Below, piece by piece: positions 1 through 64,000 of a DNA stretch of 64,000 nt. The stretch's first letter is position 1. Each line of letters begins with the position of its first letter. Below the pieces are notes generated by a model. The model ran no database searches, had not been told where the DNA came from, and was given only the letters and a program-made list of their open reading frames with translations. The DNA comes from Candidatus Cloacimonas acidaminovorans str. Evry (lineage in GTDB: Bacteria > Cloacimonadota > Cloacimonadia > Cloacimonadales > Cloacimonadaceae), in the NCBI RefSeq assembly GCF_000146065.2, contig NC_020449.1, positions 62,001 through 126,000 of the forward strand. Reading direction: 5' to 3'. Position numbers and translations under genes: made by a program.

Positions 1-1
1 T

Positions 2-178
2 GAAGAAGTGAATATCTACGGCGATTTTTTTACTAACCGCGAAATTAGCGAACTGGAAAATGCCCTCTGCGGAATTGAACATAAACCTGAAACGGTAGCA
101 AAAGTGCTGAAAGATATGGAATATAAAAGCTTTTTCGGAGAGGTGAAACTGGAAGAAATTGTGAAGGCAATGTTTTGA
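2..178 (+). CDS. Lipoate-protein ligase, C-terminal end (partial)
   Basis: Only the last 58 codons are in the window; the reading frame opens at base 2 and ends at TGA 176-178. The peptide begins EEVNIYGDFFTNREISELE and later has SFFGEVKLEEIVKAMF. This matches the accessory C-terminal domain of bacterial LplA-type lipoate ligases (pattern: hydrophobic-x-IxGDFF...ELE..L.G..........L.......YFG....EE), which attach lipoate to 2-oxoacid dehydrogenase E2 or glycine cleavage H proteins. The catalytic domain lies off the left edge, so activity cannot be judged. Family is recognised from the tail pattern only. Confidence 0.65.
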   Translation, partial: EEVNIYGDFFTNREISELENALCGIEHKPETVAKVLKDMEYKSFFGEVKLEEIVKAMF

Positions 179-237
179 TGTTTTACAAAGAGGAAAAGAG
201 AAAAAGAGAAATGACGAGAGAGTAGGAAAGCCAGAAA

Positions 238-281
238 GGGCTACACAATTATGTAGAAGGTGGCGTAAGCCCCTCGGAAAA
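238..281 (-). repeat. Partial copy of dispersed GGGGCTTACGCC repeat
   Basis: The stretch contains GGTGGCGTAAGCCCCTCGG preceded by an altered GGGCTACACAA segment. It is a degenerate copy of the roughly 50-bp intergenic repeat found intact at 4700-4750, 26858-27140, 58942-58993 and 59163-59211. The rest of 179-427 holds no gene that can be supported. Confidence 0.6.
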
Positions 282-427
282 AGAAGAATACTACTATTCA
301 CTCTCTATTTATTTTTCAGGTTTCCTATTAGCACTTTAATCACTGTTTTTTACGATGTTTGCCTTGGGCTTCCCCTTTTCCCCTTTTCACTTTCCTCCAG
401 ACCTATTGATCTCTTGACCTCTTGACC

Positions 428-3400
428 CTATTCCGAATAGCTAAAAAGTTTCTTTATATCTTCTTTCGTCATTGCCTTCAGCACATTTTGTCCACCCTCA
501 ATAACCGTTTCAAAGAGTTCGCGTTTGTTTTGTTGCAGTTGCAGGATTTTTTCTTCCACAGTGCCTTTGGTAATCAGACGAAAAACTTGAACCTTATGTG
601 TTTGTCCGATTCTGTGAGTTCTATCTATTGCCTGATTTTCCACCATTGGATTCCACCAGGGATCATATAGGATAACGGTATCTGCAGCAGTTAAGTTAAG
701 TCCCGTTCCACCTGCCTTCAAGGAGATTAAAAAGAGTTTAATCTCGGGATTGGTTTCAAAGCTTTTTATGGGAGTAACTCTATCCTTGGTTTGTCCATCC
801 AGGTAGCAATAGGGCAAGGAATTTGCTTCCAAGACCTTCCGAATAATGGACAGCATTTGGACAAACTGACTGAAAATCAAGACCTTATGTCCTGCATTTG
901 TCGCTTCGGTAACCAGTTCCAGAAGCTGTTCCAGTTTGGAGGATGCTTCCAGTTCCGGTAAAATATCGCCATTGGCAAGATGAGGGTGATTGCAGACCTG
1001 TCTTAGTTTTGTAAGTGCAGCTAAAATATGAATATAGCTTGGCATCTCTTTTCCCTCCGGCAGGAGTTTTTTATGCACCATATCCAAAATTTGCAGGTAA
1101 AGTTTTTCCTGCAGGGTATTTAGTTTGCACCAGGAAATTTGTTCCTGTTTATCCGGAAGTTCCAGGAGCACATCTTTTTTTATTCTGCGCAGCATAAAAG
1201 GGGCAACCATTCGGGATAAAGAAAGTCGGGCAGTTATTTCTCCTTCAGCAGGCAGATAATTCTGTTTAAATTTATTCAGGGTGCCCAAATAGCCAGGGTT
1301 CAGGAAATCAAATATAGACCAAAGTTCGGTAAGATTATTTTCAATAGGAGTTCCCGTTAAAGCCAAACGGTGTTTGCTTTTCAGTTTTTTGATGGCGGAA
1401 GTGCGTTGAGCGGAAACATTTTTAATATTTTGTGCTTCATCCAGAACAATCCATTCAAACTCCATATTTTTCAGGTAAGCAACATCTCCCAAAACCATAG
1501 AATAGCTCATAATAAAGAGCTGGACATTAGGATTGGAGAGGATTTCCATCCGGGTTGTTTTATTACCATCCACAATGGCAAAAGGGATATTGGTATGGAA
1601 CTTGTCAATTTCCGCAGCCCAATTATAAAGCAAGGTCTTAGGACAAATTACCAGTGAGACCTGCCCCAAAGTTGTAGATAAAATGGCAGAAAGTGCCTGA
1701 ATGGTTTTTCCCAAGCCCATTTCATCGGCAAGAATACCGTTTAAGTGATAATGTGCCAACATTTTAATCCAGGCAACACCGGCTTTTTGATAACCGCGTA
1801 AAACGGTTTGCAAATAGAGAGGTAAGGTTTCAGGACCTTCCAATCGCCTTTTCAGTAACGCCTCATAAAATCCTTCTAACCATTCATCACCCTGCATTCT
1901 AAAGGCAGGATTATCTTCCTGCAATTTAAGATAATAGGGCAGGTTCATCATTCGGGAACGATACACCTGATCAGTTTTATGTTCACTGCGGGAAAGAAGT
2001 TCTTCCACTTCATAAAAGACCTGCGGATTACTGATAAACACAAGGCGTCCATCCGAGGTATGCAAAAATTCTTCTTTACTGCGGAAAAAGCGTTTCAGTT
2101 CTTCGTGCGTAAAATTCAAATCCCGATAATGGTAACGGACTTCATAGGTAAACCAGTCAATATCTTCTTCGTGACGAGCAATAAGCTCCACCTGCAAAGG
2201 GATTTTAGCCACAAAGTAATTCCTCAATTCCGGGTCAATTTGAATATCCCAATCCTGATCACTAAGTTCAAAAATAGCAGTCCGCAATTGTTCAATTCTT
2301 TCTTTTCCGCTAAAAACCAATTCGGCATATTGTTCCAAACGGTTCATTTCCGGTTCGGGAAGTTTATTCAGCAGTTCCTGTGTTTTGGCAAAAAGCTCCG
2401 GGGTTAAATGAAACCAGGCACTACCATTTTTATCAGGAGAAGTATATTGAGAATAAACAAGGGGCTTACCAAAACGCAAAACGGAAAGGGGAATTTCTCT
2501 TTCTCGGGAAAAAACCAGGGAACCGCCAATCAGAATTTTATCACCCAATTTCTTGATATGCAAACGCTTAACAGGGATTTCATCTATTATTTCCGGCAGC
2601 GATATACTTTCCTCAAAATCCAGATAAATTCCCTGTTCCTGCAGTTCACGATGCACCAGACAGCGATAATAAATCAAATCCCTGGCAGTTAAAACCTCTC
2701 CACTGCCAAAAATGTGATCTATAATTTCTTTTCGGAAAGGCAGGTTGATTTTATACACCCGATTCCGGAAAAAAAGCCAGGTAGGATTTCCGGCAAACCA
2801 AACGGAGAGTTCATCTATAATAACAGCGCGTAAAGAATAGTTCTTTGTTCCGGAGGGTTCAATTCTTAAGGCAAGTTGATAGGGCTGTTGCTGAAAAATA
2901 AGCTCTTCACCCGTTTCTCTAATGACAAAACGAGTATGACAATTTTGCATAATTAAAAGAGCTTGGGCAAAGTCACTTTTGTAAATTGACCAGAACTTGT
3001 TTTTGGGACTATAAGCACAGCGGGTTTTGTTTAAAAAACTGAATAAATGAAGGTCGGCATCTCTAAAAGCTCCCATATTGGCAGTGTAATATTCAATTTG
3101 GCGTTGAGGAATTTCGTTTATTTCTTCCTGTGAATGGAGTTTACCCATTAAAATTGGATCAATAGGAGCAAGGTCTTGATGATAAAAACGGATTTTATCG
3201 GTTTCGGGATTATAAATTCCCTCCACATAAAGAACTGCATTGCGGGCAATATTTAGCCATAATTCATTGCCACTAAGGGCATTACCATCACAGGTCTCAA
3301 CTACCTCTTCCTCAAAAATGCGCGTGCTTAAATTCAGATAAGCATAACGCAAAATGGAAAGATAATGACGACAGGATTCATCCGTATGGCACTGTGAACA

Positions 3401-3625
3401 ATCATGGGAAACAATCAGCTCCGTTTCCGGATTAAAAACAATATCTACATATTCGGCAAAATATTCCTGTTTGGAAGGAGCCGGGAAAAAACGAATTTGA
3501 TAGTTGCCATCTTCATTGCGGGTTTTCCAAAACCATAAATCGTCTTTCTCCAGCACAATTATTGCCTGATTGAAATACCAGCTGTCTGATTTGTTATGAT
3601 AATCCTTAGCGAAAAGCCGTGCCAT
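428..3625 (-). CDS. SNF2/SWI2-family DNA-dependent ATPase (helicase-like)
   Basis: A 1065-residue superfamily 2 ATPase of the SNF2/Rad54 type, expected to translocate on or remodel DNA-protein complexes in the cytoplasm. An N-terminal Cys-x2-Cys-x5-Cys-x-His cluster (C76, C79, C85, H87) resembles a SWIM-type zinc finger. The helicase core is complete: motif I DEMGLGKT near residue 635, motif II DEAQ near 729, motif III LTGTPIEN, LRRIKKDV, then the C-lobe with KVLIFSQFVQ, SLKAGGTGLNLTAAD and DRTHRIGQ near 1005. The start is the ATG at 3625, preceded by an AAGGAT-like ribosome site. It is a single gene on the minus strand with no operon partner in view. Family assignment is secure; the cellular role of this group in bacteria is not well defined. 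Confidence 0.93.
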   Translation of the reverse strand: MARLFAKDYHNKSDSWYFNQAIIVLEKDDLWFWKTRNEDGNYQIRFFPAPSKQEYFAEYVDIVFNPETELIVSHDCSQCHTDESCRHYLSILRYAYLNLSTRIFEEEVVETCDGNALSGNELWLNIARNAVLYVEGIYNPETDKIRFYHQDLAPIDPILMGKLHSQEEINEIPQRQIEYYTANMGAFRDADLHLFSFLNKTRCAYSPKNKFWSIYKSDFAQALLIMQNCHTRFVIRETGEELIFQQQPYQLALRIEPSGTKNYSLRAVIIDELSVWFAGNPTWLFFRNRVYKINLPFRKEIIDHIFGSGEVLTARDLIYYRCLVHRELQEQGIYLDFEESISLPEIIDEIPVKRLHIKKLGDKILIGGSLVFSREREIPLSVLRFGKPLVYSQYTSPDKNGSAWFHLTPELFAKTQELLNKLPEPEMNRLEQYAELVFSGKERIEQLRTAIFELSDQDWDIQIDPELRNYFVAKIPLQVELIARHEEDIDWFTYEVRYHYRDLNFTHEELKRFFRSKEEFLHTSDGRLVFISNPQVFYEVEELLSRSEHKTDQVYRSRMMNLPYYLKLQEDNPAFRMQGDEWLEGFYEALLKRRLEGPETLPLYLQTVLRGYQKAGVAWIKMLAHYHLNGILADEMGLGKTIQALSAILSTTLGQVSLVICPKTLLYNWAAEIDKFHTNIPFAIVDGNKTTRMEILSNPNVQLFIMSYSMVLGDVAYLKNMEFEWIVLDEAQNIKNVSAQRTSAIKKLKSKHRLALTGTPIENNLTELWSIFDFLNPGYLGTLNKFKQNYLPAEGEITARLSLSRMVAPFMLRRIKKDVLLELPDKQEQISWCKLNTLQEKLYLQILDMVHKKLLPEGKEMPSYIHILAALTKLRQVCNHPHLANGDILPELEASSKLEQLLELVTEATNAGHKVLIFSQFVQMLSIIRKVLEANSLPYCYLDGQTKDRVTPIKSFETNPEIKLFLISLKAGGTGLNLTAADTVILYDPWWNPMVENQAIDRTHRIGQTHKVQVFRLITKGTVEEKILQLQQNKRELFETVIEGGQNVLKAMTKEDIKKLFSYSE

Positions 3626-3718
3626 CAGTTTGGGTATCCTTTTATTTTTTAATCAGTTCCTATAGGGTAAAAAGGGAAAATCTGTCAATCTAAAAAAGGG
3701 GTTTTTTTTACAGCGAGA

Positions 3719-3842
3719 GCACAGAAAGCACTGAAAACACCAAGAATGATTTGTAAATAAAGAGAAAAGAGGAGAAGAGAGATGTCTTCACCACAGAAAA
3801 TAATGAAATTTATCTCTCACAGATTACACAGATAACACAGAT
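3719..3842. repeat. Short dispersed repeats (CACTGAAAACACC and ACAGATTACAC types)
   Basis: Two small repeat motifs lie in the non-coding stretch upstream of the SNF2 gene. CACTGAAAACACCAAG (about 3730) belongs to the ACACCGAAAACACCGAG family seen again near 4816, 50623, 50835, 61308 and 61360. CACAGATTACACAGATAACA (about 3818) recurs near 40849. No gene is supported in 3626-3976. Confidence 0.6.
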
Positions 3843-3976
3843 ATATTCTTGTAATTTGGGGAAAATAAGACATCGTTAATCCCCCAAAATGGAAAGGAAA
3901 ATGGCACCCTCATTATTTTTTCTACTGCGTGTGGGTAATTAGTTGGAAAATAGAAAATTCCGTTTTCGTCCTTAAT

Positions 3977-4045
3977 AGCATTGCTTACTCATTGCTTACC
4001 CATTACGGATGGCATTAGTATTGGGTAAGCAATGCTAAGGTAATG
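3977..4045. repeat. Imperfect palindromic repeat, copy 1
   Basis: AGCATTGCTTACTCATTGC and the following CCCATTACGGATGGCATTAG pair with GGGTAAGCAATGCT downstream to form a long imperfect hairpin. The same sequence in reverse orientation is at 60413-60483. Both copies are intergenic, which suggests a REP/BIME-like or MITE-like element. Confidence 0.75.
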
Positions 4046-4101
4046 GAGGCAAGAAAGAGAGTTATAAAAATTGAGGGAAGAAGGACAAAAAATTATGTAA
4101 C

Positions 4102-4405
4102 TTATTGTTCTAATATGTTTTCTGCTTTTTTCCCGACTCTGGTATAAATCTCCTCCATTTTGTCCCTAAAATTGATTTTAGAACGCCAGAAAGTAATATT
4201 TCCCAAGCGGTTAATAATTGCAGAATGGAGTTGAGGACGCTCCAGATTCATTTCTCTGCAGTTAAAATAAGTCCCTTTCTTTCAATTCCTTCTTTATTTG
4301 GCAAATCATCCGCTACTGCTTTATAAAGGGTAATTTGTTCTTTCGTAAGTGGACAGTATTCTTTCGCTTCATAGAAACGGAACTTAATTGATAATGGATA
4401 TATGT
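4102..4405 (-). pseudogene. Decayed SNF2 helicase / SWIM-protein locus (relic)
   Basis: On the minus strand two short open stretches follow each other in different frames. The first, running from about 4405 down to TGA at 4248-4250, contains EYCPLTKEQITLYKAVADDL then EGIERKGLIL. This is the conserved segment of SNF2 ATPases just before the LTKLRQICNHP region. The second, ATG 4251 to TAA 4102 (49 residues), contains LGNITFWRS and MEEIYTRVGKKAENIL, which resembles the C-terminus of SWIM zinc-finger proteins usually encoded next to such helicases. Everything between the two is missing, so this reads as the scar of a deletion. The first identification is fairly firm; the second is tentative. Confidence 0.6.
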
Positions 4406-4444
4406 AATATAACCACTCTCTCTTGCCGTAAGAAATAAAATTTG

Positions 4445-4520
4445 TGGTGGAGCTAAGGGGATTCGAACCCCTGGCCTAATGATTGCGAACCATTCGCTCT
4501 ACCAACTGAGCTATAGCCCC
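4445..4520 (-). tRNA. tRNA-Ala (anticodon CGC)
   Basis: The minus strand folds as a full 76-nt cloverleaf. The acceptor arm GGGGCTA pairs with TAGCTCC and includes the G3-U70 wobble pair that is the alanine identity element. The D arm is GCTC-AGTTGGTA-GAGC. The anticodon stem AATGG/TCATT encloses loop TTCGCAA, giving anticodon CGC. The T arm is AGGGG-TTCGAAT-CCCCT. Discriminator A and CCA are encoded at 4445-4448. Confidence 0.96.
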
Positions 4521-4590
4521 AACGCACTTTGGGAATAAATTTTAAGAGATAGGGTTTTGTCAAGAGCAATGTGAGGAAGAAGGAAAAATT

Positions 4591-4664
4591 TAGAGGGTTG
4601 AAAAGGTTGAGAGGGTTGAGAATGTTGAAAAGGTTGAGAAGGTTGAGAGCGTTGAGAGGGTTTA
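4591..4664. repeat. Simple tandem repeat of GGTTGAGA-like units
   Basis: About eight imperfect 9-bp units (GGTTGAGAG, GGTTGAAAA, GGTTGAGAA) follow one another in the spacer between the tRNA and the HTH gene. The complementary form TCTCAACC is scattered in 26915-27215, so it is a genome-wide spacer repeat type here. Confidence 0.7.
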
Positions 4665-4699
4665 GATGCCCTCTGCTCTTAGCTCTTTGCCCTTTGCCA

Positions 4700-4750
4700 A
4701 AAAGCCCGAAGGGCGAAACAATGATAGCGATGGTGGCGTAAGCCCCTCGT
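4700..4750 (-). repeat. Dispersed ~50-bp repeat, GGGGCTTACGCC family
   Basis: AAAGCCCGAAGGGCGAAACA, then ATGATAGCGATGGTGGCGTA and AGCCCCTCG. One end holds a small palindrome (GCCC...GGGC). Copies occur at 238, 26858, 26975, 27092, 27232, 58942 and 59163, always between genes. Another short repeat, TCGGTGTTCTCAGTGTTCTC, follows at 4816. The rest of 4521-4973 has no supportable gene. Confidence 0.8.
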
Positions 4751-4973
4751 AAAAATGAAAGCCCCGACTTCTTCTTCTCCTTTTCTCTTTGTAAAAAAAT
4801 AAATTCCTCTTTTTCTCGGTGTTCTCAGTGTTCTCGGTGTAAAATAAGCCAGGTGACGACACCTGACTTTCGCCAAAAAAACTTGGGGTTATAGTCAAAA
4901 AGTTCTTGACTAAATATTAGGGTAGCAGGAGAGTGTACTTTATGTAAAATTAAATGTTAGGAAGGAGGAAAAA

Positions 4974-6341
4974 ATGATTCAAAATCTTCTGCTAATCAGG
5001 AATCAAGCCCAGCTGAAAGAAATGGGCAGTCCCTTAAAATATAATATTCTAAAAGAATTGATTAAAGCACCGGCAACATGTCAGCAACTGGCAACTCTGT
5101 TTGGTTGCAGTAAACAAAAGATGCACTATAATTTAACACAAATGCTTTCTCAAGGTTTACTAAAAGTTGAAGACGAGGCAAATATCAATAACAAAGAGGT
5201 CTATTATAGAGCTACTGCCCGCAGTTATGTTTTGGATTTGGCAATTGGTTTGGAAACCAGTGAAAAAATATTGGATAACCGCAATATTATTAACAGCATT
5301 TTAGAGCAGGAATATCGGATAAATTTGAATAATATTGCTGATAAACTGCTTGATGAGGCGCTGAAACTGACGAAGGGAATGCATTTGCTGATTACCACGG
5401 GCAAGTTTAATTTGCCTTTAGTGGAGAAATTATTAGTGGAGGCAGGGAAAAGAGGAATTTATACTACTTTGATTTATCAGGACTTAGAACAATTGCAAGC
5501 AAGGGCGGAGCAGTATTCGTTAATTGCCTTTCAGGCGGATTATGAAAATTTTAACCATAAACTGAAAGAAGCGGATGTTTATTTGAACCTTAATGGTGAA
5601 TCCCGAATTGTAGAAGTTACTGATCCGAAAAAAATTCAAATCCGTAACCGAATGCTGGAGAAAGGTCGTAAGATTATAAAGGAAAAGAATATTTGTTTGG
5701 CAATGATGCCTTCACTTTTAAATGATACTCTTTCCGAACAGGCAATTGAAAGTGAAGTTCAGTTCTGGCGTGCTTTAGATATTGATTATCAGATGCTTAG
5801 CGATAAAACCCTGGCTTTATGCAGAAAGTTCGTTAACAAGAATTATGTGGAAATTGAAAACAAATCTGCCGCTTTCCGTTTTGCCATCAATAATATTTGG
5901 GCAGAATGCGGTTCTTTTGGCAAAGGTGAATTTCAGTCCCCTATTATTAACCTACCTGGTGGTGAAATTTTAATTATTCCCAAGCCGGGTTCAATGCAGG
6001 GAAAAATAATTGGTGACCGTGCTTATGCTTTGGGCGAAGAAATTTTGCATCCGGAAGTGGAGATCGTCAATAATGAAATAACCGGTTTTTCTGCAGAAAG
6101 CAATCAGCAGCAATTAGCCAAAGCCATTGAAACCGGAGGTAAAGATGGCAGAAAGGTTGCTCTCATCTGTTTAGGAACCAATGATAACATCCGTGGCGGC
6201 AATATAGATAATGCCTTGAAACATAAAAGCAGCGGATTTATAAGTATTTACTGGGGAAGCAATAAAGATGTAGGTGGAGATATTGCCGGAAATATTGAAT
6301 GGTTCATCCAGATTGAAAATCCCCAGCTTAACTTTCTATAA
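4974..6341 (+). CDS. ArsR-like HTH protein fused to M29-aminopeptidase-like domain
   Basis: 455 residues, start ATG 4974 behind GGAAGGAGG. Residues about 15-80 form an ArsR-like winged helix (SPLKYNILKELIKAPATCQQ, then a recognition helix CSKQKMHYNLTQML). From about residue 105 the protein resembles thermophilic M29 aminopeptidases (AmpS/PepS/AmpT): INLPGGEILIIPKPGSMQG, KVALICLGTNDN and WGSNKDVGGDIAGN align with the family's C-terminal half. In known M29 enzymes metal ligands lie in E-x-G-x-GTN, GT-x-HIA-x-G and HWD segments. Here these read ALICLGTN, SGFISIYWG and IEWF, so the ligands appear lost. I infer a transcription regulator with a ligand-sensing or structural pseudo-enzyme domain. It stands alone, 15 bp ahead of a secreted-protein gene on the same strand. 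Confidence 0.7.
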   Translation: MIQNLLLIRNQAQLKEMGSPLKYNILKELIKAPATCQQLATLFGCSKQKMHYNLTQMLSQGLLKVEDEANINNKEVYYRATARSYVLDLAIGLETSEKILDNRNIINSILEQEYRINLNNIADKLLDEALKLTKGMHLLITTGKFNLPLVEKLLVEAGKRGIYTTLIYQDLEQLQARAEQYSLIAFQADYENFNHKLKEADVYLNLNGESRIVEVTDPKKIQIRNRMLEKGRKIIKEKNICLAMMPSLLNDTLSEQAIESEVQFWRALDIDYQMLSDKTLALCRKFVNKNYVEIENKSAAFRFAINNIWAECGSFGKGEFQSPIINLPGGEILIIPKPGSMQGKIIGDRAYALGEEILHPEVEIVNNEITGFSAESNQQQLAKAIETGGKDGRKVALICLGTNDNIRGGNIDNALKHKSSGFISIYWGSNKDVGGDIAGNIEWFIQIENPQLNFL

Positions 6342-6356
6342 GAAAAGAGGTCTATT

Positions 6357-9300
6357 ATGAAAAAATCATTTTTACTGTGTCTCCTCATTTGCTGTTCTGC
6401 TTTTGCTTTTGGGCAATGGCATATAGATGAGGATTTTGAGGGTATTACAACCCTTCCTGCCGGTTGGATTACTTATGATGATGGTGATGGAATGACCTGG
6501 CGTAATTTGGAAAATGCCAGTCACGCACATTCTGGAACGCGTTTTGCTTTTGCGGATAACTATTTTCCCAATCAAAATTGCGATTGGTTGATTACTCCTC
6601 AATTGCATATTGCCAATGGAGATTCACTGAAATTTTACACTCGTGCCTGGTTTGACACTGAGAACTTGCAGGTTTATGTTTCAACAACCGGCAATGCCAT
6701 CAGCAATTTCAACACTCAAATATTGAATTTACAGGGCTTGGGAACTACTTTTCAATATGCAAGTTATAATCTTTCCGCTTATGCAGGACAGAATATTTAC
6801 ATCGGATTTAAATGGCAATGTGTTACTTACGGAATTATTGTAGACGATGTGAAAATAGGTCAACCCGTAATTGTAACTCCCGAATTAAACCTGCCTGAGA
6901 GTATTACTTTCTGGCAGGGGGAAACCATAACCGTAGATTTTACTCCCTATATTGTGGCTACGGATATAAACAATATTCAGCTTACCTGGCAAACTCCTGA
7001 ACATATAAGTATTTCTGCTACGGGTTTAGCTCTAACTTTTAGCAGTGATAACTGGAACGGAACGGAAAATATCACTTTTACTCTAACGGATAATATAACC
7101 GGTTTAACAGCTACGGATACTATGCAGATAATTGTGCATCCGATTCCAACTGTAGATATGGCATTGCAAACAATTTTATCGCCCGGAAATATGGTTTTTG
7201 TAAACTCTGCTTTTAACCCTACCGTTACGGTAAAAAATAACGGACAGATTTTGTGGGAAGACCAGCTGGAAATATTTTTCCAGGTCTATAATAGCCAGAA
7301 TGTTCTTGTAGAAAGTGTTTCTTCCTATTTTAATCCTGTTTTACAGCCAGAGGCAACTTTTGAAGCTGTCTTTCCCCCTCTCAGTATTAGTTCCGAAGGG
7401 GTTTATACCGGAACTTTTCAGATTAACATCAGCGATAACAATCCTACTAATGATACCATCAGCTGTGTATTCAATGTTATTTTAAGAGTAAATACAGGCG
7501 GACCCGATGCTTTTGGTTATCGCTATATAGATAGCACAGCAGAAAACGGTCCTGATTTCAATTGGATTGATATTAGTGCTACCGGCACTTCTACAATTAT
7601 GTATGGAGTGAATGCCTTTAACGGCGACGATAACTTTTCCGAACCCATTCCCCTTGGCTTTAATTTTCCCTTCTATGGTATTAGCTACTCTACCGCTTAT
7701 GTAGATATTAACGGAGAAATATTATTGGCACCAAATACCTGGTATACAGAATATCCTGATAACGGTTGGGGAAACGATGGCAATATGTTTAACTATATGT
7801 ATCCGATTCCAGGTTATTCTGCAATGCCAGGTTTGATAGCAGTTTACTGGGATGACCTGCATTGTGAGCAAGGCACTGGAGATATCTATTTTCAAAGCTT
7901 TGGAGAAGAGCCCAATCGTTATTGCGTAATTCAATGGCATAATTTGAGGTTTCATGCTGGAACCGGTGTTTCCACTCTGCTGGATTTTGAAGTTATTCTG
8001 CAGGAAAACGGAGAAATCATTATGCAATACAATTCTACAGCAACAGGACAAACAGGAGCAAATGTACCTCACGATAATGGAAAAAGCGCTACCGTTGCCT
8101 TACAAAGTGCAGATGCTACAATGGGAATTTGTTATTTGCGGGAAATTGTGCAAAATAATACTTATATCGGAGTTGAACCAGCGGGAAATTTACTTTTCAA
8201 TGGATTAGCCCTGCGTTTTTATAGCGGTGAAGACACACAAGCGCCTTTTATTACACATTCTGCTCCGGGAAACACTTTTAATCAGTCACCTCTGATAACG
8301 GCAAGAATATTAGACCTTTCCGAGCTGAATAATGTAACTTTGCATTATAATTTGGGTGAGGGCTGGAATGCTTTGGAAGGTATGGCAACAGGTAATGGCA
8401 ACTATGATTTTGCTTTGCCATTACTTCCTACAGGGCATACCTTTAGCTATTATTTTGCCGCTGCAGATGTCTGTGGCAATAGTTCAACTTTGCCTGCAGG
8501 AGCTCCAATAGAGGTCTTTCAATTCAAAATTCTGCCTTCGGAAAATACTTCTGTCTTGCTTGCCTATAGCGGAAAGCAGGATTATCAAAATACCGAACTG
8601 CCTGTTTATATAGAACAGCTCAATAATGCCAATATTGCCTACGACATTTATGATTGGGAAGAATTTGCCGAATATACAATTCCGAATACCTATTCTACTA
8701 TTCTGGCTTATGCCTGCACAGGCACAGCAAGTCCTGCTACCTTGTATTTATCACAGAAATTGATGGACTTTCTGAATTCCGGCACTATAGATAATCCTAA
8801 AAACCTGTTTTTCTCCTCCGATGGCTTTGCTTTCAGCCAATCGGGTACTCCTAATTCCCATCCTATGAAGCAATTGCTAAATGGTTATTTCCGAACTTTT
8901 GCTGTTTCTACAGGTGGTGGAGGCGGAACTAATGGTTTAGCAGGACCTGATGTTTTCAGCTATCAATCAGGCACAATTATGTGCACAACTTATTCTCCTG
9001 TAGGAACTATCGGCACAGAATACAGCGTTTATGCCAATAGCCCGGATTGTATTTTTGCCTATGATGAAGTTCCAGATTGGTATGCAGACCTTGTTCCCTA
9101 TCCGGAAATCGGAGCGATGAATGCTTTTGTGTTTGAAGACGGACCTGTAGAAGGTCATGCCTATTTATATCACGGGGTTTGTGCTACTGCTGTGCAAACA
9201 CCTATATTTAGGACTTTTTACTTTTCCTTTGATTTTTCCCAGCTGAATAATCCTGCTCAAAGAGAAGAACTATTTGCCGATTTAATGGACTGGTTTGAGG

Positions 9301-9617
9301 TTTATCCCACTTCCATTAACGAAAATGAACTGCCGATTGTGCAAAGCAAACTTCAAACAAACTATCCGAATCCATTTAATCCCGCAACGACAATTGCTTT
9401 TACTTTGGCAAAAGCGGATAAAGTGGAAATAGTTATCTATAACTTAAAGGGACAAAAAGTAAAAACCCTGCTTTCCGATAATCTGCTTGCGGGTAACCAT
9501 AGTATTGTTTGGGACGGTAAAGACGATAAAGGCAAAACCTTAAGCAGTGGAATTTATCTGGTGAAAATGAAAACCGGGAAAACCATAGACACCCGCAAAA
9601 TCACGATGCTCAAATAA
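6357..9617 (+). CDS. Secreted multidomain adhesin-like protein with type IX sorting domain
   Basis: 1086 residues. A signal peptide (MKKSFLLCLLICCSAFAFG) is followed by a choice-of-anchor J / MAM-like module at about 20-175 (DEDFEGITTLPAGW ... CDWLITPQLHIANG ... VDDVKIG). Ig/cadherin-like beta domains follow, then a large beta-rich centre. The last about 86 residues are a FlgD-like sorting domain: NYPNPFNPATTI, YNLKGQKVKTL, WDGKDDKGKTLSSGIYLVKM and terminal RKITMLK. It is expected to cross the outer membrane through a Por-type system and be surface-anchored or released. RBS AAGAGGTCTATT precedes ATG 6357. The next gene begins 11 bp downstream and also carries an anchor-J module, so the two probably form an operon. 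The binding target is unknown. Confidence 0.85.
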   Translation: MKKSFLLCLLICCSAFAFGQWHIDEDFEGITTLPAGWITYDDGDGMTWRNLENASHAHSGTRFAFADNYFPNQNCDWLITPQLHIANGDSLKFYTRAWFDTENLQVYVSTTGNAISNFNTQILNLQGLGTTFQYASYNLSAYAGQNIYIGFKWQCVTYGIIVDDVKIGQPVIVTPELNLPESITFWQGETITVDFTPYIVATDINNIQLTWQTPEHISISATGLALTFSSDNWNGTENITFTLTDNITGLTATDTMQIIVHPIPTVDMALQTILSPGNMVFVNSAFNPTVTVKNNGQILWEDQLEIFFQVYNSQNVLVESVSSYFNPVLQPEATFEAVFPPLSISSEGVYTGTFQINISDNNPTNDTISCVFNVILRVNTGGPDAFGYRYIDSTAENGPDFNWIDISATGTSTIMYGVNAFNGDDNFSEPIPLGFNFPFYGISYSTAYVDINGEILLAPNTWYTEYPDNGWGNDGNMFNYMYPIPGYSAMPGLIAVYWDDLHCEQGTGDIYFQSFGEEPNRYCVIQWHNLRFHAGTGVSTLLDFEVILQENGEIIMQYNSTATGQTGANVPHDNGKSATVALQSADATMGICYLREIVQNNTYIGVEPAGNLLFNGLALRFYSGEDTQAPFITHSAPGNTFNQSPLITARILDLSELNNVTLHYNLGEGWNALEGMATGNGNYDFALPLLPTGHTFSYYFAAADVCGNSSTLPAGAPIEVFQFKILPSENTSVLLAYSGKQDYQNTELPVYIEQLNNANIAYDIYDWEEFAEYTIPNTYSTILAYACTGTASPATLYLSQKLMDFLNSGTIDNPKNLFFSSDGFAFSQSGTPNSHPMKQLLNGYFRTFAVSTGGGGGTNGLAGPDVFSYQSGTIMCTTYSPVGTIGTEYSVYANSPDCIFAYDEVPDWYADLVPYPEIGAMNAFVFEDGPVEGHAYLYHGVCATAVQTPIFRTFYFSFDFSQLNNPAQREELFADLMDWFEVYPTSINENELPIVQSKLQTNYPNPFNPATTIAFTLAKADKVEIVIYNLKGQKVKTLLSDNLLAGNHSIVWDGKDDKGKTLSSGIYLVKMKTGKTIDTRKITMLK

Positions 9618-9628
9618 GGAGTAAAAAA

Positions 9629-11310
9629 ATGCACAAGTATCTAATTCTAACTATGCTGCTGTTTTCTCTGTCTTTTTTAACGGCAGGAGATTACATTATC
9701 GGTACCGGGACAAGTAATCAAAACTATGTCCCTTTTAACGGAAATTACAACTATAGCTGGAGCAAGTTCTTTTTCACGGCGGATGAATTATTGGCTGCTG
9801 GAATGACAGGAACCGTACAAATAACCAAAATCGGTTTCCAGCTCGTTTCCAACACCTTTGATAATTATATTACCAACGACCAACGGATTTATATCCACGA
9901 GTTTTATGATGAAACTTATCCTTCCAATCCTCAATATGTTAATCCTTCCTCTTATCCGATTGCTTTTCAGGGAACTATTTCCTGGACAAGTCCCGGCTGG
10001 GTTTTTATTCAGCTAACGACACCCTATTCTTATACTTATAACGGCGGGAGCCCTGTACCCAATGGAATTGAAATTCTCTGGGAAAATAGAGACGGTTCCT
10101 CTCAAAGTCCCATCCGAAATTCGCTTATACCTCCTCCAGTAATTATAACGCCGCCTATAAATATAACAATCCTTCTTTCCCAACCAGTTCCGGCACCAGA
10201 ATAAAACAGAGACCTAATGTCTGGTTTATCTCACCTGCTACATCAGAGCCCAATCCAGCAGTGAATCCTATTCCGGCAAATTTGTCTACGGGAGTGGAGA
10301 TAACTACAACCCTGAAATGGACCAGCGGAGGAGGTAATCCGGACGATTATCTTGTTTCCTTGTATAAAACCGATCCGCTTACATACATTGTAAATAATCA
10401 GGTAACTACCTCCACTACCTATAATTTACCTGTGCATCTGGAATATAGTACAACTTACTACTGGAGAGTTATCCCCCGTAATAGTTTTGGACCCGCTATA
10501 GCTTGTCCTACCTGGAGTTTTACTACTATTCCAGACCCTTCAGTAATGACTTATCCCTGGACGGAGAATTTTGACGGGAGCGAATTTCCTCCAACTGATG
10601 ATTGGTTACGCAGAGGAGGTGATCTTGTTGACCCTATTCAATTGGGAGGAAATTCTTTATGGGAACAGGAAAATTGGCTTAACATTTCCGGAACGGATAA
10701 AGCCGCCGGCATTAATATCTGGGGTAATTTAAACGGTTGGCTGATCACACCTCAATTTCTGTTTAATGAAGATAGTGATTATCTTTACTTTGATTTGGCA
10801 TTGCTGAAATATAATCAACCCCCGAATGGAACTCCTCCGGATACAACCGGTATTGATGATCGTTTTGCCGTTTTAATTTCCGATGGCTACACCTGGAGCA
10901 CAGCCAATATTATGCGCGAATGGAATAATAGCGGTTCTCCTTATGTGTTAAATAATATTAGCCCTTGGGGAGAAAGGGTCTGCATTCCCTTAAACGGTTT
11001 TACCGGACATAACAGAATTGCCTTTTTTGCCGGCACTACAATTTCTAATGCCGATAACGATTTTATGATCAATAACCTTTATGTGGGTCCTTTAATTCCC
11101 GATACACCAGAAGTGCAAATTAGCCAAGTTGGAGATGATCTTTGTCTTCTAACCTGGAATGAAAGTTCGGGAGCTACCGGTTATGATATCTATGCTGCTG
11201 ATTCACCTGAAGGTCCTTGGGAGCTAATTGCTTCCACAGCAGAGACGCAATTTGAGTTTACAGCCCAAGCAGCTAAAAAATTCTATCGGGTGAAAGCAAT
11301 CGCAAGATAG
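9629..11310 (+). pseudogene. Secreted FN3 / choice-of-anchor J protein, frameshifted
   Basis: The start is ATG 9629 after AAGGAGT, with a signal peptide MHKYLILTMLLFSLSFLTAG. The first frame runs to 10204 but loses protein-like sequence after about 10110. Reading on in the -1 frame from the CCC at 10109-10111 gives KFAYTSSSNYNAAYKYNN and then a continuous 400-residue frame to TAG 11310. The restored product (about 560 aa) has an N-terminal domain common in this genome type, an FN3-like repeat (LKWTSGGGNPDDYLVSLYKT ... YYWRVIPRNSFG), an anchor-J module (TENFDGSEFPPTDDW ... NGWLITPQFLF) and a final FN3 domain. No C-terminal sorting domain is visible. The frameshift is either a real inactivating indel or a sequencing error; the site is not a typical slippery heptamer. 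Confidence 0.8.
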
Positions 11311-11356
11311 AGTAAACGATATTCCAATCGTTTCTCTTAAAGTAAAAAAAGTGTAG

Positions 11357-11455
11357 GCGGAGGACACTGTTTCTCCGCAAAGTTATAAAACGCAACAGGA
11401 GGTTGACCTGGAGGTTAACCTCCTGTGTAGTTGACCGGGAAGTCAATTACCCGGT
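11357..11455 (+). promoter_or_regulatory. Three consecutive hairpins upstream of ABC/TonB genes
   Basis: The 232-bp gap before the ABC ATPase gene holds three perfect stems. They are GCGGAG/CTCCGC at about 11357-11379, ACAGGAGGTT (11395-11404) with AACCTCCTGT (11417-11426), and ACCGGG (11434-11439) with CCCGGT (11450-11455). None has a trailing T-tract, so simple terminators are unlikely. A leader RNA structure controlling the uptake genes is possible. The conserved boxes of a cobalamin riboswitch were not found. The first stem resembles a segment near 60625 (GTAGACGGAGGACGCCATTC), so part may be a dispersed repeat. Confidence 0.45.
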
Positions 11456-11542
11456 TGAAAACGGTGAAAGTTAAGTTGACAATTTGGCTTCCAATAAAAA
11501 TCCTGTTCATAGAAGAATAGCATTATACGGATTATTAGCACG

Positions 11543-12310
11543 ATGATTGTTTTAAAGAATGTAACCTGCGGTTATCAGGATTTTCCTGTTTTGCAAGATA
11601 TTTCCCTGCAAATTGAAAGCGGGGAATTTTGTGCTCTATTAGGTCCTAACGGAGCCGGAAAATCTACCTTGCTTTACACTATTATGGGTTATTTGAAACC
11701 GTCTGAAGGTTCTGTCACAATTTTCGGTAAGGAGATAGCAAGTGTAAAACACTCCTGGTTGGCAAAACAGCTGGCTTTTGTGCCTCAGGAAACCAGGTCT
11801 GAATTTGACCATACAGTTCAGGAAACGGTTTTAATGGGTCGTTATCCTTATCTGGGTTTATTGCAGTCCTATAGTTCCGAGGATTTTGATACCGTTGATT
11901 CTGTTTTGGAAGAGCTGAAACTATTGGAACTGAAACATCGCTGGCTTTCTGAAATCAGCGGAGGTGAAAAACAGAGGGTTTTAATTGCCAGAGCATTAGT
12001 TCAGCAGACACCGTTTATTTTGCTGGACGAAAGTTTGTCCCAATTGGATATTAATTATCAGATAGAAATAATGAAACTGCTAAAAGCCATTCACAGCAAA
12101 GAAAATAAGACGGTTTTAATCGTTTCGCATAACTTAAACTTAGCAGCCAACTATGCTGAAAGGTTAATTTTCCTGAAAGAGGGCAAAATTCTTGCTGCGG
12201 GTAAACCGGAGCTTTTAATGCAGAAAGAGACCCTGAAAGAGTTATTTACTATAGAATTGGATATAATGCAAAATCCGCATAGCGGACGCCCTAATATTAT
12301 TTATCCTTGA
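11543..12310 (+). CDS. ABC transporter ATP-binding protein, FecE/BtuD type
   Basis: 255 residues, the normal size for ATPases of iron-siderophore, haem and cobalamin importers. Walker A is GPNGAGKSTLL (about residues 35-45), the Q-loop FVPQETRSEFDHTV, the signature SGGEKQRVLIARAL, Walker B FILLDESLSQLD and the H-loop VSHNLNLAANYAE. It would power uptake across the inner membrane. The TonB-dependent receptor gene starts 11 bp downstream, which supports metal-chelate or corrinoid uptake. No permease or binding protein is adjacent, so its partners must be encoded elsewhere. The ATG at 11543 gives the family's usual N-terminus; the ribosome site is weak. Confidence 0.88.
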   Translation: MIVLKNVTCGYQDFPVLQDISLQIESGEFCALLGPNGAGKSTLLYTIMGYLKPSEGSVTIFGKEIASVKHSWLAKQLAFVPQETRSEFDHTVQETVLMGRYPYLGLLQSYSSEDFDTVDSVLEELKLLELKHRWLSEISGGEKQRVLIARALVQQTPFILLDESLSQLDINYQIEIMKLLKAIHSKENKTVLIVSHNLNLAANYAERLIFLKEGKILAAGKPELLMQKETLKELFTIELDIMQNPHSGRPNIIYP

Positions 12311-12320
12311 GTGTTTTATT

Positions 12321-14471
12321 ATGCAGTTTCTCCGTTTTTTTACCGTTTTCTTTATTCTGCTTGCCTTTTTTGCAATGCTAAATGGAATAAAAGTAACCGG
12401 AATTGTTACGGATGAAGAAAATAAACCCGTGGAAGCAGTTCGCCTGATTAGCGGAAAAAAAACCACTTTAAGTAAACAGAATGGCAATTTTACCATTGAA
12501 ATTACCGACTCTTTACAAGTAAGTCGTTTGGGCTATAAAAAGCAGGTGCTCTCTATACAGGAAGTTATTGCTCTGCCTAAAACAGCTTCAGGCATACAGA
12601 TTAGATTGCAAAGTGAACCGGTTCAGCTATCTACATACCGTGTTTTTGCCTATCTTAGTGAAGAAAATATTTCTCCTGCGGATGTTGTAACTTTGCCAAT
12701 TGACCCCGATAAACATTATAGTAGTGCTTCAGAATTAATCTCGCAAACTGCCTCTTTTCAAAATTACGGCACTCAACTGAAGGGTGAAATAGCGGAAATA
12801 AACATTTTGGGAAATATCAGCCGACACACTTTAGTTTTGCTGGATGGAATTGCGATGAATACTTTAGGTGAGCCCTTTGATTTTTCCCGTTTGAATTTGG
12901 ATAATATAGAAAGCATAGAAGTTGTAAAAAATAACGCCAGTGTTTATGGAGGCAGTTCTGCTATTGGTGGAATAATAATGATTACTACCAAACAGGGTTC
13001 CGCGCTGAAAAAGAACTTGGAAAGCAAAACGGAAATCGGTTCTTATGGCTATTTGCTGCAACAAATTTCCTTAAGCGGAATCAGCTCGCAAAATTCCTAT
13101 CGTTTATGCCTAAATGCCTATAATGCAGATAACGATTTTCCTATTCCCAAAGGGGATTTGATTCCTGAGGATAGTGCAAACAAACGCAAAAACAACAGCA
13201 AACAGCAACTTTCTTTTTCGGGTGCGTATTCCACTCACCTGTCTAAATTGCTGATGAGTATTTCTACGGATTATTTAACCTTTCAGAGAGAACTTCCCGG
13301 TCCCCTTAATTTTGCCGATTTATATTATAAGGCATTTTTAGAGGGCTCATCCCTGCGTCCGCAAATTCGGTTTTCCGCTAATTTCGGTAATTTTACCTGG
13401 CAAAGCAATAATTGGCTGCTGAAGGACGAAACGGTTTATGATAATACACAGTCACTAATTGAGGGCTTTTCCCAAAAATACAAGCAAAAAAATGATAACT
13501 ATGGAATAAAGCAATCTCTCAGCTATAATAAAAACTCTTTGCAGGCATCTTTATCCGGGGAATATGTGTATAACCGTTATCGCTATCAGGATTTAATTAA
13601 CCCTTTCCAGGGAAAGATAGATTATGTTAGAAACCAGTTAGCTTTTAGCTTAAAACTAAATCAGCAAAAGGAATTTGCCTGGCTGATTTTGAATAACGGT
13701 TTGGTGGGTCGTTATGATTACATTGATGGTGAAGATGAATTTAGCGGTCGCCTGGAATTTTCCCTTCGCAATTGGGGAACAAAATATCTGGAAACGGGAG
13801 CTACAATAGGAAATTCTTTTGCTCTACCAACTCCTTATGACCTTTACTGGAAAGGGGATTCCCAAACCTTGGGGAATCCTAACCTCAAAAGTGAAAAAGC
13901 AACCGGCTATCAAATTTGGCTGAAAGGTAATATTCCCCAAGCAACTCTAAAGGCAACCTTTCATCAAAATACGATTAAAAACCTGATTCAATGGCGACAA
14001 GTGCAAATGTATGGTCCCGTCTGGAAACCGATGAATATTGGTAGAGCGGAAATTCGTAATTTAGAACTGGAGGGAAATTACCAACCGCTTGAACAATTGG
14101 AATTTACTGCTTCTGCGGTTTTTACGAAAGCCAAGGATACTACCTATTATAGTTTTGCAGAAGCACCCAAACTTATGTACCGTCCTGAAACCCTCTATTC
14201 TTTAGCAATTGATTATCAACCGGGGATTTTTCACTTTTGGACAAAATACAGCTACACAGGTAAACAATGGATTACCCCCGATAACTTAATAGACCCCATT
14301 TCTGCTTATGCTTTAGTAGATTGCGGGATAAGCTTGCACTGGCAAAAAGGCAACTGGAAATTTACGCCCGCTTTCACTGTCAAAAATCTTACCGACGAAA
14401 ATTATATGGTGCACGCTTATGTCCCTGAACCGGGTAGAACTTTTTATGCCACTTTGCAACTGAACAGATAA
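12321..14471 (+). CDS. TonB-dependent outer membrane receptor (BtuB/FepA-like)
   Basis: 716 residues. A signal peptide is followed by a carboxypeptidase-regulatory-like domain (VTGIVTDEENKPVEAVRLIS, about 22-95). The plug domain at about 105-225 includes INILGNISRHTLVLLDGIAM and IESIEVVKNNASVYGGSSAI, the classic plug motifs. The remainder is a 22-strand-type barrel ending LTDENYMVHAYVPEPGRTFY. It would bind an extracellular ligand, possibly a metal chelate or corrinoid, and pass it to the periplasm using TonB energy. It follows the ABC ATPase gene by 11 bp and is probably co-transcribed. The substrate cannot be read from sequence alone. Confidence 0.88.
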   Translation: MQFLRFFTVFFILLAFFAMLNGIKVTGIVTDEENKPVEAVRLISGKKTTLSKQNGNFTIEITDSLQVSRLGYKKQVLSIQEVIALPKTASGIQIRLQSEPVQLSTYRVFAYLSEENISPADVVTLPIDPDKHYSSASELISQTASFQNYGTQLKGEIAEINILGNISRHTLVLLDGIAMNTLGEPFDFSRLNLDNIESIEVVKNNASVYGGSSAIGGIIMITTKQGSALKKNLESKTEIGSYGYLLQQISLSGISSQNSYRLCLNAYNADNDFPIPKGDLIPEDSANKRKNNSKQQLSFSGAYSTHLSKLLMSISTDYLTFQRELPGPLNFADLYYKAFLEGSSLRPQIRFSANFGNFTWQSNNWLLKDETVYDNTQSLIEGFSQKYKQKNDNYGIKQSLSYNKNSLQASLSGEYVYNRYRYQDLINPFQGKIDYVRNQLAFSLKLNQQKEFAWLILNNGLVGRYDYIDGEDEFSGRLEFSLRNWGTKYLETGATIGNSFALPTPYDLYWKGDSQTLGNPNLKSEKATGYQIWLKGNIPQATLKATFHQNTIKNLIQWRQVQMYGPVWKPMNIGRAEIRNLELEGNYQPLEQLEFTASAVFTKAKDTTYYSFAEAPKLMYRPETLYSLAIDYQPGIFHFWTKYSYTGKQWITPDNLIDPISAYALVDCGISLHWQKGNWKFTPAFTVKNLTDENYMVHAYVPEPGRTFYATLQLNR

Positions 14472-14594
14472 CTTTTTTATCAGCAACTGCCTGATAGCAA
14501 CTGAGGAAGATTTATGCATCTGACAACCGAGCACTACTTTAATATTTGATAATAAGCGAGATGATATTTTTTCCCATAAGTTGTTTGACTAATA

Positions 14595-15730
14595 CTATTT
14601 CGCTTGCATAATTACGAGATATGATTATATTGTCTCCAGAGTTTACAAACTGGAGGTAAACATGAATCGTATCCATGTTAACGACACAATGTCTGCTGAT
14701 GAGTTAAAGTTAAGGATGTGCAACAGCAAAGATATTCAAGAGCACAATCGCTGGCAGGCATTATATATGGCAAAAGCGAAAGGATTATCGGCCCAGGAGA
14801 TAGCTGATATTATTGGAGTATCTAAATACACAGTCAATAAGTGGGTGTATAACTTCAATCATATGGGAGAAGAGAGTATATTTAGCCATAGTAGAGGTGG
14901 TAATCGCACTTCATTTCTCAGTTGGCAAGAGGAAGAAGAGCTTCTATCCGAGATTGGTAAACAAGCTGAAAAGGGTCTGTTGGTAGTTGTCAAAACGATC
15001 AAAGCAGAAATAGAAGCCAAGATAGGGAGGACAGTCTCCAAGGATTATCCCTATGATTTGTTGCATCGTCATGGCTGGAGAAGAGTAGTTCCTCGACCTA
15101 AACATCCCAAGCAAAATGCTGAAACCCAGGAAGACTTTAAAAAAAACTCCCGGAATACCTGGCAGCCGCCTCGCTAAGTTTTCAACCCGACGATACAAGA
15201 CCCATTCAGGTATTTTTCCAAGACGAAGCTCGCTTCGGAAGAATCAATACTCCTGTCGCCTATTGGTCTCCTAAAGGTCAGAGACCTACAGTTTCGAAAC
15301 AGATTGTAAGACAATATTTATATGCTTACTCAGCGGTGAATCCGGTAAGTGGTGACATCTTCTCTATCCTGGCTCCCAACTGCGATACCGATATTATGTC
15401 GTTATTCATTGAGAACTTCTCTAATGAGTACCAGGATTACCGAAACATTATGATTATGGATAAAGCTGGATGGCATACCACCAGCTACCTGAAAAGCTTC
15501 GATAATGTCCGATACATCTTCCTACCTCCATATAGTCCAGAATTGAATCCAACAGAACATCTGTGGGCAAAGATTAGAGACCTGAAGTTTAGAAACATAA
15601 CCTTCAATTCAATGAATGAAGTTATGAATGCTCTGATTGAGTGCTTTGAATACTTTGATGAAAACAAGGATATGGTCTCAAAACTAACTTATTTCAAATG
15701 GCTTAATTTGGATGTATGAAAGCGAATTGG
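14595..15730 (+). mobile_element. IS630-family insertion sequence, complete
   Basis: The element is 1136 bp with imperfect terminal inverted repeats: left CTATTTCGCTTGCATAA, right (reverse complement) CCAATTCGCTTTCATAC. TA dinucleotides flank it at 14593-14594 and 15731-15732, the target duplication expected of IS630/Tc1-type elements. It carries one transposase gene that needs a -1 frameshift. Boundaries were set by matching the two ends by eye. Confidence 0.8.
14662..15719 (+). CDS. IS630-family transposase (two frames joined by -1 frameshift)
   Basis: Frame A starts at ATG 14662 behind ACTGGAGG and encodes the DNA-binding half (KGLSAQEIADIIGVSKYTVN, helix-turn-helix). It ends at 15177. 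The run of eight A at 15139-15146 contains the slippery heptamer A AAA AAC in phase with frame A. A -1 slip there continues as KKLPEYLAAASLSFQPDD and then FFQDEARFG, IMDKAGWHTT and PPYSPELNPTEHLWAKI. These hold the first D, the second D and the E of the catalytic triad. The joined protein is about 352 residues, normal for the family. All catalytic residues and both IS ends are present, so frameshift-regulated activity is plausible; an inactivating indel is the alternative. Confidence 0.85.
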
Positions 15731-15732
15731 TA

Positions 15733-16145
15733 TAATCGCAGATCAGCTGATCAAAGTAGTGTCCACAGATCCTGATCAGATCTATGTGAAGACTAATCGC
15801 TACCTGGGGATATACGAGAAGACGCATGATCATAATCGCTGGAACTTTAATCAGGACAAAGCGATGATCTTACTGAAGGAAGTCGAAGCCACCAAACACA
15901 GAAACGTCCGAACGATCGCCAAGGCTATCGGAAAGTCCAGACAGTGGGTGTATATATATCTGGAGGCTCTAGCTTCAATCGGAGCAATTGAGAAAGTGGA
16001 CGGTTATTACCAGATTATCTCGAAAGAAAGAGTCTGGGCGATCGGATCGAATATTAAAAAGGGGATATTGAAGATAGAACGAACAGGAGCCAACGATCCA
16101 GTAATTACTGGCTCTATCAAAGCAAAGGTCGTTACGATATCCTAA
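15733..16145 (+). pseudogene. Winged-helix protein fragment, 5' end cut by IS630 insertion
   Basis: The frame is open from the IS630 right end (residues ADQLIKVV before a possible GTG at 15759) to TAA 16143-16145. It contains a clear helix-turn-helix with wing: RNVRTIAKAIGKSRQWVYIY, then LEALASIGAIEK and DGYYQI. The absence of a credible start, together with an IS end directly upstream, suggests that the N-terminus was removed by the insertion. No matching remainder was recognised left of the IS. Codon use (CGC, GCC, CTG) is richer in G+C than the neighbours, a sign of transfer. Function unknown beyond probable DNA binding. Confidence 0.5.
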
Positions 16146-16147
16146 TC

Positions 16148-16456
16148 TTAGTAACCCAATGTACTATAGCCCTTGATCAATCTACTATTTGGTTTCACGG
16201 GATAAGCCAAAACTTTGAGACCAGTAATACGGCTGACGAGACTGCCAATGTACGGATTGACACTATGTTCGTTTGATGCCCCGTTTGGTAAAGTGATCCA
16301 TGAGTCATATTCTTGCATGTAGTTATTCTCAATTTCCAAAAAAACCCGGTCAATGACGTCTGTTGGGTAGTGGCCGTTACTCCTTTCGATATCGGCAACA
16401 ATGTCTTCCACTATGCTCTTAATTTGCTTTAAATAGTCCTTTGGTATGGCTGGCAT
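16148..16456 (-). CDS. Hypothetical protein (102 aa)
   Basis: The start is ATG 16456 because GGAGGAAT lies directly upstream; a longer open frame to 16537 is not needed. The 102 residues include LKQIKSIVEDIVADIERSNG, then ITLPNGASNEHSVNPYIGSL and KVLAYPVKPNSRLIKGYS. There are no membrane segments, signal peptide or recognisable motifs. It converges with the winged-helix fragment, 2 bp between stops, inside the mobile block. Composition and a strong ribosome site favour a real gene; I do not recognise the family. Confidence 0.6.
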   Translation of the reverse strand: MPAIPKDYLKQIKSIVEDIVADIERSNGHYPTDVIDRVFLEIENNYMQEYDSWITLPNGASNEHSVNPYIGSLVSRITGLKVLAYPVKPNSRLIKGYSTLGY

Positions 16457-16897
16457 AATTCCTCCATTAATCATAAAGGTGACTGGACTTGGACTAAATT
16501 CATATCGAACCGAGGGTTCACAAGTGATATAAGTCATCCTCGCTAACCTGATCAGTTATCAGGAAATTCAATCTATTGCACTTCATATCAACTTGTCAAT
16601 CCTGTCAAGTTTCATTTTTTACCATCATAGCATCGCCTCGATAAATGGATGATAATAAGTTATATCACTATTGAGTTAACCTCACAAGGCTAAATACTGC
16701 TCAATGTAGATTAGGAATAAATGCATAATACTTACATCAAAACCGGAAATGCTCTAATAGCGAAAATCATTATCTGTTAGTGATTCAATAGACAGAAATG
16801 AAAATATGGCTAGTAAAGGGTATAAGTACCCCCCTACCAGAGATTATAAATAGCACTAAGCAAAAACTGGTAAAAGAAAAGATAAAAAAATATATAA
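16457..16897. other. Non-coding stretch in the mobile block
   Basis: No gene is supportable here. Near its right end, 16824-16836 reads AAGTACCCCCCTA, which resembles the AAAAAGTATCCCCC motif at 18039-18055 (inverted) and 19479-19494. It could mark the left end of the following transposable element. Confidence 0.5.
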
Positions 16898-18092
16898 ATG
16901 GGTGTTATTGAGACAGGTAGAGGGAATGCACCCGTTATGAATACCTATATTAAAAAAAATGGTTGCCATCTCGACAGGATATCGGGATATGCAACCGTTA
17001 TGAATACCTATATGGAAAACAAAATAATTATTGGTAGTCAGGATGTCGAGACTTATCGTCTGCAGATGGTTCAAGATGCGCTAAAATATGGAATTAAACC
17101 CTGCGCTCGCCAGTATCAGACAACGGTTAAAACAGTGCGTAAATGGGTAAAGCGATACCAACAATATAAGGAGGATGGTTTGAATGATCTTTCCCGTAAA
17201 AAAACACACTGTCTAATCAAGATTGATAAAGAAACAGAACTGCAGATTATTAAATGTCGCAAAGCTCACCCAGGTTGGGGTGCGAGAAGAATCAAAGAAG
17301 TCCTGGAACTCAACTTCTCGCATGTCTCTATCCATAGAGTAATCAAAGATGCTGGTCTGATTTTGCCGAAAAGAAAAAAATATAAGAAACGCAAAGATAT
17401 GCAGGAAGTCCGAAAACAAAAGAAAGTATTTAGCCGGTTCCAAATAGATATAAAATATCTAACCGATATTCCTGAATTCGAAATCTGGAGATGGGAACAT
17501 CATTTCCCTCTATATCTTATCTCTGCCAGGGATTATAAAACCGGTGCTATCTATCTTGCTTATAGCTACGAAAAATCATCTACTGCTACAGCTCTGTTTA
17601 TCAACTACTTGCTCTCTTCTCTTCAAAACTATGGCATAAATCCTCAAACTATTATTATCCAAACTGATAATGGAAAAGAATTCATTAATCCTACTGACCG
17701 AAAAGTAACTTTATTTGAAAAAATAGTAAAGGAAAAATATCAGGAAACTCATTTTCTTATCCCCTACCGAAGACCTACCTGGAATAGTGATGTGGAGTCC
17801 TTTCATAACATTATTGAAGAAGAATTCTTTATCTTAAGAAAAACCGAATAATGAAACCGAACTCTTGGCTAAAACTTTCGCCTACCAAATCTGGTTCAAT
17901 TCTTATAGAAATAATAGAGGTAGAAATAATCAAAACCCTGAACAAATCTTTCAATCTGAATTGAATACTGATAAACCTATTCCCCTGATTCCTCCAATTA
18001 TTGTTGACAATTATATGCATCTGCTAGGAAAGGATATTAAGGGGGGATACTTTTTACCTTTACCACCCAATTTTTTAGGAAAAAGAACTTGA
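16898..18092 (+). pseudogene. rve/DDE-type transposase (IS481/IS3-like), frameshifted
   Basis: The main frame ends at TAA 17849-17851. A +1 shift in the A5 run at about 17840 restores ETELLAKTFAYQIWFNSYRN and carries on to 18092. The N-terminal half has a helix-turn-helix (GIKPCARQYQTTVKTVRKWV). The integrase core has RFQIDIKYL (first D), QTDNGKEF (second D) and SDVESFHNIIEEEFF (E). The probable start is ATG 17012. Upstream a 24-bp sequence, ATGCAMCCGTTATGAATACC plus four bases, is duplicated 63 bp apart (16927-16950 and 16990-17013). Catalytic residues lie before the shift, but the C-terminal segment is out of frame, so the element is probably inactive. Confidence 0.7.
18039..18055 (+). repeat. 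Inverted repeat, left copy, flanking DUF6884/GIY-YIG cassette
   Basis: AAGGGGGGATACTTTTT is the reverse complement, save one base in the C/G run, of AAAAAGTATCCCCCTT at 19479-19494. It overlaps the final codons of the frameshifted transposase. The pair encloses 18282-19455. Confidence 0.6.
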
Positions 18093-18145
18093 CTTGTATT
18101 GACAAGCTGAAAATAATACAATTTATTGTTTGTTCCTACAGGGGC

Positions 18146-18221
18146 TGTGAGAAATGAGGGTTATTAGATGCCCTCAACTAAACAGAGAAACAATAAAGTT
18201 GGAATTGACACCAACTTTTGG
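18146..18221 (+). ncRNA. Two-hairpin repeat element, copy 1
   Basis: TGTGAGAAATGAGGG (loop) CCCTCAA and GTTGG (loop) CCAAC form two stems, 18156-18175 and 18198-18215. A second copy lies at 59496-59570 with 13 differences by my alignment. None of these falls in the 5-bp stem cores. Both copies sit about 135 bp ahead of a start codon on the same strand. It may be a leader RNA, or the end of a mobile element. Confidence 0.5.
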
Positions 18222-18281
18222 AAATCAACTTATGTATTCTATATGAATATGCTTGGGAAAGTGCAAATAGTTAGGTAGAAT

Positions 18282-18719
18282 ATGGATGTAATAGGTTTAG
18301 TTCAATGTGGAGCGCAAAAAAAGGCAACAGCTGCTCCTGCAAAAGATCTGTATAATTCAAGTTTATTTAAAAAATCTAAAAGTTTCGTTGAATCTAAGTG
18401 TGACAAATGGTTCATACTCTCTGCTAAATATGGATTATTGCTTCCGGAACAAGTTGTAGAACCATACAATGAAACTCTAAAATCATACAGCGTTAAAGAA
18501 AGAGCTATATGGGCAGAATCGGTATTTGAAGATATTTCTAAGCACATTAACTCGGGAGATAAAATAATCTTTTTGGCAGGAAACTGCTACAGGCAATTTC
18601 TTATTCCCAAATTACAGGCAATGGGTATTCAGATTGAAGTTCCAATGAAAGGTCTTAGAATTGGAGAACAACTACATTATTTGGATGTTCAGAATCAAAG
18701 AAATAACTATGGAAAATGA
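18282..18719 (+). CDS. DUF6884-like protein
   Basis: 145 residues. It has the pattern VQCGAQKK near the N-terminus, then DKWFILSAKYGLLLPEQVVE and PYNETL, followed by IFLAGNCYRQFLIPKLQ. This looks like the DUF6884 / YaaA-related group, small proteins found in phages and accessory islands and linked to base or nucleotide chemistry; that family call is from pattern memory. The ATG at 18282 has only a weak ribosome site. The stop overlaps the next gene by 11 bp, so the two are translationally linked. The pair lies between short inverted repeats next to a transposase, which points to recent acquisition. Confidence 0.6.
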   Translation: MDVIGLVQCGAQKKATAAPAKDLYNSSLFKKSKSFVESKCDKWFILSAKYGLLLPEQVVEPYNETLKSYSVKERAIWAESVFEDISKHINSGDKIIFLAGNCYRQFLIPKLQAMGIQIEVPMKGLRIGEQLHYLDVQNQRNNYGK

Positions 18720-19455
18720 TATTGATTTACTCTATGAGTATCTACGAATCTTAGAAATAGGATTAAATGGGAAGAGGATCTTGAAACTATGTAATGGTCG
18801 GCAAATATTGCCGAAACAAGGGGTCTATTTTTTCTTTGAACCTGGTGAAATTAGATATAATAAAAACGATTTAAGAATTGTCCGGGTAGGAACACATGGA
18901 GTTAGTATAGGATCGAAATCTACTTTATGGGGCAGATTAAGAGCCCATAAAGGAACATCTAAAGGGTTTGGAAACCATCGCTCCTCAGTATTTAGATTGC
19001 ATATAGGAGCAGCTCTTATGAATAAGTATCCAGAGCTATTCATAGAGACCTGGGGGAAAGGACAGAATGCTAATCAAGAGATAAGAAGTAAGGAAAGTGA
19101 ACTTGAACAAAAGGTATCTGAATATATTGGATCAATGTCTTTCCTTTATTTGTCAATTATTGACGAAGCAACTTCTTCAAGTGATAGAGCTTATATAGAA
19201 AGAAATACAATCGGTTTACTATCTTGTTTAAATGGTAATAAAGATATGCCTTCTACGGGATGGCTCGGTCTGTATAGCAAAAATATAAAGATAAGGGAAT
19301 CTGGATTATGGAACTTAGATTATGTAAAATATCAGTATGATCCTGATTTTCTTGATGTTTTTAAAGAATATGTTTCAATAACTCTGGGTAAAACATCAAA
19401 TCCTGACAAACCTCTTGCACCACCAAACTGGAAGTTCAAGATAAACAATAAATAA
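18709..19455 (+). CDS. GIY-YIG-type nuclease-like protein
   Basis: The start is ATG 18709 (overlapping the previous gene by 11 bp), giving 248 residues. The GIY-YIG fold is suggested by QGVYFFF (G38-Y40), IVRVGTH (about 57-63, in place of YIG), LWGRLRAHKG (R76) and RAYIERNTIGLLS (E164 as the expected metal ligand). HRSSVFRLHIGAAL fits the central helix. Such domains cut one DNA strand or act in repair, restriction or homing. The partner DUF6884-like gene and mobile context suggest a defence, modification or selfish cassette. No signal peptide or membrane segment is visible. The fold is moderately sure; the role is not known. Confidence 0.6.
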   Translation: MENDIDLLYEYLRILEIGLNGKRILKLCNGRQILPKQGVYFFFEPGEIRYNKNDLRIVRVGTHGVSIGSKSTLWGRLRAHKGTSKGFGNHRSSVFRLHIGAALMNKYPELFIETWGKGQNANQEIRSKESELEQKVSEYIGSMSFLYLSIIDEATSSSDRAYIERNTIGLLSCLNGNKDMPSTGWLGLYSKNIKIRESGLWNLDYVKYQYDPDFLDVFKEYVSITLGKTSNPDKPLAPPNWKFKINNK

Positions 19456-19478
19456 TACAAAATTTGGAGAGTAACTAA

Positions 19479-19494
19479 AAAAAGTATCCCCCTT
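19479..19494 (-). repeat. Inverted repeat, right copy, flanking DUF6884/GIY-YIG cassette
   Basis: AAAAAGTATCCCCCTT, inverted relative to 18039-18055. It lies 24 bp after the stop of the GIY-YIG gene. Confidence 0.6.
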
Positions 19495-20262
19495 TTTAAT
19501 AAGCTCAGTTACTAAGGAAGAATTAATATACCGTTTCTACAATTCATCAAGAATTTACATCTGTAAAAAAATCCGAATAAGAAAACCACATAGTTTAGGG
19601 ACATATTCAGCAATTGAGGTGCTGAATTAAAATCGTCTAAAAAACATATAAGCATTAAGTTCGTTGGTAAACTGTATTTTATTTGCAAAGTAAGAATTGG
19701 TTAGCTCAATTTTCCCCTAAATGGTAAAATTTCGGATTGGTATTAAGTATTATCCTAATCTATTTACCTGTTATCAGGTATTTACTGCTTTAGCATAAAT
19801 TGCATATCAATACTATCGGTTACCTTACTTTTAAGTTATGGGTGCTATAGAACCCATAGCAAAGGTGGTCAAGTCCTTTCCGCTCAATACGATAAGAAAG
19901 ACAGATATCTCAATAAACAATCAGATTGAAGGTGAGCTTATCATAATCGCAAGTCATACAATGCTATGCGAAATCCCATTTGAAAAAATCGTGATATCTT
20001 TAGCCCGCAAAAAAAACCGATTGGAAAAAACGGTGATCCAATTTGCAGTTTTTAGTGATCAAATATAGCTACATAGCTAATCGTTTATGTCTGTTACAAT
20101 TTTTGAAATGAAATAATTCTTGACATTATTGACTGTATTCACACACTATCAAAAAATAGTAAGCCATGCTTCCAGACAGACCGTGCTAAGATGCGTAACT
20201 AAACACATTAAAGCAACTTGGCAATAGCGATAAATAATATCTCGTGATAGGAGGATTGGTCG
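19495..20262. other. Non-coding stretch, 770 bp
   Basis: No gene or RNA can be supported. A short frame at 19838-20068 exists, but it has no ribosome site and an unconvincing composition. TTCTTGACATTATTGACTG near 20118 holds two possible -35 boxes without a good -10. Confidence 0.5.
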
Positions 20263-22260
20263 ATGAATAGACAGATCAGCATTATCGTATACATATTTTT
20301 ACTGTTGGCTGTTTTGCCAGTATGGGCTCAGGAACTTACAGGTTTCGATGTCCAGAGGGTAAACCGACGTTATGAGATTACCTACAGAATTGATAACTTT
20401 TCCTGGGGTGATCGTTTCGATGTATTCTTTTTTGCCAGACCTGATGAAAATTCCGCTTGGTTCAAACTAAGGGCATTGGTGGGCCAATATCGCAATGTGG
20501 AGAGTAGTAATTCGTATAAAGTGCTCTGGGAACCGATTCTTGATCTGAAGGAGAATCGTAGCTACCAATTACGCCTTTTCGCAGTAAATCACAGATATCT
20601 GGGCTGGGATTATGACTACAACAAAATTAATGAAATAGGCCTGGCTTACCCTATAAGCAATCTTCAAGGTGTATCTTATCTCATCAACGGAGCAGAACTG
20701 AACTCATCGGTTCCGGTCGCGTTACCGGTTGGTAGCTATGAATTTAGCATTACCAAAGACGAAGTGATTCGTGGTTATAGCGAGGTTGATGTTCTGCCCT
20801 TCCGTTATATAGAACCGGAATTGGAATTCCAGGACGGCACCATCACTCTTACCTGCTCCGAGCCAGGTAGCACAATTAAGATAGACGGTAAGAGCCAGAC
20901 CCCGGTGGAAAACATGAATATCCCTATCGGTATTCACCAGATCGAAGTGATTCCTCCAGCGGACGTGAAAGCCCTGGGAATTAAAAGCTTTACCGAGACC
21001 ATCCACATTGATCCATTCGAGAATGTCGTTCGCGAATTCAGTTTCCCTTATGGTAAACTCAGTCTCACCAGCAATGAAGAAAATACTGAGTATTGGATAA
21101 ATGAAACCCGTTATTCCAAAATCCATGACTTGAAGCTTAATCCGGGAACCTACATTGTTACTGCTAAAATTAATCCTACAGCTAACCCAGGTTACCAACT
21201 GGAAGAGACGTTCATCATTGTTCCAGGATCCGATATCAAGCATAATTTCGAGTTCAAATACGGCTTTATCACATTTAACGATAGATTTGAGACGAGTTCT
21301 TATCAGATAGACGATAACAGATATTTGACTACACCTAAAGATGTTAAGTTATTAATTGGTGATCACAATTACTATGTGTTCCCTCCTTCTCCCTACAAAA
21401 ATCTGAGCGGTAGCTTTCATCTGGAAGAGGGCGACCACTATTCTAAAACGCTCATATTTGTTAAAGATCCTGATCTGGTTCGACAGGATCAGCGTCAAAG
21501 ATTTTTCCGCACCACTCAGGTTCTTTTATCCCATATAGAAGTTGTGCAAATTTTCCGCATCGGTAAAGCTGATGACAGCGAAGATACAGCATCTTCAAAT
21601 GACTACCAATCATTGGCCACTGGCTTATCCATCAACGGTATGTTTGCACACTCAATGCATTACAAGGATGATGTTGCCCAGTCCCATTTGATCAAGTATC
21701 CCACTACATACTGGGGCTTGGGCTTACTGGATAACTTTACTGCAGCCATAGCTCAAGACAATAGCAAACCGGTTCTCTGTTATGACTGGGTAGCTGGTGT
21801 GTTTGGCGTGAATATGCTTAATGATCGAGGAACAATATTCGGTAATTGGGAAATAAAAGCTACCTATGGTGGTCAGACACTTATTCACCCCAGCATGAAA
21901 GTAAACGGAGTAGAATATAAATATGTGCGCAAGTTTCGCGAAGAAAAATCCGAGGACGCCTCGGAAACCGACAAGCCAGATCGCTATATAAGCACATACT
22001 CTCTAGGTCAAGTTGCCATGGAGTCGAACTTGAGTATAGGTATCTCCAGCGGTAAAGCTGGATATCTGTATCTCTTCGGAGGAGCAAGATACCAAGGGGA
22101 CTTCGGTGGAGGATGGTATCGTAGTGATGATATACATAACTGGGACACATTTGTAAGTGATAAACCCTCCGAGGTGTTCCTGCCAGAATTGCCTAAACGA
22201 AATGTAATCTACGATAGATTAACCTTCAAATTTGGCATCGGAATCAGATTGCCAATTTAG
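20263..22260 (+). CDS. Exported PEGA-like / beta-barrel-ending protein
   Basis: 665 residues, start ATG 20263 behind AGGAGG. Signal peptide ends ...LPVWA-QEL. Several Ig-like segments follow; one (PGSTIKIDGKSQTPVENMNI, then PIGIHQIEVIPP) fits a PEGA-type cell-surface repeat, and related repeats occur at about 270-310 and 345-375. The last about 250 residues alternate polar and hydrophobic positions with many Gly/Tyr (YLYLFGGARYQGDFGGGW, FKFGIGIRLPI), as in an outer-membrane barrel. It ends 34 bp before the PorE-like gene and shares its richer G+C codon use, so the two probably work together in the envelope. I do not recognise a named family for the whole protein. Confidence 0.65.
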   Translation: MNRQISIIVYIFLLLAVLPVWAQELTGFDVQRVNRRYEITYRIDNFSWGDRFDVFFFARPDENSAWFKLRALVGQYRNVESSNSYKVLWEPILDLKENRSYQLRLFAVNHRYLGWDYDYNKINEIGLAYPISNLQGVSYLINGAELNSSVPVALPVGSYEFSITKDEVIRGYSEVDVLPFRYIEPELEFQDGTITLTCSEPGSTIKIDGKSQTPVENMNIPIGIHQIEVIPPADVKALGIKSFTETIHIDPFENVVREFSFPYGKLSLTSNEENTEYWINETRYSKIHDLKLNPGTYIVTAKINPTANPGYQLEETFIIVPGSDIKHNFEFKYGFITFNDRFETSSYQIDDNRYLTTPKDVKLLIGDHNYYVFPPSPYKNLSGSFHLEEGDHYSKTLIFVKDPDLVRQDQRQRFFRTTQVLLSHIEVVQIFRIGKADDSEDTASSNDYQSLATGLSINGMFAHSMHYKDDVAQSHLIKYPTTYWGLGLLDNFTAAIAQDNSKPVLCYDWVAGVFGVNMLNDRGTIFGNWEIKATYGGQTLIHPSMKVNGVEYKYVRKFREEKSEDASETDKPDRYISTYSLGQVAMESNLSIGISSGKAGYLYLFGGARYQGDFGGGWYRSDDIHNWDTFVSDKPSEVFLPELPKRNVIYDRLTFKFGIGIRLPI

Positions 22261-22294
22261 TATGACTGTTTGACAAAGATGAATGGGAGAACCA

Positions 22295-24628
22295 ATGAAA
22301 AATATTAAAACTCAGATATATATAAGCATCTTATGCCTTTTGCTGACTGGAAGCCTGTTTTGCGCCAGCGTCAACGAAATCAGTTTCAATGTCCGCCAAT
22401 TGCGTGAGTTTCTCACCTACACTCCGGATCTGGATGGCCAGATTCTCAGTGCTGCTGACAGTCTTGTTATCCAAAACCGTAAAGCTGAAATCCAGCAGGA
22501 GATCAATGCTCTGCTGGCTTCCAGCCGCGAGCGCTACACTGTGGAGGATATCACAGTGCTGGGCTATCTTCAAGACCAAGGCGTGCTCTCTATTGAAAAC
22601 CGGGAGTTCAAACGCAATATGAAGATCCGGATGTCGCAGGAGGAGGCAGAAGTCGTGACCAGCCACCCCGGTAACTTCTATCTGGAAGCTTTGCGAGAAC
22701 TGGATCAAAACCTGAGTTGGGTCTATTACAACTGGACCCTCAAGGGCTACAACACCATATATTATGAAGAGGAAGAAGAGATCAACAACATCCCCGAAAT
22801 TGAGTTGGTCTCCATCAACCCGGAAACAATGTTCGACATCTCCTACCAGCTATATAAACAGAATCAAACCGCCAAAACTGCCCTGGAAAACTACCAGGAT
22901 GGTGATTACAGAGTTTCGCTGAACCAATTTCTGGCTGAAGTACGCACCGGAGACATGCCTGCCACTCATTATTTCTGGATTGCTATGAACTATCTGGAAC
23001 TGGGGGAGATCAGCAATGCCAAGTATTATTTAGAACAATATCTTCAAACCTTTGACCCGAATTATGTGACCATAGCACAGCACTACCTGGATTTGATCGC
23101 GGAGCAAGAGAATGTCTTTCGCCGGGTTCAGGTCAATGAGAATCCAATCTACCTCTCCAGTGACGAGGGAGAATCCCATTTTACCGTCAGTCCCGATGGA
23201 ACCTATCTATATTTCTGTTCCGGACGTCCAGCCGCTTTTGCGAAAACCAATATCTGGAGAGCAGAGCGTTTGAACAATTCCTGGGCTTATCCAGAGCTCG
23301 TGGAAGCTCTCAGTACAAATAGCGACGAAGCGCTTTGTTCATTCTCCTCCAATGGTATGCGTGCCTACTTGATGGGAAAATATGAGCAAGGCAGGCAGGA
23401 CTATGATATCTACACCAGTGATGATAAAAACGGTTGGACCAGTCCCGTTCGTCTGACCGCAGTCAACAGCGACCAGCAGGAAATTGATCCCTATGTCTAT
23501 CAGGACCGCTTGATGCTATTCAGTTCAAACCGTCCAGGCGGCTTTGGAGGTTATGACATCTATCTAAGTATCTACAACGACGGCAGTTGGCAGCGCCCAT
23601 TCAACCTGGGGGCTAATGTCAACACCGCAGGTGATGAAATTGCTCCCTTCCTGGATTGGGATGGCAAGACCATTTTCTTTTCCAGCAACGGCTATCGCGG
23701 TTTTGGAGGATATGACATTTACAAGGCAGTGGTACTGGATGGAGAAGCAAAGACCTGGTCCCGGGCCGAAAATGTTGGAGCTCCGGTCAATTCTGCTTAC
23801 AACGACAGAGCTTTCTATCACCTGCGCAATTCCAATGAAGCCATTTTGCTTTCAGACCGTGCCCGGAGAGGCGTTTTAGGTATACACCCTCTCAGCCTTG
23901 AATACGCACCCCGATCCTACTTTATCAAGGACAGCGATGGTCAGGTCAAACGTGTGCAGGATAAGGACAACACCTCACCACTCAGCGGATTGCTTACCCA
24001 AGAGGTGGAAGAGGAGTATCTGGAGATTTGGGGAACTGTGCTCAATGATAAAAATGTTCCAGTGCAGGCGGAATTGCGTTTCAGTTACGACCGGGACGGA
24101 ATTCATTATCACGATCTGGCAAGACCGGACGAGCAGGGAAACTATTCCATATATTTGCCAGTCAGCAAGGAGTATATCCTTGATACCAATCCCAGCGGTT
24201 ACTCTATGTATTCCACCAGAATCAAACCGCCTAGTCAAAGCAGCCGAGTTCGTCAAGATCTGCGATTGGAACCTCTGGATCTAGATAAAGTATTCGTGTT
24301 CAGCAATATCCAATTTGACTATGACAGTGCTGTCCTGAAGGCAGAATCATATCCGATTCTCAATGAGATTGCCCTCACGCTTCTGAACAACCCCACAATT
24401 CGGGTCGAAATTTCCGGCCACACTTGCGAGAACCAAGGTGGAGAGAAGTATAACACCACATTGTCTGAAAACCGTGCTGCCGCTGTATTAAGTTACCTGA
24501 AGGGAAAGGGCGTTAACGCAAACAGGATGATCTCGGTTGGTTATGGTCTCAGTCGTCCCCTGAACAACAATCTCTCCGAAGAAGACAAAGCCCTGAACCG
24601 ACGAGTGGAAGTCAAGATCATCAAATAA
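22295..24628 (+). CDS. PorE-like TPR / PD40 propeller / CRD / OmpA-family protein
   Basis: The start is ATG 22295, four bases after GGGAGA; a GTG-free upstream ATG at 22283 lacks a ribosome site. About 777 residues. The signal peptide ends at ...GSLFCA. A TPR-like region (about 195-260, NYLELGEISNAKYYLEQYLQ) precedes WD40/PD40 blades with repeated SSNRPGGFGGYDIY and SSNGYRGFGGYDIYKA. A carboxypeptidase-regulatory-like beta domain lies near 575-650. The C-terminus is an OmpA peptidoglycan-binding domain (FDYDSAVL, ISGHTCENQGGEKYN, LSENRAAAVLSYL, NRRVEV). This order is that of PorE, the peptidoglycan-linked component of the type IX secretion system. Codon use is clearly richer in G+C than the surrounding genes. 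A general OmpA-like stress or motility lipoprotein is the alternative. Confidence 0.8.
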   Translation: MKNIKTQIYISILCLLLTGSLFCASVNEISFNVRQLREFLTYTPDLDGQILSAADSLVIQNRKAEIQQEINALLASSRERYTVEDITVLGYLQDQGVLSIENREFKRNMKIRMSQEEAEVVTSHPGNFYLEALRELDQNLSWVYYNWTLKGYNTIYYEEEEEINNIPEIELVSINPETMFDISYQLYKQNQTAKTALENYQDGDYRVSLNQFLAEVRTGDMPATHYFWIAMNYLELGEISNAKYYLEQYLQTFDPNYVTIAQHYLDLIAEQENVFRRVQVNENPIYLSSDEGESHFTVSPDGTYLYFCSGRPAAFAKTNIWRAERLNNSWAYPELVEALSTNSDEALCSFSSNGMRAYLMGKYEQGRQDYDIYTSDDKNGWTSPVRLTAVNSDQQEIDPYVYQDRLMLFSSNRPGGFGGYDIYLSIYNDGSWQRPFNLGANVNTAGDEIAPFLDWDGKTIFFSSNGYRGFGGYDIYKAVVLDGEAKTWSRAENVGAPVNSAYNDRAFYHLRNSNEAILLSDRARRGVLGIHPLSLEYAPRSYFIKDSDGQVKRVQDKDNTSPLSGLLTQEVEEEYLEIWGTVLNDKNVPVQAELRFSYDRDGIHYHDLARPDEQGNYSIYLPVSKEYILDTNPSGYSMYSTRIKPPSQSSRVRQDLRLEPLDLDKVFVFSNIQFDYDSAVLKAESYPILNEIALTLLNNPTIRVEISGHTCENQGGEKYNTTLSENRAAAVLSYLKGKGVNANRMISVGYGLSRPLNNNLSEEDKALNRRVEVKIIK

Positions 24629-24863
24629 GCTGGATTTGCTGCTCTAAATCCTGAGTTTCACCCAGGCGTTTGATTACTATCCTCCTAAGGATTTCGTCCG
24701 GGAGCAAGTCAATATAGCGTTTTTAGACCATAACCTTTACCAAGTCGTTTGGTCTTATTACAGGTTCAATTTCAAATAGAGTGGGTGAGCACAAAAAAAG
24801 AGCTGAAAGGATTAGTACATTTTTTAGACCTTATTTCTAAACCATCACCTAAAGGAGCACTTT

Positions 24864-25262
24864 ATGACCAGTCCTCTCGGAAACCAAATTTGTGAAGTGT
24901 TACTGAACTTGCAAGGATATTGTGCAACCAATCTAACCGAAGAAGAGTATCAAGGCACCAAGGAAGTGCATATACCCATTAAAAGCACCAGGCAGAATAT
25001 GTGCCCGAAGTGTTATAAACCATTGCCCATATATGATACTAAAATAAGGCACATAGGGCATGCTTTAATATCTTGTCGTTCAGTGGTATTGGCCGTAACC
25101 CTCAGGCGAACTCAGTGTCCTGTATGTGGCGTCAATACTGAATATCAGGCATTTTGCCAGTTGATAAAAGCAATTAACCCAGCACAAATAATCAGGCAAA
25201 AAGCCATAAATCAGAACCTATGGGGGATTGTGACTTGTTTCGCCAAACAAAATATTGTTTGA
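24864..25262 (+). pseudogene. ISL3-like transposase, N-terminal zinc-ribbon stub
   Basis: 132 residues from ATG 24864 behind AAGGAGC. Two CxxC pairs (MCPKCYKPL and QCPVCGVN) flank IRHIGHALISCRSVVLAVTL. This is the layout of the N-terminal zinc-binding region of ISL3-family transposases. The DDE catalytic domain is absent; the frame stops at TGA and nothing similar follows. It is a truncated relic with an intact 5' end. Confidence 0.55.
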
Positions 25263-25332
25263 CAAGATTTTTATTGAAATAAACTTAATTTGTTTGAGAG
25301 GATAGAGATAGAAATAGGAAGTAAAAGAACCA

Positions 25333-25361
25333 TTGACAGAAAACATAAGTTATGACATAAT
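25333..25361 (+). promoter_or_regulatory. Sigma70-type promoter
   Basis: TTGACA at 25333-25338 and CATAAT at 25356-25361 are separated by exactly 17 bp. They lie 45 bp ahead of the strong ribosome site and ATG 25406 of the secreted propeller protein. Confidence 0.65.
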
Positions 25362-25405
25362 AAGATGATAAGGACTTTAAAAATAAAAATATAAGGAGGT
25401 GGACA

Positions 25406-26800
25406 ATGAAACGGAGCCACTATCTTTTTATAACTATCTGGCTAATGGCTATGGCTGCCCTATTGGGAGCTCAAGAAACGCCACAAATAGTAGATGTTGA
25501 TCAATTACCCTTTAGTGTCGGTGATGTCTCCGATGCCGTAGTGATGGGCAACTTCTGCTATATAAATACTTGCCTGCCATTTTACCTAGTAAAGATAGAC
25601 CTCTTAACTAAAGAGGTAATCTGGCAACAACCCAATTCTTATACTGGGAGTCCTGGATATAGTTTAGTCAAGACCCCTGATGGAAATTTGTGCTATAGCG
25701 ACGGATCAGAAATTGTTAAGATAACACCCAATGGCGATATATGCTGGTCTCGTGACTTAAGTTCTTATAGTAGTTGCATTTCCATATCTAATACGAGCAA
25801 TAATTTTTTAACATGTTATGGTAATTATAGCAATTTAATTCTGTTAAACTATGAAAACGGCGCTATCCTAGGAAACTGGGCTATTCCGACAGGAGGAAAT
25901 CACTACTCTTATCATTTTGCTATAGCTAGTTCTGATTCTATCTTTTACTGTTTTGACAATACTAGTCATGGCACAACTTCTAATACCGCTATTAAACTAA
26001 CCAAGGTCCAGATTAATACTGCGGCAGAAGTTATCTGGAGTTTTGAGGTGCCAGATTTATTACAGCCCGTAGGTTTAGTAGATGATAACATCATCTACTT
26101 TGGCGGCCAACAATTAGATCCCTGGACAAATACTCTCCTGTATAAAATTGAGGATATGGGAGACAATTACCAACTGGTATCTACCACTGACATAGCTGGA
26201 CCGGACACTACCGCCCATGTCCATCACCTTCTACTTAATAACCATGAGCTATTGCTTTCCTGTCTTATTGTTTTAGGAGATGACCCTAATGGACAAGATG
26301 GCAGTGCTTTATCAATGTTCTGCTATAACCAGAATATGAACCTGGTCTGGCAAATCTCTCAAAATATCCTGCCATTTTTTGTCACCCAGGCCGTAGCTTT
26401 ATCTGATGATGCCGCTAAACTCTATGCTATTTCTATCTATCGGCAAACTTATAGTGGTCCAGATACCAACTGGCTCACTGAAATTAGTTTGCCAACCCCG
26501 GTCACGGATCCAGTCCTTACTCCTAATATTAATGATGTCTGCTATCCTAATCCCTTTAGAAATAGCACCACCATTAAATTTGAGATGAATAGCCCTGCCA
26601 GCACCAGCATTGCGGTATATAACATTAAAGGACAAGTGGTTCGCCATTTAGTGCAGTCCTAAAAATTTAGTCCTGGAGAACAAACTATTCTCTGGGATGG
26701 TCAAGATGACCGCGGGCGGACAGTGCCAGCAGGAATCTATTTTTATAAGATTAACAGTGGAGGGTATTGCTCCAGTAAGAAAATGGTCTTAATAAAATAA
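25406..26800 (+). pseudogene. Secreted beta-propeller-like protein; stop codon inside sorting domain
   Basis: The start is ATG 25406 behind AAGGAGGTGG, with a signal peptide ending LLGAQ-ET. The body (about 25-370) resembles a propeller of repeated blades (VVMGNFCYINTCLPFYLVKI, KTPDGNLCYSDGSEIVKITP). The sorting domain starts CYPNPFRNSTTIKFEM and continues YNIKGQVVRHLVQS. It is then cut by TAA at 26660-26662. In the same frame the missing part follows directly: KFSPGEQTILWDGQDDRGR, AGIYFYKINSG and final KKMVLIK to TAA 26800. A single CAA-to-TAA change would explain it. Without the domain the 418-residue product should not be sorted by the Por system. Confidence 0.8.
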
Positions 26801-26857
26801 AACAAAAACCGGAATCAAAATATTAGATTTAGATTGGGAGTTCTATCTTTCTTCTTA

Positions 26858-27262
26858 CGAGGGGCTTACGCCACCATCGCTATCGTTGTGTCGCCCTTTG
26901 GGCTTTTAAGGAATCTCAACCATATAAACTCTCTAAACCTTCTCAACCCTCTAAACTTTCTCAACCCTTTTTTCCGAGGGGCTTACGCCACCATCGCTAT
27001 CATTGTGTCGCCCTTTGGGCTTTGAAGGAATCTCAACCATATAAACTCTCTAAACCTTCTCAACCCTCTAAACTTTCTCAACCCTTTTTCCCGAGGGGCT
27101 TACGCCACCATCGCTATCGTTGTGTCGCCCTTTGGGCTTATTGGCAGAGGGCAAAGGGCAGAGAGCAAAGGGAATCTCAACCATATAAACCCTCTAAACT
27201 TTCTCAACCTTCTCAACCCCATTTTCCGAACCCATCGCTATCATTGTGTCGCCCTAAAGGGT
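26858..27262 (+). repeat. 117-bp tandem repeat (about 3 copies) of the dispersed GGGGCTTACGCC element
   Basis: CGAGGGGCTTACGCCACCAT starts at 26858, 26975 and 27092, exactly 117 bp apart. Each unit has the ~50-bp dispersed element (ending TCGCCCTTTGGGCTT) followed by TCTCAACC/CTCTAAAC short repeats. A fourth, shortened copy begins near 27232. It is not a CRISPR, because the inter-repeat segments are near-identical. The rest of 26801-27398 is non-coding. Confidence 0.85.
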
Positions 27263-27398
27263 TTTCAGAGAGTAAAAAGACATCAGCAACTTATACTACC
27301 TATTATAAAAACAGGAGTGGATATGGTCAACCAACAATTTCCTTGACATAGTGTTTGCCTGAAAAAATGAATAATTATTGTAAGAAGAGGTGAGAATA

Positions 27399-28010
27399 AT
27401 GAAAGAGAGAGTTTGCTTAATCCTGGGGTTGGCGGCTATTCTGTTAATGCTTTCTGCTTGTGAATCCGGAGGGAAATTGCAGGTTTTTAACCGTTGTTCA
27501 TATCCTGCTTATATTAAAGTGGAAAATATGGAACAAAAGACAATTCCTGCAGGGGAAAGTGTTAGCATTAATATAGATACCGACACGCAAAATATTTTCA
27601 CTGGTGAAGTGAAAAAGAAACTACCTATTTGGCTGGTAGGAGAGACCTTTAGTATTTTTGATGAGTATCAAAATGCTTATCTGGATTCTACTTGGATTGA
27701 AGTGAAAGCGGGAAAAACATACAGTATTTATCTTAATCCTAATCGTGCCAGTGTGAAAGTAATAAACAACTCTGACCAAATAATCAGCTGGGCAGAAATT
27801 TGGCAACATAGTCCTTTAACTTATTATCAGGTAGGCGTTATGTATAATATTTTGCCTGGAGAAAGCCGATTTTTGCGTGTGGATTATGGAAATAAATATT
27901 ACTATCAGGTAGAAATATACCTTCCGGATGAGTCGCATTACACTTTTGGCGACAGCGAAAACATTTTGGCAGTGGACGAACAATATGTAGTTAATTTTAA
28001 TCCAAACTAA
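27399..28010 (+). CDS. Lipoprotein of unknown function
   Basis: The start is ATG 27399, seven bases after AAGAGGTGA; an in-frame GTG at 27390 overlaps that site. The lipobox LLMLSAC puts the lipidated Cys near residue 21 and the mature protein near 180 residues. It is beta-rich, with two similar halves (KLQVFNRCSYPAYIKVENM and ASVKVINNSDQIISWAEIW), suggesting two related beta-sandwich domains. Each begins with a short V-x-N motif and precedes an IPAGES or ILPGES turn. It ends 48 bp before the M16 protease gene on the same strand. No family name is recognised. Confidence 0.75.
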   Translation: MKERVCLILGLAAILLMLSACESGGKLQVFNRCSYPAYIKVENMEQKTIPAGESVSINIDTDTQNIFTGEVKKKLPIWLVGETFSIFDEYQNAYLDSTWIEVKAGKTYSIYLNPNRASVKVINNSDQIISWAEIWQHSPLTYYQVGVMYNILPGESRFLRVDYGNKYYYQVEIYLPDESHYTFGDSENILAVDEQYVVNFNPN

Positions 28011-28058
28011 AGAAAGCGGGCAAGCTATCAGGGCAAAATAAAAATACAAGGAGTAATT

Positions 28059-30857
28059 ATGAAGAGGACCTACCTCGGCTTAATCCTACTATGCTGTATT
28101 CTGACTTTAAGTGCAATCCTTCCTCCTGAATACGCAAGTTTTCCTTTGGAACAAGACCCGGATGTAATATCCGGCACTTTGGATAATGGCTTGAAATATT
28201 ACATCAAGCAAAATGCAAAACCGGAAAAACGACTTGAACTACGGCTTTTCATCAATGCCGGAAGTGTTGTGGAAGATGATGATCAACTTGGGCTGGCACA
28301 TTTTGTAGAACATATGGCTTTCAACGGCACTAAAAATTTCCCCAGAACGGAAATGGTGGATTATCTTACTTCTATTGGAATGGGTTATCACAATGGCTTA
28401 AACGGTGGAACAAGTTATGACTATACTGTTTATGAATTTAAGCTTCCTACTGATGATGAAGCCAAAATGCGGAAAGGAATTTCCATTCTTTCGGATATTG
28501 CCTGGCAAGTAAGTTTTGAGCCCGCTGAAATTGAACGTGAAAGAGGTGTTGTAATGGAAGAATGGCGTCTGGGACAAAATGCACAAAGAAGAATTCAAGA
28601 CCAAATAGATAAAGTTCGTTTTGCCGGTTCTCGTTATGCCGAAAGGAATCCTATCGGAACAATTGAAAACCTTAAGAACTTTAAGCACGAGAGTTTAATT
28701 CGTTATTATCAGGATTGGTATCGTCCCGATTTAGAGACCGTCTTTATTGTGGGTGATTATGATCCCCAAAAATTGGAAGGTTTAGTTAAGGAATACTTTG
28801 GCGTTATTCCTAAAAGAGAAAATCCGCGTCCCCGCATTAATTATCCTGTTCCCGATAATATTGAACCGAGAGCTGTAACGGTTTTGGATAAAGAACAGCC
28901 CTATACAATGATAAGAAGCACCTGGAAAGTTAAGACCACTCCTGTAACTGATTTGGGTTCTTTGTATAATGAGATGAAACAGGATTTGTTTTTCACGATG
29001 ATTAATGCCCGTTTGGAAGAGCTTAGTCAACAACCCGATCCGTCTTTTTCTTATGCCTTTATGTTTAATGCTACTTGGCTGAAGGGTTTTAATGCTACGG
29101 ATTGTTTTATGCTTGCCAATGAAGGTCGCAGTGAAGATGCCTTCAGAACTTTGATAACGGAATTGACTCGAGTGCGTCAACACGGTTTTCAACCTGGTGA
29201 ATGGGAACGAGCCAAACAAATAATGATTAGACAGGCGGAAAAATGGGTTGCCGATAAACCGACAATGGATTCCGAAGATGTAATTTGGGAGCTTTTGGAT
29301 GCTGTAATGTCTGAAGATACAATTCTCAGCGCTGAAACCTATGAACAAATGCTGAAAGGGCTGATCTATGAAATTGGCTTAAGCGAAGTGAACGACATTG
29401 TTGATGATGTTATTACCTCTGAAAATCTTACTTTAAGTTTAGCCGGAACGGATAAACCAGGAGCAAAATATCCCTCGCGCGAGGATTTGCTGAATATTTA
29501 TCAGCAGTCAATTGCTCAGGAACTGGAACCTTGGGAAGATATAACCGTGAATGAACCGCTTTTGGAAACAATTCCCATTCCGGGAAAAATAACTAAAGAA
29601 AAGGTCTTTCCCAAGTCCGGAATCAAACAATGGGTTCTTTCCAATGGAATAACCGTATACAGCAAAAAAACGGATTTTAAGGCAGATGAGGTTATTCTGA
29701 TAGCACAAAGTCCCGGGGGAAAAGCAAAACTGAAACCGGAAAATTATAAATCTGCCGACTTATTATCCCAATATTTCAGTGTATCGGGTTTTGGTAATTT
29801 TGATGCTCCTTCTTTGCAAAAGGCATTAGCAGGCAAAATTGTGTATGTTTATCCAACAATTTACTCTTATTCAGAGGGTTGGAGAGGTTCTTGTTCTCCG
29901 CAGGATTTGGAATTGATGTTCCAAATGCTCTATCAATATAATTATGCTCCCAGATATAATGAAGAAGCATTTTCTGCAGCTGTTGCCTCAACCAGGGCTC
30001 GGGTTCAAAACTATTTGCTGGAACCATCAAACGCTTTCTTTGATACTTTAAATGTGCTGATGTTCAATAATCATCCTCTGAAAAGAAATTTGCATCCGGA
30101 AGACCTGGATAGCGTTACTCTGAAACAGTTAAAAGATATTTTCCAAGACCGCTTTGGCGATTACACCGATTTCACTTTTTATGTTGTCGGCAATTTTGCT
30201 GAAGACCAATTAAAGGATTATTGCCAAACATATTTAGCCAATTTACCGGCAAAGGGAAGAAAGGAAAAAATGACCGATGCCGGCGTTAGAGCTTTTAACG
30301 GGAAAAAGGAAATCAGTTTCAATAAAGGCACTGAACGCAGTTTTGTATCTAATGTAACAAACAATAAGGCATCGTTTTCCCCGCAAAACAATGTGCAGCA
30401 ATCCGCTCTGCAAATGATTGCTTACGAAAAACTGCGGGAAAATGTTCGCGAAAATATGAGCGGTGCTTATGTTGTTGAAATTCAGAGTTTTTATGACTTT
30501 CTGCCTAAACCTGGCGTTTTCACTTTAACCTTGATGGGTTGTGATCCTGAAAGAGCCAAGGAATTGAATGCCGCTATCTTTGCCACTTTGGATAGCTTGA
30601 AAAACGGACTTTTTGCGGATAAATATATAGAATCCACTAAAACCACTCTGCATAAAAAGTATGAAGAAAACATCAAGTCCAATAGATACTGGGTGAATAA
30701 TATGAGTGAGAATATTTCTTACGGCTTACCGATTGACTGTTTTCTGGATTATCCTGTGCTGTATGACAAACTGGATAAGAAAGCTATAACCAAAACCGCT
30801 AAACAGTATTATGTTTTTGATAAGTCCTTGCTCTCCGTATATATGTTTCCGGAGTAA
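28059..30857 (+). CDS. M16-family zinc metalloprotease (pitrilysin-like), exported
   Basis: 932 residues, start ATG 28059 behind AAGGAG. A signal peptide (about 1-19) is followed by EQDPDVISGTLDNGLKYYIK. The inverted zinc motif HFVEH (about residues 81-85, in GLAHFVEHMAFNGTKNF) and the downstream glutamate in ERGVVMEEWR make the N-terminal half catalytic. The C-terminal half repeats the fold (PKSGIKQWVLSNGITVYSKK) without the zinc motif, as in full-length PqqL-type peptidases. It probably degrades peptides in the periplasm. A hairpin terminator follows 33 bp downstream. Confidence 0.92.
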   Translation: MKRTYLGLILLCCILTLSAILPPEYASFPLEQDPDVISGTLDNGLKYYIKQNAKPEKRLELRLFINAGSVVEDDDQLGLAHFVEHMAFNGTKNFPRTEMVDYLTSIGMGYHNGLNGGTSYDYTVYEFKLPTDDEAKMRKGISILSDIAWQVSFEPAEIERERGVVMEEWRLGQNAQRRIQDQIDKVRFAGSRYAERNPIGTIENLKNFKHESLIRYYQDWYRPDLETVFIVGDYDPQKLEGLVKEYFGVIPKRENPRPRINYPVPDNIEPRAVTVLDKEQPYTMIRSTWKVKTTPVTDLGSLYNEMKQDLFFTMINARLEELSQQPDPSFSYAFMFNATWLKGFNATDCFMLANEGRSEDAFRTLITELTRVRQHGFQPGEWERAKQIMIRQAEKWVADKPTMDSEDVIWELLDAVMSEDTILSAETYEQMLKGLIYEIGLSEVNDIVDDVITSENLTLSLAGTDKPGAKYPSREDLLNIYQQSIAQELEPWEDITVNEPLLETIPIPGKITKEKVFPKSGIKQWVLSNGITVYSKKTDFKADEVILIAQSPGGKAKLKPENYKSADLLSQYFSVSGFGNFDAPSLQKALAGKIVYVYPTIYSYSEGWRGSCSPQDLELMFQMLYQYNYAPRYNEEAFSAAVASTRARVQNYLLEPSNAFFDTLNVLMFNNHPLKRNLHPEDLDSVTLKQLKDIFQDRFGDYTDFTFYVVGNFAEDQLKDYCQTYLANLPAKGRKEKMTDAGVRAFNGKKEISFNKGTERSFVSNVTNNKASFSPQNNVQQSALQMIAYEKLRENVRENMSGAYVVEIQSFYDFLPKPGVFTLTLMGCDPERAKELNAAIFATLDSLKNGLFADKYIESTKTTLHKKYEENIKSNRYWVNNMSENISYGLPIDCFLDYPVLYDKLDKKAITKTAKQYYVFDKSLLSVYMFPE

Positions 30858-30890
30858 AAAAAAGCACTCACGGATTATCCACAAGAATCA

Positions 30891-30925
30891 AAGGGTGACA
30901 GTTTCATTTTCTGCCACCCTTTTTA
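30891..30925 (+). terminator. Rho-independent terminator after M16 protease
   Basis: AAGGGTGACAG pairs with CTGCCACCCTT (one A-C mismatch) across a short AT loop and is followed by a run of T. It lies between convergent genes. Confidence 0.85.
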
Positions 30926-30953
30926 TTTCTATTACAGAGAGTTCGGAATTTAT

Positions 30954-33518
30954 TTATAAGACCATTATTTTACGGTTAATGGGTTTTTCGCCTTGAACCT
31001 TTATTTTCAGGAAATAAATGCCGGCAGAACTGCGTTTGCCTCTATTATCTATTCCCTTCCAGAGAAAGTTCTTTTCGTCCTGCAGGTTTTTTCTAAATAC
31101 CAATTGCCCTTTCAGGTTGTAAATTTCTATGAGGGCAGAACTGTTTTCCGCATTTTTAACTTCCACTATAAGAGCCGAGCCAGAGTTAAAACTAACCGGA
31201 TTGGGATATACATCTACGCACATAGGTTTCTGAATGAGGTCTTCATTACCCACATAATATACTGTAACACAGTTGCTTGGTTCGGATTCATTTATTCCGT
31301 CCGTAGCAGTTACATAAAAGTAAGTAGTAATTTGAGGATTAAAATCAGTAACGATATAATCGCTTTGAGAGAAAGGAATTTCGCCTATTAGAGCATCGTT
31401 TTTATAAATACGGTAAGAAGTCCAGCTCAAATTTCCCTGTGCGGGTGCCTGCCAAAAAAGATGAATTTGGTCATCAATATCGGGCTCAAAAGCCAGAAAA
31501 GAAGGGTTTTCACTTAGCGGTTCAGGCATAAATAAAGTAACATTTCCTGTAGTTAAAGGGTCATTATTGCCTGGGAGGTAAATAATGTTTTCCCTGGCAA
31601 TGTTGTAATGATTTTGGTAATGGAAAAGTTCTTCAGCAATTCCTTTTATTCTTTTATCTACAACATATCCGAATGAATCCTTACGGGTAAAAAGCAAAAA
31701 TGCAGGGGTAGAAATATCTGTAACACAATTAGTAACCTGCACATCAGTAGTAAAAGTGATATTGCCAGGATAGATAACCTCAGTTTGCTGCCAGCTATCT
31801 CCCGCATTGATATTCAGATACTTTTTATATACAGTGCCCAAAGGCAGTTCTGTTGTCACTTCTCCGGCAGGAGTTCGCCAGATATTTCTTTTCAGGTAAA
31901 GATAATCACCTGCAGGATAAACCCAGTCCAATTTATCATAGCTGTATAAACCCCAACCTGTCAGCAAAGGATATAGCGTTAAATTACCCTCCTGATTCGG
32001 TTCTCCTACATATTCATAGCGAGAAAGAGGAATATCAGTAACTTCAACTATGCCGATATAAACTGAATTTCCAGGCGCAGGAGAAAAAACACCAGGATTA
32101 ATATAACCACCGGCACAGCCATAAAGTTCTTTTCCGGTTCCCGTTTCGGTTAAAACAACCTGCGCATAAAAATCCTCGGAAATATTTGCCTGAACGGAAA
32201 AATCAGCTGTGGGAAGAGGAATGGATACCTGAACAATTCCGTTAGCTACTGCAATTAATTCCAAGCGCGCATTGGTAATTTGTGCTGTTCCAGTATAAAT
32301 ATAACTGCCTGTGATGATTGTATTTTGCACAGGAATAATAAAGGGTTCAAAATCTACAGTCGGCAAAGCGGAATTATCATTGTGGTCATTTATCGTTAAG
32401 GCAATTTCTGCTGCCGTAGCAAACCCCCAATTATTATTTTCCGCCATAATAATGAAGCTGGCATTAGGATAAGCATCGCAATAAACGGAATTATTGTGAT
32501 TGTTAACATCAATATTATTGATAATGGTATTTTCGCCCTGAGCCCAAATATGATTTAAAGTTAGGTCTCCTAAAACAGGTTTGCCATTATTAGTAATGTA
32601 AAAACCGGTATAATTACCCTCAATATGATTGCGTTCAAAATAGGGCACGGAAGTTACTCCCGAAACCATTACTCCTGCTCCGGAATTCATATCTCCAGGA
32701 ATAAAATTGTAGTTAATTTGATTATCAGCTACATAACCTGATGCCTGCAAAAGATAGATTCCGGTGTAGTTATACTCAATGATATTATGCAAAATTTGCG
32801 GATTGATAGAACCCGAAGAAGCAATATCCCAAGCCGAAATTCCCTGCTTGTAGTTGTGATGAATATGGTTATATAAGATATTGGGATTGCACTGATTTAC
32901 GCCTGATTGATTGCCCATTTGAATAGCTGCCCGAAATTGAGCTCCCGTTCCATTATAACGGATTTCATTGTATCTGATATAGGCATTGCTATTGGAAGTG
33001 ACAAGAATCGCATTTTGGGTGCAGTTTTCAATTAAACAATACTCCACTACATTAGGCAAAGGAACTGCAGAACCGATGCCATAAAACTCCATTCCTTTTT
33101 CACATAAGTTTATATGACAGTGAGAGATAGCGATAGGGGAATTGATAGTGCGCACTCCATAAGTGGCATATTCCAGATAAACATAATTCAAATGACTGGT
33201 ATGCTGCAGATTTTCAAAACGCAAACCAGGCCAAAGTGCAGTCGGATTTGCCTGCATATTTAAAATTCGGATACTATCTACCTCAGTTCCATAGGCATTT
33301 AATATTCCCTCTACGGTAATTTGATAGGAGCCCAAAAGGTGAATTTCTACCCCTGCCTGAATAATTAAAGAATCGGATGCAGGAACAGTTATTGCTCCAA
33401 TTACTTCGTAAGGATTGTTTACAGGAGACCAAACTCCGCTTTGATTTCCGCTTACCTGAATGGCAAAATTCAGGGAAATGAGAGTTGTAATAAAAAGAAT
33501 AAGAAATAAGCGCTTCAT
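30954..33518 (-). CDS. Secreted right-handed beta-helix protein with type IX sorting domain
   Basis: The start is ATG 33518 because GGAGGTGATT lies just upstream; an in-frame GTG at 33527 falls inside that site. 854 residues. The signal peptide ends ...LNFA. Residues about 30-400 show a parallel beta-helix of the pectate-lyase/NosD kind, with many short N/H-rich turns (YCLIENCTQN, ILYNHIHHNYKQGISAWD, HNIIEYNYTGIYLL). An FN3-like module (HLFWQAPAQGNLSWTSYRIY) precedes the sorting domain: VYPNPVSFNSGSAL, YNLKGQLVFRK, WKGIDNRGKRSSAGIYFLKI and RKIMVL. Probably a surface or released polysaccharide-interacting protein; no catalytic residues can be assigned. Confidence 0.85.
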   Translation of the reverse strand: MKRLFLILFITTLISLNFAIQVSGNQSGVWSPVNNPYEVIGAITVPASDSLIIQAGVEIHLLGSYQITVEGILNAYGTEVDSIRILNMQANPTALWPGLRFENLQHTSHLNYVYLEYATYGVRTINSPIAISHCHINLCEKGMEFYGIGSAVPLPNVVEYCLIENCTQNAILVTSNSNAYIRYNEIRYNGTGAQFRAAIQMGNQSGVNQCNPNILYNHIHHNYKQGISAWDIASSGSINPQILHNIIEYNYTGIYLLQASGYVADNQINYNFIPGDMNSGAGVMVSGVTSVPYFERNHIEGNYTGFYITNNGKPVLGDLTLNHIWAQGENTIINNIDVNNHNNSVYCDAYPNASFIIMAENNNWGFATAAEIALTINDHNDNSALPTVDFEPFIIPVQNTIITGSYIYTGTAQITNARLELIAVANGIVQVSIPLPTADFSVQANISEDFYAQVVLTETGTGKELYGCAGGYINPGVFSPAPGNSVYIGIVEVTDIPLSRYEYVGEPNQEGNLTLYPLLTGWGLYSYDKLDWVYPAGDYLYLKRNIWRTPAGEVTTELPLGTVYKKYLNINAGDSWQQTEVIYPGNITFTTDVQVTNCVTDISTPAFLLFTRKDSFGYVVDKRIKGIAEELFHYQNHYNIARENIIYLPGNNDPLTTGNVTLFMPEPLSENPSFLAFEPDIDDQIHLFWQAPAQGNLSWTSYRIYKNDALIGEIPFSQSDYIVTDFNPQITTYFYVTATDGINESEPSNCVTVYYVGNEDLIQKPMCVDVYPNPVSFNSGSALIVEVKNAENSSALIEIYNLKGQLVFRKNLQDEKNFLWKGIDNRGKRSSAGIYFLKIKVQGEKPINRKIMVL

Positions 33519-33682
33519 TTTAATCACCTCCTCTAAAGTTTAATGTTATTGCCTTACTCTTCGCTAAATTATACTCATACTTGAAAATATAATAAAATAT
33601 TAGAAATTGCATTCCGCGTGGCAAATCGGAATTTGGCATCCCGATTTGCCACTTTGGGAAATTATAACTATTTTTAATTCAG

Positions 33683-33853
33683 TTATTGTGAAATTGCCTG
33701 AACAGGACAGGTATCAATGCAAGCCCCGCAATCAATGCAAAGTGACTCGTCACATTCTGCCTTGTCATTTACCAATTTTAAAGCAGAAACAGGGCATACA
33801 TCAATGCAGGCACCGCATCCGATACAGGTTTCTTTATCAATTTTGACAGCCAT
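33683..33853 (-). CDS. 2[4Fe-4S] ferredoxin
   Basis: 56 residues, start ATG 33853 behind AAAGGAGA. Two clusters are fully present: CIGCGACIDVCP and CIDCGACIDTCP, each a C-x2-C-x2-C-x3-C-P motif, on the usual bacterial-ferredoxin scaffold (begins MAVKIDKETC). It would carry electrons in the cytoplasm, for example between oxidoreductases of fermentative metabolism. It stands alone between a beta-helix protein gene and the export operon. Identification is secure. Confidence 0.97.
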   Translation of the reverse strand: MAVKIDKETCIGCGACIDVCPVSALKLVNDKAECDESLCIDCGACIDTCPVQAISQ

Positions 33854-34006
33854 TTTGTGTCTCCTTTCTTTTTTTCTTCATAGTTTTAGGGAGTTGAGAT
33901 TCGTCAAGCAAAATATCACTTGCAGGCGAGTTTTCTTTGTTTATAGAATTGCCAAATTTAGGTTTACAATGTTACCTTGGGAAATTGGGGCTTAGTTTTT
34001 AATTAT

Positions 34007-35224
34007 TTATTCATAACGCAAGGCATCAATTAAATTCAGATTTGCCGCTTTGGAAGCAGGATACCAGCCAAAAAAGATACCTATAGCCATTGAGAATCCA
34101 ACTGAAAGCAGAACGGAAAAAGGTGTAACTACCACACTCCATTTCATTGCATTACCCACAATTTTGGAAGCTCCAAAACCCAGAAGGATACCTATAAAAC
34201 CACCTAAAATGCTGATTGTAACCGCTTCTATAATAAATTGTAACAGGACATCTCTTTTTCCTGCGCCTACAGCCATTCTGATCCCAATTTCCTTGATGCG
34301 TTCCGTAACCGAAACCAGCATAATATTCATAATACCTATTCCCCCAACCAAAAGAGAAATACCCGCAATGCTTGCCAAAAGAAAAGTCATTGTATCGGAG
34401 ACCTTACTGGCTGTTTCGGCAATATCTGTTTGAGAGCGGACTAAAAATTCTTCGCTGGTAGTTCCTCTATGGCGGCTTTGTAATAGATCAAGAATATCCT
34501 GTTGCACTTTAGCAATTTTATCTTTGGAGACCGCAGAAACAATGATCATCATATTTCTCCATCTTCTACCCAGCAAACGGGTATAGACAGTTGTGTAAGG
34601 TGCCCAAACACTATCATCCTGATCTGCACCCATCACATTTTGTCCCTTGGATTCCATAACGCCTTTAACGGTGAAAGGAATATTCCGAATGCGGATTATT
34701 TGTCCCACAGGATCTATATCTCCAAAAAGGTTTTCGGCAACTGTTTTGCCTATTACACAAACCTTAGTTCCGTTTTCCACATCGCTGTCATAAAACAATT
34801 CTCCTTGTTCAGGATTCATATTACGGATATAAAAATAATCGGTATCTACACCCATAACGCCGGTTCTCCAGTTTTGCGATTCAAATTTTAGCTGAGCAAA
34901 GCTGTTATAAACGGGTGAGACATACAAAGCATCTTCAACCTGAGAACGAATAGCAAAAACATCATCAAGTTCAAGTAAACTTCCACTTCCGGCTGCCTGA
35001 CGCACATTTGTGGAACTACGCGTAAAATTTACAGTAACCATCAGCACATTGGTTCCCATAGAAGAGATTTGATCTTCTACAATCTTTTTGGCACCTTGTC
35101 CGATAGCCAGCATTGTTATAACCGCTGCTACGCCGATAATTATTCCCAGCATCGTTAAAAAGGTTCTGGTTTTATTGCGGGCAAGCGATTTGAAAGCGAT
35201 GCGAATAATTCCTACTATACTCAT
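34007..35224 (-). CDS. MacB-type ABC transporter permease
   Basis: 405 residues. An N-terminal membrane segment (SLARNKTRTFLTMLGIIIGV) is followed by a large periplasmic MacB-PCD domain. Three membrane segments fill the C-terminal third, with the FtsX core (GGIGIMNIMLVSVTERIKEI, GIRMAVGAGKRDV). It ends PASKAANLNLIDALRYE, the typical family tail. It overlaps the ATPase gene by 4 bp (ATGA). In MacAB-TolC systems this protein works as a mechanotransmitter that pushes substrates from periplasm through the outer-membrane channel rather than across the inner membrane. Confidence 0.93.
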   Translation of the reverse strand: MSIVGIIRIAFKSLARNKTRTFLTMLGIIIGVAAVITMLAIGQGAKKIVEDQISSMGTNVLMVTVNFTRSSTNVRQAAGSGSLLELDDVFAIRSQVEDALYVSPVYNSFAQLKFESQNWRTGVMGVDTDYFYIRNMNPEQGELFYDSDVENGTKVCVIGKTVAENLFGDIDPVGQIIRIRNIPFTVKGVMESKGQNVMGADQDDSVWAPYTTVYTRLLGRRWRNMMIIVSAVSKDKIAKVQQDILDLLQSRHRGTTSEEFLVRSQTDIAETASKVSDTMTFLLASIAGISLLVGGIGIMNIMLVSVTERIKEIGIRMAVGAGKRDVLLQFIIEAVTISILGGFIGILLGFGASKIVGNAMKWSVVVTPFSVLLSVGFSMAIGIFFGWYPASKAANLNLIDALRYE

Positions 35225-35973
35225 TCTTCATCTCCGGGAAGTTTAGGTAGATTTGCCAAATCATAAGCAGCATCTTGAGGATTGTTATTGGGCACATCGG
35301 CAATTATGCGCCCGTCACGAAAAGTTATCAGACGGTGAGCATACTTTGCAATATCGTGTTCATGGGTAACCAACAAAATGGTTTTTCCGTTTTTATGCAA
35401 TTCCTGAAAGATAGTCATCACTTCCAAACTGGTTCTGGTATCCAGATTTCCGGTCGGTTCATCGGCAAGTAGAAAAACGGGATCATTTACAATAGCGCGG
35501 GCAATGGCAACTCTTTGTTGTTGTCCACCGGAAAGCTGATTGGGATAATGTTTTGCTCTATCCTTTATATTTACGGTGGAAAGGGCTTCCATTGCTTTTT
35601 GCAATCGCTGGTGATGAGTCATTTTATTTCTATATAGCAGAGGGAGTTCCACATTTTCCAAAGCGGTTGTGCGCGGGAGCAAATAAAAGTTTTGAAATAC
35701 ATAACCAATCATCTGATTACGAATTTTGGTAAGTTCCGCGGGGGTTATTTCGTGAATGCCGATATCATTGATGTAATATTCACCACTTGTTGGCAGGTCA
35801 AGACAACCGAGAAGATTCATTAAGGTTGTTTTTCCACTGCCACTGGCACCCATAATAGCGACAAATTCACCTTCTTTAATTTGGAGGGAAACGCCTCTGA
35901 GGGCGTGCACCTGAACTTCTCCCATCTGATAAATTTTAGTTAAATTCTCTGTTCTAATTAGCAGATTTGGCAT
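35221..35973 (-). CDS. MacB/LolD-type ABC transporter ATPase
   Basis: 250 residues. Walker A is [12 protein letters not shown], the signature [15 protein letters not shown], Walker [14 protein letters not shown] and the H-loop [11 protein letters not shown]. These are typical of the MacB/LolD/FtsE group. The start codon is one base after the adaptor gene's stop. It energises the permease encoded next. Confidence 0.94.
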
Positions 35974-35974
35974 T

Positions 35975-37270
35975 TTAGAAGTGCCTCATTCCAGGACCAC
36001 CCTGAGTTCCGTTATTAGTTTCAGAGCCACTTTTAGTATTTACTCCGGTGATAATTGTTTCGTTACCGGTAAGTCCTTCTATAACTTCAATATATCCGCT
36101 TTCGGAAATTCCGGTTCTAATTCCTTTGGGTTTGGGTTGATTATCTTCCAGCACCCAAATAAGTGCCGCTTTACCTGAAGAACTAATTGTTTTAGAACTA
36201 AATTCTTGTTTTGTTTTACCGTATTTCTTTTGGTTGAAATTAGTGGTATCAGTTTTTGCGGGTATAGCTTTTGCCTTGGCAAGAGAAGCATAAGCTTCTT
36301 TTTGAGCTTTTAGTAAAAGGTCGTCGCTCCATTTATAACCAAGCTGTTCCCAAATTTCTTTACTGGGCTTGAAACGGGTAGCTGTTTCCGAAATACGCAT
36401 CACATTTTCCCGGGCTTGAATAATGATAGTTACATTGGTAGTCATACCGGGAAGGAGTTTTTGTTCCGGATTGGCGGCATCAATAATCACACTATAGGAG
36501 ACCACATTGGATTCCGTTGTAGGATTAAGCCGAATTTGTTTCACATTACCGGAAAAGTTTTCGCTGGGATAAGCATCAACACTAAATTCAACAGGCAAGC
36601 CAACCTTTATTTTTCCGATATCTGCCTCGTCCACATTAGCAGATATTTGCATCTGATCAAGGTTATTGGCTATTTTGAATAAAGTGGGAGAACTCATACT
36701 GGCAGCAACTGTTTGTCCTTCATCAACATCGCGGGAAACCACAATTCCATTTATAGGACTGGTGATATAGGCATTGGCAAGATTTTTTTGAGCGCGCTGT
36801 AATGTGAGCTGAGCATTGTTAAAGTTTTGTTGAGCTGTTTGATAAGCAAAGAGTGCTTTTTTGGCATCATATTCAGGAGTCATCTTTTTTTCCAGCAATT
36901 CTGCCTGCAGATCGTAATCCAATTTTGCCTGGTCTAAAGCGGTTTTTGCCTTTGCCAGATCGGCTTTTGCGGCTTCCAGATTGGTAGCAAGAATTTCCGT
37001 ATCCAGTTTTGCCAGCAATTCCCCCTTTTTCACTTTATCATTGAAGTCCTTATAGAGTTTATCTATTTTTCCGCTAACTTCGGTGCCAACGCTAACTAAA
37101 ACATAAGGATTAAGGGAACCGGTTGCGGTAACAACTTCTCTGATATTGCCAAAGGAGGGAGATGTTGTTCTGAATTCGGGTTTGTTTTTCGCTTTGCGCA
37201 AAGATGTTATCACGATTATAGCGATAAGAATAAGCGCAATTATGATGATATACTTAAGGTATTTTTTCAT
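35975..37270 (-). CDS. MacA-like periplasmic adaptor (HlyD family)
   Basis: 431 residues with an N-terminal membrane anchor (YIIIIALILIAIIVITSL). The lipoyl half-domains (GTEVSGKIDKLYKDFNDKVK and YITSPINGIVVSRDVDEGQT) flank an alpha-hairpin of about 75 residues (about 90-165). A beta-barrel and membrane-proximal domain follow. The tail is Gly-rich (GTQGGPGMRHF). About 60 extra residues rich in Lys/Ala at 310-365 sit in the membrane-proximal domain. It links the ABC pair to TolC. RBS AAGGA precedes ATG 37270. Confidence 0.92.
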   Translation of the reverse strand: MKKYLKYIIIIALILIAIIVITSLRKAKNKPEFRTTSPSFGNIREVVTATGSLNPYVLVSVGTEVSGKIDKLYKDFNDKVKKGELLAKLDTEILATNLEAAKADLAKAKTALDQAKLDYDLQAELLEKKMTPEYDAKKALFAYQTAQQNFNNAQLTLQRAQKNLANAYITSPINGIVVSRDVDEGQTVAASMSSPTLFKIANNLDQMQISANVDEADIGKIKVGLPVEFSVDAYPSENFSGNVKQIRLNPTTESNVVSYSVIIDAANPEQKLLPGMTTNVTIIIQARENVMRISETATRFKPSKEIWEQLGYKWSDDLLLKAQKEAYASLAKAKAIPAKTDTTNFNQKKYGKTKQEFSSKTISSSGKAALIWVLEDNQPKPKGIRTGISESGYIEVIEGLTGNETIITGVNTKSGSETNNGTQGGPGMRHF

Positions 37271-37306
37271 TGGTGTTCCTTATCAATTAAATATATAGAA
37301 GTTACC

Positions 37307-38551
37307 TTACCATTTTCCTAAAACGGGTTCGGAAAGAAGATAATTTATTTCTTCCTGTTTGGCGATAATAGAATATAGGTTGGTATTATAAGAGATGTCT
37401 GTTTCAATATAGTTGGTGCGGGTTTTATCCAGTTCCAGAAGTTCAATAAGACCTAAGCGATAACGTTCTTCTGCCTGAGTAATTTGTTCCCGGGATTGAG
37501 CCAGTTGTTCGCTGTAAAGTTCATTCATTCTTTTTAAGTATTGCAATTCTCTTAAAGCACTGTCGTAATCTCGCTGCAATTGATCTTTCTTTTCTTCAAT
37601 TGCCACTTGGGAAAGTTGTCTGCTAATTTTAGTTCTGGTTCTGCTTTCGGCATTTTCCCCAATATTAAAAAGGGGATAGCTTAAAGTTAAAGATAAGCCG
37701 TGATTGGTGTTATAATGGTCAAAATCAAAATCGGCACCGCTTACGGAACGGTCAAAATTATAAGCCAGATTGAGGCGGGGAAAATCATCCAGTTTGTTCT
37801 GTTTTAATTGCAGATTTAGGCGTTTCAGTTCCTGATTGAGGATATTGAGATCCGCATTTTTTTCCGTATTGAACGCAGGAATTTCTTTTTGGATATTCAG
37901 TTCCAGCTCAGTTAAAGGATAATCTTCATCCTGCATTTGGACGAGAGCAAAAAGTTCCTTGCGGGCATTGGCAATTGTATTATCCAGTTGCATTAAAGAA
38001 ATATTGGAATTTAAGACCGCAATTTCATTCTGCTTTACCTCAAAGGGAGTGGTTTTGCCCAATTGCAAAAGGATTTTACTCTGTTCCCAAACCCTAATTT
38101 GAATCTGTAAATTTTCTTCCAGAGAACTTCTTTGCTTTTGTGAACTGAGCACTTTTAAATAGGCACTGAAGACCTCATAAGCATAAGCTCTGCGGGTCTG
38201 TTCCAGTTTCATATTTGCCGTTTTGGTATCCAAAGAGGCATACAGGTAATTGAAGTAGGCAGCATCGTTTAAACTAATGGTTTTGCCTATAGATAAACCG
38301 GCGGAACTGGTTACATCATCAGTGTTGACTGCAGGGTCAAAGTCCTTTTTTACTCCGCCACTTACAGAAGCATCAGGCAATAAATTCCATTTGGAAGTAT
38401 TCAGGGTTGATTTTGAACTCTGATAATTTAGAGAGCTCTTTTGCACACTGAAACTATTCTCCAAGCCATAAGTTATAAGTTCTTCCAAAGTATAACTTTG
38501 AGCTGCCAGAAGTAATGGCAATAGCATTAATATAACTGTGATAACTTTCAT
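37307..38551 (-). CDS. TolC-like outer membrane efflux protein
   Basis: 414 residues with a signal peptide ending LLAAQ-SY. Two repeats of the outer-membrane-efflux fold are visible (NLQIQIRVWEQSKILLQLGK and SREQITQAEERYRLGLIELL), each leading into the GLI-E-LLE type turn. It is the first gene of the operon TolC-adaptor-ATPase-permease on the minus strand, with gaps of 36, 1 and -4 bp. RBS GAGGAAA precedes ATG 38551. It forms the trimeric exit duct. Confidence 0.92.
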   Translation of the reverse strand: MKVITVILMLLPLLLAAQSYTLEELITYGLENSFSVQKSSLNYQSSKSTLNTSKWNLLPDASVSGGVKKDFDPAVNTDDVTSSAGLSIGKTISLNDAAYFNYLYASLDTKTANMKLEQTRRAYAYEVFSAYLKVLSSQKQRSSLEENLQIQIRVWEQSKILLQLGKTTPFEVKQNEIAVLNSNISLMQLDNTIANARKELFALVQMQDEDYPLTELELNIQKEIPAFNTEKNADLNILNQELKRLNLQLKQNKLDDFPRLNLAYNFDRSVSGADFDFDHYNTNHGLSLTLSYPLFNIGENAESRTRTKISRQLSQVAIEEKKDQLQRDYDSALRELQYLKRMNELYSEQLAQSREQITQAEERYRLGLIELLELDKTRTNYIETDISYNTNLYSIIAKQEEINYLLSEPVLGKW

Positions 38552-38836
38552 TTTTCCTCTATTTCGCTTTGTTCTTTCCTTGTCCTCGTCTGTGTCTTTT
38601 TAAACGGTTCATTTATTTATACCTTTTTAAGCGGTATATCCTGCAACTTTTTTTCTTCAATGGGCACAGACCTTTTTATTACATCCGTTTCTTAGTTGCC
38701 TTTGGCGTCAATCATTTTTTGCGCCGTAAGATTGATATTTCCTTTAACCTCAAAGAATAAAATAAATTGAAATGGAAATGTTAAGCGTAGAGGGATAAGG
38801 AGATTTTTATTAAACGACGGGGACATCATTTTTCCG

Positions 38837-39283
38837 TTAAATTAAAGCAGTCATTCTTTCATAGCCATTTACAGGTGGAAGAATGCCTGCTTCAACGGCG
38901 GATTTAATGCTTTTGCAGGGTAGATTATCAGCAAAGATTTGTTGGCGGGTGAGGGTTTTCAGGTCTATTTCCGGATTCCTTTTAGCCATATTTGCCATTA
39001 AGCGATGATACAAATTTACCCAAGAGCGCAAAGGTTTGGGACTATTTGCCCGTAATCCATTGTAACCCATTAAATAAAGTCGCAAATCATCCTTGTATTC
39101 TTCCGAAGGTTTTAAGGAAAATATGTTGTGAGAAATATTGCCAATTCTGGCGTTTTCTTCCGTTAAACGGGGATAAACTCTTTTCCTGGCATAAACAATA
39201 CCGGATTTCCGGTCAAAACAAAATACCAGTCCATCAGCTTTACCGGTGTAGCCAGCGAGTCCATATTGAAAATTAACTTTCAT
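38837..39283 (-). CDS. Hypothetical protein (148 aa)
   Basis: Start ATG 39283 behind AAGGAGTAAC. The sequence begins MKVNFQYGLAGYTGKADGLV, then FDRKSGIVYARKRVYP and LRSWVNLYHRLMANMAKRNP. There is no signal peptide or membrane segment. The basic, aromatic composition and short size would suit a nucleic-acid-associated or phage-derived protein, but nothing specific is recognised. A well-placed ribosome site supports it as a real gene. Confidence 0.65.
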   Translation of the reverse strand: MKVNFQYGLAGYTGKADGLVFCFDRKSGIVYARKRVYPRLTEENARIGNISHNIFSLKPSEEYKDDLRLYLMGYNGLRANSPKPLRSWVNLYHRLMANMAKRNPEIDLKTLTRQQIFADNLPCKSIKSAVEAGILPPVNGYERMTALI

Positions 39284-39738
39284 TTTTGTTACTCCTTTTT
39301 TTGTCTCTCACTTATATAGGGGGTGACAAATTGAAGTTTTGGTGACAAATCTTAGGCATAATATTGGCTGCCAAAAAATATAGTAACCGCAACTAATCAA
39401 ATATTGGTTATAGAAGTTGTGCACGCGATATGATTCCCATATCATTCCCTTATCGCGATATGGGAAGCATAAGGGAATCTCTTGTCTGGTATATCTCCTA
39501 ATATAGTGTCTGCCCAAAAGTTATGTTATTTATATTCTTATTTTGAAGGGGGGTAAAAAAGTGCCAAGATATAGTTTTTCAGCAGCTAAAAAGAGAAACT
39601 TATTGACAGTCGGGTTGTATTTTTAAAAAGGGGTTACAATCTGAATATGTTTGTTATTGGTTTTATAAATCTACCTGCTATTAGGGAAATCCGAGAAAAA
39701 AATAAATTATATGCATAAATAACTAAAAGGAGACCAAA
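39284..39738. other. Intergenic stretch with hairpin
   Basis: CCCATATC (about 39437) and GATATGGG (about 39455) form an 8-bp stem around TATCGCG. The partly overlapping ATTCCCTTATCGCGATATGG shows further symmetry. TTGACA at 39603 lacks a -10 at proper spacing. No gene is supportable. Confidence 0.45.
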
Positions 39739-40737
39739 ATGTCTTTCAATCTTAAAAACCGTAACTTTCTAACCCTGATGGATTTTACTCCCCGGGAAAT
39801 TCAATTCCTGCTTGATCTTGCTATCCAGCTTAAAAAAGCCAAATATGCCGGAACGGAACAGCAGAAATTAAAAGGAAAAAACATTGCTTTAATTTTTGAA
39901 AAAGACAGCACTCGCACCCGCTGTGCCTTTGAAGTTGCCGCTTTAGACCAAGGTGCACATACAACTTATTTGGGACCTACCGGTTCACAATTGGGCAAAA
40001 AAGAATCCGTTGCCGATACGGCAAGGGTTTTAGGAAGAATGTATGATGGCATTGAATACCGCGGATTTGGACAGGAAATTGTGGAAGAACTGGCAAAATA
40101 TGCCGGTGTTCCGGTTTGGAACGGTTTAACGGATCAGGATCATCCCACTCAAGTATTAGCTGATTTTTTAACTGCTCTGGAACATTTGAATAAACCCTTA
40201 AACGAAATGGTGTTTGTTTATTGCGGAGATGGACGTAATAATATGGCAAATGCTTTAATGATAGGTGCTTGTAAAACCGGAATGGATTTCCGGATTGTAA
40301 GTCCGAAAACGCTTTTTCCCGAACAAAATCTGATGCACAAATGCCTAAAAGTTGCCCAAGAAACCGGTGCCAAAATTACCCTGACAGACAATATTGATGC
40401 TGGGGTTAAAGATGCAGATGTCCTTTATACCGATGTTTGGGTCTCTATGGGTGAACCTGATAGCGTTTGGGAACAAAGAATTAACCTGCTAAAACCCTAT
40501 CAGGTAAACGGTGAAATGCTTAAAAAAACAGGAAAAAGCACTACTATCTTTATGCACTGCTTGCCTTCTTTTCACGATTTGAAGACCAGAATAGGCAAAG
40601 ATATATACGAAAAATTCGGTTTGACTGCTATGGAAGTTACCGATGAGGTCTTTGAAGGACCCCATTCCGTTGTTTTTGATGAAGCCGAAAACAGGATGCA
40701 TACTATCAAAGCTGTGATGGTTGCTACTTTAGGTTAA
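39739..40737 (+). CDS. argF: Ornithine carbamoyltransferase
   Basis: 332 residues, start ATG 39739 behind AAAAGGAGACC. The carbamoyl-phosphate site [13 protein letters not shown] (residues 53-65), the [11 protein letters not shown] segment, the ornithine-side DVWVSMGEP and the HCLPSFHD loop are all present. The last has Ser where most enzymes have Ala. It makes citrulline from ornithine and carbamoyl phosphate, or runs in reverse in the arginine deiminase pathway. No other arginine gene is adjacent, so anabolic and catabolic forms cannot be separated by context. Confidence 0.95.
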
Positions 40738-41099
40738 AAAACTGAAACACTTATTAAGTCAGGAGTCATTTACACCAAACGAACTTCGTTAAAAAAAAAT
40801 ATCTTTCCGGGCGTATATGACTCCTGATGACCTGTAGTGCTAACTATCACAGATTACACGGCTAACACGGATTTATAATTATAGTCCTTCCTTAAAGCTT
40901 CTCCTAAAATTCTAAGTTTTGTCCTAATTTCCTTGTTCTGAGCGGTTACAATTCTTCACCACCAAATAAATTCTCAAGTTGTGTAAAAGTTATATCGGTG
41001 GTGACGACTCCTGACATACGGTTTATTTTTTCTTCTTGACTGGTTTTGGGAAAATGTGTAAAAGGAATTATATTATAAGTGAGGAGGTAAAGTGACTTT
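40738..41099. repeat. Intergenic stretch with long-range inverted repeat
   Basis: TCAGGAGTCAT (40759-40769) and ATGACTCCTGA (40817-40827) are perfect 11-bp inverted copies around a 47-base loop, just after argF. The GACTCCTGAC motif recurs near 41010 and 59268, so this may be a repeat family. CACAGATTACACGGCTAACA near 40850 belongs to the repeat type seen at 3818. No gene found. Confidence 0.55.
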
Positions 41100-41927
41100 A
41101 TGAACAATAATGAATATGAATTATACCTTGGTGATGCTCTGGAAATTCTGCAAACAATAGAAAAAGAGTCAATTGATTTAATAGTAACATCTCCTCCTTA
41201 TGCAGATAGTAGAACTAATACCTACGGGGGCATAAAACCGGATGAATATAATGAATGGTTTCTTCCCATAACACAAGAACTTTTAAGAATTCTAAAACCC
41301 ACTGGAACATTCATTTTGAATATCAAAGAAAAAGTTGTTAACGGAGAAAGACATACCTATGTGATAGAATTGATTTTGAATATGAGAAAACAAGGATGGC
41401 TTTGGACAGAAGAATTTATTTGGCATAAAAAGAATTGCTATCCGGGAAAATGGCCTAACAGATTTCGGGATGCATGGGAAAGATTATTACAATTCAATAA
41501 AAACAAATTCTTTAAGATGTATCAGGAAGAAGTAATGATTCCTATAGGTGACTGGGCAGAAAAACGACTTTCTAACTTAAGCCATACGGATAAAATTAGA
41601 GATACTTCCAAAGTAGGCAGTGGTTTTGGCAAAAATGTATCCAACTGGGTTGGTAAAGATAAGGTCTATCCTACAAATGTTTTACACTTGGCTACTGAAT
41701 GCGGTAATAAAAATCATAGCGCAACTTTTCCTTATGCTTTGCCGGAATGGTTTATTAAACTATTTACCAGACCGGGTGATGTGGTCTTAGACCCTTTTAT
41801 GGGTTCGGGAACTGCTGTTTTTGCTGCTTTGAATATGGGGAGAAAAGCAATAGGAATAGATATAAATCCTGAATATTATAACTTAGTTTTAGGGAAAATT
41901 CAAAATCAGCAACAAGTATTGTTTTAA
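41100..41927 (+). CDS. Type II DNA methyltransferase, beta class (TSPPY)
   Basis: 275 residues. Motif IV TSPPYADSR lies at the N-terminus (about 30-38), and the AdoMet-binding motif I DPFMGSGTAVFAAL lies near 240. This is the permuted order of beta-class amino-methyltransferases. The SPPY form is most often N4-cytosine, but N6-adenine cannot be excluded. AGGAGG sits 12 bp upstream of ATG 41100. The endonuclease gene starts 12 bp after its stop, so this is a standard modification-restriction pair. It protects host sites from that nuclease. Confidence 0.9.
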   Translation: MNNNEYELYLGDALEILQTIEKESIDLIVTSPPYADSRTNTYGGIKPDEYNEWFLPITQELLRILKPTGTFILNIKEKVVNGERHTYVIELILNMRKQGWLWTEEFIWHKKNCYPGKWPNRFRDAWERLLQFNKNKFFKMYQEEVMIPIGDWAEKRLSNLSHTDKIRDTSKVGSGFGKNVSNWVGKDKVYPTNVLHLATECGNKNHSATFPYALPEWFIKLFTRPGDVVLDPFMGSGTAVFAALNMGRKAIGIDINPEYYNLVLGKIQNQQQVLF

Positions 41928-41939
41928 GCGAGGTTATTC

Positions 41940-42671
41940 GTGATTGATGAAAATGACTTGAATGAATATGTAGAAAAGCATATTGAGATTTTTCACAACA
42001 ACAGGATTATGAATATCAGCAATTTGAAACTGGCAAATATATTAAAACATAAAAATCCGTATCTGTTTAGAGCAAAGAATATTCTTAATGCCGGCGAATT
42101 GATAAAAACCATTCTGGATGCTCACTTATCTTCTGCAGAAGAAACAATGTTTGGTGAATTTCTGGAATCGTTAGCTATCTATATTTGTGGAATGATTTAT
42201 GGTGGAGTGAAATCATCTTCTCCGGGTATAGATTTGGAGTTTAACAAAGAAAACAAGCGGTATATTGTCTCTATAAAGTCAGGTCCTAATTGGGGTAATA
42301 GTCGTCAAGTGGCAAAAATGATAGACGATTTTAATAGAGCTTCCAGAATTATTCGTTCCAATAATAAAGAAACAACAGTGATTGCAATAAATGGTTGCTG
42401 CTACGGAAAAGATGATAAACCGGATAAGGGTTCTTATTTCAAATTATGTGGTCAGCGTTTTTGGGAATTCATTTCCTGTGATGAAGAGATGTATACAAAA
42501 ATCATTGTTCCCTTGGGCTATAAAGCTAAAGAGAAAAATGATAATTTCTATACAGAATACTCTAAATTAATCAATAACTTTACTGCGGAGTTTATCCAGG
42601 ACTTTTGCGACAAAGGAGTAATAAACTGGAACAAATTATTGCAGTTTAACTCTGGTAAAAAGTTTAGTTAA
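41940..42671 (+). CDS. Type II restriction endonuclease, PmeII-like
   Basis: 243 residues from GTG 41940 behind GCGAGG. A PD-(D/E)xK-like core is suggested by E in GEFLESLAIY, D98 in PGIDLEF and K113 in VSIKSGPNWGNSRQ. The usual acidic residue two before the Lys is Ser, a pattern I associate with PmeII-family enzymes (from memory). It cuts unmodified DNA at the site methylated by the upstream enzyme. The recognition sequence cannot be read from the proteins. Confidence 0.8.
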   Translation: MIDENDLNEYVEKHIEIFHNNRIMNISNLKLANILKHKNPYLFRAKNILNAGELIKTILDAHLSSAEETMFGEFLESLAIYICGMIYGGVKSSSPGIDLEFNKENKRYIVSIKSGPNWGNSRQVAKMIDDFNRASRIIRSNNKETTVIAINGCCYGKDDKPDKGSYFKLCGQRFWEFISCDEEMYTKIIVPLGYKAKEKNDNFYTEYSKLINNFTAEFIQDFCDKGVINWNKLLQFNSGKKFS

Positions 42672-42846
42672 TCAGCATTATTCTGTTTTAACCCAAATAA
42701 TGCATTCGGGAAAAATGGGTTTGCAAATTCCGATTTGCCAACGAAATTTAAGGTTTCTAAAGGAACTTATACTTTCCTTGAACTATGGGTTTACACCTCC
42801 ATCGCTATCATTGAGGGTTTTGACCTACAATTTTCACTCGCGGGGA
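42672..42846. repeat. Degenerate intergenic repeats
   Basis: CACCTCCATCGCTATCATTG near 42789 is a degraded piece of the dispersed GGGGCTTACGCC element. GTTTTGACCTACAATTTTCA near 42817 is a direct repeat of the start of the island's left inverted repeat at 42847. Confidence 0.5.
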
Positions 42847-42956
42847 GTTTTGACTTACAATTTTTACTCGCTTTCCCAATTATCGGCACCCCTCTTGCTT
42901 TTCACTTACAACCGATCTACAAATGGTTTCCCAATCAAAAAATTGTGAGCTAAAAC
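42847..42956 (+). repeat. Left ~110-bp inverted repeat of the 42.8-47.6 kb island
   Basis: The segment starts GTTTTGACTTACAATTTTTA, passes TTCACTTACAACCGA and TTTCCCAATC, and ends AAAATTGTGAGCTAAAAC. The reverse complement is at 47489-47599 with the same blocks in the same order and diverged centres. Between the two lie the XRE-ImmA, PIN, DUF2188, relic and S41 genes. The stretch 42957-43280 holds another weak dispersed-repeat fragment (GGGGTTACGCCTTGGTTGCC near 43098) and no gene. Confidence 0.75.
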
Positions 42957-43285
42957 AAGAACAATTATTCAACTTTCTTATCATAGATATAAATGCAGAA
43001 GATGTATTTAATACACTTTTTAAGAAAACATTGGAATACAGATAAATCAAAAAAGGAAATGCATTAATAACATAACTAACAATTGTCAGAAGGGGTTACG
43101 CCTTGGTTGCCATCATTGTTTCGGCTGTTGGAATATTCGGATATAGTATTGATAAAAGGATTGATAATTTCTAATTTGGACTTTCATTTTCTATAATGAT
43201 ACTGTTATCCATTGTTACATATATCTGAAAAGATTAAAAAAAATTAGGGTTATTTTAGAGATGGGTAATGTTAATAATTATTCAC

Positions 43286-43327
43286 TTGACAAAATCCTAA
43301 ACTTGATTATATTAACATATAGTTAAT
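43286..43327 (+). promoter_or_regulatory. Promoter with overlapping palindromic operator
   Basis: TTGACA (43286-43291), a 16-bp spacer and TATATT (43308-43313) form a good sigma70 promoter. ATTAAC-ATATA-GTTAAT (43311-43327) is a perfect inverted repeat overlapping the -10 and start region. It is an obvious site for autorepression by the XRE-type protein encoded 17 bp downstream. Confidence 0.65.
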
Positions 43328-43343
43328 AAGAAAGGAGAGAACA

Positions 43344-44414
43344 ATGAATGTCGGAGAAAAGATTAAAAAATATAGAAAGCGACTAAACATTTCCGGTAAA
43401 GAACTTGCCCAAAAATTGGGTGTTACACCAGCTTTGATATCCTATTATGAACAGGGTAAAAGACAAGTTCCCTTGAAAACACTAATGCAAATATCGGAAA
43501 TTATTAAGGTTCCTCTGGAATACTTGGTTACTGATAAAGAATATATTGCTTACTCTGCTTATCGTGGTAAAGGCAGAATAACAAAAGAAGAAAAGGAAGA
43601 AGTGGCATTATTCCAGGAAATAGTTGATAATTTGATATATGTAGCTGATATTAATAATTTTAATTTGGTTTATCACGGACCAGATGAATTTAGGGGTAAA
43701 ACTATATCTGATCAGCAAATAGGTATTATCAAAGCTAATCTTGAACTGCCTGTTATAACTGATTATAATAGCTTGGTTGAAGCTCTGTGGTTAAAATGGA
43801 GAGTTGTTGTCTTCGCCCTACCATTCAAAAATAAAAATCTATCGGCAATTACTATAAAACGAGATGGTGTTTATTGTGTTTTTATTAATAAAGGGCACAC
43901 CTTAGAAAGAAACTTCTTTTCTTTAGCTCATGAACTGGGGCATATATTGATGCATTTGGAAACTGATGAATTTATTATTTCTCGTATTAGTTCCAGAGAC
44001 CTTAAAGAAAAAGAGGCAAATGATTTTGCTTCACGCTTTACTGTTTCTTATGCATTGCTAATTGACAATGTAAATGAAAGATCCTCTTCGGAAATGATAA
44101 CAGCTGAACAAATCAGGGAATTGGCAAAATACTTTAATGTTTCTTACGAATGCATTGCCTATAATCTGGTGAAGGCAAATATATTGAATTATGGCAAAGA
44201 TGAAATAGCCAGATTGAAAGAACCGATTAAAGAATATGAATATAAAATAGCTATTAACGATTTCCCCTCTATTTATCATTTACTGGTCTATTTTGCCTTG
44301 GCAAAAGGGGAAATTTCTATCTCCAAAGCTGCTAAATATTTATTATCTGATATTCAGTCCGTCAATGATGAATTCCGTAAAATAGGCAAAATTCTGGGTA
44401 AGGGCTATAGTTAA
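43344..44414 (+). CDS. XRE-family HTH / ImmA-IrrE metallopeptidase fusion
   Basis: 356 residues, start ATG 43344 behind AAAGGAGAG. Residues 1-65 are a Cro/CI-type HTH (LAQKLGVTPALISYYEQGKR). The ImmA/IrrE domain has the zinc helix SLAHELGHILMH (HExxH near 196-200) and the following EKEANDFASRF with the third ligand. Such proteins repress a promoter and cleave a regulator, or act as antitoxin-like partners, on induction. The stop is one base before the PIN gene, so they are co-transcribed. The operator at 43311-43327 suggests autoregulation. The C-terminal 80 residues (from about 275) are specific to this subgroup. Confidence 0.88.
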   Translation: MNVGEKIKKYRKRLNISGKELAQKLGVTPALISYYEQGKRQVPLKTLMQISEIIKVPLEYLVTDKEYIAYSAYRGKGRITKEEKEEVALFQEIVDNLIYVADINNFNLVYHGPDEFRGKTISDQQIGIIKANLELPVITDYNSLVEALWLKWRVVVFALPFKNKNLSAITIKRDGVYCVFINKGHTLERNFFSLAHELGHILMHLETDEFIISRISSRDLKEKEANDFASRFTVSYALLIDNVNERSSSEMITAEQIRELAKYFNVSYECIAYNLVKANILNYGKDEIARLKEPIKEYEYKIAINDFPSIYHLLVYFALAKGEISISKAAKYLLSDIQSVNDEFRKIGKILGKGYS

Positions 44415-44415
44415 A

Positions 44416-44976
44416 ATGATTTTAATATTAGATAACACTGTTCTCTTAAACTGTATTGATAGATGCTCTTCAGTGGACTTAATTCAGAAACTTTCCGAAT
44501 ATCCTTTGGAAATGGAAATTGTGGAAACTGTTCATAATGAATACATAAAAGGCAGTAAAATATACCCGGATCGCTGTAATCTTACTCTTTTTAACAAACA
44601 CCTATATACCACAATTAAGGTTATTGACGATAGTAAATTGACCATTAATAGTGTTCCTCAGCTTATAAATCTGGATGGAGGCGAATTATTTTCAGTTGTC
44701 TATTTATTGGAAAACAAAACTGACAGGATTTTATGCACAGATGATAAAGCTACTCATAAAGTTCTGGAAAAGTTCAATATTAAATGCCTATGGACAATAA
44801 ATCTTTTGCAATTGCTCTATCAAAGAAAACCGGCTTTGCTAACTTATAATCAAGTTTGTGACTGTTACAAAGAAATGATTGCCAAAGGGTTTTATGGTTT
44901 ACCGACAAAAAATATAGATATCAATGCTTATATTGATATTAAGAATTATTTAAGTGGAGGACAAAATGCCTTATAA
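44416..44976 (+). CDS. PIN-like nuclease domain protein (probable toxin)
   Basis: 186 residues, start ATG 44416, one base after the previous stop. The PIN acidic set is visible: D6 in ILDNTVLLN, E42 after the first helix, D87/E90 in LDGGELFSVVYL and D109/D110 in LCTDDKATHKVLEK, the last like the DxD of VapC-type ribonucleases. Partnering with an XRE-ImmA protein fits a toxin-antitoxin arrangement in which this is the RNase. It overlaps the DUF2188 gene by 11 bp. The fold is likely; target RNA unknown. Confidence 0.75.
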   Translation: MILILDNTVLLNCIDRCSSVDLIQKLSEYPLEMEIVETVHNEYIKGSKIYPDRCNLTLFNKHLYTTIKVIDDSKLTINSVPQLINLDGGELFSVVYLLENKTDRILCTDDKATHKVLEKFNIKCLWTINLLQLLYQRKPALLTYNQVCDCYKEMIAKGFYGLPTKNIDINAYIDIKNYLSGGQNAL

Positions 44977-45196
44977 AGAATATCATTTAACTATAAATAA
45001 GCAGGGATGTAAAGTTAAAAAAGCTAATGCACAAAAAGCCGTTAAAGTGTTTTCCACAAAATATTCTGCTTTACAATATGCCAGAAAATTGGCTAAAAAC
45101 CAAAAAGCAGAGTTAGTGATTCATTCGTCAGATGGTAAAATCCAGGATAAAAGATCATTCGGTAACGATCCCTGCCCACCAAAAGATAAAAGATAA
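44966..45196 (+). CDS. DUF2188 small basic protein
   Basis: The start is ATG 44966 behind GTGGAGGAC, which lies in the end of the PIN gene. 76 residues, begins MPYKEYHLTINKQGCKVKKA and has FSTKYSALQYARKLAKNQKA, ELVIHSSDGKIQDKRSFGND and PCPPK. This is the DUF2188 pattern (K-x-x-A...A......E-hydrophobic-VIH-x-x-DGxI). Function unknown; the family is common in accessory loci. The 11-bp overlap with the PIN gene makes a three-gene unit. Confidence 0.8.
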   Translation: MPYKEYHLTINKQGCKVKKANAQKAVKVFSTKYSALQYARKLAKNQKAELVIHSSDGKIQDKRSFGNDPCPPKDKR

Positions 45197-45364
45197 TTCT
45201 TTTTGAGATAAGACATAATATTACAAGACCATTGAACGATTAGGGACAAGGACATTATCTTGATAATTTCTGACTAAATGGAAGAAATATTCAAAAAAAA
45301 TGAAGTATTTTTACCTGATATTTACTTTTTTACCTTCCTAAAACCCTCTTTTTCGTTTATTTTT

Positions 45365-45540
45365 TTACCTTTTCTCATAATCTGGGCACAGCTCTCCTCC
45401 ATTATTCTCGTTAAAATTTTTACGCAGCGTTTTAAAATTAAAGGCAATGGCTCCCATTACCAAATAATCGGCAGTTTTCTTCAGTCCCATATAGATAGAC
45501 CTATTCCAACCAAAGTATTTCCCAGAACATATTAGAATGG
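45365..45540 (-). pseudogene. Transposase C-terminal relic (IS1182/IS5-type DDE)
   Basis: On the minus strand the frame reads SGKYFGWNRSIYMGLKKTAD, then YLVMGAIAFNFKTLRKN and a stop at 45365-45367. GL-K--ADY---AIAFN-K-L is the ending of DDE transposases of the IS1182/IS5 type. The catalytic part is gone. It indicates an earlier IS inside the island. The remainder of 45197-45567 is non-coding. Confidence 0.55.
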
Positions 45541-45567
45541 TAAGGATTAGAAAAGTACATCAGAAGT

Positions 45568-45825
45568 ATGAATATTGAGTTGGAGAAATATCCTGTAGAA
45601 AACACCCATGAGTGCTTCATCCGTGCTGTTACCTATAAACTGGTCTCTATGTATTATGGTAGCTATGAAGCGGAGGGAATTCTAAAATGGGATGAAGAAC
45701 AGGGATTTGTGTATGTGAGGCAGTTCATTAAAGCCCTTGATCAATACGAAATGGCAAGAGAGAAAAGGGGTGTTAACATCAAGCAGTACTTTCCTGCACT
45801 TCTTAGGTATTTCCCCAAAATATAA
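45568..45825 (+). CDS. Hypothetical protein (85 aa)
   Basis: ATG 45568 with a weak ribosome site. The sequence begins MNIELEKYPVENTHECFIRA and includes AVTYKLVSMYYGSYEAEGIL and IKALDQYEMAREKRG. It looks like a compact soluble helical protein. Codon use is protein-like, but no family is recognised. It could also be a fragment of something larger, as it lies next to a transposase relic. Confidence 0.45.
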   Translation: MNIELEKYPVENTHECFIRAVTYKLVSMYYGSYEAEGILKWDEEQGFVYVRQFIKALDQYEMAREKRGVNIKQYFPALLRYFPKI

Positions 45826-45870
45826 TGTAATCCACAATCATTCTCTCTGAATTTGGTTCTGTGGCAAAGA

Positions 45871-47427
45871 TTATTTATATAGATCGGAGTTGCGTATGTC
45901 ATTTAGAACCCTTTCCCAGAGTGTGTCAATGGTTGAAAAATGTTCTTCCGGGGTGATCAGTACATCAACATCTGGGTATAGACTGTCAGAAGGGTCTCTG
46001 CTTGTATCAGGCCGTTGAAAGTATTTAACAGATACACTGCACATTATGCCCGTATTAGGCAATCTGAAGTTTAGTCCCTCTCCATAAGAAGATGGTTTTC
46101 CTCCGGTAGGACTTCCGTACACTATAGCCAGTCCGTTATCCTGACAAAGAGTAGCAAACATAACTGCCGAGCTGTATGTTTGACTTCCAGTAAGCAGGAT
46201 CAATTTTCCATTATACTTTTTTATTGAATCATTACTCATAACATTGGGAACTATTTCACTAAGAGTCCGAGGTCTAAGGAATGGAGATTTACCATCATAA
46301 AAAATCACGGTAAAGGGCAATTCAGTTTCCAATACTTCATAACCCAAGTCAGAGGATAATGCCTTATTCATTGAAGTCAGATTCATTTGATAGTGATTGA
46401 GCACCAAATCACTTATCTTCATCTTTCCACCGAAATAGTAAATAGAATCAGGTAGTGAGCAAAAAGAAAGGAGTATATCACCCATAGTAGAATTACCACC
46501 GCTATTGTTTCTTAAATCAATAACCAGATTATCTATCCCTAAGCTGTCTATTAAAGCAAAGCTCTCTTTAAGGAATGAGATCCACCCTGAAAATGGAGTA
46601 TCGGATGTCCCTACTGGATCTGACATTGCATTAAATTGGATGTAGTATACATTGTCTTCTGGAAGGGCTTGTCCCCAATAGTTATCATCATGTAAAGCCG
46701 TAATACCGGTTTTCTGGTTGCCCCAAAGAGAAGGTCTTTCAACTTCGTATAAATTGACTTCTGAAAAGGTTCCATTCTGTTTAATGATCAACTGTAAAAC
46801 ACCGTCGGGTCTATCCAGATTCAAGGCACGTAAGTTCGCTGAGTTTCTGAGGAAAAAAGACACTTGGTCTCGTAACCAGTAGACATTCTCCCCCGTAGTT
46901 AGTTGCATTAATTTTGTCATAAAGGTCTCAGCATCTATCCCATTAATACTTATTACTTTACTTCCAATTAAATCTTTGAACTCGGTAGAAATCATTTCAA
47001 CATACCATCCAGATTCATGCCACCACAATCCTATAGGGTAAATTGGTGATCCCTGATTGGAAAATGATGATACTCTGGTATGTCCGTCATATAAATCATG
47101 GGTAAAAGCTCTCAATCTGGCTTCAAATTGCAGAGTATCAGTTACAGTGGCGAGACATTCCATGAATGCTTCAACTTTCTGATTGAAACTAGTATTATCA
47201 GTTTCTATGCCAGGATGAGAATCAAGTAATATTCTATAAAAGTAATTGAAATCTTCCTGAAAGACATTCAGCTGAGAATTGGGTTCACGAACTATATTAT
47301 TGGCATTCAACTCGGAGTGCAAGTCCACTGCTATTATAGTAATGAAAGGCGCAACCATTAAGTAACGGTAAAGTAGATTAATAATTCTACCAATGCTTGT
47401 TGAGTTGTTCTCAAGCTTTTTACTCAT
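45871..47427 (-). CDS. S41-family (C-terminal-processing-like) peptidase
   Basis: The start is ATG 47427 (MSKKLENN) because GGAG lies five bases upstream; an in-frame upstream ATG at 47457 has none. 518 residues. A hydrophobic segment at about 20-35 (LMVAPFITIIAVDL) would anchor or export it. A PDZ-like part (IGSKVISINGIDAETFM) precedes the tail-specific-protease core: NLVIDLRNNSGGNS and LTGSQTYSSAVMFA, where Ser after TYS is the expected nucleophile. Then GLAIVYGSPTGGKPSSYGEG follows. It is transcribed towards the hypothetical gene and starts just inside the right inverted repeat. Confidence 0.82.
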   Translation of the reverse strand: MSKKLENNSTSIGRIINLLYRYLMVAPFITIIAVDLHSELNANNIVREPNSQLNVFQEDFNYFYRILLDSHPGIETDNTSFNQKVEAFMECLATVTDTLQFEARLRAFTHDLYDGHTRVSSFSNQGSPIYPIGLWWHESGWYVEMISTEFKDLIGSKVISINGIDAETFMTKLMQLTTGENVYWLRDQVSFFLRNSANLRALNLDRPDGVLQLIIKQNGTFSEVNLYEVERPSLWGNQKTGITALHDDNYWGQALPEDNVYYIQFNAMSDPVGTSDTPFSGWISFLKESFALIDSLGIDNLVIDLRNNSGGNSTMGDILLSFCSLPDSIYYFGGKMKISDLVLNHYQMNLTSMNKALSSDLGYEVLETELPFTVIFYDGKSPFLRPRTLSEIVPNVMSNDSIKKYNGKLILLTGSQTYSSAVMFATLCQDNGLAIVYGSPTGGKPSSYGEGLNFRLPNTGIMCSVSVKYFQRPDTSRDPSDSLYPDVDVLITPEEHFSTIDTLWERVLNDIRNSDLYK

Positions 47428-47488
47428 TTTTACTCCAGTATTGATTTGAACAAACAATCTTCAATTACTGCAAAAGATTTTTGTTTCC

Positions 47489-47599
47489 GTTTTAGCTCAC
47501 AATTTTTTAGATTGGGAAATCAGTAAAAACTCGGTTGTAAGTGAAATAGTTAGTGGGTTGTGGTTTCCGGGAAGGCAGGTGAAAATTGTAAGCCAAAAC
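47489..47599 (-). repeat. Right ~110-bp inverted repeat of the island
   Basis: GTTTTAGCTCACAATTTT at 47489 mirrors the right edge of 42847-42956. TCGGTTGTAAGTGAAA and GTGAAAATTGTAAGCCAAAA mirror its middle and left edge. The S41 gene starts 62 bp inside it. Confidence 0.75.
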
Positions 47600-47656
47600 A
47601 AGAAAAAATCCTTTTAATCCTGTTCGTCCCCTAACTATTTATTCTTTTTATTATTT

Positions 47657-50551
47657 TTACTTCAGCAGAAGTATCTTTCGGGTTTGCACCTTATTACCTT
47701 GCTGTGCTTTAAGGAAATAGATTCCGGAGCTTACTTTCTTGCCATTATTATCGTTACCTTCCCAAGAAAGGGTAATTTTTCCTTCCGGTTTTCCCTGAAA
47801 AAGGGTTTTGATTAGCTGTCCTTTCAGGTTAAAGACCTGAACCTGTAAAGGAGCGTTGCTGTTTTTACAGAGGATATTTATTTGGGTAGAAACAGAAAAA
47901 GGATTGGGTTGATTAGGTAAAATAGAAATTTCCGCAACAGGAATATTAACTTCATCCCCAACTGCAACAGGAAAACCAAAATAATTCTCTATAATGTGAT
48001 GAACAACTTGACGGCTTTGGTTGAAATCCATAAAGTAAAGAGGAAAGCTGAAGGTTACTGTTTTACCCGAAAAATAAGTGTTTTGAACACCTACTACTCC
48101 TCCGTTGAGAATTCCCTGAGGCGAATTATTGTCGTAAGCAGAAGCGTAATGATAAATAGGAGTTGCCTGTGAATTTGCGGTTAATGCTTCTACTTGATAA
48201 AGGTGTCCATTAAAAGAAGCGGGAACTTTATTAGGGTCAACATTGATATCCGGATAACCGGAATAAACACTTTCTGCTTTATTAAATCGGGCTTGAATAG
48301 TGTAATCAGTTCCGCTGATACCTAAAACTTCATTGATAAAGGAATCCTCAGGAAAAAAGGACGGATAACCTTGAATGAGCTCAAAAGCCAATCCTGGATG
48401 GAAAACACTGAAAAGAACTTTGCCTCCATAATAAATATAGTTCTTTAAAACATCTTTAACTTGATTGGGATAAATCATATTAGAAAAATCGTTACCGTGC
48501 CAAATAATGACGGAATAAATACCGATATCGCATAAACGCAATGTCTCTGTATAATCAGCCAAATCAAAATGTGCAGTATTCCACAAGCCGTCAATTAACA
48601 AATCGTAAAAGTTATCTACTGCCTCATCCGTTGGCTGAAAAGGACCGCTTCCGCCAAAATCTGCCGTTTCATCAATAATTAAAAGTCCGCAGTTCATACT
48701 GAGAGGTCTGGTTTTAAGCACTGGTGTAAAGGGACTGCTATTATTGTCATTATCAAAAGCACAAAGACGATAGTAATAGTAAAATTCACCTCCCTGAACA
48801 TTAGAATCCGAATAACTGCATAAAGTTGGAGGTAAAGTGGCAATAAGCGCTCCCGTTTCTGAACTATTTAGAGAACGATATAGTTTATAACCGGCTAAAT
48901 CAAGCTCGGTATTTGACTGCCAGGAAAGCTTAACTATTTCTGGTAAGGGCTGATCTATAAAGCTAACAGGTGTTTGAGGTATTAACCTGGGAATACACTG
49001 TGTTGCCAAAGAGTAGCTTTCAAAACCGGAAAAATCTACTGAAGATACAGCAAAGAAGTAAAGTTGATCTGTATTTAAGCCGGTAATACTGATTTCATTA
49101 TTGGTTGTAGTTTGGGAATAAATAAGGTTATTCTGCGAAGGTCCCCAGGAAATATGAAAATAAGAAAAATCAGGATCGGGAACAGGATTCCAGGAAAGGT
49201 GAATACTATTTCCCGTTCCTTCATCCTGAGCCGTAAGATTTGCAGGCGGAGATGGCATATTGGCAAAACTGGCAGTTACGGCAGTTGAAGCACGAATTAC
49301 GGATGCACAATAAACAGGGTCAAGATTGGCAACAGTATCATCATTGCTGTGATAGACAGAAGAAAAGTTATATTCAAAGAAATAAACAACCGGAAAACCG
49401 TGCTGCCAGAAAGAATGACTGTCACTGCTGGATGAATTAAGATAACCATAAACAGGTTGCAAAGCAGTGTATTGGGATGTAATCATTGCCGCATAATCCG
49501 TATGGGAAATAAAACCATCATAGGGCATTAGCAAAACCCTCGGGTCCCAGAAATTGGGACTTGTATTTGCTATCATATCGTGATTTATCATCACCCGGAT
49601 ATTCATATTGGTTTGATCTGCCATATTTGCATAATTACTTGAACCCCAAAGCCCAACCTCTTCTGCGGCAAAAGTTACAAAACGAATAGAACATTTGGGC
49701 TGATAATTAGTTGCCATCATCACTCTTGCCATTTCTAAGGCAGCAACTGTGCCACTGGCATTATCATCCGCTCCGGGAGCAAAAATCATTGGATTATCGT
49801 TAGTGATGGAATCATAATGTCCACCTACAATAATATAGGTATCGGGATAGACCGTTCCCGTAATTGTAGCTACAACATTATATTGCATAGTTCCATACCA
49901 CTGAAAACTATGCAAAACGGAATTGTTAATGCCGAAACGCTGAAATTGGGATTTAATCCAGTTGGTAACTGTCAAATGGTTATCAGCTAAAGCATAACGC
50001 GTAGAAAAATTCTGCAGGCACTGAAGGAAATATAAAACGCTATCTTCCGAAACAGTATTAATCAAATTTTCTATTTCATTCCGCGTAGAACTAATTGCTG
50101 TTTGCAAAGAAAGAGTTTCAGAAAAACGCATTGGTTCCAGAAGTAAAGGAACAAAAGGATTTTGAATCTTCTGCCGAAGCTGAATTTCATCTCTATCCGT
50201 TTTTATTAACACTACCGAGCCCATTTCCAATAAGACCTCTCCTACAGTAGAAAAATCAAACTTGGAGTATCTTTCACCAATCGTTATTAGATAGAACTTT
50301 CCGCTTTTTGGTGTTCCCAGATTTATGGCTCCGGGGTAATTATTCCTGTCTGTTCCAGCAATAACATAAGAATCGTTGTAATAATATATTTCCAAATCGG
50401 TCTCAGCAAGGTCTTGAACTGCTCTGCGCAGTGTTTTATCTTCCTTGTCTAAAGAAAGTTCCGATACGGGCAAACCGATAAGATATTGGGGGACAGCACA
50501 TAAAATACTTAAAGATAGCAGGGCAAAAATTAGAAGGAAAAACTTCTTCAT
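47657..50551 (-). CDS. Secreted M28-family zinc aminopeptidase with FN3 and sorting domain
   Basis: 964 residues. A signal peptide ending LSILCA is followed by a propeptide-like region. The M28 peptidase domain (about 165-430) has all five ligands: H in VGGHYDS (about 244), D in APGADDNASGT, E-E in TFAAEEVGLWGS, D in MINHDMIAN and H in VYHSNDD. Two FN3-type domains (from about 435) and a further domain precede the sorting domain: PNQPNPFSVSTQI, FNLKGQLIKTLF, WEGNDNNGKKVSSGIYFL, final RKILLLK. It would release N-terminal amino acids from peptides outside the cell, fitting a peptide-fermenting lifestyle. RBS AAGGAGAT precedes ATG 50551. Confidence 0.93.
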   Translation of the reverse strand: MKKFFLLIFALLSLSILCAVPQYLIGLPVSELSLDKEDKTLRRAVQDLAETDLEIYYYNDSYVIAGTDRNNYPGAINLGTPKSGKFYLITIGERYSKFDFSTVGEVLLEMGSVVLIKTDRDEIQLRQKIQNPFVPLLLEPMRFSETLSLQTAISSTRNEIENLINTVSEDSVLYFLQCLQNFSTRYALADNHLTVTNWIKSQFQRFGINNSVLHSFQWYGTMQYNVVATITGTVYPDTYIIVGGHYDSITNDNPMIFAPGADDNASGTVAALEMARVMMATNYQPKCSIRFVTFAAEEVGLWGSSNYANMADQTNMNIRVMINHDMIANTSPNFWDPRVLLMPYDGFISHTDYAAMITSQYTALQPVYGYLNSSSSDSHSFWQHGFPVVYFFEYNFSSVYHSNDDTVANLDPVYCASVIRASTAVTASFANMPSPPANLTAQDEGTGNSIHLSWNPVPDPDFSYFHISWGPSQNNLIYSQTTTNNEISITGLNTDQLYFFAVSSVDFSGFESYSLATQCIPRLIPQTPVSFIDQPLPEIVKLSWQSNTELDLAGYKLYRSLNSSETGALIATLPPTLCSYSDSNVQGGEFYYYYRLCAFDNDNNSSPFTPVLKTRPLSMNCGLLIIDETADFGGSGPFQPTDEAVDNFYDLLIDGLWNTAHFDLADYTETLRLCDIGIYSVIIWHGNDFSNMIYPNQVKDVLKNYIYYGGKVLFSVFHPGLAFELIQGYPSFFPEDSFINEVLGISGTDYTIQARFNKAESVYSGYPDINVDPNKVPASFNGHLYQVEALTANSQATPIYHYASAYDNNSPQGILNGGVVGVQNTYFSGKTVTFSFPLYFMDFNQSRQVVHHIIENYFGFPVAVGDEVNIPVAEISILPNQPNPFSVSTQINILCKNSNAPLQVQVFNLKGQLIKTLFQGKPEGKITLSWEGNDNNGKKVSSGIYFLKAQQGNKVQTRKILLLK

Positions 50552-50988
50552 CTGTATCTCCTTTTGGATATCTATATACTATAAAAAAAGCAAATAACAT
50601 TCCTGTTAATGGTTTTTTTTCACCCAGGACACCGAAAACACCGAAATAATTTATAATTTTTACATTCCTGCCTTATTTGGGACATACTGATATAAGTTAC
50701 ATAATGAAAATTCAGTCAGATAGGTTAAAAATGTCTGGATTTCTGCTTTCGCAGGAATGGAAAATAGCTTATCATTCAAAAACTATATAATTTTTGCTGT
50801 CACATCTTACTCTTTTTTTCTTTGTAAAATAAATCTCGGTGTTCACAATGTTTTTGGTGTTTTCAGTGTCTAATCTTTCTCTCTTTGTGAAATTCCCACT
50901 TTCTCATTGACAAAATTCTAAGCTGAAAACCTTATGCCTGATAGTTCATTATTGGTGTTATAATGGGCTTTTACAGAATGGAGAAAAT
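50552..50988. repeat. Intergenic stretch with ACACCGAAAACACCG-type repeats
   Basis: GGACACCGAAAACACCGAAA near 50625 and CTCGGTGTTCACAATG / GGTGTTTTCAGTGTC near 50835-50870 are inverted copies of the same short repeat. No gene is supported. Confidence 0.6.
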
Positions 50989-51948
50989 ATGAAAATTCTG
51001 ATCACAGGCGGAGCCGGATTTATCGGTTCCCATTTAGCGGAAAGGCTATTGCAGGAAGGAAACGAAGTTTATGTGATAGATAACCTTTCCACAGGCCGTC
51101 TGGAAAACATAGAAGCCTTTAAAGATAAACCCAATTTTCACTTAAATATTGGCAGTGTGCTGAATCGTGAACTTTTGGATAAACTGATTAGTAATGTAGA
51201 ACAGGTGTATCATTTAGCTGCTGCGGTTGGGGTTAAATATATTATTGAAAATCCTCTTTTATCGCTCAAAACAAATATTATGGGGACGGATAATGTGTTG
51301 GAATTCTGTAATAAGTATAAAGCCAAAGCACTTATCGCTTCCACCAGTGAAATTTACGGTAAAAATGAACAGATACCCTTTTCGGAAACAGATGACAGAT
51401 TACTGGGTTCAACTCATATTAGTCGTTGGGGTTATGGTTGCAGTAAAGCCATAGATGAATTTCTGGCATTAGCTTATTTTCGGGAAAAGAAATTGCCGGT
51501 AGTAATTGTGCGTTGTTTTAATACCGTAGGTCCTAGGCAGACAGGACAATATGGGATGGTTTTGCCCAAATTTATTAAAGCCGCTCTTTTAAATCAACCG
51601 CTGGTGATTTATGGCACAGGAGAACAAACGCGTTGTTTTGCCGATGTTTCAGATGTAGTGGATGCTTTTATAAAGCTGATGAACACTCCTGAATGTGCCG
51701 GTGAAATTTTTAATGTAGGAACAACTGAATCCATTTCTATAACTGATTTGGCACAAAAGGTTAAAGATATGTGCCACAGCAAATCCCGTATTGAATATAT
51801 GAGATATGAGGATGCTTTTGAAGAAGGTTTTGAAGATATGATGCATAGGCAACCGGATTTAACAAAAATTAAAAATTTTATTGGCTGGGAGCCAAAACAT
51901 AAATTGGACCATATCATAAGTAGGATAATTGATTACTATGAAAAGTAG
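50989..51948 (+). CDS. NAD-dependent nucleotide-sugar epimerase/decarboxylase (extended SDR)
   Basis: 319 residues, start ATG 50989 behind ATGGAGAA. The Rossmann motif TGGAGFIGSHLAERLL (residues 5-20), DNLSTGRLENI, the catalytic STSEIYG Ser/Thr and the YGCSKAIDE Tyr-x3-Lys are all present, plus NTVGPRQTG and GTGEQTRCF for the sugar-nucleotide site. It is close to UDP-glucuronate decarboxylase and UDP-glucose 4-epimerase groups; the exact substrate is uncertain. It overlaps the following export gene by 11 bp and belongs to a polysaccharide cluster. Confidence 0.88.
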   Translation: MKILITGGAGFIGSHLAERLLQEGNEVYVIDNLSTGRLENIEAFKDKPNFHLNIGSVLNRELLDKLISNVEQVYHLAAAVGVKYIIENPLLSLKTNIMGTDNVLEFCNKYKAKALIASTSEIYGKNEQIPFSETDDRLLGSTHISRWGYGCSKAIDEFLALAYFREKKLPVVIVRCFNTVGPRQTGQYGMVLPKFIKAALLNQPLVIYGTGEQTRCFADVSDVVDAFIKLMNTPECAGEIFNVGTTESISITDLAQKVKDMCHSKSRIEYMRYEDAFEEGFEDMMHRQPDLTKIKNFIGWEPKHKLDHIISRIIDYYEK

Positions 51949-53326
51949 GTTTTTGCTGATTCTTTTAATGAGCTTGAGCTTGCTTTCGGCTCTAACACCT
52001 ACCCCAACGGGAGATATAATCCCTATTTCTGTGAGCTTAACGGGTTTTGTGGAAAACCCCGGGGTCTATCAAATGACTCCTGTAAACCGTCTTTCCGACC
52101 TTTTATTGCTTAATAAAACAACTACGCTGGAGCGCATTGAAAAAACACAGGTATTACGGGAAAAAAGTGTTGAAGTTCCTAAACCGGCTGAATTATTGAG
52201 TCCTCCAACTCCTGAAAAAGAAAAGGAAGAAATAATAACTTTGGAGAATAATCAGGGTCTGCGCAGAATTAGAATAACTCGTGCCGGGAAAATAGAGACC
52301 TACGATTTGTTGAAATTTTACCGCTTGGGTGATATCAGTCAGAATCCTTTGCTGAAAGATGGCGATGTTGTTTTTGTTCCAGCCATCAAGGATTTTATTT
52401 CTATTGGCGGAGGCATAAATCTGCCTGGCGAACTGGAATTTGTGGAAGGTGATAAACTTGGCACAATAATTGAGTTATCTCTCGGTTTTACTTTTGATGC
52501 CGATATTTCCAAAGTCCAGCTCTATCGCTATAAAGAAAACAGAATTGATTATGATGTTTTAAATTATGATCTGAAAGCTAATCCTGCATTTTGGGATTTA
52601 CCCTTAAAAGCAGATGACCGAATTCTTATATCCTGCGATGCAGAAATTAGAACCAGGCAAAGAATTAAAATCTACGGTCAGGTTAAAAACCCTGGTGAAT
52701 ATGTGATTGATGCCAATACCACTTTATATGATGTTCTGCAACAGGCAGGTGGCTTAACCAAACGCGGTGATATAAAATCAATGGTCTATTATAATGAAAA
52801 CATCAATGCAGATCCAGACCCCTTTCTGGAAATGCTGATGCAGAGAACTATGAGTGATATGACTCCTTTGGAATATTCCTATTTACGTAATAATTTAATG
52901 CAACTGAAAGGCAAATACAGTATAGACCCCGTTAAAATGATGAACAGTGAAGGAAAAGAAGCAAATCCTTATCTGCTTGACGGTGATTGTATTTATATTC
53001 CTGAAAAAATTGATATGGTTTGGGTTAGTGGTCAGGTTAAAAATCCCGGTATGGTTCCCTGGGTGGAAGGAAATGGCTGGAATTATTATATTCAGGCAGC
53101 AGGTGGCTATACTAATAATCGGAAAATGGGAAAGGGCAGAATTATTCGTGCCAACAGTGGAAATTGGGTTAAGCCAGGGAAAAATGTAGTTATCAGAGCA
53201 GGTGATACTGTTTTTGTTCCTGCTCAAACAGACAGGTCTATGTGGACAGATGTAAAAGATATTGTAACACTTACTTCTTCTGTAGTTACTATCATCCTTG
53301 GTATTAGAACTTTTACCAGGGACTAA
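51938..53326 (+). CDS. SLBB-domain polysaccharide export protein (Wza-like)
   Basis: The start is ATG 51938 (MKSRFLLILL), overlapping the epimerase stop. 462 residues. A signal peptide of about 18 residues is followed by several soluble-ligand-binding beta-grasp repeats: ISVSLTGFVENPGVYQM, FISIGGGINLPGELEF, IKIYGQVKNPGEYVID and VWVSGQVKNPGMVPWV. A final hydrophobic helix (VTLTSSVVTIILGI) could insert in the outer membrane. Such proteins form the export pore for capsule or exopolysaccharide. No Wzc-type kinase or glycosyltransferase is adjacent. Confidence 0.83.
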   Translation: MKSRFLLILLMSLSLLSALTPTPTGDIIPISVSLTGFVENPGVYQMTPVNRLSDLLLLNKTTTLERIEKTQVLREKSVEVPKPAELLSPPTPEKEKEEIITLENNQGLRRIRITRAGKIETYDLLKFYRLGDISQNPLLKDGDVVFVPAIKDFISIGGGINLPGELEFVEGDKLGTIIELSLGFTFDADISKVQLYRYKENRIDYDVLNYDLKANPAFWDLPLKADDRILISCDAEIRTRQRIKIYGQVKNPGEYVIDANTTLYDVLQQAGGLTKRGDIKSMVYYNENINADPDPFLEMLMQRTMSDMTPLEYSYLRNNLMQLKGKYSIDPVKMMNSEGKEANPYLLDGDCIYIPEKIDMVWVSGQVKNPGMVPWVEGNGWNYYIQAAGGYTNNRKMGKGRIIRANSGNWVKPGKNVVIRAGDTVFVPAQTDRSMWTDVKDIVTLTSSVVTIILGIRTFTRD

Positions 53327-53336
53327 AGGAGAAAAA

Positions 53337-54443
53337 ATGAAAGTTCCGATGCTGGATTTGCAAGCACAATACAAACCTCTGATGCCTAAAATTAAAGAAG
53401 CACTGGAAAGGGTTTTTGCTGAACATAACTATATTATGGGACCTCAGGTGAAAGAATTTGAAGAGAAGATGGCAAATTATCTCGGGATTAAAAATGCCAT
53501 CGGTTGTGCTTCCGGAACAGATGCTCTCGTTTTAGCCATTAAAGCATTGGGAATTGGAGCAGGTGATGAAGTTATTACTACTCCCTTCAGTTTTTTTGCC
53601 ACTGCTTCTTCTATCTGGCGCAATAATGCTATTCCTGTTTTTGTGGATATAGACCCTCTCACTTTCAATCTTGATCCCGATAATATTGAAAAGGCAATAA
53701 CCGAAAAGACAAAGGCAATTTTGCCGGTGCATCTTTTTGGTCAATGTGCCAATATGGATTCCATTATGGCTATTGCCCATAAATACAATTTGTATGTTAT
53801 TGAAGATAACGCACAGGGTATCGGTTGCACCTGGGACGGAAAAATGAGCTGTTCTTTTGGAGATATAGGAATTCTATCCTTTTTTCCATCTAAAAATCTT
53901 GGTGCTATGGGTGATGCCGGAATGTGTTTAACCAATAATGATGACTATGCATTTAAATTGCGTCAATTGAGAGTCCATGGTGAAAATCCCAAATACTATC
54001 ATCAATGGGTTGGTTTAAACAGTCGTTTGGATACCTTGCAAGCAGCTGTTTTAAGCGTTAAACTGGACTTTCTGGAGGGCTGGAGTAAAGGCAGACGTGC
54101 CAATGCTGAATTTTACAATGAACACTTAAAAAATGTTCCCGGAATACGGATTCCCTATATAGACCCAAAAGCAGTAAGCATTTACAATCAATATACGCTT
54201 GTCTGCGAAAAAAGAGATAAACTGATGGCATACTTAAAAGAAAAAGAAATCGGCTGTGCCGTCTATTATCCTCTACCTTTACATTTGCAGGAATGTTTCA
54301 GTTCGCTTGGCTATAAAAAAGGTGATTTGCCGGTAGCGGAAGAAATGGCTGAAAAAGTTCTTTCCATTCCAATTTATCCTGAGCTTACAAGGGAACAGAA
54401 AGAATATGTATGTAAAACCATTACCAACTTTTATTACCATTGA
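53337..54443 (+). CDS. DegT/DnrJ/EryC1-family sugar aminotransferase
   Basis: The start is ATG 53337 (MKVPMLDLQAQYK) behind AAAGGAGA. 368 residues. It has GCASGTDALVLAIKALGIGA, the aspartate in VIEDNAQGIG, and the PLP-lysine in FFPSKNLGAMGDAG. C-terminal NQYTLVCEKRD and GCAVYYPLPLHLQECF are typical. It transaminates a keto-sugar nucleotide, presumably for the polysaccharide handled by the SLBB protein. The gap to the previous gene is 10 bp. Confidence 0.93.
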   Translation: MKVPMLDLQAQYKPLMPKIKEALERVFAEHNYIMGPQVKEFEEKMANYLGIKNAIGCASGTDALVLAIKALGIGAGDEVITTPFSFFATASSIWRNNAIPVFVDIDPLTFNLDPDNIEKAITEKTKAILPVHLFGQCANMDSIMAIAHKYNLYVIEDNAQGIGCTWDGKMSCSFGDIGILSFFPSKNLGAMGDAGMCLTNNDDYAFKLRQLRVHGENPKYYHQWVGLNSRLDTLQAAVLSVKLDFLEGWSKGRRANAEFYNEHLKNVPGIRIPYIDPKAVSIYNQYTLVCEKRDKLMAYLKEKEIGCAVYYPLPLHLQECFSSLGYKKGDLPVAEEMAEKVLSIPIYPELTREQKEYVCKTITNFYYH

Positions 54444-54456
54444 AGGAAATTGAAAA

Positions 54457-55242
54457 ATGCATTTTATTGTCTGTATAAAACAAGTTCCCGGAACTACGGA
54501 AATCAAAATTGACCCTAAAACCAATACCTTAATCCGGGAAGGTGTGGAAAGTATTCTGAACCCCTTTGATGCTTATGCCATAGAAGAAGCAGTCCGCTTA
54601 AAAGAAAAATATGGTGGAACCGTTACTGCCATCAGTATGGGTCCCAATCAATGTGAAACAACTTTACGCGAGGCAGTTTCCTTAGGTGTGGATAATATTA
54701 TTTTACTATCAGATAGGCGTTTTGCTGGAGCCGATACTTATGCCACAAGTTTAACTTTAGCTGCCGCTATCAGAAAAATAGGGGATTATACTCTTATTTT
54801 AACAGGGCAACAGGCAATTGATGGAGATACTGCTCAGGTAGGACCTGGCATTGCAGCTCATTTGAATATTCCGCAGACCTGTTTTGTCCGCAAAATTGAA
54901 TCCTTTAATGAACAACAGGCAGTAGTGGAACGCTTGCTGGAAGATGGTTTTGACCGTGTTTCAATGCAGCTTCCGGCTCTAATTTCCGTGGTGAAAGAAA
55001 TCAATGTTCCCCGTTTACCTTCTTTAAGAGGAAAACGAAATGCCAAAACAGTTCCGCTAACTGTTTGGAATTGTGATGATTTGGGACTGGACGAAAAAGA
55101 AACAGGACTAAACGGTTCTCCAACACAGGTGCTGAATATTTTTTCTCCCCATCACGAAAAGCAGGTGGAAAAGTTTGAAGGGAACAGTGATGAGGCAGTG
55201 GAACTAATTGTGCAACGCCTTTCAGAACTTACTAATAGATGA
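54457..55242 (+). CDS. etfB: Electron transfer flavoprotein beta subunit
   Basis: 261 residues, start ATG 54457 behind GAAGGAAA. N-terminal FIVCIKQVPGTTEIKIDPKT, then LNPFDAYAIEEAVRLKE, GQQAIDGDTAQVGPGIAAHL and PSLRGKRNAK match EtfB. It binds AMP or FAD and works as a dimer with EtfA, carrying electrons from acyl-CoA or other dehydrogenases. No etfA gene is nearby; the next gene, overlapping by 4 bp, is lgt. The extended family includes FixA; the short C-terminus is common in anaerobes. Confidence 0.92.
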   Translation: MHFIVCIKQVPGTTEIKIDPKTNTLIREGVESILNPFDAYAIEEAVRLKEKYGGTVTAISMGPNQCETTLREAVSLGVDNIILLSDRRFAGADTYATSLTLAAAIRKIGDYTLILTGQQAIDGDTAQVGPGIAAHLNIPQTCFVRKIESFNEQQAVVERLLEDGFDRVSMQLPALISVVKEINVPRLPSLRGKRNAKTVPLTVWNCDDLGLDEKETGLNGSPTQVLNIFSPHHEKQVEKFEGNSDEAVELIVQRLSELTNR

Positions 55243-56066
55243 TTAAATATCCCGAAATCAGCCCCGATATTGTCAGTTTTAACTTAGGAGGGCTAAATCT
55301 GCATATTCGCTGGTATGGCTTTTTTTATGTGCTGAGTTTTATTCTTGCCTTTATTTTATACAAGCCATTCTTGAAAAAGAGAAACATTAAGCTTGCAAAA
55401 GAGCAATACGAATCTATCATCTTTTATGTAATGCTGGGTGTTATTTTAGGTGGGCGTTTGGGTTATGTGCTTTTTTATAATCTTGGCTACTATATTTCTC
55501 ATCCCTTATTGATTTTTGCCGTTTGGGAAGGCGGAATGAGCTTTCATGGAGGTGCCTTAGGGGTAATTATTGCTGGGCTGATTTATTGTCATAAGCATAA
55601 ATTGAATTTTTACGCTCTGGCTGATGCCGCTATTCCTATTGTTGCTATAGGTTTAGGATTGGGACGCTTGGGCAATTTCATCAATGGTGAATTATGGGGA
55701 AAACCGACAGATTTACCTTGGGGAATGATTTTTCCCGGGGCAGATAATTTACCGCGCCATCCTACTCAGCTCTATGAACTTTTTCTGGAAGGCATTGTAA
55801 TGTTCATTGTCACCTATTATCTGTTGAAAAAGCTGAAAAAAGAAGGGCTGGTTTTCTGGAGTTTTATTGGTCTCTATGGTGTTTTCAGGTTTCTAATTGA
55901 ATTCGTGCGTGAGCCGGATGATCTTGATTTTTACACCCGTTTTGGTTACATTTTCGGCTTTATGAGCATTGGTCAATTCTTAAGCTTAATAATGATTATT
56001 GTAGCTATCTGGGGTTTTTACAAACTCAATGCTCAGCATAAAAAGGAAAAAAAACCGAAAATATAA
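55239..56066 (+). CDS. lgt: Prolipoprotein diacylglyceryl transferase
   Basis: 275 residues with about seven membrane segments. The Lgt signature GLGLGRLGNFINGELWG is present, with the catalytic-region HGGALGV and RHPTQLYEL segments. It transfers diacylglycerol from phosphatidylglycerol to the Cys of exported prolipoproteins in the inner membrane. It overlaps etfB by 4 bp (ATGA). The C-terminus is lysine-rich (AQHKKEKKPKI). Confidence 0.96.
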   Translation: MIKYPEISPDIVSFNLGGLNLHIRWYGFFYVLSFILAFILYKPFLKKRNIKLAKEQYESIIFYVMLGVILGGRLGYVLFYNLGYYISHPLLIFAVWEGGMSFHGGALGVIIAGLIYCHKHKLNFYALADAAIPIVAIGLGLGRLGNFINGELWGKPTDLPWGMIFPGADNLPRHPTQLYELFLEGIVMFIVTYYLLKKLKKEGLVFWSFIGLYGVFRFLIEFVREPDDLDFYTRFGYIFGFMSIGQFLSLIMIIVAIWGFYKLNAQHKKEKKPKI

Positions 56067-56211
56067 GTTAGTTTGCCTGTATGGGGTAAATGGTTATTTT
56101 GATTTGGATTCCTGCTTTTGCGGGAATGACAAAGGACTTTTCTTGCCAATAATAACATAAGTCCCTTTACAAGAGAAATTCGGCAAACCGAGAAAACGAT
56201 TGAGGTTAATA

Positions 56212-56949
56212 ATGAAGAAAGCATTAATATCCGTTCTAATTATCTCCGCTATTATCATTTCTGCCTGTGCAGGACCCAAAGGTAAAAGCGAAGAAGAAAA
56301 ATTACGCCAGCAGCTGAAAAAATGGGAAAGTTTTGATAGTGAAGGCATAGCAGAGGTCTCGTATAAAAGTTTGGCTATCCGTAAAATGTTTAGTGCTGCC
56401 AAAAACGGGAGTGAATTACGCTTTGACCTTTTTGATGGCGGGCTTTTAGGTTCGGCAGGAGAACCTTTACTTACTATGTATCTTGGGGATTATGTTGCCG
56501 TGAAATCACCTTTTATACCGATGCTGGAACTTTTAGATTTAACACCTTCCGCTCCTTTACAGAGCTTAAAATTATCTGCTAATGCCGATTCCCTTGTTGC
56601 TCTTTACGGCGAGAGGATTATTCGGGATAAGAAACTGGAGCTGAATGGAGTTACTATCAATTTCAACAAGGATTACCTTTTAGACAGTGTTTGGGAACCA
56701 GAAAACAAGACCCAAATGAAGGCATTATACAATAGTAAAGGAGACCTTTCCGAATTAGTTGTTACCAGTATAGACAACATTTCTCTTAGAATGAGTTTTG
56801 ATAAAATTGAATATGTTCAGCCCCAGATTATTCCTCTGCCGAAACCTGAGCTTTCCTTTTCGGAAGATGCTTTGAAAGGATTAAACAACTTAAATCTGGA
56901 ATCCCTGCTGAAGGAATTTCTGCAATATAAAAAAGAAGGCCAAAAATGA
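56212..56949 (+). CDS. Lipoprotein, LolA/LolB-like fold suspected
   Basis: The start is ATG 56212 (MKKALISVLI). The lipobox IIISAC puts the lipidated Cys near residue 19. 245 residues. The mature part is beta-rich with a regular strand pattern (IAEVSYKSLAIRKMFSAAKN, SELRFDLFDGGLLGSAGEPL, LNGVTINFNKDYLLDSVWEP, ISLRMSFDKIEYVQPQIIPL). This fits the LolA/LolB or DUF4292-type half-barrel, but the match is only by general pattern. It overlaps purB by 4 bp and so is in its operon. Confidence 0.6.
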   Translation: MKKALISVLIISAIIISACAGPKGKSEEEKLRQQLKKWESFDSEGIAEVSYKSLAIRKMFSAAKNGSELRFDLFDGGLLGSAGEPLLTMYLGDYVAVKSPFIPMLELLDLTPSAPLQSLKLSANADSLVALYGERIIRDKKLELNGVTINFNKDYLLDSVWEPENKTQMKALYNSKGDLSELVVTSIDNISLRMSFDKIEYVQPQIIPLPKPELSFSEDALKGLNNLNLESLLKEFLQYKKEGQK

Positions 56950-58241
56950 TTCCGCGTTACTCAAAACCCGAAATGGAAAGAATCTGGACTTTGGAAAACC
57001 GTTACGAATGCTGGCTGGAAGTGGAGCTTGCAGCCGCCAGAGCAATGTTTGAAAAAGGCATTATTCCTAAAGAGGATTGGGAGACAATTAACATTAAAGC
57101 CGATTTTGACACGAACCGCATTGACGAACTGGAACAAATTACCAAGCACGATGTAATTGCTTTTTTAACCAATGTAGGGGAAAATATAGGTCCTGCCTCC
57201 AGGTGGCTGCATTTTGGAATGACCTCTTCCGATGTTTTAGATACCGCTACAGGGATGCAATTAAAAAGCAGTGGAGAGCTTATTTTAACAGAAATAAGTC
57301 GGTTGGCGGAAATTCTGAAATTGAAAGCCAGGCAATATAAAAACACAATTTGTATGGGGCGTTCGCATGGAATTCACGCAGAACCTACATCTTTCGGCTT
57401 AAAGTTTGCCCTTTGGTATGAAGAAATGCAGCGGAATATAAAACGCTTAAATGAAGCAATAGAAGAAGTTAGCGTCGGCAAATTTTCTGGTGCGGTAGGC
57501 AATTTTGCACATTTAAGCCCGGAAATTGAAGAACTTGCCTGCAAATATCTGGATTTGCATCCGGCAAATGTTTCCACCCAAATTATACAAAGGGATAGAT
57601 ATGCCTTTTTCCTTTCGGTTTTAGCAATAATTGCTTCTGGCATAGAAAAAATCGCTTTGGAAATAAGACATTTACAAAGAACCGAAGTGCACGAAGTGGA
57701 AGAGAACTTTTCCAAAGGGCAAAAGGGTTCTTCTGCAATGCCACATAAGCGCAATCCTATTGTTAGTGAACAGCTTTGCGGTTTGGCAAGAATTTTGCGT
57801 TCCAATGCCTTAAGCGCTATAGAAAATAATGCCTTGTGGCATGAACGCGATATTTCTCATTCCAGTGTGGAGCGTATCATTTTGCCTGATTCTTGCATTT
57901 TAATTCACTATATGCTGGATAGAACCTGTTCTCTGATAGAAAATCTGATAGTTTATCCCGAAAATATGCAAAAAAACCTGGAACTGACTAAAGGTCTTGT
58001 TTTTTCGCAAGCATTGCTGTTGCATCTTGTCCAAAGCGGTTTAACCCGGGAAAATGCCTATTCCTTTGTTCAGCAGGAAGCAATGAAATCCTGGGAAACA
58101 GACAGTAGTTTTTTGGATAATGTTTTGGCAAATAAGGAAATAACTTCTGTCCTTGCGGAAAGCGAAATTCGGGATATATTTTCTTATGAACGCTATCTTC
58201 GGAATGTGGATTATATTTATAAGCGTTGCGGAATTTTATAA
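56946..58241 (+). CDS. purB: Adenylosuccinate lyase
   Basis: 431 residues. The fumarase/aspartase signature SSAMPHKRNPIVSEQ is complete, and GMTSSDVLDTATGMQLK and GRSHGIHAEPTSFG supply the other two active-site regions. It cleaves SAICAR to AICAR and adenylosuccinate to AMP. The start ATG 56946 overlaps the lipoprotein stop (ATGA). Confidence 0.96.
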   Translation: MIPRYSKPEMERIWTLENRYECWLEVELAAARAMFEKGIIPKEDWETINIKADFDTNRIDELEQITKHDVIAFLTNVGENIGPASRWLHFGMTSSDVLDTATGMQLKSSGELILTEISRLAEILKLKARQYKNTICMGRSHGIHAEPTSFGLKFALWYEEMQRNIKRLNEAIEEVSVGKFSGAVGNFAHLSPEIEELACKYLDLHPANVSTQIIQRDRYAFFLSVLAIIASGIEKIALEIRHLQRTEVHEVEENFSKGQKGSSAMPHKRNPIVSEQLCGLARILRSNALSAIENNALWHERDISHSSVERIILPDSCILIHYMLDRTCSLIENLIVYPENMQKNLELTKGLVFSQALLLHLVQSGLTRENAYSFVQQEAMKSWETDSSFLDNVLANKEITSVLAESEIRDIFSYERYLRNVDYIYKRCGIL

Positions 58242-58256
58242 TCCGGGAGCGAAAAA

Positions 58257-58706
58257 ATGAAGAAATACTTAATTATCGGGCTGGCTGTGGTTTTATGCCT
58301 TCCTGCCTTCCTTTTTTGCAAAGAGGAAACAAACCGCCTTATCGGCTACTGGCTAACCGGTGATAAAACAATGAAAATAGAAATTTTCGCCAATGAAGAC
58401 AGCACTTTTGCCGGTAAGATTATTTGGCTGAAAGAGCCCAACGACAAAAATGGCAAACCTAAAATGGACACCAAAAATCCGGATGAAAAACTGCGGACGA
58501 GACCTTTGCTGGAAATGGTTATTTTAACTGGACTCATTCCCGAAAGCAATACCAAATATAAATCCGGTAAACTTTATGACCCCAATAGCGGAAAAACATA
58601 TTCCGCCACTATTGAATTAGTTAATAATAACACTATTAATATCCGTTACTTCATTGCTACACCTACTTTAGGCAGAACCGATACCTGGACTCGCACTTCC
58701 CGCTAA
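58257..58706 (+). CDS. DUF2147 exported protein
   Basis: 149 residues, start ATG 58257 behind GGGAG. Signal peptide ending AFLFCK or a few residues later. LIGYWLTGDKTMKIEIF, FAGKIIWLKEPNDKNG, LYDPNSGKTYSATIELVNNN and a final TDTWTRTSR follow the DUF2147 pattern (W......iyi..G.y.g.i......D..NP...R..pl.G). Periplasmic, function not established; 15 bp after purB and probably in the same transcript. Confidence 0.85.
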   Translation: MKKYLIIGLAVVLCLPAFLFCKEETNRLIGYWLTGDKTMKIEIFANEDSTFAGKIIWLKEPNDKNGKPKMDTKNPDEKLRTRPLLEMVILTGLIPESNTKYKSGKLYDPNSGKTYSATIELVNNNTINIRYFIATPTLGRTDTWTRTSR

Positions 58707-58941
58707 TTTTTAAGCAGGATAAGTAATTATCTGGCTGGATGTAATCTACACCAAGATCAGAACAGAGAGTAAAGTTAATTTTACTGTGGTGTTAATAGCG
58801 ATTGGGCTCAAAGAAGATGGTTACCGTGATGTTCTGGGTCTGCACTTGGGGAACAAGGAAAGCTATTATATATTTTCCATTATGATAGTATATATATAGT
58901 AAAAGAGAAGTGACTGTCTTATTAATTTTAGCTCGTAAATT

Positions 58942-58993
58942 TAAAAGCCCGCAGGGCGACACAATGATAGCGATGGGTGCGTAAGCCCCTCGT
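58942..58993 (-). repeat. Dispersed ~50-bp repeat, GGGGCTTACGCC family
   Basis: AAAAGCCCGCAGGGCGACAC, then AATGATAGCGATGGGTGCGT and AAGCCCCTCG. Further partial copies of its GCCCC...GGGCGACA end are near 59040 and 59095. Confidence 0.8.
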
Positions 58994-59162
58994 AAGTTTA
59001 AACATATAGAAGTTTTTAAACCTTTTCTAAACTTTGGTAGAGCCCCAAAGGGCGACACTTCTATTTTGAACTTGTTTTGGCTCCTGGCAAATTGGAGTGT
59101 CGCCCTGAGGGGCTTTTTGGGACAAGGTTTTGAGAAATAAATTAATAATGATATTACTTTCC

Positions 59163-59211
59163 CCGAGGGGCTTACGCATCCATCGCTATCATTGTTTCGC
59201 TCTCCGAGCTT
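59163..59211 (+). repeat. Dispersed ~50-bp repeat, GGGGCTTACGCC family (opposite orientation)
   Basis: CCGAGGGGCTTACGCATCCA, then TCGCTATCATTGTTTCGCTC and TCCGAGCTTT. It is inverted relative to the copy at 58942. Confidence 0.8.
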
Positions 59212-59280
59212 TTAAATTAAAGGGAAAATATATTATAGGGATGTTTATAATAATGAATGGCAGTGATGACTCCTGACTTA

Positions 59281-59473
59281 AGCAGTTATTTGGTTCTATA
59301 CTACAAGGATATTTAGAGGATTGGATAAACGGATAATTGTATCTTTAAGAGCTATTGGAAAGGATCCAGAAAAACTGAAAAAGCCGATACCTTTTGAGGC
59401 AATCCATCGCGACAAGGTAGCTTTTGATGAAAAAAACTTGACGAGGATTGATAAAATGAAAAGAATGTAATTG
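59281..59473 (+). other. Possible gene fragment without a start codon
   Basis: The frame from 59281 to TAA reads FYTTRIFRGLDKRIIVSLRA, then IGKDPEKLKKPIPFEAIHRD and KVAFDEKNLTRIDKMKRM. It looks protein-like but has no ATG/GTG/ribosome site at its beginning and no recognised family. It may be the tail of a decayed gene. The rest of 58707-59666 is repeats and non-coding. Confidence 0.3.
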
Positions 59474-59495
59474 GTTACTTGTCCATAATATAGAT

Positions 59496-59570
59496 TGTGA
59501 GAAACGAGGGATAACAGATGCCCTCAAAGAACCTGAGAAACAACGAGTTGGAATTTACACCAACATTTGG
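59496..59570 (+). ncRNA. Two-hairpin repeat element, copy 2
   Basis: GAGGG (59506-59510) pairs with CCCTC (59521-59525), and GTTGG (59547-59551) with CCAAC (59560-59564). GAGAAACAA lies between them as in the copy at 18146-18221. The next ATG on this strand is at 59625. Confidence 0.5.
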
Positions 59571-59666
59571 GGCTAAACTTAATTTGAGGTATTGCTGAAC
59601 AGTATGGACAGAATGCCTACATAGATGAAAAGAAGTAAACTAAAAGCGCTAAAAAAAGGAGTTAAA

Positions 59667-60320
59667 ATGAAAAGAGCTTATTTGATTATACCCTTTGCCA
59701 TTATTTTATTGCTGCTTACCTCTTGTGCTACAACAGGCGAAGAGCAGGCAACCAAACTTGTTACCAAATATGACATTGCCCTTACGAAAGTTAGTAGAGG
59801 CGGAGATGAAACTACACGAAGTAAAGCTCCTGTGGCTGATACTACCCTAGTAGATAAATTGCGTTACCATTATGATGACGAATTTATGCACACTATCTGG
59901 TATGCTTCCGAAAATGGCTTTGAACTGACCTTATACAATGCTTCGGATAAGAATATTATTCTGGACTGGGAAAAGGGTTTATATCTGGATTATGACAATA
60001 TAGGCCATCGCTTGTTGATTTCCAGTACCCCTGATTCGGAAAAAGATAAACCCCAATCACCCAGCACAATACCTCCCCGTTCTAATATTACGGAAATTAT
60101 CTATTCTGCCGATCATACCAATCCTTCAACCCTTTTAGGTGTTTATGTGCGCACTCCTCTTCTGCCAACGGAATACAAAAAAGCAGTCCGATTCAACGGT
60201 AAGGAAATGAAAATCCAGCTTCCCGTGAGAATTGATAATACCACTTATAACTATGAATTTACTTTCAAGATTGTTGGAGTGCGTCAGGAACAGGCAAAAA
60301 GCAATCTGCTATTCGGATAA
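59667..60320 (+). CDS. Lipoprotein of unknown function
   Basis: The start is ATG 59667 behind AAAAAAGGAG. An in-frame ATG at 59625 would add 14 basic residues (MKRSKLKALKKGVK) ahead of a complete signal peptide and is less likely. Lipobox LLLTSC. 217 residues; beta-rich with KYDIALTKVSRGGDE, ELTLYNASDKNIILDWEKGL, SIPPR-type turn STIPPRSNITEIIY and MKIQLPVRIDNTTYNYEFTF. The central NASDKNIILDW pattern is common to bacterial proteins with an Ig-like sandwich. No specific family is recognised. Confidence 0.8.
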   Translation: MKRAYLIIPFAIILLLLTSCATTGEEQATKLVTKYDIALTKVSRGGDETTRSKAPVADTTLVDKLRYHYDDEFMHTIWYASENGFELTLYNASDKNIILDWEKGLYLDYDNIGHRLLISSTPDSEKDKPQSPSTIPPRSNITEIIYSADHTNPSTLLGVYVRTPLLPTEYKKAVRFNGKEMKIQLPVRIDNTTYNYEFTFKIVGVRQEQAKSNLLFG

Positions 60321-60412
60321 TTAGTTAAGCTCCCCTATTATTAAAGGTTGGCAATAAAGGCAAGGTGGACTTGTAGAGTCCTTTTTGGCAAGTATAATTT
60401 GATTTTCCTAGA

Positions 60413-60483
60413 AGCATTGCTTACCCATTGCTTACCCAATACTAATGCCATCCGTAATGGGTAAGCAATGGGTAAGTAATGCT
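60413..60483. repeat. Imperfect palindromic repeat, copy 2
   Basis: The reverse complement contains CCCATTACGGATGGCATTAG and GGGTAAGCAATG, matching 3977-4045. Arms AGCATTGCTTACCCATTGC and the mirrored GGGTAAGTAATGCT make a long hairpin. Otherwise 60321-60685 is non-coding. Confidence 0.75.
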
Positions 60484-60687
60484 CCTCAGGAAGAAACTGT
60501 ATTTTCTTCTCTTATTGTAAGATAACAAACAAAATAAAATATATCGGGAGCCATCTCTGTCAAAATAACTTCTACACTACCTGCAAATTCTTTGAGCAGT
60601 GAGAACTCATAACGCTTTATGGAGTAGACGGAGGACGCCATTCCTCAGCCAAAAATTATGAAAAGCTTTTGCTACCTCCGACTACAC

Positions 60688-60723
60688 AAAAAAAACAGGA
60701 TTGCGCTTCTCAGCGCAACCCTG
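60688..60723 (-). terminator. Rho-independent terminator of hsp20
   Basis: On the minus strand CAGGGTTGCGC, loop TGAGAA, GCGCAATCCTG, then eight T. It begins 23 bp after the hsp20 stop codon. Confidence 0.9.
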
Positions 60724-60745
60724 TAATTTGTTACACCATAATAGA

Positions 60746-61183
60746 TTATTCAATGGTGATTTCTTTTTTGGGAGAGGGCTCTTTCTTCGGAATTATAACT
60801 TTCAAAACCCCATCTTCCATCTTGGCTGAGATTTTGGAAACCTCAACATTCTCAGGAAGTAAGAGGTTACGGCGATAGCTTCCACTGTATCTTTCACAGC
60901 GGTAAACTGTGCCTTTGGTTTCTTCTTTAGTAACATTACTATTAGCTTCAATCATTAATTGATTATCATGAATGCTGATTTTAACATCGTCTTTCTTAAA
61001 TCCGGGCAGATTTGCCAGAATCTCAAAGTCCTTATCATGCTCCACAATATCAATTGCCATAGCCCGGAAGTTATCTTCCTCTCCTTCTTCTTCGTAAAAA
61101 CGATTGAAGAACTCGTCAAATAAGCTGAGCATATTGCTCACCGGTCTCAGTTCGTTTGTTTTGCGATATGGTACGATTTTCAT
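60746..61183 (-). CDS. Small heat shock protein (Hsp20/alpha-crystallin family)
   Basis: 145 residues, start ATG 61183 behind AAGGAGGTT. The alpha-crystallin domain spans about 45-135: LANLPGFKKDDVKISIHDNQ, RYSGSYRRNLLLPENV, ISAKMEDGVLKVIIPKKE, and the C-terminal IxI-like anchor is ITIE. It holds unfolded proteins for refolding. A CIRCE operator upstream (61256-61282) predicts repression by HrcA and heat induction. Confidence 0.95.
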   Translation of the reverse strand: MKIVPYRKTNELRPVSNMLSLFDEFFNRFYEEEGEEDNFRAMAIDIVEHDKDFEILANLPGFKKDDVKISIHDNQLMIEANSNVTKEETKGTVYRCERYSGSYRRNLLLPENVEVSKISAKMEDGVLKVIIPKKEPSPKKEITIE

Positions 61184-61219
61184 TTTGAACCTCCTTGTTC
61201 ATTTTATCGTTCACTAATT

Positions 61220-61225
61220 ATTATA
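61220..61225 (-). promoter_or_regulatory. -10 box of hsp20 promoter
   Basis: TATAAT on the minus strand, 37 bp before the start codon. A weak -35 (TTGCTT) is 16 bp upstream of it. Confidence 0.55.
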
Positions 61226-61255
61226 ATCCAGTTTTTCCAAAAAGCAAGAAAAAAA

Positions 61256-61282
61256 TTAGCGGTCAAAGTACAAGAGTGCTAA
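61256..61282 (-). promoter_or_regulatory. CIRCE operator (HrcA binding site)
   Basis: TTAGCGGTC-N9-GAGTGCTAA. The consensus is TTAGCACTC-N9-GAGTGCTAA; one half is perfect and the other has two changes. The 9-base spacing is exact. It lies 73 bp upstream of the hsp20 start. Confidence 0.82.
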
Positions 61283-61684
61283 TTTCCTTTTATACAAAGA
61301 AATTTTAGACACTGAAAACACCGAAAACACCGAGATTTTTTTACAAAGAGGAAAATTTTAGCCACCGAAAACACCGAGATTTTTTTACTAAGAGAAAAAA
61401 GATTGGATTTAATAACTGTGTTAAATTAAATATAGCTTTGTCCTTCCTGCGTTCTTGTCCCTCCGGTACAAGCAGGAATCCACAGATGAGAAAAAATATT
61501 TATCCCTTTTCAAGCTGAAAACGATATTTATTCTTAAGAGAACAAAGCGAAAGTAGCTACTCTGTTTATATTACCCAGCTGTTTAAAAAGGATAATTGAC
61601 AAAAAGGCAAGGCAGGTATTTTTGGACTTCAGTTTTCCGCTTCCCGGAAATGCAGTTTAACTTGATACAAATTAAGGAAATAGA
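61283..61684. repeat. Intergenic stretch with ACACCGAAAACACCGAG repeats
   Basis: ACACTGAAAACACCGAAAAC near 61309 and CCACCGAAAACACCGAGATT near 61362, each followed by TTTTTTAC. No gene or RNA can be supported. Confidence 0.6.
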
Positions 61685-63484
61685 ATGAAAGAAGAGTTTA
61701 TCCGCAATTTCTGCATTGTGGCACATATTGATCACGGAAAATCTACCCTGGCAGATAGATTTTTGGAAGAGACACATATTATTGGTAAAGGAACAGAGGT
61801 CTCTCAGATTTTGGACAGTATGGATTTGGAACGCGAAAAAGGCATCACAATTAAAAGTCATGCTGTCCGAATGGTTCATAATTATCAAGGTCAGGATTAT
61901 GTTTTGAACCTGATAGATACTCCCGGTCATGTGGATTTTTCTTATGAGGTTTCCCGTGCTTTGGCATCCTGTGAAGGAGCCATTCTTTTAGTAGATGCCT
62001 CTCAAGGAATTGAGGCACAAACAATGAGCAATCTGTATCTTGCATTAGATAACAACCTGGAGATTTTACCTGTAATTAATAAAATTGACTTACCCAAGGC
62101 AGATATTGAGGGCACGGAAAACGATTTATGCGAAATTTTAGGTTGCTTACCCGAAGAAATAATTAAGGTTAGTGCTAAAACAGGCGAAGGAGTAAAAGAC
62201 CTTTTAGATGCCATTGTAACTCGTTTACCTGCTCCTAAAGGCAATCCAGACACGGCTCCCAGAGCATTGATTTTTGATTCCTATTTTGATATGTATCGGG
62301 GTGTTGTTGTTTTAGTGCGTGTTTTTGAGGGGAAATTACAAAAAGGGGATAAGATAAAACTCTTTTCTACGGCAAGAGAATATGAAATTGAAGAAATCGG
62401 CTATCTGGGCTTAAAATTTTCTCCCCAGACAGAACTTACCTGTGGTGAAGCCGGTTATATAATTGCTAATATCAAAGAAGTTGCCGATGCCAGAGTGGGT
62501 GATACAATAACTTTAAGCAAAGGGGGTTGTGAAAATCCTCTTCCTGGTTTCAGAGAACCCAAACCAATGGTCTATAGCAGTATTTTTCCTATTAATGGAG
62601 AGGATTATGAAAATTTGGTGGAATCCATTGCCAAGCTGAAATTAAACGATGCCTCCCTAATTTATGAAAAAGAAAGTTCTGCCGCTTTGGGATATGGATT
62701 CCGTTGCGGTTTTTTGGGTATGCTGCATCTGGAAATTGTGAAAGAGCGTCTGTTGCGTGAATATAATATTCCCATTATGGCAACAACTCCCAGCGTGCGA
62801 TTTTTAATAAAGCTGAAAAGCGGAGAAGAACTGCAAATCAATAATCCGGTTGATTTTCCTGATCCCAGCACTATTGAAAGTATTATGGAACCCTTTATGG
62901 ATACGGAAATTATTGTGCCTACGGATTACATTGGGAATGTGTTAAAGTTAGTTCAGGAACGCAGAGGAATTCAAAAAGACATTCAGTATATAGATGAAAA
63001 AAGAGTTACTCTGCATTATGAGCTGCCTTTAATTGAAATTATCTTTGATTTTTACGATAAACTGAAAACCGTTAGTCGGGGTTATGCTTCTTTGGATTAT
63101 ACTTTTAAGGACTATCGGGAAACAGATGTTGTGAAAGTGGATATCTTAATAAACGGTGAAAAGGTTGATGCAATGAGCTTTATCTGCCATCAGGATAAAG
63201 CATATAATTGGGGAAAAAGTGTAACTGAAACCCTGGCGGAAGTTATTCCGAAACACCTTTTTAAGATTGCTCTGCAAGCAGCTATTGGAGGAAAAATTAT
63301 TGCTCGTAGCACTATCAATCCTTTACGAAAGGATGTTTTAGCCAAATGTTACGGAGGTGATGTTTCCCGCAAAAGAAAGCTGCTGGAAAAACAAAAAGAG
63401 GGCAAAAAAAAGATGAAGGAAATTGGTTCGGTTTCCGTTCCCCAAGAGGCATTCCTGGCTGTGTTAAAAGCTGATAGGGAATAA
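61685..63484 (+). CDS. lepA: Elongation factor 4 (LepA) GTPase
   Basis: 599 residues, start ATG 61685 behind AAGGAAAT. G1 is AHIDHGKSTLADRF, G2/G3 EREKGITIKSHAV and DTPGHVDFSYEVSRA, G4 INKIDLP. The LepA-specific C-terminal domain ends RKDVLAKCYGGDVSRKRKLL and KQKEGKKKMK. It back-translocates or rescues stalled ribosomes and affects 30S assembly. Three bases separate its stop from the next GTG start. Confidence 0.97.
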   Translation: MKEEFIRNFCIVAHIDHGKSTLADRFLEETHIIGKGTEVSQILDSMDLEREKGITIKSHAVRMVHNYQGQDYVLNLIDTPGHVDFSYEVSRALASCEGAILLVDASQGIEAQTMSNLYLALDNNLEILPVINKIDLPKADIEGTENDLCEILGCLPEEIIKVSAKTGEGVKDLLDAIVTRLPAPKGNPDTAPRALIFDSYFDMYRGVVVLVRVFEGKLQKGDKIKLFSTAREYEIEEIGYLGLKFSPQTELTCGEAGYIIANIKEVADARVGDTITLSKGGCENPLPGFREPKPMVYSSIFPINGEDYENLVESIAKLKLNDASLIYEKESSAALGYGFRCGFLGMLHLEIVKERLLREYNIPIMATTPSVRFLIKLKSGEELQINNPVDFPDPSTIESIMEPFMDTEIIVPTDYIGNVLKLVQERRGIQKDIQYIDEKRVTLHYELPLIEIIFDFYDKLKTVSRGYASLDYTFKDYRETDVVKVDILINGEKVDAMSFICHQDKAYNWGKSVTETLAEVIPKHLFKIALQAAIGGKIIARSTINPLRKDVLAKCYGGDVSRKRKLLEKQKEGKKKMKEIGSVSVPQEAFLAVLKADRE

Positions 63485-63487
63485 AGG

Positions 63488-64000
63488 GTGGTTTTTTTTC
63501 AGAGCAGGCATTTTTTTTTAACACTCTTTTTCTGCCTTACTTTTGGGCTTATTTTAGCGATAAATATTGGAAATATAAGCTTTCAAGGCATTGCCGGAAT
63601 AGAAGAAACAGAACTTTTTAAGGCAAGCGGTCTGCAAAAAGGACAGGAATACAATCCGGAACTTATTTCCAATGCCACTTCTAACTTGTATAAATATTTG
63701 CAGAATAAAGGCAGATACTTTGTTTGGATTTCCTCCCCGGAATTGATTCCGGAAGATGAAGGAACTGTTTCCCTGCTCTTTAAGATGCAAGAAAAAGCAC
63801 CTTCCGATGAAGTAAAAATCCGCTTTCAGGGTATGCAGTATTTCAGTGAGGCAAAACTCTTTCAACTTCTGCTGCTTTCACCCGAAAGAAATTATCGCGT
63901 AGACCAGCTTTCCCGAATTATGCAACAAACCCTTTCGCTTTATCAAAGCAGGGGTTATCTCTTTGCCAAAGTTGAATTGGATTCTTTGGTTTGGGAAGAG
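63488..64000 (+). CDS. Outer membrane assembly protein with POTRA domains (Omp85/BamA type), partial
   Basis: The gene runs off the right edge; 171 codons are visible. The frame follows the lepA stop without an ATG, so GTG 63488 is the likely start, with TAGGGA seven bases upstream. A signal peptide (FFLTLFFCLTFGLILA) is followed by POTRA-like repeats: ISFQGIAGIEETELFKASGL, then KGQEYNPELISNATSNLYKY and LQNKGRYF; and VKIRFQGMQYFSEAKLFQLL with LYQSRGYLFAKVEL. This strand-helix-helix-strand pattern is typical of BamA, TamA and related proteins. The barrel is not in view, so the subfamily is open. Confidence 0.75.
   Translation, partial: MVFFQSRHFFLTLFFCLTFGLILAINIGNISFQGIAGIEETELFKASGLQKGQEYNPELISNATSNLYKYLQNKGRYFVWISSPELIPEDEGTVSLLFKMQEKAPSDEVKIRFQGMQYFSEAKLFQLLLLSPERNYRVDQLSRIMQQTLSLYQSRGYLFAKVELDSLVWEE

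Follow-up and report, generated by a model that had tools for sequence, protein, structure and literature searches.

A PorE-like protein with a caspase-associated N-terminal domain and a predicted outer-membrane partner in Candidatus Cloacimonas acidaminovorans

Outside Bacteroidota, how is a gene to be understood whose product shows the domain order of PorE, a component of the type IX secretion system? Such a gene lies in a 64,000-nucleotide stretch of the Candidatus Cloacimonas acidaminovorans genome (here called the window), within a single 2,246,820-base contig (C1). A preliminary description took the product to be a PorE-like type IX secretion component, on the strength of the succession TPR, PD40 propeller, carboxypeptidase-regulatory-like domain (CRD) and OmpA domain. 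This succession is borne out by Pfam for the propeller and the OmpA domain (the CRD being weak there) and by an AF2 model, in which pLDDT is mostly 85-95 across all four parts and the propeller matches five-bladed GH43 propellers. The protein also has a signal peptide and, ahead of the TPR helices, a further domain (the N-domain) that had gone unremarked and for which AF2 model confidence is low (Table 1). The start codon at 22295 (777 aa) has a better Shine-Dalgarno sequence, GGGAG, than that at 22283 (781 aa).

Table 1. Features of the window bearing on the PorE-like gene and its surroundings
Feature	Position	Strand	Basis
Sorting-domain gene	6357-9617		TIGR04183, 38.7 bits
DDE_3 and HTH transposase fragments	14662-17851		
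Partner, 665 aa: signal peptide, Ig-like domain, PEGA-like repeats, predicted C-terminal outer-membrane barrel	20263-22260	+	AF2 model
N-domain and PorE-like protein, 781 aa	22283-24628	+	ORF, profiles, AF2 model
N-domain, residues ~30-195 (~165 residues)	22370-22867	+	Common to CARDB-caspase proteins; model made without the window
TPR region, residues ~180-276	22820-23110	+	AF2 helices 180-275; Pfam TPR weak, in the G073 homologue
PD40 five-bladed propeller, residues ~279-549	23117-23929	+	Pfam PD40 4e-16, over cutoff; AF2 model
CRD, residues ~579-662	24017-24268	+	Pfam CarbopepD_reg_2 weak, below cutoff; AF2 model
OmpA C-terminal domain, residues ~670-781	24290-24625	+	Pfam OmpA 8e-19, over cutoff; AF2 model
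ISL3-type transposase zinc-ribbon fragment, just downstream of the pair	24864-25262	+	Pfam Zn_ribbon_ISL3 weak, below cutoff
Sorting-domain gene, stop inside sorting domain	25406-26662		TIGR04183, 24.9 bits
Sorting-domain gene	30954-33527		TIGR04183, 42.4 bits
Sorting-domain gene	47657-50551		TIGR04183, 37.3 bits

Is the protein then PorE itself? Its best profiles are those of PorE and CHU_0125, not of generic OmpA proteins, and the two score equally within a small margin: 186.1 bits for the NCBIfam model T9SS_PorE (cutoff 600) and 189 for the top match, CHU_0125 (cutoff 620). The PorE model gives 183-359 bits for eight homologues (seven from Bacteroidota, one from Balneolota), all below 600, so the cutoff shuts out these homologues too. 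PorE is a lipoprotein in which the side chains of Asp576, Asn584 and Arg591 bind DAP (PMC7192894). No lipobox was found in the window protein (its SLFC is not one) or in 30 Cloacimonadota rows of the alignment, although the pattern is a weak one, matching only 7 of the 65 other rows. The window equivalents of the three DAP-binding residues are Cys715, Asn724 and Arg731, so that two are kept; the Asp576 column holds Asp in all 65 rows outside Cloacimonadota, and within the phylum Asp in 12, Cys in 14, Trp in three and Glu in one. No PorP exceeded its cutoff in nine Cloacimonadota genomes (one 19-bit match was seen in G065), the positive controls, two Bacteroidota genomes, giving 12 and 5 matches. 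A PorP gene beside the Bacteroidota homologues was also considered, and the two upstream genes scanned proved to encode FolD and an acyltransferase. Together with the triplet-linked gene at another locus described below, these differences leave identity as PorE unsupported: judged from its sequence, the window protein is a PorE-like protein, and what stands of the original proposal is a PorE-like protein outside Bacteroidota in an organism with genuine type IX machinery.

The narrow lead of the CHU_0125 model suggests another role, as a general stabiliser linking outer membrane to peptidoglycan and unrelated to secretion; chu_0125 encodes a Pal homologue whose loss is reported to prevent crystalline cellulose degradation (PMC5891637). 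We think this improbable for the window protein, in which Cys replaces the DAP-binding Asp and a lipobox is lacking, and whose N-domain and partner would have no place in such a scheme.

The type IX machinery itself is found in part. SprA/Sov exceeds its cutoff in all 59 Cloacimonadota genomes sampled (here at C1:1333201-1338435), and PorU does so in this genome (575 bits, cutoff 420), where its model matches some 45 further places, most of them corresponding to the PorU tail, that is, to sorting domains. There are two PorV/Q-like proteins, one of 85.1 bits (subfamily cutoff 90) and one of 72.9 bits beside a PorU2-like gene; PorU2-like and PorV2-like genes adjoin at G000:C1:477469-482813 (L089). 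The four substrates with type IX-like sorting domains noted earlier in the window all exceed the TIGR04183 cutoff of 23 bits, one being interrupted by a stop. On the other side, besides PorP, the GldL and GldM profiles found nothing in 17 Cloacimonadota genomes, in which SprA is universal; the GldL search lacked a positive control, and the GldM model detected its family in four control genomes and missed it in two others, from Ignavibacteria and Balneola, so that a diverged motor is possible in Cloacimonadota. With this survey, direct evidence of type IX machinery extends across a phylum for which a 2024 paper listed the system only as possible (PMC11285876).

If the window gene is not PorE, does the genome have a better candidate? 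A second PorE-like gene, at C1:1878678-1881413, belongs to a triplet, in which it follows a gene for a giant sorting-domain protein (open frame of 6463 aa, G000:C1:1882532-1901905; L052:12532-19809, L090:3-12905) and the gene for the 85-bit PorV/Q-like barrel. Relatives have similar giants, and the triplet, or as much of it as the contig holds, occurs in nearly all of their 17 loci examined; at L058 the barrel gene is uncalled, and at L070 barrel and PorE-like parts form one ORF. This fused 767-aa ORF (L070:9464-11767, in G013) supports a physical link between the PorV/Q-like and PorE-like proteins of the triplet. In Cloacimonadota, PorE-like proteins may have PorV/Q-like barrels as their working companions in place of PorP. 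The window gene adjoins neither a giant sorting-domain gene nor a PorV/Q-like barrel gene. The likelier PorE counterpart of this genome is the gene at C1:1878678-1881413, whose product retains the DAP-binding Asp; the window gene, a paralogue of sparse distribution, stands outside the triplet.

What does adjoin the window gene is the partner, which ends 22 bases upstream of the 22283 ORF. Its AF2 model (pLDDT 78, pTM 0.37) comprises an Ig-like domain (~25-110), about four PEGA-like repeats (~125-375; the Pfam PEGA match is weak and below cutoff) and, with low to moderate confidence, a barrel of ~8 strands (~418-662) resembling NspA (TM 0.52 by target length). Assignment to the PorP or PorV/Q barrels was rejected, there being no family match and ~8 modelled strands vs 14. 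A model of its homologues from which the window was left out recovers the partner at E 1.3e-51, and the partner's N-terminus is matched at E 1.7e-10 by one made from the Ig part of FGE-sulfatase neighbour proteins (see below). Partner homologues also occur in G014 and G006, each directly behind genes for an M16 peptidase and a small lipoprotein (L081:5240-10789, L084:7979-13557); homologues of these two are present in the window (27390, 28059) some kilobases downstream of the pair and in a different order, that of the peptidase being 6 kb downstream of the partner.

It is conceivable, though we consider it unlikely, that the pair serves type IX secretion as a specialised component, in which a paralogue of PorE uses a barrel partner of its own to anchor a particular set of sorting-domain proteins. 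A model for this exists in the PorE-PorP-PG1035 complex and the adjacent porP-like and porE-like genes of Bacteroidota, PorE-PorP anchoring a type B substrate (PMC9143113), and the idea is in keeping with the machinery in the genome, the four sorting-domain genes of the window and the occurrence of homologues in the triplets of relatives. It fits less well with a partner outside the PorP and PorV/Q families that has too few modelled strands, with the lack of an intact sorting-domain gene directly adjoining the pair, and with the presence of the pair in few genomes when SprA is in all those sampled.

The N-domain offers a different line of evidence. A model made from 22 caspase-type N-domains, with the window excluded, finds residues 63-171 of the window protein, alone among 364 proteins, at E 1.2e-18. 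Residues 1-249, searched against 50 genomes of the family, gave a near-full-query match in G073 and partial matches in G038, G065 and again G073; more widely, the domain is present in 22 of 125 Cloacimonadota genomes searched, and in none of the eight other genomes of the window's genus. Apart from the window copy and that at L183, the copies examined carry a match to the caspase model (weak at L232, with 50 bits; L229 is cut off). At L183, in G073, a full-length partner homologue (26% identity) stands directly before a gene for an N-domain-TPR-PD40-CRD protein, the frame of which ends ahead of the OmpA domain, where only two bases of the 4-kb contig are left, and at L184, L186 and L187 a partner homologue adjoins an N-domain-CARDB-caspase gene. 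From these three caspase-type pairs and one other PorE-type pair we conclude that the window genes belong to a conserved two-gene unit, not recognised in the preliminary description, which by its sequences consists of a predicted outer-membrane partner and an N-domain protein ending either in a caspase or in a PorE-like scaffold.

Most caspase-type N-domain genes adjoin an Ig-FGE-sulfatase or DUF4384 gene, not the barrel partner; at L185, for example, it is an FGE-sulfatase gene that comes after the N-domain-caspase gene. N-domain-CARDB-caspase genes with intact His-Cys motifs stand beside Ig-FGE-sulfatase and DUF4384 genes across L184-L187, L217-L231 and L233-L236, and the three together make up an envelope gene group that recurs in Cloacimonadota. 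No description of it was found in the titles and abstracts of papers linking DUF4384 to caspases, among them surveys and reviews of orthocaspases.

Where did the window pair come from? Its G+C-rich codons, already apparent from inspection, are confirmed: GC3 is 0.346 +/- 0.049 over window genes and rises to 0.540 in 22283 and 0.437 in 20263. Divergence of codon usage from the organism's own is 0.198 and 0.090, respectively, a value that in 24 other own ORFs of more than 500 aa goes no higher than 0.080. With each of ten relatives taken as codon reference, the two genes fitted it better than all 83 other own ORFs in nine cases, the exception being the low-GC G002. The foreign usage, stronger in 22283 than in 20263, thus resembles that of higher-GC Cloacimonadota. 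In a tree from which the N-domain had been cut off, the PorE cores of the window and G073 group together (100/99) as sister to the family's triplet-type PorE-like proteins, and the genome's own triplet copy falls elsewhere among Cloacimonadota. Import from Bacteroidota was rejected, the Cloacimonadota PorE-like proteins being one group (SH-aLRT 93; 100/100 in a smaller tree). The simplest reading is that the pair was probably acquired from a related, higher-GC member of the phylum; the earlier suggestion of an acquired or second copy is probably right, and the IS remnants said to surround the pair are indeed present (Table 1). The window also has three to four 117-base tandem repeats at 26852-27268, and two low-GC stretches, 18282-19455 with a DUF6884 gene and 41100-44976 with genes for a DNA methyltransferase and an antitoxin-like regulator.

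Might the pair be a decaying passenger of an acquired island, now without function? The IS fragments and broken sorting-domain gene nearby, the long branch, and the absence of the N-domain from the eight other genomes of the genus could be so explained. We nevertheless regard this as very improbable, with frames of 665 and 781 codons intact, a ribosome-binding site present and the window protein included in an alignment with 39 invariant columns.

We therefore return to the two-gene unit. From the domain anatomy, the shared N-domain, the conservation of the pair, the tree position and the codon bias, we infer, with about an even chance of being right, an operon for an envelope-spanning scaffold. 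On the AF2 model, the partner would sit in the outer membrane by its C-terminal barrel, its Ig and PEGA-like domains reaching into the periplasm. The PorE-like protein, on this reading derived from those of the type IX triplets, would be a periplasmic scaffold docked on the partner through its N-domain, for which docking is the most likely role because a partner-type gene stays adjacent when the C-terminus is a caspase. Other envelope proteins, which might be type IX components or substrates, would be held by the TPR, propeller and CRD, and a contact with peptidoglycan, perhaps a weak one, would be made by the OmpA domain. This reading is favoured by the non-circular detection of the N-domain, the adjacent pairs at four loci besides the window, the 100/99 clade, the partner model and the codon fit. 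Counting against it are that the only other PorE-type pair is on a short contig and ends before OmpA, that most caspase-type genes have other neighbours, that the peptidoglycan-binding Asp is lost, and that the N-domain is modelled with low confidence.

More tentatively still, and on balance we doubt it, Cloacimonadota may have a modular envelope system in which one docking domain and outer-membrane partner are fitted with either a caspase-like protein or a type IX PorE-like scaffold. If so, secretion scaffolds and caspase-type responses would use one common outer-membrane platform. The domain swap in any case links PorE-like scaffolds to caspase-like envelope proteins, and gives a testable idea of how type IX scaffolds have diversified outside Bacteroidota.

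Among known systems, PorE (PG1058) of Porphyromonas gingivalis shares with the window protein the order of TPR, five-bladed propeller, CRD and OmpA domain, two of three DAP-binding side chains, and a genomic setting that includes Sov, PorU and sorting-domain proteins; the window protein differs in its extra N-domain, in having Cys for the DAP-binding Asp and no lipobox, in a barrel partner that is not PorP, and in its low profile score. The CHU_0125 family of Cytophaga hutchinsonii belongs to the same PD40-OmpA superfamily and scores equally, but no N-domain is described for it, and CHU_0125 is described as a putative peptidoglycan-associated lipoprotein. The triplet PorE-like proteins (C1:1878678-1881413, and L054-L067 in relatives) are homologous to window residues ~195-781, with ~40% identity for the relatives' copies and 31% for the genome's own, but are without the N-domain and have as neighbours the two other triplet members, giant sorting-domain protein and PorV/Q-like barrel. 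The N-domain-CARDB-caspase (C14) proteins (L184-L187, L217-L231) have the same N-terminal domain and, at L184, L186 and L187, an adjoining partner homologue, and differ from the window protein in ending in a caspase-like region with intact His-Cys motifs rather than in a PorE-like scaffold.
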